Both the position numbers and the translations under genes were made by a program. Below the pieces are notes generated by a model. The model made no database searches. It was not told the DNA's origin and saw only the letters and a program-made list of their open reading frames with translations. From positions 1-51,459 of IMG/VR virus record IMGVR_UViG_3300032093_000194: a DNA stretch of 51,459 bases. One strand, 5' to 3'. Positions 1 through 51,459 of this stretch are shown here, in pieces. Numbering within the stretch: position 1 is the first letter of the stretch; each line of letters opens with the position of its first letter. This DNA is from a virus.

Positions 1-26
1 TGATGTCACTGGAAGTCATCAAATGA
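1..26 (+). CDS. 3' end of an upstream plus-strand gene (partial)
   Basis: The frame beginning at base 3 is open to the window edge and reads MSLEVIK before a TGA at 24-26. That TGA overlaps the ATG of the next gene (bases 23-25) in an ATGA arrangement, which is typical of translationally coupled phage genes. Only seven codons are visible, so the identity cannot be judged, and the frame could be open by chance. Confidence 0.35.
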
Positions 27-436
27 AGTTTAGTATCATATATGAAATAACTAATAGACTCTCTCCTATTAGACATAACACTCAGAACATTCCTCTTGAT
101 TATATAAAAGAAGAAATTGTTTTAGGCTCTTGGTTAACCTTTGAAAGATATGAAAGAAGCTCTTTAGACTCTTTATGTGATCTTTACTTAGATAAGATTG
201 GCATTAAGGCTAAAGATTATAAACTATTAGCTATTAATAAAGTTATATATGGAATATTAGATATTCATTATATTGAGCTACCTGATGTGGACTTTACTCA
301 GAATAAACAACTAGAAAGAAGAGTCGTTAAAATTACAAAAGAGATTGAAGAGTGTTTAGAAAGTATATTACTAAAAAGAAATTGGGCACAAAAACTATTT
401 AGTAAGACTTTTAAAATAAATCCTTTATTTAGATAA
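23..436 (+). CDS. Hypothetical protein, 137 aa
   Basis: I do not recognise this protein. It is 137 residues, mixed helical and charged, with a basic C-terminus (residues about 100-135 carry many Lys and Arg) and no signal peptide or membrane segment. The ATG at 23 is supported by a GGAAG Shine-Dalgarno at 11-15 with 7-nt spacing and by ATGA overlap with the preceding frame. It is the last gene of a plus-strand unit and runs into the bidirectional terminator at 438-479, where it converges with the long minus-strand late operon. By position it belongs to a different transcription unit from the tail genes, and its function is unknown. Confidence 0.75.
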   Translation: MKFSIIYEITNRLSPIRHNTQNIPLDYIKEEIVLGSWLTFERYERSSLDSLCDLYLDKIGIKAKDYKLLAINKVIYGILDIHYIELPDVDFTQNKQLERRVVKITKEIEECLESILLKRNWAQKLFSKTFKINPLFR

Positions 437-437
437 A

Positions 438-479
438 TTAAAAGAAGCTGTTGGTTTAATCATCAACAGCTTCTTTTAA
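438..479. terminator. Bidirectional intrinsic terminator between convergent genes
   Basis: A perfect 16-bp inverted repeat (438-453 and 464-479) encloses a 10-nt loop. The left arm begins TTAAAAG and the right arm ends CTTTTAA, so transcripts in either direction end the stem with a U-rich strand. It follows the plus-strand stop codon (434-436) by 1 bp. The right arm is also coding: it encodes the last residues (KEAVDD) of the minus-strand gene that stops at 456-458. Confidence 0.85.
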
Positions 480-1235
480 TTCTTCTCTATGTGTTTTTAT
501 TGTTTGTTTGTCTACTTGATGTAGGACTGGTTGAGATATTCCTCCTAATAATAAAGCATCCCATAAAGAACTCTTCATCTTTATTATTGTTATTAAATCT
601 CTAGCTACTATTGGATTATAAGCTCCAATAGTATTAACTATATCAGCTATAAGTGTTCTCATAGACTGCGCTCTTATTTGTGTTGAAACAAACTTATCTG
701 CTGTTTCAGTTAACTGTCTCATCTCTTTGAAGAGTTCAATTAATACTTGTTCTTTTGTAGTAGATTTATTTTTAAAAGCTTTATTACCAACTAAGGAAAT
801 ATCATCTAATAAAGTAGATAACTTTTCATATAAGTCTTGATATCTGGAACTTGCATCAAAGATTGATCCAATTTTATTCTCATTTGGTTTTACATATAAA
901 CTGTTAGTTTCTTTATATGTAGTCAACCACTTATCTATATCTTCTGGTGTTATTGTCATTCCAGCTAATGTAGATAAAGAATTAGCCATACTTGCTACTG
1001 TCTGTCCTGCTTGATAAAACTGAATTAAATAACTGGCCAAACCAGCTTGATCAATTACATTAGTAGGAATAATATTAGGCATGTCTAATTTATTTGATTC
1101 TTTTAAATTATCTTCTAAATAATCTATGTCTGCTAATATTAGTTGATAAGCTTCTTCTCCAATTCTCTCATCAATAGTTAGTTGATCTCTTAAATCTTGC
1201 TTAATCTTTTTAACAAATAAATGAGCATCAATCAT
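456..1235 (-). CDS. HTH-containing protein, possible small-terminase-like (259 aa)
   Basis: The protein is almost entirely helical. Residues about 71-108 (FYQAGQTVASMANSL, then TITPEDIDKWL) read like the helix-turn-helix of phage small terminases and resolvase-type proteins, with a Y.AG.(S/T)...(I/M)A..L element and a recognition helix ending in a Trp-Leu pair. The rest (110-259) is a helical, oligomerisation-like region with no motif I can name. The ATG at 1235 overlaps the stop of the upstream gene (TAATG), so the two are co-translated. A small terminase subunit would be expected in a genome carrying a large terminase and none is otherwise visible here; that assignment is inference from fold and size only. 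It could equally be a late transcription factor. Its final codons lie in the terminator stem. Confidence 0.8.
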   Translation of the reverse strand: MIDAHLFVKKIKQDLRDQLTIDERIGEEAYQLILADIDYLEDNLKESNKLDMPNIIPTNVIDQAGLASYLIQFYQAGQTVASMANSLSTLAGMTITPEDIDKWLTTYKETNSLYVKPNENKIGSIFDASSRYQDLYEKLSTLLDDISLVGNKAFKNKSTTKEQVLIELFKEMRQLTETADKFVSTQIRAQSMRTLIADIVNTIGAYNPIVARDLITIIKMKSSLWDALLLGGISQPVLHQVDKQTIKTHREELKEAVDD

Positions 1236-1633
1236 TATTCAAGACCTTTTTCCATTCTAATTCTTATGTCTATTGGTTCTAAAATAGTGTCAAAGTCTTC
1301 TAGATTTACATACCTTGCAATTAGATATTGCATTATTTGATCTACTGCTTTGTCTGCTCTTCTTTTAACAGTAGAACTGTTTAAGAATTGAGAGTCTGCT
1401 ATTGCTTGTCTACTTCTATCGCTAGTTGTTAGATACATTAGAATTTTATAATTCTCTGGATTTATACTTGCCATCCATTTTTTAGCGGAGTTTACCTGAT
1501 TCCAACTAAATTCATGTATTAAAATTCTTCCTTCTTCTTCAAACTTATATAAAAAAGGCATCTTCCACGGATACTCCTTTTTTAAATAATTAAAAAGCTT
1601 GATTCTTCCTGAGTGCGGCTGAGCCATTTTCAT
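1235..1633 (-). CDS. Sigma-region-4-like HTH protein (132 aa)
   Basis: Residues about 62-104 look like a sigma-70 region 4 or LuxR-type helix-turn-helix: a helix with ILMYLTTSDRSRQAIADS, a turn, then NSSTVKRRADKAVDQI as recognition helix with Ser-Ser-Thr-Val-Lys-Arg-Arg. The N-terminus is aromatic and basic, and nothing else is recognised. The start is ambiguous: ATG at 1633 has AGGA only 3 nt upstream, while the in-frame ATG at 1627 (Met3) has the same AGGA at a more normal 9 nt. It is coupled to the following HTH gene by a TAATG overlap. The pair sits alone behind an 18-bp hairpin and a TATAAATA element, so it may be expressed separately from the tail operon. Roles in late transcription or in packaging are both possible. 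Confidence 0.75.
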   Translation of the reverse strand: MKMAQPHSGRIKLFNYLKKEYPWKMPFLYKFEEEGRILIHEFSWNQVNSAKKWMASINPENYKILMYLTTSDRSRQAIADSQFLNSSTVKRRADKAVDQIMQYLIARYVNLEDFDTILEPIDIRIRMEKGLE

Positions 1634-1668
1634 GTTTCCTTTATGTTTATGTTTTAAAATCTTTGACT

Positions 1669-1676
1669 TATTTATA
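1669..1676 (-). promoter_or_regulatory. TATAAATA element upstream of the HTH gene pair (possible late-type promoter)
   Basis: Minus-strand TATAAATA lies 35 nt upstream of the ATG at 1633, between the hairpin at 1687-1730 and the gene. The sequence equals the consensus of T4 late promoters. A second overlapping copy reads on the plus strand (1677-1684). In DNA this AT-rich the octamer occurs often by chance, so this is only suggestive. Confidence 0.25.
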
Positions 1677-1686
1677 TATAAATAAT

Positions 1687-1730
1687 ATAAATGCCTATAT
1701 AGTAAATGATTATACTATATAGGCATTTAT
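1687..1730 (-). terminator. 18-bp perfect hairpin, probable terminator of the nuclease gene
   Basis: The arms 1687-1704 and 1713-1730 are perfectly complementary (18 bp) around an 8-nt loop. The hairpin lies 23 bp beyond the stop of the minus-strand nuclease gene at 1754. On the minus strand it is followed by an A/T-rich run rather than a clean U tract, so it could also act as an RNA-stability stem or an operator. Confidence 0.65.
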
Positions 1731-1753
1731 ATTGCAACTAATTATGTGTTAGA

Positions 1754-2812
1754 TTAAATTAACTTAGCTGCTATTTCAGGATGACATAAAGCTAAAAAAG
1801 CACAAGGCCTATGAAACTGATCTAAGCATGGAGAAGAGTTAGTCATTTGTTTATTTGGAATTTTCTTCTCATACTTTTCTGCAATTATATCTTTATGCAC
1901 AGAGGTTAGTTGAGATATTGCTTGCTCTCTAAATGTAGGAACCATCTCAGATAAGATTAGTTTATTACTTCTAAGATTATAAACTCCAATATACTTTGGC
2001 TGTTCTCCTGTTAATTCTTCATATGCGTGACTATACATTAATAGTTGATCATTGTAAGCTATATCAACTTCTTGATAGTCTTGTGCGCCACTCTTATAAT
2101 CTATAATAGCAATTTGTCCATCTTGCAACTCTGCTACCAAGTCTATATAAGCTTCTAGTATTGGCCCATCTTTTCCAGTATTAGGAGTAATAATTACATT
2201 TGTTTCTGGTGAAAATGCTAACTCAACTCCTAGTATTTTCTTAATTCTAGGATCTAGATTAAACTTATTAGCAACCTTTATTACTGTGAGAACTAAGTCA
2301 AAAAAGTCTATGTTTTCCCATCTACCATCAACTGATCTAATATATCTATTTATATTATCTTGTAAATCTGATAGTTTTAATTTGGCTATTTCTTTTTTCC
2401 AAGCGGCTGTCATTTCAGGTGCTTGTGCTACTGTTCCATCACCCTTTCTAATTGGGAAATTACCTGTATAGCCTTCTGAAGCTCTTTCATATAATTCTTT
2501 TATTATGTTGTAATAAGCTTCTACTTGTTTAATTTGTTCTGTTAAATCATGTACAAATACTTTACTTAATACTTCATTGGTTGAAGAAAGTATAGTTGAA
2601 TCAGATAGGGTGCAAGGAGGATTATCTATGCCAATAAAAGGAGAATAGTTATCTTCTAATATCTGGTGTAATGAACTGCCAATTAGTGTGGCTTTAGATA
2701 AACTATTATCTCTTAGTTTATCTACATATTTATATTTAAATAAGGTAGAACATACATGATATGTTCTAAGGCGGCTTACTGAATAAGTGGCAGATCTTGT
2801 AGTGTCAGACAT
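1754..2812 (-). CDS. PD-(D/E)XK nuclease with four-cysteine iron-sulphur site (Cas4/AddB-like)
   Basis: This 352-aa protein has the hallmarks of the RecB/Cas4/AddB nuclease superfamily. An N-terminal SVSRLRTYHVC element puts Cys21 in the usual place, followed by GSSLH (His49). The active-site core is Asp224 (EAYIDLV), Asp238-x-Lys240 (IIDYKSG) and the QxxxY motif at Gln256-Tyr260. C-terminal cysteines 329, 337 and 343 (C-x7-C-x5-C) complete a set with Cys21 that in this family binds a [4Fe-4S] cluster. Family members cut or resect single- and double-stranded DNA ends; here likely roles are processing of replicating or packaged DNA, or destruction of host DNA. It follows the giant nuclease/tape-measure gene by 43 bp, has no Shine-Dalgarno (leader ACACAAATA) and is followed by a strong hairpin. 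The nuclease fold is secure; the exact role is inferred. Confidence 0.9.
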   Translation of the reverse strand: MSDTTRSATYSVSRLRTYHVCSTLFKYKYVDKLRDNSLSKATLIGSSLHQILEDNYSPFIGIDNPPCTLSDSTILSSTNEVLSKVFVHDLTEQIKQVEAYYNIIKELYERASEGYTGNFPIRKGDGTVAQAPEMTAAWKKEIAKLKLSDLQDNINRYIRSVDGRWENIDFFDLVLTVIKVANKFNLDPRIKKILGVELAFSPETNVIITPNTGKDGPILEAYIDLVAELQDGQIAIIDYKSGAQDYQEVDIAYNDQLLMYSHAYEELTGEQPKYIGVYNLRSNKLILSEMVPTFREQAISQLTSVHKDIIAEKYEKKIPNKQMTNSSPCLDQFHRPCAFLALCHPEIAAKLI

Positions 2813-2855
2813 TATTTGTGTTGTTTGGTTTATTTGAATATATTATAACATATAT
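2813..2855 (-). promoter_or_regulatory. 43-bp gap with a TATAAT-like box before the nuclease gene
   Basis: Minus-strand TATAAT lies at 2842-2847, about 30 nt before the ATG at 2812, with no recognisable -35 element. The rest is A-rich and contains no Shine-Dalgarno or hairpin. It may be a weak promoter that separates the nuclease from the tail operon, or simply AT-rich spacer. Confidence 0.2.
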
Positions 2856-5800
2856 TTAGGTATTAATAATTCCATCAATAACTTTAGTTCCTCTCTTTAT
2901 ATTGAACTGTTGTAATGCAATTTGTTCACTATCTCTAGAACTTGTTTGTGTAAATTCTAAGGTTGTTTGACCTTTATCTGTTTTTCCTTTAGTAACCTTT
3001 GTTGCTGCTTGAATGTTTGGTGTTCCATCATTTATAAGTTGAATGTGTGGATTAGGTACTATATGACTTCCAACTACATTTAATGCTAAGTTTTTCTTAG
3101 TATTAATCTCATTAACATCATTAGCCATTTGACCCATCTTAGTACTAACCTCTCCTAACTTAACAATTGCTTCTCTTGTTATAGCGTTTATCTCTGTTGA
3201 TCCTATAATAGGAGCAGAGGTTATCTTTCTATTTTCAAGTTCTACAACTCTATTGATCTGACCTTCCCATGCTTGTATTTGTAATCTTTCTGTAACAGAC
3301 ATATATTTAGATACTAATGCATGATTTAACTTGTCATCCATTCTTGTGTTCCAAAATTGTTTACCTGTTACTAGTTGATTATAAGCTTTACCTCTAATAG
3401 CAAATGCAAAGTCCTGAGATGGATCAACAGATCCTGGTCCATATCCTTCAGCAGTAGCAGCATATCCAGTCATAGGAGCATCAAAAGATGTAACAAATCT
3501 ACCAGCAGTCTTTCTGCCAGTTGGATCATCTAAGGTGTCTATTTGTGCCATCCATTCTTGTTTCATTGCATCATTTACTGTGCCTTGAAATAGAGGATTT
3601 CTATAGTCTTTATCCCTATACTTTGTATCATTATATATTTGATTGGCAGGTTTAAATAGATAAGATCCTGGCGCTCCAAACATCTGTGTTGGTAAGTTAC
3701 TAAGATTAGATGCAAAGTCATCTGCTGTCTCAGGACTGTTAAGTATCCAAACAATTTGTACTGCAGTTAATACTAAAGAAGCAACTAAACCCCAAGGTCC
3801 TGCTGCTACTCCAGAAATAGCTTTTAATCCAGCTCCTGCAAATTTTGCACCAGTTACTAATCCTTTAATTGCCATTCCTTGTGCTGTCTTTTGTATTGCA
3901 GCGTTTCTTATTGCTGTACTAGCACTCTGTATAAGACCTACCTTAGCAACTTGTTCTGTTATCTTAGAAGTGATAGTCTTTGCAACTATAGTTTGTCCAA
4001 TCTTATTGGCTATAAATGGAGTTACTAATGTACTACTTAAAGAATCTAATGCCTGTAAACTAGCACCTTCTAATCTGTTATTCTTAGAGTCTAATGAGTG
4101 TCCTAAACCAACTCCAAATATTAAAGCACCAATAGCTGCAACTCCCGCATTAATTAGATTGCCTGTCTTTAAGTAGTTAAGAGTTCCTCCAATACCTAAA
4201 GCTAAACCTCCAACAATGTTTATAACTCCACTTTGGTTTTGAATATTTCTTATTACTTGTCTTCCTCCTTGATAAAAGTCATCCATCTTAGAAGTAATAT
4301 ATCCACCCAACTCAGGACTTAAAGAAGATAGGGATGATCCAGCTAAGTCAAATACACTTCTACCAGCTAAGGTTAAACCAGCTAATCCTATAGAAACTCC
4401 CCAAGTTTTACTTGCTTTGAATAATGCTATAGATGATGCAGCTAAAGTAATACCTACAGCACCAGCAGTAATTCTTCCTCCAGTTCCATTATTCTTAAAT
4501 AGTAAATCATAGCCAAAGAAACCAGCAGCTAGTCCTCCTATTCCAGGAATAATACTCTTCTGAATTGACTGATTCATTAATAATGTACCAAAGAATAAAG
4601 CCCCCCATATATTGTCAAAGCTTTCTTTGGCCATTTCTTCTCTGGCCATTTCTTTTTCTCTTTCTCCTGTTTTACTAGAAGCTACACTAGCTGCAGCTCT
4701 AAATGTTAATAAGTTAGTACTAACAAACATAGCCATTTGATAGCCATTCATTAGTACTGTTCCCATTCTAGATAAACCCTCTAGAAATGTTAAACCTGCA
4801 GTAGTCTGTAATGCTTTAGGTGGCACTCCTACTGGCATACTTCCCTGAAGTCCAGATCTAGTATTTTGTTTTATATCAAGTTCAATAGCTTTTGCAACTT
4901 CTTCTTGTAACTCTTTAGTGGGGACATTAAACATACCTCCACCATATTTTCTTACATTGTCTAATACTTCTTTAGATGCATCTGTTGCTTCTAAAGTCAT
5001 TCTGGTTATTAGATCTCTGTTAGTTCCTCCACTAACTATATTTAATAATCTATCAAAGACAGCAGTTAAACCAGTTCTCTTTGTTGAAATGATTGTGGTT
5101 AATCTATCTTTAATCTGTTCTCTAAGATGTAACTTGTTATTAAATCTTTGATCTACTGATACTTTATTAACATAATCTTCATCAATTATTGCTGTGCTGT
5201 TTAACTCCCTTCTAACAGAATTAGTATAAATATTGTCTGCATCTTGTATAAAAGCTGCTTTAATTCTTTCATCAATAACATCATAGTAACTATCAATAAC
5301 AATATCAAATTTGGCAGCATATACTTCTGTCATAAGATCAATAGAATGTCTCATATTAGGGCTTCTATCTTTGCCAAATATATTGAAACCTCCTCCAAAT
5401 TTTCCTGCCGCTTTAGATATGAATTTATCAGCTTTAGCTTCTAATAAATCATCATAAGTAAAGCCTTTATAATATTTATCTACAAAGTCTGCTTTAGCTA
5501 TAGGAGTTTTAGATTCAGCATTATAAGCATCATATTGACCCTCTAAATAAGCATCAAGAACTTGCTTATTAGTATAATCATCTAATAAGTGTTCTGTTAT
5601 TTTATGTGTTGTATGATTATAAGTTATAGTTTCATCTAGGGTTTCTGAGAACATTACAGATTTAAATTCTCTAGCATGAGTTCTAGCTATTCTGTCATCT
5701 CTAGTAGATAATCTAGTTGTTTGACTTGGTGCTGATCTAGTTTCTAACTCATCATAAAAGTCATTTAATCTTGTTATTTGTTGAGTGTGTGCTTGTCCAT

Positions 5801-8800
5801 AGTTCTTTGAATAGTCTCTATAAGCACTATCAAACTTCATAGATAAAGCTCCACTTAATTCATTGATTTGACTTGTATATTTCTTAGCTTGATGATCTGT
5901 TAAGCCTTCAGCTATTGCAAATACAACTTGTGTTCTTCTTAGTAATAAGAATTTACCTGCCGCCGCTTTTAATTCTTCTGCTTCATATAAATGTTTAGAG
6001 AACCACTTTCCTTCATCAAAGTACTTATGTTGTTGTTCCCATAATAATGTATTGTCTTTTGTTACTTGACCTTGACTGGCTTTAGTGGCAGCAACAACTG
6101 ATATAGCAGCAGTAACTAAACCAAGAGAACCTATTCCAACTGCCATTATAGGCAGCCACATAAATGGTGGAAGAGCTTGAGTTAATCCTTGCAATGAAGA
6201 TGTGTCTCTAACTTTTGTTAGAAATTCTCCAGCTCTTTCAAAGAAGCTTTTATTTGAATCATATTGATTTGCTGTTGATTGAATTGCAATTCCTTGCATC
6301 TCCATAAAAGCATTTTCATTATCACTGTCTTGTATAGACATTTTAGCTGCTATAAAAGGATTAGAGTTAGATGCTAAACCACCTATTTGTTTTACAGTTA
6401 TTTCACCTCCCATAAAGAAATTTTGATTTATCTCTCCTAATCCAGTCTGACTTCCATTGCTTGATATATCTTTTAATGCTTTATAGAACTTACCTTGCAT
6501 ATCTGGTGAAGCTATGTTCATATTATTCATTAAGGTATATAAAGCTATGTTTACATTAGTACCATAAGATAATGCTTGTAGTCTCTTATATCTTTGGTTG
6601 AGAGACATTGCTAAAGCTTTATTAGTAGTCATAGCTTCTAATGTATATTTATTAGGAGATGTAAACTTAATTCTATCTTTACCTGATCTTGTTGGTTGGC
6701 TATATACAGCAGTAATAATGTTAGAAGCAAACTGTCTTAGTTGTGCTTGATTGTGTCCAGCAGCATCATCAATTCCTCTTAAATTAGCAATAATATTCTG
6801 TGCTAAGAAACCTTTCTTAGCTAATTCTTGTAGTCCAAATACAGATGACATACTATACATTGCAGATGAGAAATCTTGTGATGCTGATTGTATTTGGAAA
6901 TAGTCTCTAAGTCTTACATCACTATCATCTGGTCTTATTGTTATACCACCAACAGCCACACCAATAAAGGTATTTGGTGAATTTACAATTATTAAATTAC
7001 TCAATTGTTTTAGTGAGTTGTTTATTGCTCCTTTAGTTGTACTGTCTGGATTTATTAAGAATTCACCTTTACTATTATGTAAATTAGGTCCTACTAAACC
7101 TTTAGCAATGTCATAAGAATGGGCTCTATCATACTTTGTTTGTAGTTTAACAAAGTCTACTACACCTTTTCTAAAGTTTGCCCAAGGTGTGTTGCTGTCT
7201 TCATCTGCTCCTATTAAAGCATCTTGAAAGTCCTTATAACCCATGCCTTGAGATGCCCAATTTAAGCCATGAAATGTTAGTCCAAGTAAGGCTGTAGTTC
7301 CGCCTAATCTAGCCCATCTTTCTATATGAACTCTATTACTAGCAGATCTATTTATACTCATTCCTTTTAACACTGCTGAGGCTGGTTGATTGTTAGCAGG
7401 ATTACTAAACTTATCTAACTCAGCTAATACTGCTGAAGCTTGGTTATTCTTTATAATTGAGTTTAAGTCTGTACCAGCACTTATATCTAAGGACTGTAAA
7501 CCTTTATAGACATTATTAGATCTATTACTTGTTATTTGTTTAATGTTTGAATATGGATCACTTACATTAAAAGCATTTTTGAATATCTTTCCTTGTGCAT
7601 CTTCTACTGCTTGAATAATAGGAGAGTTGCCCATTCCTTCTTCTATTATTATTTGTACTTCTCTTGCTTCCATGTTTAACTTATATGTTTCATACTTTAA
7701 GCTTAGAGATTGTATAAAGCCAATATTCTTCTTTCCTATTGGCACTTGTTGTAGTCTTTCTACAACAGTTAATCTATTCCTAAATCTCTCAACAATTTGT
7801 TCAGGATTAATATCTGCAAAGATTAAACTCTTAGGATTAAAGGATGTAACTCCTGCTGTTAATGCGAATAAGGTTGCACCAAAAGCAACAGTTGTCATTC
7901 TTCTTGTATTGTCATATTTATCTTCTGTTTGTTTTGTTAAATCTCCAAATGCTATTTCTGGATTTACTTTGCCTGATGTTGGATCTGTTATAAAATGATT
8001 CCACAAAGCTCCAACAGCTAGTAAGCCTAATCCTTTTCCTACTTTATTTTCTAATGTTCCTGTTTGGAATACAGCACTTTGTTTTACAAAGCCTCCAAAC
8101 TTGCCTAATGTATTTCTATATAAACCTTTAAGACTGTTATTAGAATACATCCAAGCAACTAAAGGATCTATCTTTGTTTTGTCAAATCTTGCACTTGTAA
8201 TATTTAATTCTGACTCTAACATTGCTAGTCTTCTAGAGGCTGCTATTGTACCTTTAGCATAACTAATACCTCCTATAAGAGCAGCTCCTGCCATAATAGA
8301 AGCACCTCTTAAAGCAAAGTTTCCATCTTTATCTTCTTTCTTATTTGTAAAAGGTTGAGATAATGTATTAATAACACTATATAAGTGATTACCAATAGCA
8401 CCTCCCATAAAGGCACTAAATACAACAGGCACAAATGATGTTGATCTTAATCTTAAGCCTGGCATCCTAAAGTCACCAGTTGTTAGATTAAGAGACTGAG
8501 CAGCTATATAGAAAGGCAATGTAGCAATCCCTAAGAACTTATCTCTGGCAGCCCTTGTTGATTGTGTTATTAAAGATTCAGTGGCAACAACAGTTCCAGT
8601 TGATTTAAGTATTTGATGGTTTCTTCCCCATATTCTATTCCTTACTAAGGTGTTAGATACTCCTATACCAACTCCACTCCATAAGGCTACTTGGCTATAG
8701 ATGTTATAATAATCTTGTAAGCTTAAGGAGTCCTTATTCCCTTCATTAAGTATTAGACCAGTTCCTAGATAACCAGTTTTAATGGTTACATTATCAGCAC

Positions 8801-11800
8801 TCTTAGCATTCATTGCAAATGCAATTGGAAAGCTTACATTAATAGGTGCTACTCCAACAGCAGGAGGTCCTTGTAAACCTAAGTTAACAGTTGTATAACT
8901 ACTACCATTACTATCTACTACCTTTTTAATTACACTGTAATATTGAAATATAGGCAGAGGAGATTGTGTAGCAGTTACATATGCAGTGCTACCTTTTTGA
9001 GATGATGTAATTGGATTAATAATCTTACCTAAAGCTACTGCTAATAAGGCAGCATTAACTTCAAGTGGTGATATAGAATCACTAATAGAAGCTGAACCAC
9101 CATCTGAGGTTCTAGCTTGATCTATTCTTTTATTAACATGTTCTACATAACTTCCAAGTCTAGCTATAGCTGTTTGATTTGTTTCATCTAGTTTTGGCCC
9201 ATTTATATCACCTTGGAAAGGGCTTAGTCTGTTCCAATAAGCTATTCCTAATCCTATAAGACTAATTGCTGTAGTTGTAATAGGATTTCTACCAAATAGG
9301 TTAGCCGCTCCTTGTAATCCTTTTAGTAATGTATTACCTAACATACTTGTAACTTTGTAGTTACTATATCCAAGTTTACTACCACTAACCATATGTAATG
9401 AGTGAGCCATATTATCTATAGTTGTAGTAACACCAAATGCTATGGCAGGAGCAGCTAAAAATGCAGTAGATAAAACAGCAGAACCCATTAAGTTTCTTTC
9501 ATTGTTAATGGTAGAACTAATCACATATCTAGCAGTTTGCATTGCTGCTAAGGTTAAGCCTAAACTAATAGAGAAAGATGTCCAGTTCTTTGCAACTTTA
9601 GCATTAAGAGCACTTAGTCCTGTTATATTTCCATTTTCCCTTACAACATTAAAACTTAATTCTTTACCACTAATTAATTTAACTGTAACTGCATTTTTAC
9701 CAGCAGACAAAGTTGTAAGTTCAGCCATAGTTGCAGACTGAACAGCTTGACCATTTACTTCTGCTATATTATCTAATAAAGCTTGTCCAGTAAACATCTT
9801 TCCATGTATTTCAGGTGTGCTAGTAGATGCATGATCATACGCCCATCTAACTATTCCAGCCATTGTAACTAAACTTTGAGTACCTAATACAAAGTTAGCA
9901 ACATGATCATTAGCACCAGCCATCTTTACTAATTCAGCAGCAGAGAAGAAGTTAGTGCTTTGTAATTCAATTGATGTGTTAGTTGTTCCTCTATTTAGTT
10001 GTATTTGAGCTAAGGTAGATGTTAGTAAGGAGGCTCCAGTTGATTGAGCAAACTCTGTTAATACTAATTGAGGTATGAATAAAGCACCAATAATCCACTT
10101 AGCAGCAGCTAATTTAGTACTAGATATCTTCATACCTACATAACTATTTCCCTTGTCTAAATGGTTTAATAAGAAACCAACACCACCTGAGCTGTGTGTT
10201 TTATTAGCATAAGTATATAAAGCATCGTCTAAAGTTATAGTTCTAAGGCCTACTCTTTTGCTTGATAAAGCTTTCCATTTAGCCTGATATGTTGCTTCAT
10301 TGTCTAATAATTCTTCCACTGATACCGCATCTAATGCATTAGTATTAAACACATCAAAACCTCTAGCAGATCTATTCTTTGCAGAATCTATAGAGTTATT
10401 TGTTCTTACTTTTACATTATCTTCTAAGTTTATTTCTGCTTGTGAGTATGTTTTACTAATCTTACTAATGTCTTCTAAGTCTCTTTTAGATTGGCCACCT
10501 CTAGTATTAAAAGATAATATAGATCTGGTCATTGTTGCTATATGATTCATTATTCTGAAGGCAGGATAGGAGGCTTTAGTACCATTCTCACTGAACAACA
10601 TAAACTCATTAGCTGCGCCCCAAAAACCTTGATTGTTTAATGATGCATTAACATATCTGGCAAAACCTTCAATGTCTAATAAGTTACCAATCATAGGAGC
10701 TGTTACATTGTCTTTTCTGCCAGCAAATATTCCCCATGCCCAAGGCATAGGGACTAAGTTGATTACTCCTTGTATCTTCTTAGCAAGCATCATGTTTCTT
10801 TCTATAGAAACATTGGTTATCTTTAATTCATATTGTTTGTTAACTGCATCATTAATCTCCTTAACAACATCAGATGTTGGTTTGATAGTTGCATCATTAC
10901 CTCTAAGAATATCTATGGCTCTGGGTATATTAAAAGTTTTACCAGAAGCTGTTGTTATGTTTACTGTGTTCCAATCAATTGATTTGGCTCCACTAGTTAT
11001 AACTTCTCCAGCTCTATCAATAATCTTTATGTCAGCAGGTGATTGTAATACTTCTAGGTAATCATTAGTAGCAGAAATTAAGGCTTTAGATTTATTAGAG
11101 CCTAATGTATATGGATTAATCTTACTTATTAAGAATTCTCTTGCAGTTGCTGAGAAGAAGAAACCACCTCTTTGTCTTTGATAGTTATCTAAATAATAAA
11201 GAGAGAATGTAGGATTATCTAATGAATAGTAAGCAGTTGTTGCACCCTTAACTTGTCTTTCAATGACAGACATTTTAAAGCCAATATTATCATTGTCTGT
11301 TCCTCCTAATGCCCACTTAGCAGCTTTATTTGTATCAGCAGCTTTAATAAGAGCCTCTTGACTATTAAGTAAAGCTCTAGAAGCCATTGCTTTAAGTGGC
11401 TCTCCAACTGCTAGATAAACTCCAATAGAGGAGGCGGTAGCCAATACAGTAGCAGCACTATTTGCAAGTAAATCTTGAAAGAAACTTGTCTTAGTTGTAA
11501 AGTAATTTTCTCCATCATCTTTGTAGCTTCTTAGTACTGGATTATTAGTTAAATATGATTGATCAATGAGCGCACCAACTGCACTAAATAGAGAAGGAAT
11601 TGGTCCTCTTTCTTCTTGTAATACTCTACCCATACCATTAGGTATAAAGAAGAATTCATTTATTCTACTCATTAATGATGGTGAATTGACAGCAAAATCA
11701 AATGCTTTAGCTACTGCTACTTCATCTCTTGATAAGTTATTATTAGTCTTACTAGCTCTAAGTATGCCTTCATATGTTCCCATATCTTCAGCATCAACAA

Positions 11801-13142
11801 CAGATGTAAACCTACCTGATGCTCTCATAGAAGCATTATATCTAGCTAATTCAAATTGTTGTGAATGAGTTTTCTTATTACTAATAACTAAACCTCTATA
11901 TTCCTTATCAGTGTCATATAAAGGAGCTAATAAAGGATTGTGTATACCCTTAGCTCTAGCATTAATAACAGCCTTACTCTCAAAACTACTGTTTATATCA
12001 TCTAAGTTTACATGTAATAATCCTTTACCATCTTTAGGCGCATCATATACATTTTGTAATATTTGTTCTTCTACTTCTGGATCTAGATGAGGAAATAACC
12101 TTTTCATTCCTGTTAGTTCTCTAATCTGTCTACCATCTGCAAGTTTATAATCCTTCCAATTATCTTTTACATTTTGACTGTTAGGCATTATAACAGCAAT
12201 AGTTTTTGTGTCTTTTGTTATTGTTGTTTGTCCTGGCTCTAATACAACGGCTACCTTCCATAAAACTTTAGGTACTTCTACTCCATTAATACTCTCAACA
12301 TAACCATTCTTACCAATACCTCCTTTACCAGCACCACCTGTTATAATTTGAATCTCTCTTTCGGTATAACCAAATAAAGGAATGCCAAAAGGTCCTTTAC
12401 CTTCATGTACTTTATTGTTTAAATAGTGTTCTAAATCTGCCCAAGGACCTGCATTAACTTCATGTGCTTGTGCTAACATGTTAGTCATTACATATGTAGA
12501 AGAGTTAATTCCTACAGTACTTGTAAATGCAGCAGAGTTAGCCAAGTGACCTCTATCAAATCCTTTAAATCCTGTAAAGTCAACCTTCTTAAAGTTAGAC
12601 GGTAGATTTGTATCATTTCTAAAATCATTCTGTCTACTAACATTACCTAAGTTATTTTTTGTCAGTTTAAAAGCAACCCAATTAGGCCTGCCTTTTTCAT
12701 TGTTGTAACTAGTAACAAATTGAGATCTGCCTTCTACTTTATTTTCTAATATGTAGTTATTACTGTCAGATGTATTAGCTCCCGTTGGATTGCCAATAAG
12801 TGATAGATTAGAATTGTTTTTATAGTTATAGCTGTCATTGCCAATATAACTTTGTTCTACTATTCTTTTATTTGTCTCTACATGTACATCTAAACCAGTT
12901 AGATCAAAAGAATAACCAACCTTAGGAGCATTTCCATAGCCTCTTAGATAATCATTGTATCTACTTTTATTATCACTAAATGCAGAGAAGTTTCCTACTC
13001 TATCCTCAAATAACTTTCCTTTATATTGCCAATCCCAATTACCTTTGTTATAAGATGATGTTGCATCCTTAATAGCAAATGAGCCATAACCTAAAGTTGT
13101 GGCTCCTATTCCAGTGGCAATTGCAATATTAAGTAAACTCAT
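2856..13142 (-). CDS. Giant tape-measure-like virion protein with N-terminal DNA/RNA non-specific endonuclease domain (3428 aa)
   Basis: Residues about 70-345 form an Endonuclease_NS (Serratia nuclease/EndoG) domain: DRGH at 196-199, then Asn221, Asn230 and Glu238 in TNMLAQ and NAGPWADLE. The spacings (H to N about 31, N to N 9, N to E 8) closely match the catalytic and Mg-binding set of the Serratia enzyme. The remaining 3000 residues are helical, with more than 20 hydrophobic, glycine/alanine-rich segments from about residue 570 to 3130; the longest is near 2340. It is the only protein in the window long enough to be the tape measure of the contractile tail, and no other candidate lies in the usual place between tube and hub. 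Alternatives are an ejected pore or internal virion protein. The leader is A-rich without Shine-Dalgarno. Coding is secure, the nuclease domain strong and the tape-measure role inferred. Confidence 0.93.
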   Translation of the reverse strand: MSLLNIAIATGIGATTLGYGSFAIKDATSSYNKGNWDWQYKGKLFEDRVGNFSAFSDNKSRYNDYLRGYGNAPKVGYSFDLTGLDVHVETNKRIVEQSYIGNDSYNYKNNSNLSLIGNPTGANTSDSNNYILENKVEGRSQFVTSYNNEKGRPNWVAFKLTKNNLGNVSRQNDFRNDTNLPSNFKKVDFTGFKGFDRGHLANSAAFTSTVGINSSTYVMTNMLAQAHEVNAGPWADLEHYLNNKVHEGKGPFGIPLFGYTEREIQIITGGAGKGGIGKNGYVESINGVEVPKVLWKVAVVLEPGQTTITKDTKTIAVIMPNSQNVKDNWKDYKLADGRQIRELTGMKRLFPHLDPEVEEQILQNVYDAPKDGKGLLHVNLDDINSSFESKAVINARAKGIHNPLLAPLYDTDKEYRGLVISNKKTHSQQFELARYNASMRASGRFTSVVDAEDMGTYEGILRASKTNNNLSRDEVAVAKAFDFAVNSPSLMSRINEFFFIPNGMGRVLQEERGPIPSLFSAVGALIDQSYLTNNPVLRSYKDDGENYFTTKTSFFQDLLANSAATVLATASSIGVYLAVGEPLKAMASRALLNSQEALIKAADTNKAAKWALGGTDNDNIGFKMSVIERQVKGATTAYYSLDNPTFSLYYLDNYQRQRGGFFFSATAREFLISKINPYTLGSNKSKALISATNDYLEVLQSPADIKIIDRAGEVITSGAKSIDWNTVNITTASGKTFNIPRAIDILRGNDATIKPTSDVVKEINDAVNKQYELKITNVSIERNMMLAKKIQGVINLVPMPWAWGIFAGRKDNVTAPMIGNLLDIEGFARYVNASLNNQGFWGAANEFMLFSENGTKASYPAFRIMNHIATMTRSILSFNTRGGQSKRDLEDISKISKTYSQAEINLEDNVKVRTNNSIDSAKNRSARGFDVFNTNALDAVSVEELLDNEATYQAKWKALSSKRVGLRTITLDDALYTYANKTHSSGGVGFLLNHLDKGNSYVGMKISSTKLAAAKWIIGALFIPQLVLTEFAQSTGASLLTSTLAQIQLNRGTTNTSIELQSTNFFSAAELVKMAGANDHVANFVLGTQSLVTMAGIVRWAYDHASTSTPEIHGKMFTGQALLDNIAEVNGQAVQSATMAELTTLSAGKNAVTVKLISGKELSFNVVRENGNITGLSALNAKVAKNWTSFSISLGLTLAAMQTARYVISSTINNERNLMGSAVLSTAFLAAPAIAFGVTTTIDNMAHSLHMVSGSKLGYSNYKVTSMLGNTLLKGLQGAANLFGRNPITTTAISLIGLGIAYWNRLSPFQGDINGPKLDETNQTAIARLGSYVEHVNKRIDQARTSDGGSASISDSISPLEVNAALLAVALGKIINPITSSQKGSTAYVTATQSPLPIFQYYSVIKKVVDSNGSSYTTVNLGLQGPPAVGVAPINVSFPIAFAMNAKSADNVTIKTGYLGTGLILNEGNKDSLSLQDYYNIYSQVALWSGVGIGVSNTLVRNRIWGRNHQILKSTGTVVATESLITQSTRAARDKFLGIATLPFYIAAQSLNLTTGDFRMPGLRLRSTSFVPVVFSAFMGGAIGNHLYSVINTLSQPFTNKKEDKDGNFALRGASIMAGAALIGGISYAKGTIAASRRLAMLESELNITSARFDKTKIDPLVAWMYSNNSLKGLYRNTLGKFGGFVKQSAVFQTGTLENKVGKGLGLLAVGALWNHFITDPTSGKVNPEIAFGDLTKQTEDKYDNTRRMTTVAFGATLFALTAGVTSFNPKSLIFADINPEQIVERFRNRLTVVERLQQVPIGKKNIGFIQSLSLKYETYKLNMEAREVQIIIEEGMGNSPIIQAVEDAQGKIFKNAFNVSDPYSNIKQITSNRSNNVYKGLQSLDISAGTDLNSIIKNNQASAVLAELDKFSNPANNQPASAVLKGMSINRSASNRVHIERWARLGGTTALLGLTFHGLNWASQGMGYKDFQDALIGADEDSNTPWANFRKGVVDFVKLQTKYDRAHSYDIAKGLVGPNLHNSKGEFLINPDSTTKGAINNSLKQLSNLIIVNSPNTFIGVAVGGITIRPDDSDVRLRDYFQIQSASQDFSSAMYSMSSVFGLQELAKKGFLAQNIIANLRGIDDAAGHNQAQLRQFASNIITAVYSQPTRSGKDRIKFTSPNKYTLEAMTTNKALAMSLNQRYKRLQALSYGTNVNIALYTLMNNMNIASPDMQGKFYKALKDISSNGSQTGLGEINQNFFMGGEITVKQIGGLASNSNPFIAAKMSIQDSDNENAFMEMQGIAIQSTANQYDSNKSFFERAGEFLTKVRDTSSLQGLTQALPPFMWLPIMAVGIGSLGLVTAAISVVAATKASQGQVTKDNTLLWEQQHKYFDEGKWFSKHLYEAEELKAAAGKFLLLRRTQVVFAIAEGLTDHQAKKYTSQINELSGALSMKFDSAYRDYSKNYGQAHTQQITRLNDFYDELETRSAPSQTTRLSTRDDRIARTHAREFKSVMFSETLDETITYNHTTHKITEHLLDDYTNKQVLDAYLEGQYDAYNAESKTPIAKADFVDKYYKGFTYDDLLEAKADKFISKAAGKFGGGFNIFGKDRSPNMRHSIDLMTEVYAAKFDIVIDSYYDVIDERIKAAFIQDADNIYTNSVRRELNSTAIIDEDYVNKVSVDQRFNNKLHLREQIKDRLTTIISTKRTGLTAVFDRLLNIVSGGTNRDLITRMTLEATDASKEVLDNVRKYGGGMFNVPTKELQEEVAKAIELDIKQNTRSGLQGSMPVGVPPKALQTTAGLTFLEGLSRMGTVLMNGYQMAMFVSTNLLTFRAAASVASSKTGEREKEMAREEMAKESFDNIWGALFFGTLLMNQSIQKSIIPGIGGLAAGFFGYDLLFKNNGTGGRITAGAVGITLAASSIALFKASKTWGVSIGLAGLTLAGRSVFDLAGSSLSSLSPELGGYITSKMDDFYQGGRQVIRNIQNQSGVINIVGGLALGIGGTLNYLKTGNLINAGVAAIGALIFGVGLGHSLDSKNNRLEGASLQALDSLSSTLVTPFIANKIGQTIVAKTITSKITEQVAKVGLIQSASTAIRNAAIQKTAQGMAIKGLVTGAKFAGAGLKAISGVAAGPWGLVASLVLTAVQIVWILNSPETADDFASNLSNLPTQMFGAPGSYLFKPANQIYNDTKYRDKDYRNPLFQGTVNDAMKQEWMAQIDTLDDPTGRKTAGRFVTSFDAPMTGYAATAEGYGPGSVDPSQDFAFAIRGKAYNQLVTGKQFWNTRMDDKLNHALVSKYMSVTERLQIQAWEGQINRVVELENRKITSAPIIGSTEINAITREAIVKLGEVSTKMGQMANDVNEINTKKNLALNVVGSHIVPNPHIQLINDGTPNIQAATKVTKGKTDKGQTTLEFTQTSSRDSEQIALQQFNIKRGTKVIDGIINT
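12108..12935 (-). other. DNA/RNA non-specific endonuclease domain of the giant protein
   Basis: This is the domain boundary estimate for residues about 70-345. His199 is the expected general base, Asn230 and Glu238 the metal site, and Asn221 a further conserved residue. Both the DRGH box and the downstream N-x-G-x-W-x-x-L-E box are intact, so it is predicted to be active rather than decayed. Enzymes of this family cut DNA and RNA with little sequence preference. Confidence 0.88.
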
Positions 13143-13153
13143 TTTTTTATTAG

Positions 13154-13981
13154 TTAGAAAGAAGAAACAGTATTTTGTAAGAATGAACTATTATTAATAT
13201 AAATGTTCTGAGGAAATAAACTATTCTTAAATAGTATTTGTTTAATATCAACTGGCTTTACATAGTTAATTGTAAACACTTGGCCCAGAGGAACATTAGT
13301 TGTTAGAAGAGTATCAGTTGTATTTTTATAGTTTATTGCTGCTTGTATAAGTGCATGTTCTGTTAGAGTTGTATCTACTGTAATAGTGTTACTAATTGAA
13401 TATGTAACTGGATTTACAGTTGGAGATGTAACAGTATATAGTACATGTATATCAGGATGATCTAATAAGGATATGGGCGCTCCAGTAGATGTTAGAGATA
13501 AGCTTAAAGACTTGAAAGATCTTGATAAATTTAAGTATTGATAATTTACTAAATATCTATTAGATGGATGTGGTATTAACCAATACTCAGTCTTTAATAG
13601 TCTATGTCTTAGTGGTGGTCTTTTATATGATTTAGGAAATATCATAGGCTGCCATTCCCAGTATTCAACAATATAACAAGAGCCTTCTCCCCATCCAACT
13701 GTAGGTTGTAACCCTACTCTTATTTGATTTTTATATATGCCTTCCCAAGGAATATTATAAACAAAGGTTCTAGGAATATACTCAGTATCATTTCTAATAG
13801 ATGTTGGTGGTTTTATTTTTAAGTAATATCTAGGGGCTAATTTTATTGGTTTAGTTACTAGATTTAATATGTTATCAGTTGTTAATGGTGTTTGTAGTGT
13901 GCCTACTGGAATAGGAATGATAGGGTCTACTGATTCTTCTATAAATTCCTCTACTGTAAATATAACTGGTGTCTTAATCAT
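13154..13981 (-). CDS. Hypothetical virion-associated protein, 275 aa
   Basis: I do not recognise this protein. It has a proline-rich, beta-type N-terminal half with many aromatic residues (VEYWEWQP near residue 107) and a Thr/Ser/Asn-rich beta-type C-terminal half, with no signal peptide, membrane segment or catalytic motif. It starts at ATG 13981 directly after the terminase stop (TAA at 13984-13982), with an AGAGG Shine-Dalgarno in the terminase 3' end, so it is translationally linked to packaging. It ends 11 bp before the giant tape-measure gene. The composition fits a small virion or tail component; any more specific role would be a guess. Confidence 0.8.
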   Translation of the reverse strand: MIKTPVIFTVEEFIEESVDPIIPIPVGTLQTPLTTDNILNLVTKPIKLAPRYYLKIKPPTSIRNDTEYIPRTFVYNIPWEGIYKNQIRVGLQPTVGWGEGSCYIVEYWEWQPMIFPKSYKRPPLRHRLLKTEYWLIPHPSNRYLVNYQYLNLSRSFKSLSLSLTSTGAPISLLDHPDIHVLYTVTSPTVNPVTYSISNTITVDTTLTEHALIQAAINYKNTTDTLLTTNVPLGQVFTINYVKPVDIKQILFKNSLFPQNIYINNSSFLQNTVSSF

Positions 13982-16168
13982 TTAATAGCCTCTATATGTA
14001 TTTCTTTCTTTATGTTGCTGTAATCTATTTATAGAGCTTCCTACAGTTATTTTTCTAGGAGTATTAATATTAATAAGTTTAGGAGCTTTTAGTTCAATCT
14101 TATTAATTAGATTACAATTAGAACCATATGTATAAGCTTCAAATACTGATACTGCTAATGCATCTGGTAAGTCCTTTGTACCATATGGGTGAACTATTTG
14201 ACCATTATCTTTAATAACTAAAGAAGGTAAATCTGTTTTTATAAGAGCTGTCCAAGGACTATCAATAGGAAATAATACATCTCCTCTTTGTATTAATTGT
14301 CTTAATAAGTTGTAGTAAGCTAATTGTTTTTCTCTAGAGAATGAAACAATTTTAGTATTAAGTCCTCTACTATATAAGTTTTGATTGAGAGAAGAAGAGT
14401 TAAAACCATCAAATGATATAGACATGATGTTCATATATTGGCTTATATATATTAGTATTTCTTCTATATTTATATAAGATACTTCTCTAAATTTACCCTT
14501 CTCATCAATGCCTGGTGTCCAACATGCAATGCCAATAACTTCTATTTGTCCTCTATTATTAATAGTAGCTATAGACATAGCAGTAGCATCTTTCTTTAAA
14601 CTTGTATCTACATGTATAAAACAAGCTGTATTTACATTAGATATTCTATTGATTTTAATGCCTCTATAATGTCTATCTTCTATGTCTAAGTTATATTCCA
14701 TTACATCTATTGAAGACTGTAAAGAACATAATTTATCTAATAAATCAGCTTCTAGAAAGGAATTATCATTACTGCTTCTTATATTTTCATATTCTAATCT
14801 TGCTCTTTTAGGTTCTGAAGAATAATCAGATATAATGTCTGGATTACTTCTAGTTATAGTAGGATTAACATCAAAACAAGTTAGTTCTAATATAAGCGAG
14901 TAAGGGTCACCAGCAGCTTGATGTTTTAATGTTACCATTGGATCTGTAAAAGACCATGCAGAAGATACTACTATTTTTTTACCTTCTCCTTTGAATCTGT
15001 TGAGTGCGCGGCCCACATTTTGATAAATGTTAAGTCCTGTGTTTAAACCATCACCAGTAGTTTCAAAACGAGCCATTTCATCTATAAATAATAACTTTAA
15101 GTTATATCCTACAAGTGCTTTTGAATTTGTATGCTTAGCATAAAGAGATATAAATTTATCAGGACATCTAATCTCATCACTAAGTACTACTATTTTCTTC
15201 TTTTTAATCAGGGATTTAAAAAAGTTAGAACTATCAAGAAATGATTTAATAGCTTTGAAACTAGTTTCTAATACTTGTGCTTCTGTTTGTGCTATAGCAA
15301 AAAGGGCAATTGGAGAGAATGACATTAGACCATAATGTAAACCTGGATCAGGCAATGAAATTAATTTGTAAAATTCATATAGACAAATAATAGAACTCAT
15401 TGATGATTTACTGCTGTTATGACTAACAATAGAATTGCCTATTATATGAGTGTCTTCTACTTCAAATCCAATAATGTTTTTATATCCAATAGCTTTAACT
15501 TTAACTACTTCTTCCCATTCAATAACATACTCTGTGTTGGAAGAGGCAAATGTTAAATTGTTTAATACAGCTACTTTATCTTTCTTATTTAAGTCTTTTA
15601 TTTGTATCCAACAAGGGCCAAATGCAGTTTTTACTAAGTAAGGATGATCACTTGTTACTTCCTCTGTTTTACCTGATTTAAGTGTAATACTATAAGCTTT
15701 TTGTAAGCCCTGATCCCATGTTCTAAATTTGTTAGTTGTAAATACTTTATAAGTTATTGAATCAACTGTATAAATGTATATATCTTCATCTTTTCTCTCA
15801 TGCAATTCTTTATATGTAATAGTGCCAACAGAGGTAATTATGTTAGAAGTTTCTACTGGGCAGCCACGTCCTGCTTCTAGTATTAAGTTTGTATACTTTC
15901 TTCCATTGATCCAATTAGTCTTTCCTTGTTCTCTCCATCTGTCTAATATATCTATATGTACTTGATCTAGTGGCTCATTATAGATGGCTTTTAATATTGC
16001 CTCTTGTGTGGGCCATAGCTTCGTTGTAGAGTCATTAAATAGTATTGAATTAGCAAAGGTAACAATGTCTATATTGCTACCTTGTGGAGTGTTTATTGAG
16101 GCTTCTGTGAGATCTGTTAATAGATCATTTAAGAAGTCTTTAGTTGTATAATCTGCTTGTGGTCGCAT
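13982..16168 (-). CDS. terL: Terminase large subunit interrupted by a mini-intein (728 aa precursor)
   Basis: This is the ATP-driven DNA-packaging motor and nuclease. Removing residues 103-251 (intein) leaves a 579-aa terminase with Walker A GRG-SSKSS, Walker B LLFIDE (Asp363, Glu364), a coupling-motif-like SSAWS (402-406), and a C-terminal RNase H-like nuclease with Asp521 (HVDTS), Asp587 (SFDGFN) and the DLPDA motif (Asp666, Asp669). The intein sits exactly inside the Walker A loop, so the unspliced precursor cannot be an active ATPase. The gene lies at the far end of the tail operon, between small virion genes and the unknown 275-aa gene. The leader is A-rich (ATAAAAAACAAC before ATG) with no Shine-Dalgarno. 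Identification as TerL is very secure; whether packaging is headful or site-specific cannot be told. Confidence 0.95.
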   Translation of the reverse strand: MRPQADYTTKDFLNDLLTDLTEASINTPQGSNIDIVTFANSILFNDSTTKLWPTQEAILKAIYNEPLDQVHIDILDRWREQGKTNWINGRKYTNLILEAGRGCPVETSNIITSVGTITYKELHERKDEDIYIYTVDSITYKVFTTNKFRTWDQGLQKAYSITLKSGKTEEVTSDHPYLVKTAFGPCWIQIKDLNKKDKVAVLNNLTFASSNTEYVIEWEEVVKVKAIGYKNIIGFEVEDTHIIGNSIVSHNSSKSSMSSIICLYEFYKLISLPDPGLHYGLMSFSPIALFAIAQTEAQVLETSFKAIKSFLDSSNFFKSLIKKKKIVVLSDEIRCPDKFISLYAKHTNSKALVGYNLKLLFIDEMARFETTGDGLNTGLNIYQNVGRALNRFKGEGKKIVVSSAWSFTDPMVTLKHQAAGDPYSLILELTCFDVNPTITRSNPDIISDYSSEPKRARLEYENIRSSNDNSFLEADLLDKLCSLQSSIDVMEYNLDIEDRHYRGIKINRISNVNTACFIHVDTSLKKDATAMSIATINNRGQIEVIGIACWTPGIDEKGKFREVSYINIEEILIYISQYMNIMSISFDGFNSSSLNQNLYSRGLNTKIVSFSREKQLAYYNLLRQLIQRGDVLFPIDSPWTALIKTDLPSLVIKDNGQIVHPYGTKDLPDALAVSVFEAYTYGSNCNLINKIELKAPKLININTPRKITVGSSINRLQQHKERNTYRGY
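15416..15862 (-). mobile_element. Mini-intein (149 aa) in the Walker A loop of the large terminase
   Basis: The element runs from Cys103 to Asn251 of the terminase frame. Block A is CPVETSNIITSVGTITY with catalytic Cys1. Block B is VTSDHPYLV, with the conserved His-Pro. Block F resembles GFEVEDTHIIGN. Block G is IVSHN, followed by Ser252 as the +1 nucleophile. All residues needed for class 1 protein splicing are present. At 149 aa there is no room for a LAGLIDADG or HNH homing endonuclease, so it is a mini-intein that cannot home by itself. It is in frame with its host gene and has the same AT-rich base use as its surroundings, suggesting long residence. Confidence 0.93.
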
Positions 16169-16176
16169 GTTGTTTT

Positions 16177-16881
16177 TTATATTGTAATAAATAAATCTAA
16201 TTCATTTTTTATAGTAGATATAGAATTCCCTGTTAGTTTTGCTGCTTGTGCTTTTGTATAATTAGTAGGACAAACTAATAAGAAGTAATCATTTACAACT
16301 TTAGTTCTAGTGTTACTTGTATTAAATTGTACGGGTCCTAATGCTGTTCTTATAAATAGGTAAAATGCAAAAGTAGGCTGTATTACTTCAATTACTCCAG
16401 CTTCAATTTCAATCAATGAAGATGGCTCAACAGGTTCAGATGTATAACTATAGTAAATTGATTGTTGCGTTGTATTGTTTATATTTATAGTACTTTTTTG
16501 AGGAGTATTTATAAATATCTGTTCCTCTATAAAAGGAGTTGTTACAGCATTCTTAGACACAAACAACATATAAGTAGATACTTCATTCTTCAAATATGCT
16601 ATAAATGTTCCATATTTAAAAAGGGATTCAGTAGCAGTAAATATATCTGGAGTATTATTAGTTGCTAATACATTGCCGCATAAATCAAACACTTTGTAAG
16701 GCCCGTAGAACCCTTCAATTGAAGGTGAAAGAGGATTAACATAGTATGTTTTATTGGGGTATGTACAGAAGGTAAATCTATCTTGCTCAGATAATACTGT
16801 CCAATTAAAATCTATATCTTGTATTACCTCAGATACTTCTGTATATGTATTAAATGATTGCTTAACTATTTCTCTAGCCAT
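16177..16881 (-). CDS. Hypothetical virion protein, 234 aa
   Basis: I do not recognise this protein. Most of it reads as beta-sandwich-like virion sequence rich in Thr, Asn, Tyr and Phe, with a motif-like segment YVNPLSPSIEGFYGPYKVFD around residues 47-66. The last 30 residues are different: TNYTKAQAAKLTGNSISTIK looks like a helix-turn-helix, or alternatively just a C-terminal helical pair. It starts in a TAATG overlap with the upstream stop, with GGAAG as Shine-Dalgarno, and ends 8 bp before terL. It lies in a run of small unknown genes that are probably tail or fibre accessories. Confidence 0.8.
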   Translation of the reverse strand: MAREIVKQSFNTYTEVSEVIQDIDFNWTVLSEQDRFTFCTYPNKTYYVNPLSPSIEGFYGPYKVFDLCGNVLATNNTPDIFTATESLFKYGTFIAYLKNEVSTYMLFVSKNAVTTPFIEEQIFINTPQKSTININNTTQQSIYYSYTSEPVEPSSLIEIEAGVIEVIQPTFAFYLFIRTALGPVQFNTSNTRTKVVNDYFLLVCPTNYTKAQAAKLTGNSISTIKNELDLFITI

Positions 16882-17345
16882 TAGCCACTTCCAAGTTTTA
16901 TATTAAATGTATAATCTAATGTTGCTGGTGGATTTAGTGTAATTGGTGTATTAGAAATTGGCTTTACAAGTAATGGTATGCCTTGTACATTTCCTCTGTT
17001 GTTAAAGTTTATTTCTGTTGCTCCTGTTACTAAAGCTTTATATACATAACATATATGTGTTGCATTAACTATTGCTGTTGTGAATGATACTGGTGCTTCT
17101 ATTGTTGCAAATATTTGATCTCCAATTGTTTCTTCTACTAATAAAAGGGGTGGGAATATAAATCTTTTATATGTTCCTGTTAGTTCATACTTGACTATAT
17201 CTTCCATTTTTATTGCATCTAATGCTTGAAGCTGAGATAGGTTTGGTGTGGTTCCTCCATATATAGGTGCATTAATAAGTATAGCAACTGCATCAGTTGT
17301 TACTTGAGTTATAATGTCTTTTCTTGATTCTAATGTATATCTCAT
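16881..17345 (-). CDS. Hypothetical small virion protein, 154 aa
   Basis: This protein is not recognised. The first 45 residues are helical (LESRKDIITQVTTDAVAIL), the rest predicted beta-strand with Thr/Ile/Asn-rich sequence and a proline-rich end. No enzyme motif or membrane segment is seen. The start follows the upstream TAA by 1 bp, and its stop overlaps the next gene's ATG by 1 bp, so it belongs to a tightly coupled cluster of four small genes between the 452-aa protein and terL. A short tail, fibre-attachment or completion protein would fit by context only. Confidence 0.78.
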   Translation of the reverse strand: MRYTLESRKDIITQVTTDAVAILINAPIYGGTTPNLSQLQALDAIKMEDIVKYELTGTYKRFIFPPLLLVEETIGDQIFATIEAPVSFTTAIVNATHICYVYKALVTGATEINFNNRGNVQGIPLLVKPISNTPITLNPPATLDYTFNIKLGSG

Positions 17346-17346
17346 G

Positions 17347-17772
17347 TTAGTCCGTTGTTAATAATAAGTTTGCATCATCTAAATTAGTTAGTTTTATACC
17401 TATATATTGATTAGTTAAATCTGTTTCTAATATTAAATTAGAGGACTTAGTTGGTGTTTTAAATGTAGGTGTTGGAGGATATATTGATTGAAATAATATA
17501 TCTGTATTAAATTGTTTATATATAAATAGTATAGTATTGGTTGGAGTATAACTAACTCCATAATATCTCCCTTCATAGTTTGGATCTTCATATGTATATC
17601 CTGAATAACAAGGATCTTGTACTACTGGTAATGTAATTGGATACAAGTTATATAAAGTTGGCGGGCGGTAAGAAAGCCAACTAGTATTAAAATAATAGAA
17701 CTGTTTAAAGTCCTCAGAAATAAATCCAGAATATTCAACATCATTATCTATTTGATTATTATAAAAATTCAT
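17347..17772 (-). CDS. Hypothetical small virion protein, 141 aa, tyrosine-rich
   Basis: This protein is not recognised. It is unusually rich in Tyr, Phe, Asn and Pro (for example PCYSGYTYEDPNYEGRYYG near residues 53-71) and looks all-beta, with no catalytic motif. The ATG at 17772 lies inside the end of the upstream gene (14-bp overlap). Aromatic, all-beta small proteins in tail operons are often fibre caps, receptor-binding tips or fibre connectors; that is inference from composition alone. Confidence 0.75.
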   Translation of the reverse strand: MNFYNNQIDNDVEYSGFISEDFKQFYYFNTSWLSYRPPTLYNLYPITLPVVQDPCYSGYTYEDPNYEGRYYGVSYTPTNTILFIYKQFNTDILFQSIYPPTPTFKTPTKSSNLILETDLTNQYIGIKLTNLDDANLLLTTD

Positions 17773-19117
17773 TGTTGACTCTTCTTTTTAATGTAAAACT
17801 TGAGTTAGTTGTGTCGTTTGGCACTAGATATACAAGACTTCCAGTCTTTGTTGTAAAAGCTAAGTAAGCTTTTGTTGGAGGATAACTTCCTGTTGGTTGA
17901 GGAATGTCTACTTTATTATCAAATTTATATTCACTACTAATAGAAGAGTTAGTAACATAAGGTGCTAAATCACTTGATTTTATAACTCCTTCATTCTTAG
18001 TTAATATTTTTGTTATATTTAATCCTGCAGGACTATTACCTAAATTATCATTAACTATTTCATAATTTCTTGATATAGAAGTTGGAGTAACTGGAACAGG
18101 AGTAGAATTTAATATATTGTTAACTGAATTAGAAAAGTTAGTGCTTGGTGTAAAAGAAGGACTAGATTTAAAATCAGTTTTATCTGCTTTTAGTCTATCA
18201 AGGAGATTTGATAGACCTGTTGGTTGATAATAACTATTTGCTCTAACTATAGCCTCTCCTACTTGAGCTTCTGTTGGATTAGAGTTGCTAGGTAAGAATC
18301 CTTTTTCTTTAAGTAAGTCTTTATATATATTTTTATTTGCTGTAGATAATTTATTATATTCTAAAACTAATGCATCTCCTTTACAGGGATTTGTACTAGG
18401 TGTTGTTGTAGTTGGTGTGGCTGGTTTAGCACTCTTACATTGATTAGTTCCAAGATCTATAATCTCAAATTTAATCATGTAATAGTTTCTATCTTGTCTT
18501 ACATATACAAGTTCAAATTCTTTAACATAGCCTTTAAACTTAATGTTAGAACTACTATCTCTAAAGGTTGTGGACTCACTTTTCTTAGGTATAAAAGAAC
18601 CATCAGATGTGGCTATGTTAACTTCTATAAGAGCTTTATTTTTAACTGCAAAGTCATAAAACTCACAGGCAGGTGTATAACTATCTTGCCCTTCTTTTAC
18701 AGTTAAATCCTGCCATCCTTCCCATTTAGCTGCATCAGATAAGTTTGATATACCATCATATCCAGTAAACATTCCAGATAAGGATACTGTTAATGATTCA
18801 ACTCCTAAATGTTGATAGATAGGAAAAAAGCCAGGAATCTTTAATTTAGATATGGCAATTCCTGCTTTTATTAGTAAGCCGGGCAATTGTATTGGATTAC
18901 TTCTACCAGGATGTTTAGACTCAATAGATGGCGGTAATAACATATTAAATGTTTTACCATTGGCTATCATCTTTACTTTATATACAGATGTTTGTGCGCC
19001 AGCAGCAGCATTAACTATATTAGATTGTGCTACTTTAGCTGGCATAAATAAAGGACTATTAACAGTTCCAGTCTGAGGTAATGCTCTACCAGCAACAAGT
19101 ATAGGACTATCTGACAT
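17759..19117 (-). CDS. Tail/baseplate-like protein with Thr-Pro linker (452 aa)
   Basis: The N-terminal 220 residues look like a compact beta-domain that ends in FKGYVKEFELVYVRQDRNYY followed by IKFEI, a pattern resembling tail-tube or baseplate-plug beta proteins in which a long strand carries membrane-independent packing residues. A low-complexity linker (TPTTTTPSTNPC, about 230-245) separates it from a helical and then Ser/Asn/Thr-rich C-terminal part. A Shine-Dalgarno (AAAGGA) precedes the ATG at 19117, which lies 11 bp inside the upstream gene. No enzymatic motif is seen. I infer a baseplate or tail-completion protein; the exact counterpart in T4 or P2 is not clear. Confidence 0.8.
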   Translation of the reverse strand: MSDSPILVAGRALPQTGTVNSPLFMPAKVAQSNIVNAAAGAQTSVYKVKMIANGKTFNMLLPPSIESKHPGRSNPIQLPGLLIKAGIAISKLKIPGFFPIYQHLGVESLTVSLSGMFTGYDGISNLSDAAKWEGWQDLTVKEGQDSYTPACEFYDFAVKNKALIEVNIATSDGSFIPKKSESTTFRDSSSNIKFKGYVKEFELVYVRQDRNYYMIKFEIIDLGTNQCKSAKPATPTTTTPSTNPCKGDALVLEYNKLSTANKNIYKDLLKEKGFLPSNSNPTEAQVGEAIVRANSYYQPTGLSNLLDRLKADKTDFKSSPSFTPSTNFSNSVNNILNSTPVPVTPTSISRNYEIVNDNLGNSPAGLNITKILTKNEGVIKSSDLAPYVTNSSISSEYKFDNKVDIPQPTGSYPPTKAYLAFTTKTGSLVYLVPNDTTNSSFTLKRRVNNEFL

Positions 19118-21467
19118 ATGATTTATATCCTTTTACTATAGGTTTGTTATTAGATTCTGTACTTAAATCAATTCTAATTGTGAGATAGTTTCTTGTTGCA
19201 TCAGTTATTTTTCCTTCTCTATTTATAATAGATACAATTTCAGTTAAATTTTTATCATATAAATATCTATAGGTTTGATCATTGCCATCTACTAAATATC
19301 TAGAGGGATTTGTTAGTTCTTCCCATGTATATCCTTCATTAGATGATAGATAAACACTAACTGCCGTTGAATCTAATATAATTGCATCTAGTTCTAAATA
19401 TATATTAGAGTACTTAAAGTTTGTTCTTATTGTCTTAGATATATAAGTAGATAGTGTTTTATTACTGCTAATAAGAACTGGATATACATAAGCATATTTG
19501 TTGATATTAAATATCAAGTCTACTGAATCTGTTTTGTTTATCTCAGCTTCATTGGTATATTCAATGTTGTTTATATTGAATTTGCCAGGATAATAAATGT
19601 GCTCAAATCTGTCAATATTATCATTAACTGTAATTGTATTTGTAACACTAGCTGTGGCATAGATTGCAGTATTTAGTTTAAACTTTAAATCTTTATTTAG
19701 TTGAGTTGTTATGTTAGTTTGATTTGCATCTAAGGAGAATAAATAAGAATTGGCTAAAGTAGATGTAGTAGATATAAATATATCTGTTGGAGAATTTATA
19801 GAAGAAATAAGGAGGCTGTATCTTCCTTTTGACAAAGTTATTGGAACATCCCATGTGAAATCTGTAGATGTTTTACCATCTACACTTGTAGTGATTTGAT
19901 TGTTGTTAACTACTGCCTGTGCAACGACTTCTTGAGGCTTATCATTAAACTTAGTTAACAATATCTTAATAAGAGGAGTAGCAGAGTTTACTTTTCTAAT
20001 GTAAATACTACCTCCAACTAAAGTTGTATTGTCTTCTTCTATGTTAATGGTTTGTCCTACATAACTAGTATCTATAGGATAATTAGAATTATATAAGGAT
20101 GATGTTGCTGAGGAGCTATTATTCTGAACTGTTATAACATCATTTAAAGATGAATTAGAAGGAAGTGTAAATGAAAAAGAAGCCTCTCCTTTAGCATTAG
20201 TTGTTATAATAGTTGAAATTAATTTATCTCCTATTGTTAGTCTAAAGTCAGAAGAATTTGGAGTTAAGCCGTATGCTTGAGCATTTACAATAGTTTGAGT
20301 TAATATTATTTCTCTATCACTAAGTCTTTGATATATACTAGTGTCTAATCTAGTTGGTCCAACTATTAACACACCTTTTTTAGTCAAGCCAATTGTTACA
20401 AAGGAGTCTGAAACTTGCTGAGATATATACTCTTTAGAAGTATATTCCTGTATTATTACATTTGGAGCGCCGTTTATTATTTTTGTATTTGTATCTACAT
20501 TATTAATAAAAACATCTTTAGTTATTCTACTAAACTTGTTTAATATTAGATTTCCTTGTTCTATATCACAGTCAAATAATGGATGGTTTATATCAGCATT
20601 ATCTGTGTTATTAAAAGTATCTGTTATTAAGTTGGAAGTTGTATCAATAGGTTTTAGTAAAGTTGTTTCTAATAAGTAATCTCTAAGCTTATTTAAATTG
20701 CCCTCCAGTAGTAAAATATCTTTGTTTTTTATCTGTTTATTTTGTAATGCTGGAATCCAAGTACTTTGTTTGTATGTACCAATTTCTAAGTCATTTATTG
20801 GATCTAATTTAGTTTTTGGATCAATAACAATAATAGCTTTATCTCTAATAATTACTCTATAAAATGTTAACTCAGTAGTTATTTGAGTATGATATGGAAA
20901 GTATGTTTTATTCCCATTTATATAAGCTACTCCAGGACTAACACAGCCATTTTTAAATACTAATCCCCAACTAATAAAGTTGCCATATATCTCAAATAAT
21001 TGCTGCTTAATATAGTCTTTGCTTCTATTACTAATTAAAAACTTATAACTTCCATTTATCACTTGTATTAAAGGATAACCTTCTTGTGTGTTAAAAGTAT
21101 AAGAAGCTATATATTTATTATCTTGTTCTGTTATATCAATCTTTATATAAACTATATAAGAGGTTAATATACTTTCTATTGTGGTTTGCTCAGTTTCTAT
21201 AATAATAGGAAAATTATTTAGTAATATTCTTGAGCTACTAAGTGTTATTAAATTAGATTCAATATTAATAACCTTTAATCCACAAAGCACTTCATAATCA
21301 TTAAAATTACATTTAGTATAATTATGAATAGGATTAATAATTATGTCTTGTGCATCTTCAAATTCTGTTGCTTGTGGAGGTCTTTCTCTAGAAGCAACAG
21401 GAAGAAGCTTTAAGTAGTAGGGATTATATCTACTACTTTTAAAGTTATATAAATTGAGGATTGACAT
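19107..21467 (-). CDS. Large baseplate/fibre-type protein with Ig-like modules (786 aa)
   Basis: This is an all-beta, Ser/Thr/Asn/Ile-rich virion protein. Around residues 410-450 it has a module reading FRLTIGDKLISTIITTNAKG followed by ASFSFTLP, which resembles a module of the upstream 1342-aa protein (IDNILVQTN ... SNSSGKAVVRVLLP). Its C-terminal region includes a YLSSNEGYTWEELT segment, typical of tail proteins that end in a carbohydrate- or self-binding beta domain. It overlaps its upstream neighbour by 23 bp and its downstream neighbour by 11 bp. It ends with TAG, evidence that TAG is a stop here. It is probably a wedge-associated or fibre-connecting structural protein; the host-binding role is inferred. 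Confidence 0.82.
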   Translation of the reverse strand: MSILNLYNFKSSRYNPYYLKLLPVASRERPPQATEFEDAQDIIINPIHNYTKCNFNDYEVLCGLKVINIESNLITLSSSRILLNNFPIIIETEQTTIESILTSYIVYIKIDITEQDNKYIASYTFNTQEGYPLIQVINGSYKFLISNRSKDYIKQQLFEIYGNFISWGLVFKNGCVSPGVAYINGNKTYFPYHTQITTELTFYRVIIRDKAIIVIDPKTKLDPINDLEIGTYKQSTWIPALQNKQIKNKDILLLEGNLNKLRDYLLETTLLKPIDTTSNLITDTFNNTDNADINHPLFDCDIEQGNLILNKFSRITKDVFINNVDTNTKIINGAPNVIIQEYTSKEYISQQVSDSFVTIGLTKKGVLIVGPTRLDTSIYQRLSDREIILTQTIVNAQAYGLTPNSSDFRLTIGDKLISTIITTNAKGEASFSFTLPSNSSLNDVITVQNNSSSATSSLYNSNYPIDTSYVGQTINIEEDNTTLVGGSIYIRKVNSATPLIKILLTKFNDKPQEVVAQAVVNNNQITTSVDGKTSTDFTWDVPITLSKGRYSLLISSINSPTDIFISTTSTLANSYLFSLDANQTNITTQLNKDLKFKLNTAIYATASVTNTITVNDNIDRFEHIYYPGKFNINNIEYTNEAEINKTDSVDLIFNINKYAYVYPVLISSNKTLSTYISKTIRTNFKYSNIYLELDAIILDSTAVSVYLSSNEGYTWEELTNPSRYLVDGNDQTYRYLYDKNLTEIVSIINREGKITDATRNYLTIRIDLSTESNNKPIVKGYKSYVR

Positions 21468-24400
21468 AAATGTATTTTATAGTTACTGGTTTTGTTGAGT
21501 CATTAGTTACTAAGTCTATTCTATACTTAGAGCCTACTGCTGCTACATCATAAGATACTGTATAAATAGCTTCATAAAGACTAATGTTTTCATCTACTAA
21601 AGATGATGTTGTTCTAATACATGGCTTCCAAGTTTCACTAGTAGATTGTTGTGAGTGATAAACTAAGATTGAAGAGTCAACTGTTTTTATATATCCAATC
21701 TTTATACTTACAGTAGAATAGTTATTACCATGTTGTATATACTTAGAGACTAATGTACTTGTATTATTATTTGAATATAAACTAATAGAAGAACCTTTTA
21801 ATAATAGTAAAGGACTTATATCTAAAGAACTACTATATAAAGTTGCTCTAATTGAAATCTGATTTGAAGCAAAGTCTAACTGAGTATTTCTATTAGTAAT
21901 AAACTCTTTCCAAATACCATCTTCTGTAGCATATTCATATGTTATAGAAGTCAAAGGAGGTATTATATCTCTGGTATTTAATGCAAATGATGTAACTAAA
22001 TTTACAGTATATGTGCCTAGATTTACTGTCTTTGTTTGAGATGTAAAGGTGTCTTTATATATGTTATAAGTTAAATCATAGTCTGTAAGTTGTAAGGTAT
22101 TTATACCATCTTTAGATATATATAAACTACCTTGACTAAACAATTGATTACCATAATAACTTCCAGTATTTAAGTCTGGCTCATTTATCTTAGCAATAGA
22201 AAATGAGAAGCCTGCTTGAGGAGATTTTATAGCAATAATATATTCTTTATCCTTTTCTACTAAAGCGGGATTTAAGAACTTTACATTTACTTTATCACTT
22301 ACAAATGTTGTTGTTTCACCATAGCTAATAATGTTTCTATTATCATCTAATAATAATACTGTTAGTTCAGATGAGACAGATGGTGTAATAGAAGTAAATA
22401 AATCAACACTATTTAATAAATAATAGTTAGAAGATGTAAAAGTTTGTTCTATATTATATTGAGAAGGTTCTTCTAATAAATAAGGAGGAATAATTGCAGT
22501 ATTAACATCCTTATTTGTTGCATCAAATACTACATGATTTAATAAGTTGTTATATATACTAAACTTACTTTTTATATTGTAGTTTAGATTTCTTACTTCT
22601 ATTGTATGTGTTCCAGTTGTTATAGTGTTTGGTAATAAAACTCTTACAACTGCTTTACCAGAACTATTAGATTTAAAGCTATTTACTAATGTCCCGGCTA
22701 AAGTACCACTAAGTAAAACTAAGTTTGTCTGAACAAGAATATTATCTATATATATTTTGTAGTTAGTTGATGTAGGATCTAAGTCAGTTAAGTAAAGATC
22801 TATTGATAAACCATTTAAGATTGTTACATTATTAGATATATAATTTTCTGATTCTTGATCATAAGAATTAGAGTTAAATGCATTATTTATTTGAAGAGCT
22901 TCTTCTAAGTCATTACTAAGAATTCCAAAGAGGCTTTGGTTGTTTATATCAATTCTATTTAATATTTTACTTGAGGTTCCTATAATTGAGCTTGAAGGAT
23001 TAATCTTAGCTTTGTTTTCATTGAAGAATAAAGAATAAGAGCTTAGTCTTAATATTGGCTTGTATGTTGAAGGTGTTAGAACTTTATATTCTGTAACTCT
23101 TTCTTGTTCAATATATTTAGTAGGAAGATTAGCTGTAGGCAAACTAACATAGTTATCTAATATATATCTATAAGGCTCAGTTGTATTTAAACTGACTTCT
23201 CTATAAGAACATCCGTTAGTTATACTTTGTTTATTAGGACATAATGAGGCTGTGTATGAAGTATTCTCAACATCTTGATTGTTATAAGTCAAGAAGTTAT
23301 CTGATATTAATTCAGGCTTATCTTCAAGGGCAAAGACTGCTTCAGTTAGCCTTCTAGATAAGTTATATAAGTCTTTATTTGTAAATCTATTTAGTCCTAA
23401 AGATTGAAATATTGAATTACCAATTTGTAATTTAAAAGTGGCTAATGCTAATAAATACTCAGGAATAGAAGGAACTGGTGGATTAATACCTGCACTAGAC
23501 AATACATAATCTATGTTACCATTCTTATCTAAAGTTATTACTCCAGTCTTAGTTTGAAAGTATGAATAATCTACGCTAAAGCTTTGTCCAATTGCAGGAG
23601 TTCTATTTATAAACTTAATAGAATCATTTTGTAATGTGTAATCTACATTGTTTGTTAATAAAGAAGAATATAAGTATGTAACAAAGTATGTTGTTCCTGG
23701 TTCAGGCTCATTTGTAGATGGTAAAGACCAATCAATTTGACTTTGATTAGTTAATCTATAATCAACACCTTCAATATAACTTGTCAAGTTTTGACCAACA
23801 GATATTATTTTAGATATTGTTGCTTGTCCTAAATTATCGACTGTTCCTGGAACTGCTCCTCTAATTATTGGTTTACTATTACTTATTAATGTTGCATTTA
23901 ATCTGTTAACACTTGATACAGGTGTAAAGCCTAGTTTATATGTGTTTAAGGATGATGATGAAGTGTTTGTCAAAACTTTAGTTATAGTTAAGCCTTCTCC
24001 TGCTCCTATAATTGTATTGTTAATATCTCTCTTTAATAAAGAAATATTAATGTTTGGCACACTAGAAGAATTTCTAAGGGTTATAAATTTAAAAGTTATT
24101 GTGGTGCTATTAGTAAGAATTATCTCATAGTTTTGTTTTATAACAGAGAGTAAGTCATTATTGTTTAAAGATAAAGTAGTACAACTTAATGTGCTAGAAG
24201 TAATAGTATTGTTAAACTCATTAACAATAAACAAGACAATATCAGAGATAGTTGTAATAGTTAAAGGTATACTAATGTCTACTTGTATAACATGTTCAAC
24301 ACCATTGAAAACTACATTGGCAATTAATAGTCTTACTAAAGGTCTACTACTAATAAAAGCAGGTAATGTTAAGTTACTTAATTGATATGAAACATATGAG

Positions 24401-25473
24401 GAGGTTCCATCATATGTAAAAGTAGCATTATATATTTGTGATACAGGTAGATTTTTTTGAATAGTAAGTAAAGTGTTATCTGTTTTTACTATTCTATTTC
24501 CTTCAACATAACCTATTCCAGAAGATACTGATATTGTTTCAATATTAATTTGAGTATTTCTTTCAACATTAATATCTTGTTGAATAAGTAAATTACTTTG
24601 TTCAATTGGTGTTAGTTTATTCTTTAACTCTAATATTGAATTAGTATTTTGTTGTATTAAAGCTTCAGTTGAAACAATTAAAGAAGCTAAAGCTTGTGTA
24701 TATTGAAGTACAATTTGTTGTTTATAGTCAACTAATAGATTATTTAATCTATTATTAGTTTCAGTTAATGATTGAATTTCTCCATTTATACTATTGATAT
24801 TATTTGTTAGCGTCTCTTGTTCTGTTAATAAACTAGTTAGGTTGTTTGTATTTGAAGTACCTGTTGCAGAGTTAATGGAAGTTACATTAAAACCTTTAAT
24901 AATAAAATTACCTTCAGCATCATATATATAGTCTGCTAATAGTTGTTTGTTTGGATCAACTGGCTGAATTTTTATAATTTTATTATTTTCAATTCTTGCA
25001 ATAGGATACATTGAAGATTCATTTACTGCTATAGAACCAACCCATCTCAGTCTATAGGCTCCTGCTGCACCCCAAAGTTCACCACCTTTTTCTGGATCAT
25101 TTAAGGAGGCATCTTCTAATTCTGTAATTATTTGTTCATTTATTAAAATTCCCACTGTTGCTGCTTTATCTACAACAGTAAAAGTAGAATTTGGAATCTC
25201 TATAAAGTTACCTTCAATATAAACAACACCCTTTGTACATGCAAAGGATCTAACACCAGAAGGATATTGAAGGTTTAAAGTTATATCTAAACCAGAAACA
25301 ACTGTGCCATTTTTATATATTGTATCTAATACTTTTTTGCTGTTAGATTGTAATATTCCTTGTAACTCTAATAATTCTCTGGATTGAATAGGCCTATCAT
25401 TGTTGAATAATAGTTTAATCCAGTCCTCTTTATAAGTGTCTGGAAAATCATTTTTATATGTATTTGGTTTCAT
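21445..25473 (-). CDS. DUF4815-type giant tail protein (1342 aa)
   Basis: The N-terminus carries the signature of DUF4815 tail proteins: LLFNNDRPIQSRELLELQGI at residues 21-40, comparable to the RPVQARELTELQ motif of family members. A coiled coil follows at roughly 210-300 (LTETNNRLNNLLVDYKQQIV), then several Ig-like or beta-sandwich modules to the end. DUF4815 proteins are virion proteins of contractile-tailed phages, thought to lie at the baseplate periphery. I place the start at ATG 25473, one base after the upstream TAA, rather than at the in-frame TTG at 25485, because it gives normal stop/start coupling. It shares a module with the following 786-aa protein, suggesting duplication of an ancestral domain. 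Confidence 0.85.
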   Translation of the reverse strand: MKPNTYKNDFPDTYKEDWIKLLFNNDRPIQSRELLELQGILQSNSKKVLDTIYKNGTVVSGLDITLNLQYPSGVRSFACTKGVVYIEGNFIEIPNSTFTVVDKAATVGILINEQIITELEDASLNDPEKGGELWGAAGAYRLRWVGSIAVNESSMYPIARIENNKIIKIQPVDPNKQLLADYIYDAEGNFIIKGFNVTSINSATGTSNTNNLTSLLTEQETLTNNINSINGEIQSLTETNNRLNNLLVDYKQQIVLQYTQALASLIVSTEALIQQNTNSILELKNKLTPIEQSNLLIQQDINVERNTQINIETISVSSGIGYVEGNRIVKTDNTLLTIQKNLPVSQIYNATFTYDGTSSYVSYQLSNLTLPAFISSRPLVRLLIANVVFNGVEHVIQVDISIPLTITTISDIVLFIVNEFNNTITSSTLSCTTLSLNNNDLLSVIKQNYEIILTNSTTITFKFITLRNSSSVPNINISLLKRDINNTIIGAGEGLTITKVLTNTSSSSLNTYKLGFTPVSSVNRLNATLISNSKPIIRGAVPGTVDNLGQATISKIISVGQNLTSYIEGVDYRLTNQSQIDWSLPSTNEPEPGTTYFVTYLYSSLLTNNVDYTLQNDSIKFINRTPAIGQSFSVDYSYFQTKTGVITLDKNGNIDYVLSSAGINPPVPSIPEYLLALATFKLQIGNSIFQSLGLNRFTNKDLYNLSRRLTEAVFALEDKPELISDNFLTYNNQDVENTSYTASLCPNKQSITNGCSYREVSLNTTEPYRYILDNYVSLPTANLPTKYIEQERVTEYKVLTPSTYKPILRLSSYSLFFNENKAKINPSSSIIGTSSKILNRIDINNQSLFGILSNDLEEALQINNAFNSNSYDQESENYISNNVTILNGLSIDLYLTDLDPTSTNYKIYIDNILVQTNLVLLSGTLAGTLVNSFKSNSSGKAVVRVLLPNTITTGTHTIEVRNLNYNIKSKFSIYNNLLNHVVFDATNKDVNTAIIPPYLLEEPSQYNIEQTFTSSNYYLLNSVDLFTSITPSVSSELTVLLLDDNRNIISYGETTTFVSDKVNVKFLNPALVEKDKEYIIAIKSPQAGFSFSIAKINEPDLNTGSYYGNQLFSQGSLYISKDGINTLQLTDYDLTYNIYKDTFTSQTKTVNLGTYTVNLVTSFALNTRDIIPPLTSITYEYATEDGIWKEFITNRNTQLDFASNQISIRATLYSSSLDISPLLLLKGSSISLYSNNNTSTLVSKYIQHGNNYSTVSIKIGYIKTVDSSILVYHSQQSTSETWKPCIRTTSSLVDENISLYEAIYTVSYDVAAVGSKYRIDLVTNDSTKPVTIKYIYVNPQFI

Positions 25474-25474
25474 T

Positions 25475-26008
25475 TTATAACTCAATAAGTTGTTTTATTA
25501 GATGTCTTTGATTATCTTCTCTGGTAATTCTTGTGTGATTAGTACTTAAATATACTTCTCCTTTGTTTAGCATATCCTCTGGTTTAAATAGTGGTTTATT
25601 TAATGTGGGAGCTTCTGCTCCAATAACAATAGAAGATGTTCTAAAGTAAGCACAAGTGTAGTCTAAATATCTTATATCTCCTTCTATATAAATATAGTTT
25701 GCATTTGATGCAACTAAATCAGAATTATTTGGATCTATTAAATAATACTTTTCATTGCTTAATATTTGACTTCCACATGATATACCACCACAATTTGTTT
25801 TTGTTGCTAACATGATAAGTCTTGGTCGCTTATATATAATGACTTCATCTGTTGAGGTAAACTCTGTTACATCAGGGGGTTGTGTTTCATTTTCCCATTC
25901 AGTATATTTACCTATTGTTATAAAACAACTTTGTTTTAAATATTCTACTATTCCTTTTAGAAATAAAGCTCTTCCTTTATTTAGTCTATTAAACTTAAAA
26001 ACTTGCAT
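25475..26008 (-). CDS. Baseplate-region protein, 177 aa
   Basis: This protein is not securely recognised. It is beta-rich with a Cys pair in TNCGGISCGSQ (about residues 71-81) and single Cys residues elsewhere. The ATG at 26008 is chosen over one 42 bp upstream: it overlaps the TAA of the flavoprotein gene (TAATG) and has an AGAGGTAGG Shine-Dalgarno at 26012-26020, whereas the upstream ATG would lie in the flavoprotein coding region without a ribosome site. The gene stands between the flavoprotein and the DUF4815 protein, all translationally coupled, so it is probably a small baseplate component. A phage-specific function cannot be given. Confidence 0.8.
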   Translation of the reverse strand: MQVFKFNRLNKGRALFLKGIVEYLKQSCFITIGKYTEWENETQPPDVTEFTSTDEVIIYKRPRLIMLATKTNCGGISCGSQILSNEKYYLIDPNNSDLVASNANYIYIEGDIRYLDYTCAYFRTSSIVIGAEAPTLNKPLFKPEDMLNKGEVYLSTNHTRITREDNQRHLIKQLIEL

Positions 26009-27060
26009 TAACCTACCTCTTCTATTTCTTTTATTATTTGAACTGCACATTTACTACTAGATATAATAGAATTGCTTCTAGGGCCATCATATAAAGTTGT
26101 TAGAGGACCACTAACAAATATGTTAGTATCTAACAACCTAAAGTTTCTATTTATATCTGTTTGCTTTATATTTAAAATATTTATAGGCGTGACTCCTACT
26201 CTAGACACAAATCTATTATCATATTTATTAATTATTTCTGTAACATTAATGTTCTTATATATTGGTATATCTAATAGTAAATGTTGATTGTTTGGTGTTA
26301 TAGAAGGCCCCCAAGATTTTACACTGTCTATGTATCTTTGTTTTGATACTGTAGAAACTAATGTTGAACAGTATGGACCTAAAGCTGTTCTTGCTTTCCA
26401 TAAACTATAATCAGGTATAGGATATTGATTTATTTTTGCATCTTTTGTTATATATAAACCAACTCTTACCCCTTTATTATATAAATAACTAGCAATATCA
26501 TATGCTCCTTGTCCACTACCAATGATCAATAAAGATTTATATTCATTTTCTATTAAATCTTTGTTATCTATCCTTTTATATTTTAATAAGTTAGACGGAA
26601 CCTGTTTTTCTTTACTACCTAATGCAAGTATTAAATAATCAAATTTAATATCACCGCTTTGAGTATGTGCTGTACTATTATCTATACTAAGTAAATTAGT
26701 ATATATAAACTGTACATTGTTATCCTGTAACTTCTTCTTTATCCAACATATATAATTATAGAACTCAGCTCTATTTACTCTTCTACTATCTTTTTCTATG
26801 TCTCTTTGAGTGGTGAAAAATATATCCTCTTTATATAAAAAGGTGCTTAAAGACCAATCTCTTTTTGTTAAGCTATATGTCACTAAGTCAAAAGATACAG
26901 GAGATCTAAGTTCAAAGTTAGCTACTGTTGACAAAGAGTTCCAAGAGTCAGTTGGAGCAGAATCAATAATATAGATTGAACTAAACTTACCTATAGCTTC
27001 TATTGCACAGGCTAAGCCTCTAGGTCCACCACCAGCTATTAATAATGTTTTATGCAACAT
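26008..27060 (-). CDS. FAD/NAD(P)-binding monooxygenase-like flavoprotein (350 aa)
   Basis: This protein has two dinucleotide-binding folds. The first is at the extreme N-terminus (LLIAGGGPRGLA, G10-x-G12-x-x-G15, for FAD). The second is at about 178-190 (LLIIGSGQGAYDIA, G181-x-G183-x-x-A186, for NAD(P)H). Between them are an F-D-L-V-T segment (57-61), the NRAEFYNYICW element (96-106) and LILALGS (143-149), the arrangement of class B flavin monooxygenases and of lysine/ornithine N-hydroxylases (SidA/IucD/PvdA family). Length is slightly below the usual 400-450 aa. It is wedged in the tail operon between the fibre (11-bp overlap) and a baseplate protein (TAATG overlap), so it is made as a late virion-stage protein. 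The flavoprotein fold is secure; substrate and whether it is in the particle are unknown. Confidence 0.88.
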   Translation of the reverse strand: MLHKTLLIAGGGPRGLACAIEAIGKFSSIYIIDSAPTDSWNSLSTVANFELRSPVSFDLVTYSLTKRDWSLSTFLYKEDIFFTTQRDIEKDSRRVNRAEFYNYICWIKKKLQDNNVQFIYTNLLSIDNSTAHTQSGDIKFDYLILALGSKEKQVPSNLLKYKRIDNKDLIENEYKSLLIIGSGQGAYDIASYLYNKGVRVGLYITKDAKINQYPIPDYSLWKARTALGPYCSTLVSTVSKQRYIDSVKSWGPSITPNNQHLLLDIPIYKNINVTEIINKYDNRFVSRVGVTPINILNIKQTDINRNFRLLDTNIFVSGPLTTLYDGPRSNSIISSSKCAVQIIKEIEEVG

Positions 27061-28672
27061 AAGGTTTAAACCATAATGTAGTTGTGTTTAACGCTACTCC
27101 AACAACAATAGAACTAGGAGTTGTTGATATAACAGAGCCACCAGTTAAATAATATATAGTTCCAGCTACTAAGTCTGTTAATCCATCTACTGTATTTCCA
27201 CTTAAATAGATCTTACCTGCACTAAAGAAACCTAAAAAGTTAATAAGAGGACTAGTACTATCAGTAAGATTAGCTAAACTCCAGGTATTAACTCCAGATA
27301 CTTTAAACACCTCTCCATTAGAAGGAATATGAGAACCAAAAGATTGTTGAACTAAATACCTAGTAGATAAGTTATTTGGGGTTCCAGTTATATAATCTGT
27401 TCCTCTATATACTAATAAAGACTCTTGTTCAGGTTGAATTGGACTAATTGGAAAAACAATAGGAATGTTGTTTATTTTGTTAGCATTCCATCTATTATTA
27501 TTATTTAATATATTTATAGTTAGATTGTCTGAGTTATTAGTAATTGTAGCAACATTACTATCTGCAGCATTTATAACTTTTAATGTAGTAAGACTTCCTA
27601 CTTGTGAAGATATTAAAGTATTTGTTGAATTAGTTGAATTTAATGATGTAGTACTGTTTCCTCTTATAACTATTTCATTTGCGTTTAGATTCTCAACAAT
27701 TAAACCATTTTGACCAACTAATGTCTTAAACTCATGTCTGTCTATTGAAGAGTTAAATCCCTTATAGGTAGTAGTTCCAGAACCCACATTTCCTAAGTCA
27801 TTGCCAGCATTTGTTGATAAAGTTAAACTGTCTTCAGTGTCTAAAATTAATATTCCATCTCCAGGAATTAATGTTTTTAATTCTCCTGAGTTATTTAATA
27901 TCTTACTTCCAATCCCATCTGTATTAGTAACTCCACTAGCTTCTGAGCCTAAAGAAGCTATGATTATTTCAGATGCAGATTCATTAATCAGTACATTTGC
28001 TCCAGCTTTTATAGATTTGAATCTCAGAGTTGAAGCTACATTGTTTACATATATTCTTCCTGCTCCTGTTCCTATGTTTTGGCCTGTAGCTAAAGAACCT
28101 CCTCCAGTACTGTTAATGGTTATTTGATTAGGATTTGATGTATCAAATGATATATTATTACCAGCAACTAATGTTTTAAACTCAAAGTTGCTGCCAGTTT
28201 TTTGTTTAAATACTGTCACTCCTGAACCTAGATTAGAAGCTGTATTTACTTCTCCAGGATTAATAAGATCTATTAAAACAGTGTCAGTGTTTGAGGTTAT
28301 ATTAACATTTGGACCACCTTCTAGGCTCTTAAAATTATATGAGGTTGTAAAGTTTTTATATAAGCCAGCTCCTGTTCCAACGTTAGCAACTACAAGTGGA
28401 TTAGGAATTGTACTGTTTAATGTAATATTAAAATAATTAGGATTAGTAGAAGTAGTAAATGTTATATTACTTCCAGCTATAAGATTTAAAGCTGGATAAG
28501 TTCCACTCAAAACATTATTTAGATATAACTTTGTTTTAGGTTCAACATAACTAAGTATTGTAGTTAAAGTTGTATTTTGTGTTTGATTTAATAGAGTATT
28601 TTCAAATGGAAATAAACTATTTAAAGGTAGTGAGCTTGCTGTAGCTAACTCTGGTATTGTTATTTGTGCCAT
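27050..28672 (-). CDS. Tail fibre protein with 50-residue repeats (540 aa)
   Basis: The N-terminal 45 residues are unlike the rest and probably attach the fibre to the baseplate. Residues about 48-340 are built of six imperfect repeats of roughly 50 aa with the pattern (N)(V/I/L)G(T/S)G...(Y/F)...F-K-(S/T)-L-x-(A/G)-G-x-(N)-(V/I), for example at 97, 147, 199, 253 and 295. These form the shaft. The C-terminal region includes GLTDLVAGTIYYLTGG and VGVALNTTTLWFKP, a head domain common at the tips of phage fibres that contact the host. It is followed by, and overlaps by 11 bp, the flavoprotein gene. Receptor binding is inferred from this architecture. Confidence 0.88.
   Translation of the reverse strand: MAQITIPELATASSLPLNSLFPFENTLLNQTQNTTLTTILSYVEPKTKLYLNNVLSGTYPALNLIAGSNITFTTSTNPNYFNITLNSTIPNPLVVANVGTGAGLYKNFTTSYNFKSLEGGPNVNITSNTDTVLIDLINPGEVNTASNLGSGVTVFKQKTGSNFEFKTLVAGNNISFDTSNPNQITINSTGGGSLATGQNIGTGAGRIYVNNVASTLRFKSIKAGANVLINESASEIIIASLGSEASGVTNTDGIGSKILNNSGELKTLIPGDGILILDTEDSLTLSTNAGNDLGNVGSGTTTYKGFNSSIDRHEFKTLVGQNGLIVENLNANEIVIRGNSTTSLNSTNSTNTLISSQVGSLTTLKVINAADSNVATITNNSDNLTINILNNNNRWNANKINNIPIVFPISPIQPEQESLLVYRGTDYITGTPNNLSTRYLVQQSFGSHIPSNGEVFKVSGVNTWSLANLTDSTSPLINFLGFFSAGKIYLSGNTVDGLTDLVAGTIYYLTGGSVISTTPSSIVVGVALNTTTLWFKPYVA
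27653..28531 (-). repeat. Six imperfect ~150-bp coding repeats in the fibre shaft
   Basis: The region encodes fibre residues about 48-340. Each repeat carries a G-(T/S)-G turn, a short variable strand and F-K-(S/T)-L followed by a glycine turn. DNA-level identity between units is low, so the repeats are old; two of the G-T-G-A-G turns (near residues 99 and 201) remain nearly identical. They likely form a trimeric beta-helical or triple beta-spiral shaft. Confidence 0.75.
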
Positions 28673-28676
28673 TTAT

Positions 28677-30839
28677 TTATAATATAAAGTAGTCATTGAT
28701 TGATGTTTCTTGTGTAACTGGGAAGGTGTTTTCTTGCAGTAAGATTGATTCTTCTGGAGGTGCCAAATCACATTGACCATCACTTAAGAGTATTAATTGT
28801 CCATTTATATCTACTTGACATCTATAGTCTTCTAATTTTGATATGTCAAAACAAAGATTAAAGTTAGATACTATTGGCATTTCTAAACTGCTAACTAAAT
28901 TGGTTTCTATTCCTAAAGACTTTACTTGATTATTTATATAACTTAGTATCTCAGTATCATAAAAACCTTTAACCTCTAAATCTATAGAATTACTATATCT
29001 TCCAGGCCATAAACTATTAGTAACTCTTTTGCCAAATGTTATTGTTTTCTCTAATAGTTCTTTTGTATTAGCAATTAAACTGTCTTTGTAAATGTTAGTT
29101 AGAGCCTGCTTTTCAATATAAGTGTCTTGAATATATTTACTATGAAGATATAAATCTATTATTGGTTTTATAACACTTCTTATAATTAAATCTTGAGTGG
29201 GAGTTGTATCACTTAACCAACCAAAGTCTATAGGTATATAACTCTTAAACTTAGTAAAAACTTCTTGTTTAAATAAAGATAAACTATTTAAAATATCTGT
29301 GTTTAATTGCTTTGTAGTTTCAAGATTTAACACATCAATAATTAACTTATTGTTTATAGATAAGCTGTGTTTTAAATTGCAGTTTATAAGTTTTAAAACT
29401 AAAAGATTGATTGAATTATATGTAATTAAAGTTGGCTGGTTTGTTAGATACAATACTTCAGTTGTATCTGTTATATATGTTATATCTTCTAATACATACT
29501 CTTTTATATTTATTGGTTTGTTATTAATATAACTACTTAATAAATCTCCAAATACTTTTGATGTTGTAGTTATTGTAGGATTATCTAAAGACTCAATATA
29601 AACATCATCTTTTATTTTATATAACTTATCTATATTTTCTATTAACGTTGTAGCTATTGATAAATGATATACATCTTTTGTTATTTTATAAGTCTCTACT
29701 AAAGCTATAAGTTTTAATACATCTTCTTTTAACGTGCTAGTTTTTAAGTTAATACATAATTCTATATATTCTAGTAACTTCGGTCTTAAAGAATCTTTAT
29801 TTATTTTAGCTAGGCATAATAACATTAGTATAGTAGTAATGTTATTACTAGACAGCTCCTTATATGTTGTTGTTGAATATACAGCAGGATTTATTATTAT
29901 TTCTTCTAGTTCATCTAATTCATGAGTAACTAAACTGTTGAATTCATATGGGGTTGTTACATTCTTTATATAGGAATAAGGATTAGAATTGCTAGTAGAA
30001 ATACTATTAATAGTATTTACTATTACATTTATTAATAACTCTTGTTCTTGTTTATATAATACTAATTCATTTTTATTCTTAATTTCTAAGCTAGTATATA
30101 ATAAATAAACTATAGATAATAATACTTCTTCAGTATTATTATTTAAGGATTGCCAAGGTAAATTTGTATTCCAATCTGATCTAAAAAACAAGGGATTACT
30201 TACAAATTTATAAGTGGTTATTACTTGTTCAATGTCAAACTTTGTTATGGTAATACAAGGATTAAATCCTTCAGGAACTCCTTGATTCCAGATTATAATA
30301 GAATCAAGTAAACCTTTATTTTTAATTATTATAATCTCCTCTCCTGTTTCTTCATGAATTAAACTTACATTATAAATATAAGAGTATCCATATCTATCTG
30401 AATTGGCTTTTACAAAATAATAAGTATCTTCCTCTATTAATACACTCTTATTTGTTACTATTGCTTTTGTCCATATTCCATATTCCTCTACACAGCTTTC
30501 ACCAATACAACCTTCTTCTATATAATTAGGTTGCTGAATGAGATCTAAGTTGTTTAATGTAATTAATAATTGATGAGGGCTTTTAGAGAATGTTGGATAT
30601 ATTAAATTCTGCTTCTTTTGTAGTATTTCTATGGATTGTTGTTCGCTTTCTATTATTTCAGAACATATAGGATTGCAGTCCACATCAATACATTCAGCAC
30701 CTAAACCATTTCCATTTATTATTAGCTCAGCAGTAGCTTGAGAGGAAATAACATTATTTGCAGACCACCAAATGTTATTTCCTCCTTGATCTAGATAACT
30801 AAGAACATAGTTAAAATAGTTATTACTTTGATTTAACAT
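28677..30839 (-). CDS. Wedge-position virion protein with helical central region (720 aa)
   Basis: No family is recognised. The N-terminal 160 residues include two cysteine-rich stretches (ECIDVDCNPIC near 51-61 and CIGESC near 114-119) that could bind a metal or form disulphides. Residues about 230-450 are a run of amphipathic helices (LLCLAKINKDSLRPKLLEYI and similar), reminiscent of a helical-repeat or alpha/alpha-toroid fold. The C-terminal part includes DLYLHSKYIQDTYIEKQ and a small beta domain with two Cys. It directly follows the Baseplate_J gene (17-bp overlap) and precedes the fibre, the place held by gp7 in T4 or gpI in P2, so a baseplate wedge or fibre-attachment function is likely. 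Confidence 0.82.
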   Translation of the reverse strand: MLNQSNNYFNYVLSYLDQGGNNIWWSANNVISSQATAELIINGNGLGAECIDVDCNPICSEIIESEQQSIEILQKKQNLIYPTFSKSPHQLLITLNNLDLIQQPNYIEEGCIGESCVEEYGIWTKAIVTNKSVLIEEDTYYFVKANSDRYGYSYIYNVSLIHEETGEEIIIIKNKGLLDSIIIWNQGVPEGFNPCITITKFDIEQVITTYKFVSNPLFFRSDWNTNLPWQSLNNNTEEVLLSIVYLLYTSLEIKNKNELVLYKQEQELLINVIVNTINSISTSNSNPYSYIKNVTTPYEFNSLVTHELDELEEIIINPAVYSTTTYKELSSNNITTILMLLCLAKINKDSLRPKLLEYIELCINLKTSTLKEDVLKLIALVETYKITKDVYHLSIATTLIENIDKLYKIKDDVYIESLDNPTITTTSKVFGDLLSSYINNKPINIKEYVLEDITYITDTTEVLYLTNQPTLITYNSINLLVLKLINCNLKHSLSINNKLIIDVLNLETTKQLNTDILNSLSLFKQEVFTKFKSYIPIDFGWLSDTTPTQDLIIRSVIKPIIDLYLHSKYIQDTYIEKQALTNIYKDSLIANTKELLEKTITFGKRVTNSLWPGRYSNSIDLEVKGFYDTEILSYINNQVKSLGIETNLVSSLEMPIVSNFNLCFDISKLEDYRCQVDINGQLILLSDGQCDLAPPEESILLQENTFPVTQETSINDYFIL

Positions 30840-31884
30840 TTATTGTTACCTCATTTGGCTTTAATAAATATTCATTTATAAGAGGTGAAATATTAGTTGT
30901 AGGCTTTGTTATCTTGTTTCTATAACCTGTATAAGAAGATATAAAACTAGATAGTTCATTAATAATTAAAGTTTCACCAATAGATAAATTACTAAAGTAA
31001 ATGTTTACTGCTTGTTTAATATTATTAGAAATAGTAGTTATACTATCAGATATAAATGAATCAATTATTACATCAATTGATAAATCTATAGACTGATACT
31101 GAATAGGTTTAATTAATAAGAGTACTCCTAGTGGTTTGATCTCTTCTAGTTTATTTGACAGCAAATCAATAGTTAACTGATCAGAAGTATTTATATATAC
31201 TGATGTATATCCAGCAGCAGGCCTTCCTTCAACAAAGTAAACATCACTTACATAATTTTGAATGATTGCTTTTATAGTAGGTAAAGTAACTACTCCTTTA
31301 TTATTAATATATGTACTAAGTCTACTTCTTAGATTTTCATCACTCTCACTAGAAGATCCACCAGAAAGATATCCAACAATTTGATTATCTGTGTTTCTAA
31401 ACTCTCCAACAACTATTGTTAGTTGAGGAAAATTAGGACTAGTTAAAGATACTTGTGAGAATAAATTTGCATCAAATGATTTAGTAATTGATACAATAGG
31501 AACTGTTATCTCTTTATTAAGTGGAATATTTACAGCCTTGGTAGTCTGAAAAGTTAAGAAGCCATTATTAGTTTGTAATAAAGTTCCAATGGGAATACTT
31601 AGTTGTGTTGATGATTTAATAATAACTGAACCAAAAGCACTTGTTCCTGCTCTTCTAACTAATCCATAGTTATTTGCATATAAGTCCAATTGAGTTCCAG
31701 ACACTGTTGATACTAGTTTTGTATCTATAATTTGTTGGATGACTTGTTCTTGATTAAAGCAAGTTAAAGCCATGCCTCTCATAAGAACATATAAGTTACC
31801 TGTGTTGTTTGCTGCAGTTTCTAATGGTGTGTCTCTAAACTGAATTTTTATATCTTCTAATATTTGTTCTACTGTTCTAGACAT
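30823..31884 (-). CDS. Baseplate wedge protein, Baseplate_J family (353 aa)
   Basis: The protein fits the Baseplate_J family (P2 gpJ/T4 gp6-like), which builds the ring of the contractile baseplate. Features are the helical start with TGTPLD-type sequence (VSGTQLDLYANNYGLVRRAG, 61-80), the strand region GSVIIKSSTQLSIPIGT, and the family signature GGSSSESDENLRSRL at 175-189 (acidic Glu-Ser-Asp-Glu followed by Arg-x-Arg). Length is near the usual 300-400 aa. It overlaps a gp25-like candidate by 8 bp upstream and a wedge-position protein by 17 bp downstream, the classical gp25-gpJ-wedge order. A Shine-Dalgarno (AAAGGA) lies about 9 nt before the ATG. Confidence 0.93.
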   Translation of the reverse strand: MSRTVEQILEDIKIQFRDTPLETAANNTGNLYVLMRGMALTCFNQEQVIQQIIDTKLVSTVSGTQLDLYANNYGLVRRAGTSAFGSVIIKSSTQLSIPIGTLLQTNNGFLTFQTTKAVNIPLNKEITVPIVSITKSFDANLFSQVSLTSPNFPQLTIVVGEFRNTDNQIVGYLSGGSSSESDENLRSRLSTYINNKGVVTLPTIKAIIQNYVSDVYFVEGRPAAGYTSVYINTSDQLTIDLLSNKLEEIKPLGVLLLIKPIQYQSIDLSIDVIIDSFISDSITTISNNIKQAVNIYFSNLSIGETLIINELSSFISSYTGYRNKITKPTTNISPLINEYLLKPNEVTINVKSK

Positions 31885-32236
31885 TTATATTTATCCTTTG
31901 TTGAGTATTATCTGTATAGGTAATTAAATAGTTTATTGTTGATAAAGAGTCTAAAGATGCTTCTAAATTGCTAATTGGTATATTTACAAAGCTTGTTGCA
32001 TCTTTTACATCAGAGCTAATATTAGCTAATAAACTATTGTTTATATTTTCTCTAATCTTATAGTATACTGCATTTCCATATGTCTCATTTATATATGTAC
32101 TGGGGCTATATTCAACTGCTATATAACCTTTAGGAGTTATAACACCCTTCTCAAATAAACTGCCAGGCGTTAGTTCTAATATTAAATCTCCATTAATATC
32201 TAGCTCTATATCACTAGAACCTTTTATGTCATACAT
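31877..32236 (-). CDS. gp25-like small baseplate protein candidate (119 aa)
   Basis: The size (119 aa), the alternating helix/strand layout and the position immediately before Baseplate_J match gp25/DUF2634 baseplate proteins, which link the wedge to the sheath. The sequence has a short beta-rich start (DIELDINGDLILEL) and a Y-G-N-A-V-Y-Y element at about 54-60 that may correspond to the family's conserved YG. The highly conserved E-P-R-like motif of gp25 is not seen, so the assignment rests mainly on synteny. An AGAGG Shine-Dalgarno lies about 8 nt before the ATG. Confidence 0.8.
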   Translation of the reverse strand: MYDIKGSSDIELDINGDLILELTPGSLFEKGVITPKGYIAVEYSPSTYINETYGNAVYYKIRENINNSLLANISSDVKDATSFVNIPISNLEASLDSLSTINYLITYTDNTQQRININV

Positions 32237-32245
32237 TTGCTGCCT

Positions 32246-32599
32246 CTATATTAATTTATATGCTGACTGAGGAAAGTTGATATGTACTTGTTTCTCTCCT
32301 TTTGTTAGACCTATAGTTATTGTCTGATTATCAACAACATATAAGCCATTTTTGTAGGATATATCTACTGTGTAGTAACCTTTTACTATCTTATAATTAA
32401 TAGGTATTATCCTTGGTTCTGTAGAAGTAATAATTGATTCTTCATCATAAATTAGTAATGGGTTATTACATTTAACCCACTCTAATAAAGGATTTATATC
32501 AGAGTAAGTGATCTTTATTTGCATGTTATCAGCTTGTTTTATTGCTGTTAAATATATGGCAAATCCTTCAGTTATATATTTTGTAGCTGGTATAAACAT
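32246..32599 (-). CDS. Hypothetical small baseplate-region protein, 117 aa
   Basis: This protein is not recognised. It is beta-rich, with a Tyr/Ile-rich middle (YTVDISYKNGLYVV) and no enzyme motif or transmembrane segment. It sits between the 1055-aa virion protein and the gp25-like gene, 9 bp upstream of the latter, in the co-transcribed baseplate cluster. Its likely role is a structural accessory. The leader is A-rich (GAAAAACAACA before ATG) without a clear Shine-Dalgarno. Confidence 0.78.
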   Translation of the reverse strand: MFIPATKYITEGFAIYLTAIKQADNMQIKITYSDINPLLEWVKCNNPLLIYDEESIITSTEPRIIPINYKIVKGYYTVDISYKNGLYVVDNQTITIGLTKGEKQVHINFPQSAYKLI

Positions 32600-32610
32600 T
32601 GTTGTTTTTC

Positions 32611-35600
32611 TTATAATAAAATGTATGAATCTAATACATAAGGAATAAGTCTATTTCCTATATCATTAGTTGTATATTGATAAAGAGAACCGCTTATTGT
32701 ATCTTCTAAGACTAAGTCAATACTTGGATCATTAATTACTGCTGTATAAACATCATTAAGTTTGTTGGATATTCTGTACTCTAATACATTTGATGTAAAT
32801 TGAGAACTTAATTTATATGGCGCTAATACCTTATTTGTTATTCTGTCAGTATAATATTCTGAATATATGTTTACATAATTACCTATATTTGGGAGAGGAT
32901 TATTATTAAACTTAATTAGATTTTTATTAGATAGTTTAAATTTAATATATGTAATACCAATTTCTGTAATATCTATTGTCGCTTCTTCAGCAGTTAAAGA
33001 AAACACTTGACCACAATTAGAAGGTGTTATATTTAATACTTCTTTTCTCTTAACTGGATCAACTGTTTGTATTATTCTAGGTAAGTAGTCAATTATATCT
33101 TGTAGATCTGAATTAGATATGTTTTGTAAAAAGGGATCCTGTTGTTTTAGAGAATCAATACAACCTAATAACTTTGCTAATTCATCTAATAAAGGAATTC
33201 CAATACCTGTTAAAGATGTAAAAATAGATCCAACAACTGAGTAGATATCTTGATCAGTTATGTTTTTCTTACTTATTAAGCCTAATACTTTAGATGCAAT
33301 TGCTGTCCCTTGTGAACTCAGTACATTACTTATTCCAGGAATGCTTAATAAAGAAGAATAGTTTCCTTGTTGTACCTCATTATAGATGCTCATTGCTTGT
33401 TGTGCATAACTAATATAACCACTTACATCTCCTCCAACTAAGGCTGCTAATCTAGTTGCATACTGCTCAGGAGTTGTTATTCTACCTGCTACTATGTCTT
33501 GAGTTAAAGATAAAGCAGATTGTATACTAGAGTCTGGTATAGCTTGTTTAATAATATCAACATACTGGTTGTTTAATAATTCTGATATACCTGATATTTG
33601 TTCATTGTCTATTAATTCATCGCCAAAACTAATATCACTATCTGTAATACTTTCTGGTTTAAACCAGTCTTCAGTTGTTTCACTAATTACTTCAGGTGAT
33701 TGATTAGCTAAGTTTAAAGCTGTAAGAACATCAAGTATTCCCTGTCCTGGTGTTGGTGGAGTTTTTCCTATGCCAATTGCTGAAGATAAAGAACTTGATA
33801 TATCATCTTGTATATTAGGTGGTTGTTGACCGCCAACTCCTTTAGGTCTTAAGGTGTTTAGAAAAGTATTGATCTGTTCAATATAACTTTTATTTTTTAA
33901 TATATCTAATACTGTTTTTGAGTAGTTAGCTGAGTTATTAGTTATCTCTTGTTGTAAGTTTTTGCCAAATACATCTACTATAGAAGAAGCTTTTACAAAG
34001 TCAGTATAATTATCTTTTATAAAACCTCTTTGACTTGTATTAAAGAAGTTAATGACTTCTGATTGTTGTAAAGCAGTTATACTTTTTACTGATTCTGTTA
34101 AAGACTGTGCAGGAGTTATTTGACTTACATCAGAGGTAGTAACAGTTGTTGTAGTTTTATCAATAGGTCCTTCAGGAGGATCAAATACCTTATGCAATAA
34201 TCCTAATCTAGCTCCATTAGTTACAGCCTTTCTATTTGTAAAGACTGTTTCTTTGGTATCTTTATCTGTCTTTGTAGTAGGTGTTGTTGTAACATCCCTA
34301 TCTTTATGAGTGGACTTTACTCCTTTTACAGCTTTGGGTTCTTGGGCTTCTGTACTGGAATCTTCTAATGCAACAGGATTATCAATTGATCCTTTGTCTT
34401 GTATAACAAGAGGATCTTCTAAAGATATTAAGATGTCTTCTTCTGGGCCATCTGATTGTTCCTCAGAAGGTCCATCAGGATTGGTTTCACTGTCTCCACC
34501 ACCTTCTTCTAATCCTCCTGTGCCTAGATCTATAACATTTGCAAAGGGTAAACATTTAGCTAAAAAGTCTGCTAAACTTCCAAATGGAAACTCTGGAAGT
34601 TCTGGTATATCAATAGTTATAGCAGGTAATTGTTCAGCTAAAAATGGAATTAAAGGGGCTATTCCTGTGCCAGCTAATATACCAAAAGGGTTGATGCTTA
34701 TACCTACATTTCTATTGCCAGTGTAGGTAGTTCCATCACTAGATAGAGTGCTTTGAGTTTTACTTTGTATTGTAGTTGTTGTTGAATTTAATGCTGTATC
34801 TACAGAGGTGACACCAAATTTAGCTACAGTTGCACCATATGTGTCAGCTTGATTAGCAATAGTTCCAGGAGTACTAGTTGTTATATTTCCTGTAGATAAT
34901 ATCTTAATACTACCTCCAGTATTTAAGTCTGATATAGGATTACTTATGTCATCAGTGCTAGCTCCAGAAGCTACATCTTCCTTATTTGTTTGTCCAGCAC
35001 CAATTATTAAATCACTTTGAGTTATTAAACTTGTGCTTCCTTTACTGCCAAACAAGCTACTTTCAGATGTAAGTGTTGTGTGAGTATTGCTATATTGATT
35101 CTGTTCACTTGCAACTACTTGATGATCCTCTGTTGCTGTAGCTTTATTAGACTTAGAAGCAATTGAAGTTGTGTTAGTAACTGCACTATGTTTATTACTT
35201 AAAGACTTTAATTCTTGATCACTAACTAATATTCTTTCCTTAGTCTTAGTAAAATCTGTATCACTAAAATTTATAGAGGTTGCTGCATTTGTTACACTTA
35301 CATTAGTAGTAGTACTAATAGAAGGACTTTTAGTTGATATACCCATATCTGCTGTTGTATTAATAGCGCCTGTAACAGTATTAACAGCAGTAGTACTTAT
35401 AAAATTAATTGCTCCACTATAATTAGTTATCTCTGTCATTGCAGCAGCACTAGCAGCAAAGTCTTTTACACCTTCTGTTACTTTCTTAGAAGAGTCTTTG
35501 AAAGCAGCAGAATCAGGCGCTGCCTTTTTAGTAGCATCAACAACTTTCTTATCCGCTTTAACTTTAGTAGATGTTTCTTTTACATCTTTTACTATTTCAG

Positions 35601-35778
35601 ATGCATTGTTTTCTATTGTTGATAGCCACTCCTTAGAAGAATGAAGTAAGAAGTTATCATATGTAACATTACTCTTTTCTTGGGTTGTAGCAGATGTGTT
35701 ATCAGATGCTTTAGTTACTTCATTATAAACCGTTCCATCAAAGGTTATTTCACTTAAATCATTAAAGTTTATTGTCAT
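32611..35778 (-). CDS. Large Ser/Thr-rich virion protein of the baseplate region (1055 aa)
   Basis: No known family is recognised. The first 110 residues are helical, Lys/Ala-rich. Residues about 110-370 are low-complexity Thr/Ser/Asn/Ile sequence lacking Cys. Residues about 385-425 have a hydrophobic Pro-rich element (PLIPFLAEQLPAITIDIPEL). An acidic, Gly/Glu/Pro-rich linker (EEGGGDSETNPDGPSEEQ) and a charged Thr-rich linker follow. The C-terminal 400 residues are helical and then a compact beta domain that ends TNDIGNRLIPYVLDSYILL. Linkers and modular design suggest a flexible tail component, possibly a hub-associated or ejected protein; a tape measure is less likely because little of it is continuous helix. 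It overlaps its upstream neighbour by 17 bp. Confidence 0.82.
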   Translation of the reverse strand: MTINFNDLSEITFDGTVYNEVTKASDNTSATTQEKSNVTYDNFLLHSSKEWLSTIENNASEIVKDVKETSTKVKADKKVVDATKKAAPDSAAFKDSSKKVTEGVKDFAASAAAMTEITNYSGAINFISTTAVNTVTGAINTTADMGISTKSPSISTTTNVSVTNAATSINFSDTDFTKTKERILVSDQELKSLSNKHSAVTNTTSIASKSNKATATEDHQVVASEQNQYSNTHTTLTSESSLFGSKGSTSLITQSDLIIGAGQTNKEDVASGASTDDISNPISDLNTGGSIKILSTGNITTSTPGTIANQADTYGATVAKFGVTSVDTALNSTTTTIQSKTQSTLSSDGTTYTGNRNVGISINPFGILAGTGIAPLIPFLAEQLPAITIDIPELPEFPFGSLADFLAKCLPFANVIDLGTGGLEEGGGDSETNPDGPSEEQSDGPEEDILISLEDPLVIQDKGSIDNPVALEDSSTEAQEPKAVKGVKSTHKDRDVTTTPTTKTDKDTKETVFTNRKAVTNGARLGLLHKVFDPPEGPIDKTTTTVTTSDVSQITPAQSLTESVKSITALQQSEVINFFNTSQRGFIKDNYTDFVKASSIVDVFGKNLQQEITNNSANYSKTVLDILKNKSYIEQINTFLNTLRPKGVGGQQPPNIQDDISSSLSSAIGIGKTPPTPGQGILDVLTALNLANQSPEVISETTEDWFKPESITDSDISFGDELIDNEQISGISELLNNQYVDIIKQAIPDSSIQSALSLTQDIVAGRITTPEQYATRLAALVGGDVSGYISYAQQAMSIYNEVQQGNYSSLLSIPGISNVLSSQGTAIASKVLGLISKKNITDQDIYSVVGSIFTSLTGIGIPLLDELAKLLGCIDSLKQQDPFLQNISNSDLQDIIDYLPRIIQTVDPVKRKEVLNITPSNCGQVFSLTAEEATIDITEIGITYIKFKLSNKNLIKFNNNPLPNIGNYVNIYSEYYTDRITNKVLAPYKLSSQFTSNVLEYRISNKLNDVYTAVINDPSIDLVLEDTISGSLYQYTTNDIGNRLIPYVLDSYILL

Positions 35779-36793
35779 ATTGTTCTATCTCATTTGTTGT
35801 AATCATTGCTAACTTTTCTCCAATACTTGAAGTTAGAGGACTAAATAATAGTAATGATGTAGCTTTATCAATTAAGTCTTCTATTCTTGTTGCATTGTTT
35901 ACATAATCTATATTACATAAATAATGCGCTCTTCTTATAAGAGTTGAAGCTAGTAAAACAATAAGAGTATGTATTCCTCCTGGTCCTAATAATGCTTCAT
36001 TGTAGTCATATAAAAGTTTAATTGGATCAATATAAGTCTCTTCTAGTGGTATAACTCCTATCAATTCAGGTATCTTATCTTCTTGAACTGCCTTATATAT
36101 TTCCTGTAAGAAGTACATATAATTAGTAGATAAGATTTGGAATATTAGTTCAATATGCTGATCTTTTTTAAATTGACTTAATAAGTAATTAGATCCATAT
36201 TCTTTTAAATTATACTCATTAAGTATTTTTAAATGTCTAATAACCACAGGCATTTCTGGTATCTTTCTTATAAGTTCTAATATGTAATTATATATAAATT
36301 CATCATAAAACTTATCCTCATTTACAATAGCTTCTAATAAGTCTTTATAGTTAGGATATAGTTTTAATAGACATAAATTAGCATAATAACTTTGCTCAGA
36401 AGGACTTAAATAAGAAGCGTTTTTAGCTGTTATAAATCCCAAATAATAACCTAGTGAGCCATAACTTGTAATCCATCCCTTCTCATTATTAAACATTCTA
36501 ATTGAGTGTTCTTTTATAGATAAGACTTCCTTTGTGCCAATTGATTGTTCTCTAATATCATATATAGAAGGCTCAATTGTATTAATTATATTAAGAGTTA
36601 ATAATACTTCTTCTAGCTTATAAATAAGTTTATATATTCCAATAGTAGTTGTACTAGAATTAAATATATTAGTTAGTTTATAAATATTGTTAGCAGCTTC
36701 ATTCATTGATATTGCTAAGTCAACTATAGTTGACTTTTGATCACCATTTAAATTAGTTGTGCTAATTGGTAAAACATTTATTGATTTATACAT
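35762..36793 (-). CDS. Hypothetical helical tail protein, 343 aa
   Basis: This protein is unrecognised. It is almost completely helical with many Ile, Leu, Asn and Tyr, including helices around LNIINTIEPSIYDIREQS (74-91) and IELIFQILSTNYMYFLQEIY (221-240). There is no catalytic motif and no convincing membrane segment. It lies 2 bp after a helical 168-aa gene and overlaps the 1055-aa protein gene. Its position between lysin and wedge genes suggests a baseplate hub or tail-assembly factor, for example an assembly chaperone, but this is inference. Confidence 0.78.
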   Translation of the reverse strand: MYKSINVLPISTTNLNGDQKSTIVDLAISMNEAANNIYKLTNIFNSSTTTIGIYKLIYKLEEVLLTLNIINTIEPSIYDIREQSIGTKEVLSIKEHSIRMFNNEKGWITSYGSLGYYLGFITAKNASYLSPSEQSYYANLCLLKLYPNYKDLLEAIVNEDKFYDEFIYNYILELIRKIPEMPVVIRHLKILNEYNLKEYGSNYLLSQFKKDQHIELIFQILSTNYMYFLQEIYKAVQEDKIPELIGVIPLEETYIDPIKLLYDYNEALLGPGGIHTLIVLLASTLIRRAHYLCNIDYVNNATRIEDLIDKATSLLLFSPLTSSIGEKLAMITTNEIEQYDNKL

Positions 36794-36795
36794 TG

Positions 36796-37302
36796 TTATT
36801 TAAGTTTATATGTCTTTTGATAAAGACCCAATAAAGGATCAGCTATATTAGTGTTTAGATATATATCTATCTGTTTTAAAGCCTCATATTTATTAAAAAC
36901 TACTAAACTCATATCATATTGTTTAGGTTTAATGTCTAACAGTAAAGTTGCATCTATTTCCCATCTATTTAAATTAGCAACTAGAAATATTACATCATAT
37001 ACAGAATAATTGTTTTGATATACTACATCATTAAATAAATAATCATCTTCATCAGCCTTCATTTGTAATATATAACTAAGTACTTCTTTATACTTAGTTA
37101 ATGGTGTAGTAATAAGTAAGTTAACTATAGAAGCTTTATAATCAAAGTAAACAATATTATCTACAAAGTATGTTGGAGTTAATAAAAAGTCTATTAATTG
37201 TTTCTTTTTAGGATTTAAATTAGCTGCCCCAATTATCTTGGAAGAGTAAAAATCCCATTCAGAACAACAATTATTGAATGTGTTTGTGTCTATATAATTC
37301 AT
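36796..37302 (-). CDS. Hypothetical tail-assembly-region protein, 168 aa
   Basis: This protein is not recognised. Tyr/Asn/Leu-rich helical protein, with a notable N-terminal Cys-Cys (residues 12-13) and an aromatic centre (VYQNNYSVYDVIFLVANLNRW). It ends 2 bp before the 343-aa helical gene and begins 9 bp after the bifunctional lysin, so the three are coordinately made. The size and position resemble gp53-type wedge proteins or lysin-adjacent assembly factors, but there is no motif to decide. Confidence 0.76.
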   Translation of the reverse strand: MNYIDTNTFNNCCSEWDFYSSKIIGAANLNPKKKQLIDFLLTPTYFVDNIVYFDYKASIVNLLITTPLTKYKEVLSYILQMKADEDDYLFNDVVYQNNYSVYDVIFLVANLNRWEIDATLLLDIKPKQYDMSLVVFNKYEALKQIDIYLNTNIADPLLGLYQKTYKLK

Positions 37303-37311
37303 ATGTTTAGG

Positions 37312-38457
37312 CTAAAAGGTCATACATGATTGTGGATCTATAGGATTCCCTCCTATTCTTATTTCAAAGTGAAGGTGAGGTCCTGTAGATCTTCCTGTAG
37401 TTCCACAATCTCCAATTTGCTGTCCTACTGTTACAGTTTGTCCTACACTGCATTTAATTTTATCTAAGTGTGCATATCTAGTTTCTATATTTTCTGGACT
37501 TATTATAATTACTAAATTACCATAACCTCCATCATTCCAACTAGCATAATCTACTTTACCATTGCTAGCTGCATATACTGGTGTTCCAATAGGTGCAGCT
37601 AAATCAGTTCCTGCATGTAATCTTCCCCATCTCTGTCCAAACCCAGAGCTAATTGTATATTCTTTCATAGGATTTCTAAGGCTAGAACATTGAGCTGTAC
37701 CTTGAGCATTAACAGAAAAACCAACACTGTTATTAGTTGCATTAGACGCTCTAACAGTTCCACCATTAGTATTAGGTCCTGTTATTGGTTGAACTGGCCC
37801 AGTTATTTTACAGCCGGGATTACTTATTTGAAAGTTTGCTCTATATAAGTCTTCTTCTTTTATTGGTGGACAATTAATATCAGAGAAGTTGGCAGATGAA
37901 TATGGTGATAAACCTGTTAAGGCAAAGGCAGCTCCAGTATTTGCTATTGGTGAATTATCATTAACAATAGGTCCTTTTGGTAGTGTTGTACCTTTTAAAC
38001 TATTAACTAAATTGCAGAAGCCTTGTGCATCATATTTACTTCCTTGTCCTCCATATCTAAAGTTAGAAGATGAGTCTGGTAATGATGCCCATTCATAAGA
38101 GTTATTATCTAATGTTGCTATACAATTACCAGCTATAACATCATTTAATGTGCCTCTATAATCAAGTAAGTATATTGCAGCTATATCTTGATCTCTAGGT
38201 TCTCTAATATCTAAAGGTCCTATTGCTGGTAGTATAGTACCATTCCAAGTATTTGGCATAAATTGATATCTACCAAAAGCAGCAGTAACCCCTCCACTAA
38301 ATACTGTATCTGGATGAGCACTACTTGAAGGTATATGAACAACACCTCCTTGAGCAGTGTAATATGTAGGAGCTTCAACAGAACTAATAGCATTTAAATA
38401 GGCTACTACATTTGCATTACTTAAAAGCTGTCTATAATATTCCTTGTCTTTTGCCAT
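37312..38457 (-). CDS. Bifunctional tail lysin: GH104-like muramidase plus M23 endopeptidase (381 aa)
   Basis: Two peptidoglycan domains are joined. Residues 15-155 look like the GH104/lambda-lysozyme type: AISSVEAP with Glu28 as probable catalytic acid, AHPD (47-50), TAAFGRYQFMPNTW (58-71) and RDQDIAAIYL. A Pro/Asn/Gly-rich linker (160-255) follows. Residues 262-378 are a zinc M23 endopeptidase with HAGTD (His281, Asp285), YAHLD (His330) and HLHFE (His361, His363). One domain would cut glycan strands, the other peptide cross-links. There is no signal peptide and the gene lies beside amidase, spike and hub, so it is probably carried on the tail tip to drill the wall during infection, rather than being the holin-partnered lysis enzyme. 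Several Cys residues may form disulphides. Confidence 0.92.
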   Translation of the reverse strand: MAKDKEYYRQLLSNANVVAYLNAISSVEAPTYYTAQGGVVHIPSSSAHPDTVFSGGVTAAFGRYQFMPNTWNGTILPAIGPLDIREPRDQDIAAIYLLDYRGTLNDVIAGNCIATLDNNSYEWASLPDSSSNFRYGGQGSKYDAQGFCNLVNSLKGTTLPKGPIVNDNSPIANTGAAFALTGLSPYSSANFSDINCPPIKEEDLYRANFQISNPGCKITGPVQPITGPNTNGGTVRASNATNNSVGFSVNAQGTAQCSSLRNPMKEYTISSGFGQRWGRLHAGTDLAAPIGTPVYAASNGKVDYASWNDGGYGNLVIIISPENIETRYAHLDKIKCSVGQTVTVGQQIGDCGTTGRSTGPHLHFEIRIGGNPIDPQSCMTF

Positions 38458-38870
38458 TATTCTAGTCCTGTATATATTGTCTTGTTAGGTATAAACTTAT
38501 TAAAAGCTTTTATTAGTTTATCTCTATCTATTAGTTCTAAGTCTGTTGATGGTGATATATCTGAATGAGTATATGTATCATTTAACTTAACATCTAAGTT
38601 AGATAATAAATAACCAATAGACATATATTGTTGATCTGTTAAACTTCCATCAGTAGATTCTAAACATATCTGATAAGCATATTTATCAACGGAATCAATA
38701 CCCTCTATTTGACAGTTGGCACATGCTAATGCTTGTCTACTAGAAGGCACTAAATATGTAATATCTCCTAACTTATTTATAAAAGCATGATAACTATAAG
38801 ATGCCGTTGAAATTGCTTCTAAGAAAGAAGCTGCTTCTGTTGTTGTTTGATGTAGTACTACTACTAACAT
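38457..38870 (-). CDS. N-acetylmuramoyl-L-alanine amidase, Amidase_2-like (137 aa)
   Basis: This matches the layout of the short amidase_2/PGRP fold: a first zinc His at position 7 (VVVLHQT), SYSYHAFINKLGDITYLVP with His28, a Q-x-C-L-E-S-T strand (67-73), TDQQYMSIGYLL and a final THSDISP with His102. In Amidase_2 enzymes the last zinc ligand is a Cys or Asp a few residues after this His; here Asp108-Asp116 region residues could serve, so activity is likely but not certain. It cleaves the bond between glycan and stem peptide. At 137 aa it is a minimal catalytic domain. Single-base overlaps with spike and lysin genes imply one tail-tip complex. Confidence 0.82.
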   Translation of the reverse strand: MLVVVLHQTTTEAASFLEAISTASYSYHAFINKLGDITYLVPSSRQALACANCQIEGIDSVDKYAYQICLESTDGSLTDQQYMSIGYLLSNLDVKLNDTYTHSDISPSTDLELIDRDKLIKAFNKFIPNKTIYTGLE

Positions 38871-40060
38871 TATCCTTGTCCTTTAAATACTTTATATTTA
38901 GGGTCTGCTAATATCTTATCAATTAAGTTTTGATTAATAGTTCTTTCACCACTTAATCCCTCTTTTAGTTTATAAAACAAATACATAGACTGTATTGCTT
39001 CAGGTATTTGAGTGTCTTTTAATTGATTATTCCATTGACTATAATTAATAAATTTTATAACTTCTTCATTGGATAGGGTTGTTCTTGCTTCTGAGGTATT
39101 TGTAGCTAATGTGGTTTCTTTAGGTTTGTAATCAGTAGGTACTTTTACTCCACTTACAATATTATTAGCAGCAGTTAAAGCTGTTACTGCTTGTTTAGTT
39201 GAGGTTGCTTTAGCATTACATTTTTTAGCACTTTCTAAGGACAGTTCATGTATCTTTTGATGTTGTTCTGCTCTATACTTAGCTGTTATAAGACTGTTAC
39301 TATTTCTAGGACTATCTCCAATTTCTTTTAGTTTATTAGCGGCATCTAATGCAACCTTAGCTATCTTTGATGCTTTAGCACATTCATCTTCTTTGTCTGC
39401 AACTACAACATGATAGTAACTACCATTAATATATTTATATTCTAACCCTCTAAAATAAGTTCCTTTATCTCCTAAGCCTGAGTCTAATTCAATTGAATTA
39501 GGTAGTGATTGCTCTTGGACAAGTTTAGTTCTATCTTGTGATGAATTAATAATATCTGTATTTTTATATGTATCTTTATCCATCTGAGTCGCTCCAATTG
39601 CAATTTTATATGCAGATGGATTCTGTGCTCTGTCTGGATTTATAATTGGTTGTGGTGCATAAGAATCATCAGACTGTAGCTTTCTAAGTGCTGTTCTCTT
39701 TGTATCTTTACCCATTAGTTCTTCCATGTTTCCTGGAAGAGAGATGGCACCTAATATAATTACATTGTCAAAGCCATTATATAAACAACTTACAACTACG
39801 GCATCTCCAACTTTATATGTTGCATATTCTCCAACACCATTACCAGAAAAACTTGTTGTTATTGGTATACAACCTTTAGCAACAAAGTTATTCATATTAT
39901 GAATTAATACATCATATCTTTGTATTAATCCACTTTGATATTCTCCATCTTGGGAGAGATTAACTATCTCTCCCATGGCTATCCAGTTGCTCTGTACAGC
40001 CTCATATCCTTTGATATTGGTAAAGTATCCACCAGGATTAAATAGGGGGTTATCAAGCAT
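38870..40060 (-). CDS. Baseplate spike protein with OB-fold N-terminus (396 aa)
   Basis: Residues 28-108 have the pattern of the gp5/gpV OB domain: MGEIVNLSQDGEYQSGLIQRYDVLI, then YATYKVGDAVVVSCLYNG and a closing NVIILGAI. Residues about 110-230 are loop and beta (AIGATQMDKDTYKNTDI). Residues 230-350 are helical with several Cys (ECAKASKIAKVALDAANKL). The end is a short helical domain. In T4 and P2, OB-fold spike proteins cap the hub and pierce the outer layer. No lysozyme domain is fused (unlike T4 gp5); instead the amidase and GH104-M23 genes follow separately. It starts one base after the hub gene stops. The OB assignment is strong, the spike role inferred from order. Confidence 0.85.
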   Translation of the reverse strand: MLDNPLFNPGGYFTNIKGYEAVQSNWIAMGEIVNLSQDGEYQSGLIQRYDVLIHNMNNFVAKGCIPITTSFSGNGVGEYATYKVGDAVVVSCLYNGFDNVIILGAISLPGNMEELMGKDTKRTALRKLQSDDSYAPQPIINPDRAQNPSAYKIAIGATQMDKDTYKNTDIINSSQDRTKLVQEQSLPNSIELDSGLGDKGTYFRGLEYKYINGSYYHVVVADKEDECAKASKIAKVALDAANKLKEIGDSPRNSNSLITAKYRAEQHQKIHELSLESAKKCNAKATSTKQAVTALTAANNIVSGVKVPTDYKPKETTLATNTSEARTTLSNEEVIKFINYSQWNNQLKDTQIPEAIQSMYLFYKLKEGLSGERTINQNLIDKILADPKYKVFKGQG

Positions 40061-42553
40061 TTAAAGTATGTCTCCTATTGCTATTATTTTTGTTGTATAT
40101 CCTGCATCATTTCCACCAGCTTTAAGAGAGTGGGTTATTGCTCTTATTTTATACATTGGTAAAACATCATTTACTTGGCTAGTTTCTTCTCCAGAAGTTT
40201 GTCTTATGTTTGATAAGGCTTGATCTAAAGTAACTATCTTTTCTTGTTGTCCAACTTGTTTTATTTGTTGAGACTTAATCTTTTGAACTTCATCATATAA
40301 TGTCTTTAAGAATAAAGATTGAGCACCATCATTCTTAAAGGTTAAAATACCATTACTATGAAGTACTGTATTATAAACTCTAATAGCTTCACCAGGATAA
40401 AATGATGAGTCTCCAATTACCTTCATTATCACTGTTACATTGTCTCTAGCCATAGTAGAAGCTGTTGTTAAAGCTAGGGCTTGAGCGGCTGCTGCAGTAC
40501 TTGTACCAACTAACTCTTTGCTAGCATTTTTGATTTTAGGATCAACTATTATATGTTGTTTGATTGGTATCTTTTTATTCTTTGTATTAGCAGAAGCAAC
40601 ATCTACAACACTTACAATATCCTTTAATGAAGAGTTAGTAGGATTATTAAAGTCAGCACTAGACACAGTGAATCTGTTATATACTCCAATAGTACTTGTT
40701 GTAACTCTTATATCTTTTATAAGACTTCTTGACTCTGGTACTTTGTCAAAACAATCAAAGAAGAAGTACAGTCTATTACCTCTTTCTTCATCTGTTAATC
40801 CGGCTGTATCTAATATTCTTGGCGCAAACATAAAGTGTCCATTAACATGAGAACAAAAGAAATCAATTGGCATTACTTCTGTATTAGCTAAATAACTTAA
40901 TATCTCAAAGGGGGACTTATTAATTATCTGCATTGTTGTAGGGCCACTTCCAGCTACTAAGGGTGGTTGTAAAGTCCATATATGAAATAAAGGATCATAG
41001 GGATTAGCTTCATTCTGTAGAAAAGAATTGGCTATAACCCATCTTGCTGGATCTTCTATTGCAGCCGCAAACTTTATTCTTTCTTCTGCTAATGCATTTG
41101 TATTTTCTTGTATTGATTTAACTTGATCTGATACTCTGCCTTTCTTAGGATCTTTTGAATCCTTATAAGCATTATCCCATAAGGTAATAATAGAACCAGG
41201 ATTAAAGTTTTCCCTCCACTGAGATGATGTTGCACTGGTATAACTATTATCTAAATAAATACCTCCATTAGATGCTCTATATACTCCTTCAATTGTTTTA
41301 TGTCTAAGTCCTTCAAAAACTCCTTTTTCATCACTTCCAGTATTTAAAAAAGGAATAGTTATAATTTTTGTATCAGCAAGTATTCTACTTCTGTCTCTTA
41401 GATTGTATATAATTTGTACTCCTGCAGAGATGTTGCCAATAAAGTCTACAGAGTCAATAAACCCCCAGAATATAGGTGCTAAAGGTTTTTTAGAATCATA
41501 TTCTCCAATAGCAACTTTATTAAATAGTTGATACTTACTTATTAACAATTCAAGTTGACCTTTAGCATTATTAATAAATGCTTTAAAGGAGTTGTCATCT
41601 GTTATTACTAGGTTTGTCTTTCTTTCTAATAGCTTAAATTCAACTGCAAATGGGACTAACTTAGCTCTTCCAACTTCAGGAGCAACAACAAACTCTCCAT
41701 TTATATTAGTTAATACTTGTTTTATCTTATCTAAGTCTTTACTGTTTTGTGCTCTAAAAGGAGTATCTACACTTATATCTGCAATCTTATCTAGATCTTT
41801 TAATATAGTTTCATAATTAGTTACTGTTTTAACTTGATCTTCTGTTAATTCTTGTTTATTATCTGTTTTAAAATAGTTAAATTTAAAGGGATATTGTCCT
41901 AAATCATCCATGCTTACACAAGTATTAGATTTATAACCAGCATATATTCTAACTTCATCATCTACTCCTAAAAATCTACCTCTAGGTAATAAACTATATT
42001 CCACTTGTTTACCTGTACTGTCTCCTTTCTTTGGACTTAGTTGATAGTTAAAACCTTGTTCAATCTCTTTTAAAGAAGGTATACTTCCATCATTATTTAA
42101 CTTACAAGTAATAATTAGTTTAGCTTTACATATAGGCCAATCTCTAGTTACTTCTACTTCTGCATCTCTTAAGAACCAGCTAGATTGTATTGATAAATCA
42201 CTAGAAGATGTTGGCTGAATTTCTACATTAGAGTATACTAAATACTCTGTATCTAAAACTTTTGATTTATTATTATTACTTGTTAAATTTAAACCAGTTA
42301 ATTTAAGCTCAAGATCTGATTTCTCTTTTCTAGCTTTTTCCTTTCCTGCGAAGGCAGAATCACTAAAAGCAATATCACTAATATACTCATCTAACTTTTT
42401 TATTTCTTCTTTTAATTTTGCAATTTCTACTGTATTATCAATTCCTGTTGGTTTTGTAGAGTCTTTAGGTTCTGGCACAATTCCTTTTCTATTACTTACA
42501 AATGTAACTGCAAATACTGGAGTTGGTTCTTCTGGTGTGTAATGTTTAGCCAT
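40061..42553 (-). CDS. Baseplate hub protein (gp27/gpD-like), 830 aa
   Basis: This protein resembles the hub proteins gp27 and gpD: LGVDDEVRIYAGY at 195-207 (the conserved 'GDxVxI..G' strand), IFWGFIDSVDFIGNISAGVQ near 355-375 followed by LRDRSRIL, an arrangement in which DR and the preceding strand form part of the hub ring. A predicted coiled coil at about 42-90 (TVEIAKLKEEIKKLDEYISD) is unusual in hub proteins. The next gene encodes the OB-fold spike, the usual hub-spike order. It has a good Shine-Dalgarno (AAAGGGA at about 42561-42567) and lies just below the twin-terminator island, so it is the first gene of a new transcription segment. The length is almost double that of T4 gp27. Confidence 0.82.
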   Translation of the reverse strand: MAKHYTPEEPTPVFAVTFVSNRKGIVPEPKDSTKPTGIDNTVEIAKLKEEIKKLDEYISDIAFSDSAFAGKEKARKEKSDLELKLTGLNLTSNNNKSKVLDTEYLVYSNVEIQPTSSSDLSIQSSWFLRDAEVEVTRDWPICKAKLIITCKLNNDGSIPSLKEIEQGFNYQLSPKKGDSTGKQVEYSLLPRGRFLGVDDEVRIYAGYKSNTCVSMDDLGQYPFKFNYFKTDNKQELTEDQVKTVTNYETILKDLDKIADISVDTPFRAQNSKDLDKIKQVLTNINGEFVVAPEVGRAKLVPFAVEFKLLERKTNLVITDDNSFKAFINNAKGQLELLISKYQLFNKVAIGEYDSKKPLAPIFWGFIDSVDFIGNISAGVQIIYNLRDRSRILADTKIITIPFLNTGSDEKGVFEGLRHKTIEGVYRASNGGIYLDNSYTSATSSQWRENFNPGSIITLWDNAYKDSKDPKKGRVSDQVKSIQENTNALAEERIKFAAAIEDPARWVIANSFLQNEANPYDPLFHIWTLQPPLVAGSGPTTMQIINKSPFEILSYLANTEVMPIDFFCSHVNGHFMFAPRILDTAGLTDEERGNRLYFFFDCFDKVPESRSLIKDIRVTTSTIGVYNRFTVSSADFNNPTNSSLKDIVSVVDVASANTKNKKIPIKQHIIVDPKIKNASKELVGTSTAAAAQALALTTASTMARDNVTVIMKVIGDSSFYPGEAIRVYNTVLHSNGILTFKNDGAQSLFLKTLYDEVQKIKSQQIKQVGQQEKIVTLDQALSNIRQTSGEETSQVNDVLPMYKIRAITHSLKAGGNDAGYTTKIIAIGDIL

Positions 42554-42587
42554 GTATTATCCCTTTATATAATGTTTATGTACATAT

Positions 42588-42626
42588 TAAAAAAGCTGTG
42601 TATATTACTATAGTACAGCTTTTTTA
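42588..42626 (-). terminator. Hairpin A: terminator-like stem upstream of the hub gene
   Basis: A perfect 12-bp inverted repeat (42588-42599 and 42615-42626) encloses a 15-nt loop, with core AGCTGT and A6/T6 ends. It lies about 35 bp upstream of the hub ATG on the minus strand. As a leader hairpin it could act as an attenuator or end a short RNA made from the island. The stem ends in U6 on the minus strand. Confidence 0.7.
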
Positions 42627-42741
42627 GTTATATATTTGTATGCTTAATTATAAATTATAGTGTTTATATTATAAATATATCCCAAAACCATCTTTAGGAT
42701 CTAAGGTACGTTTGAATTTTGTTATATTATATACTTAATAA
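42627..42741 (-). promoter_or_regulatory. AT-rich island between two terminators (probable promoter/small RNA region)
   Basis: This 115-bp stretch has no gene apart from a 15-codon frame starting at 42691 on the minus strand. It contains a GC-richer inverted repeat (42692-42706, stem TTTAG/CTAAG) and several TATAAT-like sequences on the minus strand. I infer a promoter that re-initiates transcription toward the hub gene, or a short RNA terminated at hairpin A. No tRNA-like fold was found. Confidence 0.4.
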
Positions 42742-42775
42742 AAAAAGCTGTGTCTTTATATTAACACAGCTTTTT
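42742..42775 (-). terminator. Hairpin B: terminator after the tube gene
   Basis: A 12-bp stem (42742-42753 and 42764-42775) encloses a 10-nt loop and ends in U5 on the minus strand. It lies 25 bp below the tube gene stop. The stem core AAAAAGCTGTG is nearly the same as hairpin A and close to the terminator at 438-479, so it appears to be a phage-specific terminator design. Confidence 0.85.
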
Positions 42776-42800
42776 ATTATACTATTTATATTCTTTTAAA

Positions 42801-43595
42801 TTAGAATATTTGAGCTTTAAGAGGACCGCTTGGAATGGCCGATGGATTAGCAGTACTAAGAGTATTACTACCATTAAATGAAGGCCCAACAGCAGCATTA
42901 TCTCTAAAGTTTTGAAGTGTCTCAGGAATGAATCTAATTCCCTCAGCAACACCCTCCCAACGTTGTGCTATAACTCTTCTACCAGGCATGATACCAACTG
43001 ATAGAGAGTCTATTTTGCATCTTTGTAGTTCATATCTACCTTGTGCAACTGGCACTGGTTTGTCATAAGAAGCTTGTGAACCGTTAACTCCTTTTAACTT
43101 ATTAGATACATAAGACTGGTTGTTACCACCAACAATTTGATTGAAGGAAGTACCACCTAATCTATAGATATCATAGTTGGAGTTACCAGGAGTTTTACCA
43201 GCTTGGCTTGTTCCACTGTTGGCAATACCAGCATAGTTTTTATTTAATTCATATGCTGATACGTCCCAAGTAAGTTGAAATCTAGGACCTCTAGTTACAA
43301 GTTGTTCTCTACTCATGTTTTGAACGCCAAAGGTTCTTTGTAAGAAGTTCATGTCAACCAGACCTTGTTCAATAACAAATGCTATTTGAACTTCACCATT
43401 TAGATATACTGGAAACCTAGTACCCAAAGGTAAATAGGTTTCTGTACTATCTCTGATTGTTAAGGTAATAGACTGAAAGTCGCCAAACAATGCAATTTGA
43501 CCTGAAGCTGCATCTTGCATCCAAGCTGCAACGTCAAAACCTTGCATAGGATCTAATCCTACATTATTAATCGGAGCTTGATAAATATCTAACAT
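42801..43595 (-). CDS. Tail tube protein candidate (264 aa)
   Basis: The gene follows the sheath directly, the standard sheath-tube order, and its length and beta-rich composition fit tube proteins (T4 gp19, P2 gpFII type). Characteristic segments are SGQIALFGDFQSITLTIRDS (31-50) and a long strand ending RCKIDSLSVGIMPGRRVIAQ followed by RWEGVAEGI. Tube proteins are present in many copies; the terminator (hairpin B) directly below the gene would isolate this abundant transcript. The leader is A-rich without Shine-Dalgarno (TATAAAAA before ATG). The product is longer than usual (about 165 aa in T4), with a Gly/Ser/Asn-rich middle insertion about 125-185. Confidence 0.78.
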   Translation of the reverse strand: MLDIYQAPINNVGLDPMQGFDVAAWMQDAASGQIALFGDFQSITLTIRDSTETYLPLGTRFPVYLNGEVQIAFVIEQGLVDMNFLQRTFGVQNMSREQLVTRGPRFQLTWDVSAYELNKNYAGIANSGTSQAGKTPGNSNYDIYRLGGTSFNQIVGGNNQSYVSNKLKGVNGSQASYDKPVPVAQGRYELQRCKIDSLSVGIMPGRRVIAQRWEGVAEGIRFIPETLQNFRDNAAVGPSFNGSNTLSTANPSAIPSGPLKAQIF

Positions 43596-43623
43596 TTTTT
43601 ATACTATATTTTACTATTTGTTG

Positions 43624-46386
43624 TTAACTTAGTGAGACATTACCAGATACATCTCTTGTTAAAGTGACTACAATTCTTTCAATAGGAGCTGTTGGTCTAT
43701 AACTTAAAGAGATGTTTAATATACCACTGTAATAGGCTTCTGCTGGATTATTGCTTTCATCAATTTGAGGTTGATCATAAGAAACAATAAAGTTACTTCT
43801 GGTTTGTAAATTCATATAAGCAGAAATAGCAGCAGCTATCTTAGTTCTAATAGTTCTAGTATTAGGTTCTCCTTTATAGCTTTGAAGATTGAAGAAGATA
43901 TCTTTTCTAATCTTGTCATTAACTCTTACAATTGAGATTTGGTTCTTACCAATTGTGTCTGTCATTGTCCTACCTTGTACTACAAAGTAACCAGATAAAG
44001 CAGGGTCAATTGCAATCAAGTCAACCTTAGCATCAATGAATAGTTGTTTAGCACTAATAGATCTATAACCATCAGTATCTGCTTCTATGATTCCTTGAAT
44101 AGATCCTGCACTTGTTCTAGCAGCAGGGCTAATATTCTCAGGAATAGCGGCTAACTTACCAGCATAAAAAGCTGCAAGTGGTACTGTAAATCTACCAATG
44201 TTAGAACCACCACCATAGGTTGCCCAACCACCAATATAAACCCCTCTTTCAGTGTTAATACCTGCTGTTTCTGTTCTTGCAAGACCGGGAGTTAAGTTTC
44301 TAGTAGATGTAAGAATAGCTAACTTTCTACCTTCTAATTCACCACTGTTGTTAGCAACAGATAGTTGAGCTTGTCTTACTGCTGGCATAGCACCTAGTTC
44401 ACTAGCAACAACAATAAAGTTTACTCTTTCTTCTGCTAAAGACTTAATAGCTGCAATATAATCTTCTTCTGTTGGTAGGGGACCATCATAACCTTTCTTT
44501 AAGAATAGACCAGATAGTTTAGCATTACCTACATATAAAGGATTTCTAATGTCAGTTACACTTGTAATGAATGGATTAGCAGGAGCTAGCCTTTGGGGTG
44601 TTCTAGTTACAATTTGAGCAGGGAATAAATTGCTACCAGTTGTAACTGGAATGTAATCAGCTCTAACATATGAGGAGCCAATTGAGTTAATAGTTCCATC
44701 ACTTGCAACGTCTCTTAATAGATCTACATTGAATGACTCAACTTGTTTATCATTAGTGTTAGTATTTGCATCTTCAATAGTTACAGAGAACTTACTTGAA
44801 CCAGTACTATTTACACTAATAGATAAGTTATTTCCCCATTGTCCAGGACTAAGAGCAGTAAATCTAACTAAAGGATAGCCATCAGCACTGTATAGAGTTA
44901 AGAAGGCGTTTCTTGCACTATTAGATGTTGAAGAGAAGCCAGTCTTATTTAATGGGCCGTAATTACTAAAGTTTATACCATTCAAGTTATTGAATGTTAC
45001 AGTTCCACTTACAATGTTTGCAGAGACTGGATCACTTAATGTAAGAACATTACCTACTTTGTTAATAACTGTAGTTCCTTGAATGATACTTGTACCAACA
45101 ACAATTGAATCAATTGCAATGTTTGTAGCATCTGCAACAGTTAAAGTTACACCGCCAGAGGTTGCTGAACCAGTTGTAACTACTTGTCCATCAGGCTCAT
45201 TTAAGTCAATCCATAAGCTATAACCACTAGAAATAGTTACTCTATCTGGATCTTCTAGGTCAAAGAATTCTAGAGGTTGACCAACAATATCTTCTGATAA
45301 ATAGATTCTTGCACCAGCTTCTGAAGGTAATCTATCAACAATACCAATAGGTGAAACTCCACCAGTTATGTCTTGAATGTTGTTGATAACATCTGAAGCG
45401 GTTGCACCTTCAGCAATAGGAATATAATACTCAGCAGAGTTAGCTCTTACTGTGAATGAATCTCCAGGATATAATTCAATTGGAATGCCAGTTGTACTAA
45501 ATTTTAATGAGATACCTTCTGCAATTAATTTTACAATTCCAGCATCTGTAGTTAAATCTAAAGCGGTTCCTATAACTCCACCAGTTATTGTGGCTGAAAG
45601 TGTGTCTACATATGTAGGTACATCAGCACTGTCATTACCCCAGTTTACCGTAGGAATGTTGTATAAGAATGGATACTGATCAATAGGTAAAGCTACCCAC
45701 TTTAGTGTTGCTTTGTTGGTAAGAGTAAATCCTCCATATCCAGCTACCGCAGTAACTAAAGGAGCAGATAATGTTACAACTCCAGTTAGAGGATTAACAC
45801 CTGTTACAGTAGTTGTTGTTGGTAAAGTCAAAACACCAGAATCTGTACTAGCAATTTTAGACCCGATTACAATCTTTTCAGCGTTGGCAATTGATGTTGT
45901 AATTGTAGATGCAGATGTTGCTTGATTATAAGTAGCATTTAAGGTGATAGGACCTTGTGTTACTTTAAACAAGTATCTTTTATCTACATTGCCAGTGTAA
46001 CTACCTTCAGCAGCAATAAATGTTTCAATAAAGCTTGTTGTTGTACTTACTGGTTGACCTACAAACTTTAAGTTGACAGTTAGAGTGTTAGCTTTTGTAG
46101 CAACTCCACCAACATATAAATCAACTTTAGGAGACTGTGATCTTCCAATTACTCTTTTTATACCAAATTCTCTAGCTCCTTGATCATAAGCTGCTTGGAA
46201 AGATAGGTTAGCAATACCTGTATCATATCCATATATTCTGGCAAAATCTCTAAATTCAGATAACAGAACAGTGTTTATTGGTCCTCTTGTGAATTCACCT
46301 ACAATAGCGACTCTGTTAGAAGCATCAGTATTAATTGGTGCGCCTAAGCTAGGAGTCTCGTTAAAAATAACTTCAGGAACTCTCAT
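43624..46386 (-). CDS. Tail sheath protein with two duplicated beta inserts (920 aa)
   Basis: Contractile sheath subunit. The N-terminus (MRVPEVIFNETPSLGAPINT, then VAIVGEFTRGPINTV at 27-41) and LSPGQWGNNLSISV (512-525) are typical of T4 gp18-like sheaths. The C-terminal region (AISAYMNLQTRSNFIV and onward to a beta-rich end) corresponds to the conserved sheath core. Two Thr/Val-rich modules, about 150-222 and 400-466, share the pattern A-T-S-x-x-T-x-T...I.(I/V)G(S/T)..(I/V)...G.(V/L)TLS.P and look like the same beta-sandwich inserted twice. They would decorate the outside of the sheath. The protein is much longer than gp18 (659 aa), mainly because of these insertions. It overlaps the upstream gene by 14 bp. 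Confidence 0.95.
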   Translation of the reverse strand: MRVPEVIFNETPSLGAPINTDASNRVAIVGEFTRGPINTVLLSEFRDFARIYGYDTGIANLSFQAAYDQGAREFGIKRVIGRSQSPKVDLYVGGVATKANTLTVNLKFVGQPVSTTTSFIETFIAAEGSYTGNVDKRYLFKVTQGPITLNATYNQATSASTITTSIANAEKIVIGSKIASTDSGVLTLPTTTTVTGVNPLTGVVTLSAPLVTAVAGYGGFTLTNKATLKWVALPIDQYPFLYNIPTVNWGNDSADVPTYVDTLSATITGGVIGTALDLTTDAGIVKLIAEGISLKFSTTGIPIELYPGDSFTVRANSAEYYIPIAEGATASDVINNIQDITGGVSPIGIVDRLPSEAGARIYLSEDIVGQPLEFFDLEDPDRVTISSGYSLWIDLNEPDGQVVTTGSATSGGVTLTVADATNIAIDSIVVGTSIIQGTTVINKVGNVLTLSDPVSANIVSGTVTFNNLNGINFSNYGPLNKTGFSSTSNSARNAFLTLYSADGYPLVRFTALSPGQWGNNLSISVNSTGSSKFSVTIEDANTNTNDKQVESFNVDLLRDVASDGTINSIGSSYVRADYIPVTTGSNLFPAQIVTRTPQRLAPANPFITSVTDIRNPLYVGNAKLSGLFLKKGYDGPLPTEEDYIAAIKSLAEERVNFIVVASELGAMPAVRQAQLSVANNSGELEGRKLAILTSTRNLTPGLARTETAGINTERGVYIGGWATYGGGSNIGRFTVPLAAFYAGKLAAIPENISPAARTSAGSIQGIIEADTDGYRSISAKQLFIDAKVDLIAIDPALSGYFVVQGRTMTDTIGKNQISIVRVNDKIRKDIFFNLQSYKGEPNTRTIRTKIAAAISAYMNLQTRSNFIVSYDQPQIDESNNPAEAYYSGILNISLSYRPTAPIERIVVTLTRDVSGNVSLS

Positions 46387-47044
46387 TGATTTTATAGTTT
46401 ATATTATTTATAGTTGTACTAAGTTTTGATGCTTTTGGTGGGTAGGTTGTAATTAAACAAGCTGTCATAGCTTCCTTGAAATAAGGATTCTTTTCCCACT
46501 CACCACCGATAAAAGAAGACCTTAATAATTCAATTTTAGAATTAGTCCAAGGTAATTTAATGTCATATATAATTAGTCTTAATAATTCAGTACATTGACT
46601 TAATATATGCATTGCTACATCAGTGTATAATTCTATGTTTATACTATTTTCTATAACTATTTCATCATTAGTTATGGGTAATTGTGTGGGCATATTTTGT
46701 AGTATTATAGGCGTTGACTGAGCACCAGCAGTTACACTGTTATAATAAAAACTAATATGAATCATTGACATTACTTCATCTGTTTCTTGTCCTAATGTAT
46801 AAGGCTTATATACCATAGTAGCTGTTTGAGATGTTGCACTCTTAGCAGTTAAAGAGTTAACAGGGGCAGGATAAACTGCACAGGCTAATGTATCATTACT
46901 TGTCTCAATACCGCCATATAGTCTAAAACTAGATATAGGTATCTTTAATCCAGTTATAGGATTTTCTATTAGGTTTGCAAGTATTAAAGGATGACTAGCT
47001 ATTTGTTGAGCTATATTAATACATATTTGATCTATTCCAAACAT
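46373..47044 (-). CDS. Neck or tail-terminator-like protein (223 aa)
   Basis: This protein is not securely recognised. It has a mixed fold with a beta-rich centre and a C-terminal helix-rich part (KIELLRSSFIGGEWEKNPYF). It lies immediately upstream of the sheath gene. In T4, P2 and many other myophages the gene just before the sheath encodes the tail terminator or completion protein, so that role is a reasonable inference. It overlaps the sheath by 14 bp and the upstream gene by 29 bp. A TATAAATA (46405-46412) on the minus strand lies near its end and could serve as a late-type promoter for the sheath. Confidence 0.76.
   Translation of the reverse strand: MFGIDQICINIAQQIASHPLILANLIENPITGLKIPISSFRLYGGIETSNDTLACAVYPAPVNSLTAKSATSQTATMVYKPYTLGQETDEVMSMIHISFYYNSVTAGAQSTPIILQNMPTQLPITNDEIVIENSINIELYTDVAMHILSQCTELLRLIIYDIKLPWTNSKIELLRSSFIGGEWEKNPYFKEAMTACLITTYPPKASKLSTTINNINYKINESS
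46405..46412 (-). promoter_or_regulatory. TATAAATA element before the tail sheath gene
   Basis: The minus-strand octamer TATAAATA lies 18 nt upstream of the sheath ATG at 46386, inside the end of the preceding gene. If used as a T4-like late -10 box, it would give a leader of about 10 nt. The octamer is expected by chance in such AT-rich DNA, so this is only a candidate. Confidence 0.2.
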
Positions 47045-48965
47045 ATTGTGATCCTATTACATCATTTAACATTCCTATCTTATCTTGTACTTTAGACATT
47101 TTACTAGCCTTATTAACTCCTAAGTTAACTGTAGATGCTCCTACACTAGGAGGAAGTAGCTCTGATAATAAGGAGGTAGATCCTAATATTCTTAATATTG
47201 TTGTAATTGCAACAGATCTAGGAGCTGCACTGAAAGAGGTTAAAGCAGGTGCGACCAAGTGATAATAGGAAGCTACTGTTATACCTTCAACTCCTTCAAA
47301 CTTAACATCTACTACTATCTTTACTTCTGGATTAGTTATTTTATATGCATTAATATATACTGCATCTTTGTATATCTGTGCTCCAACAACTTTAGTATCT
47401 TCTGCTATTCTATAGTCTAAGATTCCTTGAACTAGTTTAAATGCTACATCTTCTGGCTGATCACCTAAGGCTATTGCTACTGTCTTCCAAGGCGCACCTT
47501 CTGGCATTGTAGATATCCTAAATGATAAATTACCAGCTACTGTACAGAAGGGATTTAAAGGATCAGAATAGCTAAAGTAGAATGTATCTATTTCAACTTT
47601 GTGATCAATTGTAGTCTTTCCAGTTGTTACTGCAGATGCAGATGATGTAGTTCCTTTATTTACATCTACAATTGCTGATAAAGGTCCTTCTTGTTGTAAT
47701 GATTGATAGTTAAAAAAGCTAGAGCTTTGTTTACCAACTAATAGACCTTCTATATAATTCTTTATGTATGTTGACTTTCTAATTATAAGTTCATTAGATG
47801 TATAGTTAACTGCTGATAAATCTAATAACTCCCAGTGAGTTGGATTAGTTATACTTGCTAGAGGAGGTACTGTAAGTGCTTTATATCCTTGATCATTATA
47901 TACAACTATATCTCCAATTGCATATACAACATTAACCTTATAAGCACCTCTATATGATGTATATGGAGATACTAAAGCTGCCTTGTGTATAGTTAAAGGT
48001 CTAATTGTTATTGCTTCTCTAGATACTATTGTTGATAATCTTCTGGCAGCAAACTCTAAGTAAACACTAAATGTTCTTAGACTGAATGTAGCTATTTTAT
48101 TTAAGAATGTAGTGGTGTCTTTATAAAAGTTTGACTTCTTAAGTGATACAGAAGAGTCAACGTTTCTTGTTCTTGTAGGTTCAGCTATTAAATTTGAAAA
48201 AGGGTATACAGCAGTGCCACTTGTATAAACATTAGTACATAGAGTATTAATATCAGAGGATAGTTGATATATAAAACTTTCTATATCTTGATTGTTATTA
48301 ACTACAGTAACTCCTTCATTTAATAGTGGTGGTGTTCCTGGTTCAGACTTCAATACATTAAAGTATATAAAAGCTATCTCATTAGGCTTAACTGTAAGTA
48401 TTTCAACAGTTTTTACACCACTAAGTTTAATAGGTTCTACTTCTAAACCAACATCAAATTGTGTTTCTAATATAGTGTCTCTATTTATATCTGGAGCAAA
48501 GAAGAAGAAATCACTATTAGTATTAATAGAGATATCAGAAGATAAAGAAGATACTGCTGTTGTATATAGAAATACAATCCTATCAAGGTTAGAATACGCT
48601 CTAGTTTCTAATGCATTACCTCTCTCTATAAGCTTTAATGAGCCATCAATAGGTAAAGATCTAATTATGTTAGCAGCAGTTAATTCAGCAGCCACATTTA
48701 ATAAACCAGAGCTATATTCTGAGTCTAGTATTAAATTTAATACTGCTTCATATGTTGTTGGTAGTTTAAATAGCTGTGTGTTATCTCTATCTTTTGCTGC
48801 AGATAACACAAGTCCAATATTATTAAACTGTTGAAGTCCTTGAAAGATAATATCATCATCACTAAGAAAACTAGAGGCCCCTTGTGTTAGTACACATAGA
48901 GGCCTTACTAGTCTTATAAAGTTGAAATTATCAAGACTTGATTGAATGTCTTGTGCAAAATTCAT
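47016..48965 (-). CDS. Virion protein with CBM-like insert (649 aa)
   Basis: No whole-protein family is recognised. Residues about 337-382 hold an insert with the pattern of chitin/carbohydrate-binding type 5/12 modules: SYRGAYKVNVVYAIGDIVVYN, then DQGYKALTVPP and PTHWELL, i.e. the aromatic-flanked W/Y-G-x-Y-x-x-GD-x-V-x-Y-x-G-x-x-Y-x-A pattern ending in a Trp. The first 300 residues are helical and beta-mixed; the C-terminal part is beta-rich with a final helical tail. It overlaps the neck-like gene by 29 bp. Location upstream of the sheath suggests a neck, head-tail or sheath-associated protein; the CBM-like insert might bind glycans on the cell or simply serve as decoration. Confidence 0.82.
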   Translation of the reverse strand: MNFAQDIQSSLDNFNFIRLVRPLCVLTQGASSFLSDDDIIFQGLQQFNNIGLVLSAAKDRDNTQLFKLPTTYEAVLNLILDSEYSSGLLNVAAELTAANIIRSLPIDGSLKLIERGNALETRAYSNLDRIVFLYTTAVSSLSSDISINTNSDFFFFAPDINRDTILETQFDVGLEVEPIKLSGVKTVEILTVKPNEIAFIYFNVLKSEPGTPPLLNEGVTVVNNNQDIESFIYQLSSDINTLCTNVYTSGTAVYPFSNLIAEPTRTRNVDSSVSLKKSNFYKDTTTFLNKIATFSLRTFSVYLEFAARRLSTIVSREAITIRPLTIHKAALVSPYTSYRGAYKVNVVYAIGDIVVYNDQGYKALTVPPLASITNPTHWELLDLSAVNYTSNELIIRKSTYIKNYIEGLLVGKQSSSFFNYQSLQQEGPLSAIVDVNKGTTSSASAVTTGKTTIDHKVEIDTFYFSYSDPLNPFCTVAGNLSFRISTMPEGAPWKTVAIALGDQPEDVAFKLVQGILDYRIAEDTKVVGAQIYKDAVYINAYKITNPEVKIVVDVKFEGVEGITVASYYHLVAPALTSFSAAPRSVAITTILRILGSTSLLSELLPPSVGASTVNLGVNKASKMSKVQDKIGMLNDVIGSQYVWNRSNMY

Positions 48966-48967
48966 TG

Positions 48968-49624
48968 TTATTTAAAGTTAATTATGTACTTTATTGCTTC
49001 AACTTTGTTGGTGTAATCATATTCTTTATCTAGTTCTAGTACTGCTTTTTTAATTTCAGCAGCACTTTTATCTTCTAATTGATCTTCAGATAAAGCAAGA
49101 ATAGACTTAGTTGCAGCACTATACTCAGGAGTAATTTTTTCTTCTACATTAATAACTACTTCTTTCTCAGCAACTACTTCTTCTTCAGCAATTGAAGGCT
49201 TGATTTCTTGTAAGTCAGGATTAGGAAACTTAGGTTCAACTATTACTGGTTCATATGTATTATCAGCTAAAGGTTTAGGATCATATGTAGTATCCTCATG
49301 AGGAGACGTACCAAAAGGAGAGAAGGTATCTCCTAATGTTTCATAGAAAGGTTTACTTTCTATTGGTGTATAATCTTGGTCTTTTGGCTTGTTTAAAGAA
49401 TATGTAGAAGTTAGTTGTTCCTTAACATGAAAGGGTAAAGAGTCTACTGAAGGTAGTTCAATAAACTCTTTATGAGAATAGTTTGGGTTATAAAGACTTA
49501 CTAGTTCAGAGATCTTTGTGCTGTCATAGATATCAAAACTTAGATAACTATTAGCAACTACAAAGTTCTCATCTCTATATTTAAAGTCTGCAATAACTCT
49601 TACTCTAATGTTAGGATCAAACAT
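48968..49624 (-). CDS. Hypothetical acidic virion protein (218 aa)
   Basis: This protein is not recognised. The N-terminal 75 residues are beta-rich (RVRVIADFKYRDENFVVANS). Residues about 85-165 are Pro/Glu/Asp/Lys-rich and likely disordered. The last 50 residues form a pair of helices (LALSEDQLEDKSAAEIKKAV). Such a layout is common in head-completion or scaffolding-linked proteins, but none is identified. It lies between the 384-aa virion candidate and the 649-aa protein, with 2-bp and 39-bp spacers. Confidence 0.76.
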   Translation of the reverse strand: MFDPNIRVRVIADFKYRDENFVVANSYLSFDIYDSTKISELVSLYNPNYSHKEFIELPSVDSLPFHVKEQLTSTYSLNKPKDQDYTPIESKPFYETLGDTFSPFGTSPHEDTTYDPKPLADNTYEPVIVEPKFPNPDLQEIKPSIAEEEVVAEKEVVINVEEKITPEYSAATKSILALSEDQLEDKSAAEIKKAVLELDKEYDYTNKVEAIKYIINFK

Positions 49625-49663
49625 TTTTTTATTTACCTATCTATTTTGTTTAATTGTTATGTA

Positions 49664-50818
49664 TTAAACAAGTGTATCATAAAAAGGAGTTAATGCACTA
49701 AGAACAACAGGACCTAAACTGGTAACAGTTACTTTAACTAGTGAACAAGGATTGTTATAAAGAGTTAAGGCAGGATTTGCACCAGCATTCATCAATGCAG
49801 ATCTTTGAATATTGAAAGGATTGTCAAGATAAATAGGATTAATTCTACCTAAACCACTTGCATCTCTTACAGATAGAATGTTTAGTTCTTTGTCTTTGAA
49901 ACCTTCATTACCTGGCTCCATATAACTAGGGTAGTAGTATTCAAATACATTATAATGAGTTAAGCCAGCAATAGCTGTTCCAGATGTAACTCCTACAGGA
50001 CTAGTAAATGGTGTAAGTAACAAAGCTCCATTAGCAGGATCATAGATAGCAACTTCTACTCCACCAATGTTTGCATTTGCATTAGCTAGAGAGGTGTAAC
50101 CAAAGATTCTCTTAAGCAAGAATGTCTTGGAAGGTGTTTCATATGCTGTGATAGCAGCAGCAGAAGTAAGGGTCTTAGGCTCAGCAGGAATGTCTCCTTG
50201 AGTTGCTCTAAAAGCTGCAAAGTCATTATATGTATATGTAGATAAAGCATTAGTTTTTGAAGAGTTATCTTGAGCTGTAACTTCTGTCAGTACATATTTA
50301 ATACCAGAAATAGGAAGTCTTTGTCCTGTATATCTAGGATCTGAAAGCTTCTCTCTTTCACTTGAATAGATTGAAAATGCTTTGAAGTCTGCATCACTAG
50401 CAGTACCCAATTGAACTCTCTTAGTTACTGCATCAAATCCACCTTGAGCTGCAATAGCTGCAATGGCTGTAGGATTCAGGAAGTAGTTTAATACTGATTC
50501 ACCCAAAGATGTTTGAGAAACTACATAGTTTACTCCAGCAACTCCAGCAGCAGTTTGATCAGCAGGTTCAACAAAGGTTGGAACAGCAGATAAAACATAG
50601 GTTGTTGCTGGTTTTAATAGAGCACTATAAGTAGAGAAATCAAATGTAGAGAAACCATATTCTTTGCCTTCTACTTCAATTGATCCACCACTGAAAGTAA
50701 TTGTAGTACCAGCAATAGCTGCAGTTGGTTTAGTTACTACAGAAGCTTGATTATAAGTCTTTAAGCCGCCACTATTTCTAGCGCCTTTAAGAATTTGATT
50801 AATATTATACAATGCCAT
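49664..50818 (-). CDS. Virion structural protein candidate, first gene of the minus operon (384 aa)
   Basis: No known family is recognised. Ala/Thr/Gly/Ser-rich, beta-type protein with a smooth amino-acid composition, fewer Asn/Ile than neighbours and more Ala and Gly, typical of highly expressed capsid or tail components. The first strands ITFSGGSIEVEGKEYGFSTF (44-63) and the C-terminal beta region ending VVLSALTPFYDTLV are reminiscent of abundant virion shell proteins. It is the first gene transcribed from the divergent region at 50819-50978, so it should be strongly expressed. Possible roles are capsid decoration, neck or tail tube-like protein. Confidence 0.8.
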   Translation of the reverse strand: MALYNINQILKGARNSGGLKTYNQASVVTKPTAAIAGTTITFSGGSIEVEGKEYGFSTFDFSTYSALLKPATTYVLSAVPTFVEPADQTAAGVAGVNYVVSQTSLGESVLNYFLNPTAIAAIAAQGGFDAVTKRVQLGTASDADFKAFSIYSSEREKLSDPRYTGQRLPISGIKYVLTEVTAQDNSSKTNALSTYTYNDFAAFRATQGDIPAEPKTLTSAAAITAYETPSKTFLLKRIFGYTSLANANANIGGVEVAIYDPANGALLLTPFTSPVGVTSGTAIAGLTHYNVFEYYYPSYMEPGNEGFKDKELNILSVRDASGLGRINPIYLDNPFNIQRSALMNAGANPALTLYNNPCSLVKVTVTSLGPVVLSALTPFYDTLV

Positions 50819-50978
50819 TTTTATATGCCTGTTTTTTGTTGTTTGTGTTTTAAACTTGTATACATTTGTAAGTATTACTTACATTCTGTTTGTAATATAT
50901 AATAGAATAAAGTTTATATTGTAGGCTAAAAGTGTATAAAGTAGGCACGTTAATTAAAATTATAAAAAGAATAAATAA
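50819..50978. promoter_or_regulatory. Divergent control region between the late tail operon and plus-strand genes
   Basis: This 160-bp AT-rich interval separates the minus-strand operon from plus-strand genes. It holds a 17-bp palindrome (50867-50883) but no terminator. Promoters for both directions must lie here or be read through; TATAAT-like boxes occur on both strands. The plus-strand leader is A-rich (AAAAAGAATAAATAA before the ATG), without Shine-Dalgarno; the minus-strand leader carries AGG at about 10 nt. Confidence 0.5.
50867..50883. promoter_or_regulatory. 17-bp palindrome, operator-like
   Basis: TGTAAGTA and TACTTACA flank a single central T (8-1-8, perfect). It lies about 50 bp upstream of the minus-strand operon start codon. 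A symmetric site of this length in a divergent promoter region is typical of a dimeric repressor or activator site. Confidence 0.5.
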
Positions 50979-51260
50979 ATGGATAATCTAAAGAAAACTG
51001 TTAAAAAAGAAGAAGAGATATTACCTTTACTAAGTGCTGAACAAGCTAGAAAGATAGCTACATCAGGCACAAAGGAACAAGAGATGCAAGAAGTTGCAGA
51101 CTTAATTAGAGCTAGAGTTGAAGCTCATAAATTTACATTAGAAGTTATAGAACTTAACTATGCTACATATATTTATGAAACATTACTTAATGCAAAGTAT
51201 GAAGTAAGATTTATTAGTACAACTGCCTTACACATTAAATGGCTAACAAAGATTGAGTAA
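50979..51260 (+). CDS. Small helical plus-strand protein (93 aa)
   Basis: This small protein is helical, Lys/Glu/Ala-rich. The motif LSAEQARKIA at 18-27 is followed by a helix (EVADLIRARVEAHKFTLEV) and a C-terminal beta-like end (YEVRFISTTALHIKWL). The same design occurs in the next gene, which starts MLRANEARQLA. Small proteins of this type (an A-x-E-A-R-x-(I/L)-A motif followed by a helix with RI/RV) are common in large phages, with unknown function, probably virion-associated. It begins at ATG 50979 after an A-rich leader and ends 6 bp before the next start codon. Confidence 0.78.
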   Translation: MDNLKKTVKKEEEILPLLSAEQARKIATSGTKEQEMQEVADLIRARVEAHKFTLEVIELNYATYIYETLLNAKYEVRFISTTALHIKWLTKIE

Positions 51261-51266
51261 AAACAT

Positions 51267-51459
51267 ATGTTAAGAGCAAATGAAGCTAGACAACTAGCAG
51301 AAGTTAATACTTATAAAATTAAATTAGAGAATGAATTATTATTAGATTCTATTATTTCTAGAATAAGATCTGCTGCTAAACTAGGATTAGTTAGTTTAGT
51401 TTTTGATACTTCAGCAAATAAAAACTACTTTTCTTGTTACAGACCTTTATTAGATTTAG
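51267..51459 (+). CDS. Related small plus-strand protein, N-terminal part (64+ aa, cut by window edge)
   Basis: The ATG at 51267 opens a frame that reads to the window end: MLRANEARQLAEVNTYKIKL, then a helix with IISRIRSAAKLG and a strand LVSLVFD. It parallels the upstream 93-aa protein in its start motif (ANEARQLA versus SAEQARKIA), the helix with R-I-R and the following beta segment, so the two are probably ancient duplicates. The start has no clear Shine-Dalgarno, but the gap to the preceding stop is only 6 bp. The 3' end lies outside the window. Confidence 0.7.
   Translation, partial: MLRANEARQLAEVNTYKIKLENELLLDSIISRIRSAAKLGLVSLVFDTSANKNYFSCYRPLLDL

What the first reader, a model, noticed from the sequence alone, without database searches (positions are those of the whole stretch)
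12108..13142. Serratia-type endonuclease fused to the N-terminus of a giant tape-measure-like protein
The sequence shows a complete DRGH nuclease box and N-x-G-x-W-x-x-L-E metal box at the start of a 3428-aa virion-scale protein. Domains of this family normally stand alone or in toxins. Joined to a tape measure, a non-specific nuclease would travel inside the tail tube or be delivered with the genome, and could destroy host nucleic acid or competing phage DNA. It then needs a way to be silent until injection, because it would otherwise cut the phage's own DNA during assembly.
Basis: partly seen in the sequence, partly recalled or inferred. Interest (0 to 1): 0.85.

Follow-up and report, generated by a model that had tools for sequence, protein, structure and literature searches.

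The report
Giant phage protein with swappable nuclease
A 3,428-residue protein of a cyanophage-like virus starts with a DNA/RNA-cutting enzyme, and relatives of the same giant protein carry quite different cutting enzymes at the same place, as if the phage group keeps exchanging one nuclease for another on a fixed carrier.

Summary
On the minus strand, 12108-13142 encodes residues 1-345 of an uninterrupted 3428-aa ORF; residues 133-345 match Pfam Endonuclease_NS (E 2e-33), nearest to cyanobacterial NucA, with both catalytic boxes. The window is an IMG/VR phage contig related to Microcystis phage LMM01; the giant gene lies one small gene after the terminase. Relatives are more telling: of 26 representative large ORFs after this terminase type, 23 share the giant body. 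Of those, 3 begin with Endonuclease_NS, 6 with staphylococcal-type nuclease, 10 with a PLD-type domain (6 over the Pfam cut-off, 4 by my own profile), 4 with nothing identified. Two close pairs (bodies 71% and 40% identical) carry different nucleases. Best reading: a virion-borne carrier with an exchangeable nuclease released into the infected cell. Presence in the virion, a tape-measure role and the target are inferred, not shown. Against early destruction of host DNA: LMM01 infection causes no significant change in host transcript levels, and its own PLD domain has a degenerate second motif. The logic resembles MuF toxins and polyvalent proteins: a new variant of a known kind.

The parts
2856..13142 (-). 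giant ORF, 3428 aa: N-terminal nuclease plus conserved giant body
   Evidence: homologue of LMM01 gp120 and of the 4151-aa protein of Microcoleus phage My-WqHQDG
12108..12746 (-). Endonuclease_NS (NucA-like) domain, residues 133-345
   Evidence: Pfam E 2.1e-33; NucA 2o3b E 4.9e-32
12546..12557 (-). DRGH box, residues 196-199 (general-base His; role recalled)
   Evidence: His kept in 3 of 3 family members with this domain; the Arg is Met in L083
12429..12455 (-). N-x-G-x-W-x-x-L-E metal box, residues 230-238 (role recalled)
   Evidence: Asn and Glu kept in 3 of 3
2856..12002 (-). conserved giant body, residues 381-3428, shared by 23 of 26 large ORFs examined
   Evidence: body profile
11337..11702 (-). 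best-conserved body patch near the junction, residues 481-602
   Evidence: pairwise and multiple alignments
6474..7070 (-). second conserved body patch, residues 2025-2223
13154..13981 (-). 275-aa protein between terminase and giant; related proteins nearby in L008, My and L024, weakly in LMM01
   Evidence: E 6e-109 to L008; 6e-15 to My; 6e-14 to L024; 0.005 to LMM01
13982..16168 (-). terminase large subunit (728 aa) with an intein-like insert
   Evidence: phrog_17415 E 2e-16; about 40% to LMM01 terminase; Intein_splicing 28.4 bits, below its cut-off of 35.8
43624..46386 (-). tail sheath (contractile tail), same gene block
   Evidence: phrog_30392 E 2e-85
30823..31884 (-). baseplate wedge protein, same gene block
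   Evidence: phrog_6 E 8e-33
1754..2812 (-). PD-(D/E)XK exonuclease just downstream of the giant
   Evidence: PF12705 E 3e-21

Best explanation
The giant protein is a carrier made with the packaging/tail genes of LMM01-like contractile-tailed phages. Its N-terminus is a slot for a nonspecific nuclease, filled by a NucA-type enzyme here and by staphylococcal-type nuclease or PLD-type domains in relatives. Shown by sequence: the fusion, the homologous body, the exchange of nuclease folds, retention of most catalytic motifs. Inferred: that it is packed into the particle (perhaps as or with the tape measure), crosses the envelope with the DNA, and then releases or exposes a nuclease that attacks nucleic acids in the infected cell. 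Host chromosome, resident plasmids, a competing phage genome or RNA are all possible. Silence in the producer cell would come from being unfolded or lacking metal ions inside the tube, or from an unrecognised partner.
For: Pfam matches over the curated cut-off: Endonuclease_NS in window, L008, L083; SNase in L024, L058, L074, L101, L109, L128; PLDc_2 in My, L114, L115, L112, L129 and L097 (45.3 bits). My own PLD profile: round 1 L108 7e-27, L121 1e-8, L110 1e-5; round 2 L100 4e-14 and LMM01 9e-7; best shuffled or control row 0.087 and 0.2 in these rounds. Body homology in 23 of 26; of 26 control ORFs the best had E 4.6. Clean swaps: My and L024 share 22 N-terminal residues (82%) and 2963 body columns (71%) but have PLD against SNase between; L115 and L109 share 1927 body columns (40%), with PLD against SNase before them. 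Terminase tree of 25 rows: 7 changes of slot class at the fewest. Conserved columns coincide with active-site motifs: SNase D, R, E, R are among 10 invariant of 102 ungapped columns; PLD H, K, H are 3 of the 4 invariant of 168. Same block as sheath, baseplate and terminase genes.
Against: I found no virion proteomics for a member. The PLD rows were collected partly by their motifs, so invariance there is biased. In 5 of 12 PLD domains the second HxK is HxN (LMM01, L100, L121, L110, L079), so these may be inactive. Four members of one clade show no recognisable nuclease. The slot class follows the terminase tree better than shuffled labels (7 changes; shuffled mean 11.7, as low in 0 of 200), so it is mostly inherited with occasional swaps, not freely exchanged. 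LMM01 infection does not change host transcription significantly. No immunity gene was recognised. Structure models had low confidence (pLDDT 30 and 39).
Confidence: 0.5

Rival explanations
1. The giant is a virion or assembly protein, but the nuclease serves phage DNA processing: trimming or clearing DNA at the portal or neck, or helping terminase finish packaging.
For: The gene follows the terminase in window, LMM01, My and the relatives read, with up to a few small genes between; a PD-(D/E)XK exonuclease is next door in the window.
Against: Terminases normally carry their own nuclease (recalled). Three unrelated sequence-nonspecific nucleases would be a risky tool beside the phage's own DNA. 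Four members lack a recognisable nuclease and five PLD domains look impaired.
Confidence: 0.15
2. The giant is not a virion component: it is made late in the cell and the nuclease breaks down host nucleic acid for nucleotides or host shut-off, the body anchoring it to membranes.
For: Transmembrane-like segments (6 in the window protein, 21 in My, whole proteins counted); no proteomic proof of packaging.
Against: Conserved place in the structural/packaging block; phages usually make small soluble nucleases for this (recalled); no obvious reason for so large a carrier (2766-4151 residues in the 7 representatives whose ORF ends inside the sequence held).
Confidence: 0.15
3. The nuclease works outside the cytoplasm at adsorption or entry, digesting DNA in slime, envelope or periplasm so that the particle can pass.
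For: NucA and staphylococcal nuclease are secreted enzymes by origin (recalled); contractile tail with a metallo-endopeptidase in the same block.
Against: The domain sits in the N-terminal part of the longest protein, not in a fibre or baseplate protein; in known tape measures the N-terminus is head-proximal and leaves last (recalled).
Confidence: 0.1
4. The domain is mostly structural or a relic and its chemistry is no longer used.
For: HxN second motif in 5 of 12 PLD domains; RGH is MGH in L083; no nuclease recognised in 4 of 23.
Against: Replacement by other, intact-looking nucleases more than once, and catalytic residues among the few invariant columns.
Confidence: 0.1

Closest known systems
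MuF polymorphic toxins of temperate phages (Jamet 2017, PMC5576092; abstract, outline and section 7 read)
   Same: Phage protein of the packaging module with exchangeable toxin domains; [quoted passage not shown] delivery by the phage proposed.
   Different: MuF toxins have a MuF domain with a C-terminal toxin extension and are associated with temperate phages of Firmicutes. Here a body of thousands of residues carries an N-terminal nuclease, and the relatives LMM01 and MaMV-DH01 are lytic cyanophages. No MuF match was found in the window protein.
Polyvalent proteins (Iyer 2017, PMC5512222; 12 of 14 passages found by a term search read)
   Same: Large multidomain phage proteins thought to be packed and injected.
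   Different: Those combine many conserved conflict domains; the passages I saw discuss ParB-like DNases and predicted RNases, and the terms tape measure, PLD and thermonuclease occur 0 times in the main text. Here there is one nuclease on a body without known domains.
Microcystis phage LMM01 gp120 and the PHROG family phrog_29513
   Same: Homologue of the body, same place after terminase.
   Different: Its N-terminus is a PLD-like domain with one motif degenerate, annotated as hypothetical; the window protein has a NucA-type enzyme.
NucA of Anabaena (PDB 1zm8, 2o3b)
   Same: Closest solved relative of the domain, catalytic boxes shared.
   Different: NucA is a free secreted enzyme (recalled) with the inhibitor NuiA; here it is fused and no NuiA was found.
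N4-type virion RNA polymerase (PMC12633501, search listing and start of abstract only)
   Same: About 3500-residue enzyme packed in and ejected from a phage particle.
   Different: A polymerase of schitoviruses; no sequence relation was tested.

Membership tests
Endonuclease_NS / NucA family | profile match over curated cut-off | tested here: met
   116.3 bits against 23
Endonuclease_NS / NucA family | catalytic His and metal-binding Asn and Glu present | tested here: met
   H199, N230, E238; roles recalled
Endonuclease_NS / NucA family | beta-beta-alpha-metal fold | tested here: inconclusive
   AlphaFold2 pLDDT 39; Foldseek puts NucA first (E 5e-8), but TM-score is only 0.25
Endonuclease_NS / NucA family | nuclease activity | not testable with these tools
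   needs purified protein
Tail tape measure protein | match to a tape-measure family | tested here: not met
   PHROG hits of the giant were two unknown-function families, a nuclease family and a weak adaptor match (E 0.095); Pfam gave only Endonuclease_NS
Tail tape measure protein | gene between tail tube and baseplate genes | tested here: not met
   giant lies after terminase in window, LMM01 and My, outside the sheath-to-baseplate stretch; the tube gene itself was placed only by its position next to the sheath
Tail tape measure protein | length matches tail length | tested here: inconclusive
   2898 aa in LMM01 predicts about 430 nm; 230-260 nm measured in its relative MaMV-DH01; ratio recalled
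Tail tape measure protein | long, alanine-rich, with membrane-active segments | tested here: met
   body 9.9% Ala, 2.7% Pro, 6 transmembrane-like segments; of the six other large window proteins compared only the DUF4815 one had any (2). A crude composition test; on alanine alone LMM01 gp064 also passes, with 10.1%.
MuF polymorphic toxin | MuF domain followed by C-terminal toxin | tested here: not met
   no MuF match in Pfam; nuclease is N-terminal
Polymorphic-toxin design in the broad sense | same carrier, non-homologous toxin domains at one place | tested here: met
   three nuclease classes on a homologous body, two close pairs swapped
Polymorphic-toxin design in the broad sense | cognate immunity gene beside the toxin | tested here: inconclusive
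   no NuiA match in 5 records, control empty; the neighbouring small gene is related between NucA-, SNase- and PLD-type lineages (weakly in LMM01), which speaks against a class-specific inhibitor

The most novel reading that the evidence does not exclude
Lytic contractile-tailed cyanophages use polymorphic-toxin logic inside the virion: a tape-measure-like giant delivers an interchangeable nuclease at its head-proximal end. The class is exchanged in an arms race, against host inhibitors, defence, or rival phages and plasmids. A second, unrelated giant (LMM01 gp080 type) in the same phages carries another PLD-type nuclease, so that a particle would bring two nucleases.
Probability: 0.3. Interest if true: 0.85.

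Novelty: new variant of a known kind. Interest (0 to 1): 0.68.

Why it matters
A fixed giant carrier with exchangeable nucleases would show that lytic phages, not only temperate MuF phages and bacterial secretion systems, diversify injected effectors by domain swapping. It turns an open question (what the largest unannotated genes beside the terminase of LMM01-like cyanophages do) into a direct test: proteomics of particles and activity of a 250-residue domain. It also poses a clear biochemical puzzle: how a nonspecific nuclease is kept silent beside the phage's own DNA.

Tried and rejected
AlphaFold2 of the LMM01-type N-terminus (pLDDT 30) and of the window nuclease (pLDDT 39) was too poor to use; Foldseek with the second gave NucA first, but at TM 0.25, so I do not count it as proof of fold. 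PDB sequence searches with the PLD and SNase slots gave nothing useful. Single-sequence hhalign and Smith-Waterman tests did not show that LMM01's slot is PLD; in round 1 of my profile LMM01 (E 0.12) was no better than the best shuffle (0.087), and only the rounds with intermediates raised it. Two pattern scans of bacterial/archaeal genomes (GTDB species) for the body confirmed none. NuiA search: nothing, control empty. The one Streptomyces phage with a distant terminase that I looked at (Faust) has no giant within 14 kb. L079 and L110 follow the same terminase type and start with PLD-like domains, but their bodies do not match the body profile, so they are not among the 23; L124 has neither. 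Ten paper searches showed no description of this fusion in the listings and passages I saw; I did not read the listed papers through. The LMM01 genome paper is not held (its DOI typed from recall).

Rows dropped before counts: LMM01-type contigs (15 checked, 95-97% identical to LMM01 gp120 over the stretch held), the two contigs identical to the window, and L025, L077, L078, L111, L117, L118, L120 (95-100% identical to rows kept); further LMM01-type fragments and overlapping copies of the same contigs were left out without this check. L057, L113, L116, L125, L126, L130 and L131 do not hold the giant within the locus. 26 ORFs were kept, L124 included.
Full report
CHECK. Window 12108-13142, minus strand, is residues 1-345 of an open frame of 3428 codons, 2856-13142. 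Endonuclease_NS covers residues 133-345 (E 2.1e-33). By phmmer the nearest solved structure is Anabaena NucA (E about 5e-32), far ahead of EXOG, EndoG and the Serratia enzyme. DRGH (196-199) and N-x-G-x-W-x-x-L-E (230-238) are present. Chance is excluded. The whole giant is identical in two other contigs, and the same fusion occurs in two diverged ones, L008 and L083, so an assembly accident is unlikely.

WHERE IT IS. The window is a 51-kb IMG/VR virus record. The main block runs on the minus strand: sheath, metallo-endopeptidase, baseplate wedge, DUF4815 protein, terminase, a 275-aa protein, the giant, then a PD-(D/E)XK exonuclease. The terminase is about 40% identical to those of Microcystis phage LMM01 and Microcoleus phage My-WqHQDG. 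Both have a giant, of 2898 and 4151 aa, shortly after it. Body homology to the window is weak but multi-site (E down to 1e-18).

THE KEY RESULT. The N-termini of the homologues differ. My-WqHQDG has a PLD-like domain (PLDc_2, E 1e-9, over cut-off) before its body. L024 has a staphylococcal-type nuclease (SNase, E 4e-12). Yet My and L024 are 71% identical over 2963 body columns and 82% over 22 residues near the start. A cassette of roughly 1190 residues in one is replaced by one of roughly 230 in the other. I then used the terminase to reach further, read the large ORF downstream in each locus and kept 26 representatives.

BODY. A profile from 8 bodies found 14 of the other 18 ORFs at E 0.002 or better (E-values for 26 sequences). 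One rebuilt from 18 bodies (those 8 and 10 of the 14) recognised 5 members not in it (E 5e-252 to 6.5e-8; three of these, L129, L127 and L123, have relatives in the model); of 26 other large ORFs from the same loci the best had E 4.6. In all, 23 of 26 share the body; L079, L110 and L124 do not. The weakest is L128.

SLOT. Of the 23: Endonuclease_NS in 3 (window, L008, L083); SNase in 6 (L024, L058, L074, L101, L109, L128); PLD-type in 10. Of these 10, My, L097, L112, L114, L115 and L129 are over the Pfam cut-off (L097, its fragment having been cut too short and scored E 0.031), and L108, L121, L100 and LMM01 rest on my own profile. None was identified in 4 (L119, L122, L123, L127: one clade; Pfam gave no nuclease; hhalign to the PLD alignment 55% over 45 columns, not enough). 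LMM01 rests on iteration: E 0.12 in round 1, no better than the best shuffle (0.087); 9e-7 in round 2 (best shuffle 0.2); 5e-13 in round 3 (best shuffle 1.4, best other family member L119 0.73). Direct pairwise tests of it failed. LMM01 is related over this region to L100 (E 2e-34).

SWAPS. On a terminase tree of 25 rows (the 23 plus L079 and L110) the four slot labels, 'none' included, need 7 changes at the fewest. Shuffled labels need 11.7 on average and none of 200 as few as 7, so slots are mostly inherited and sometimes replaced. Some rows have long branches, so individual deep placements are unsure. The two close pairs do not depend on that: My (PLD) with L024 (SNase), and L115 (PLD) with L109 (SNase), whose bodies align over 1927 columns at 40%, starting at residues 768 and 238, just after the nucleases.

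ARE THE ENZYMES ALIVE? In six diverged SNase slots 10 of 102 ungapped columns are invariant, among them D, R, E and R of the active site; a further active-site Asp is Asn in L128 (residue roles recalled). The hypergeometric p of 5e-5 is descriptive, the four residues having been named after seeing the alignment. In twelve PLD slots 4 of 168 ungapped columns are invariant: H and K of the first motif, an L, and H of the second. This is biased, because rows were found partly by these motifs. The second motif is HxK in 7 of 12 and HxN in 5 of 12 (LMM01, L100, L121, L110, L079). In three NucA-type slots H, N and E are kept, but the RGH arginine is Met in L083. With 73 of 224 columns invariant, this is weak evidence (p 0.03).

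IS IT A TAPE MEASURE? Undecided. The giant matched no tape-measure family; a 381-aa ORF at 37312-38457 matched several, best E 5e-31, through its peptidase part. Of seven large window proteins compared, the giant is the alanine-rich, low-proline one with several transmembrane-like segments (a crude measure). Against: its place after the terminase, and a length roughly twice what a 230-260 nm tail would need (tail length from the MaMV-DH01 paper, passages read; 1.5 A per residue recalled). LMM01 also has other large proteins, gp080 (3562 aa) and gp064 (1673 aa); gp080 is not detectably related to the body (no BLAST match; profile score -0.4 bits).

HOW IT MOST LIKELY WORKS. A carrier of the structural block is packed, enters with the DNA and exposes its nuclease in the new cell (confidence 0.5). 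The particle step and the target are inferred. A strong caution: LMM01 infection causes no significant change in host transcript levels (PMC5780444, passages read). So at least in LMM01, whose second PLD motif is degenerate, a delivered domain does not seem to wreck the chromosome early. The target may be plasmids, rival phage DNA or RNA, or the domain may be inactive there.

KNOWN KINDS. Closest in logic are MuF toxins (PMC5576092; abstract, outline and section 7) and polyvalent proteins (PMC5512222, passages). The MuF domain was tested and not found; membership among polyvalent proteins, a loose class, was not tested feature by feature. The recombining-toxin-on-fixed-carrier design is shared, hence 'new variant of a known kind'. 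That this family is not in print is supported only by the ten searches named under Tried and rejected, in an open-licence library, of which I saw listings and some passages.

Noticed in passing
L140 (from 631, +), L135, L136, L137; LMM01 57700-68388: A second, unrelated giant (LMM01 gp080, 3562 aa) has relatives in 7 of 10 records searched, including a contig that carries the window's giant (L003's record). In 4 of these records the same frame has a PLDc_2 match below the Pfam cut-off (E 2.5e-6 to 1.8e-4).
   Followed up: partly
13982-16168: The terminase gene carries an intein-like insert, absent in the close relative L008 and larger in L083; L101 and L127 terminase frames are also unusually long (1672 and 1466 aa).
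   Followed up: no
L079 11954-21724; L110 11918-21700: Large ORFs directly after the same terminase type start with PLD-like domains, but their bodies do not match the family; either very diverged or unrelated carriers with the same slot.
   Followed up: partly
L116 record, 194588-194929 (minus): PLDc_2 over cut-off in a 4246-residue open frame near the other end of the record from the terminase; may be the giant across the contig ends.
   Followed up: no
LMM01 43811-48832 (gp064): 1673-aa protein with an arginine-rich start and a zinc-peptidase-like HELVHH motif (motif read by eye).
   Followed up: no
13154-13981: A small gene (209-289 aa in the loci read) lies between terminase and giant in many of the lineages, alone or with others; relatedness was tested in five of them and is weak for LMM01. 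Function unknown, possibly a neck or chaperone protein.
   Followed up: partly
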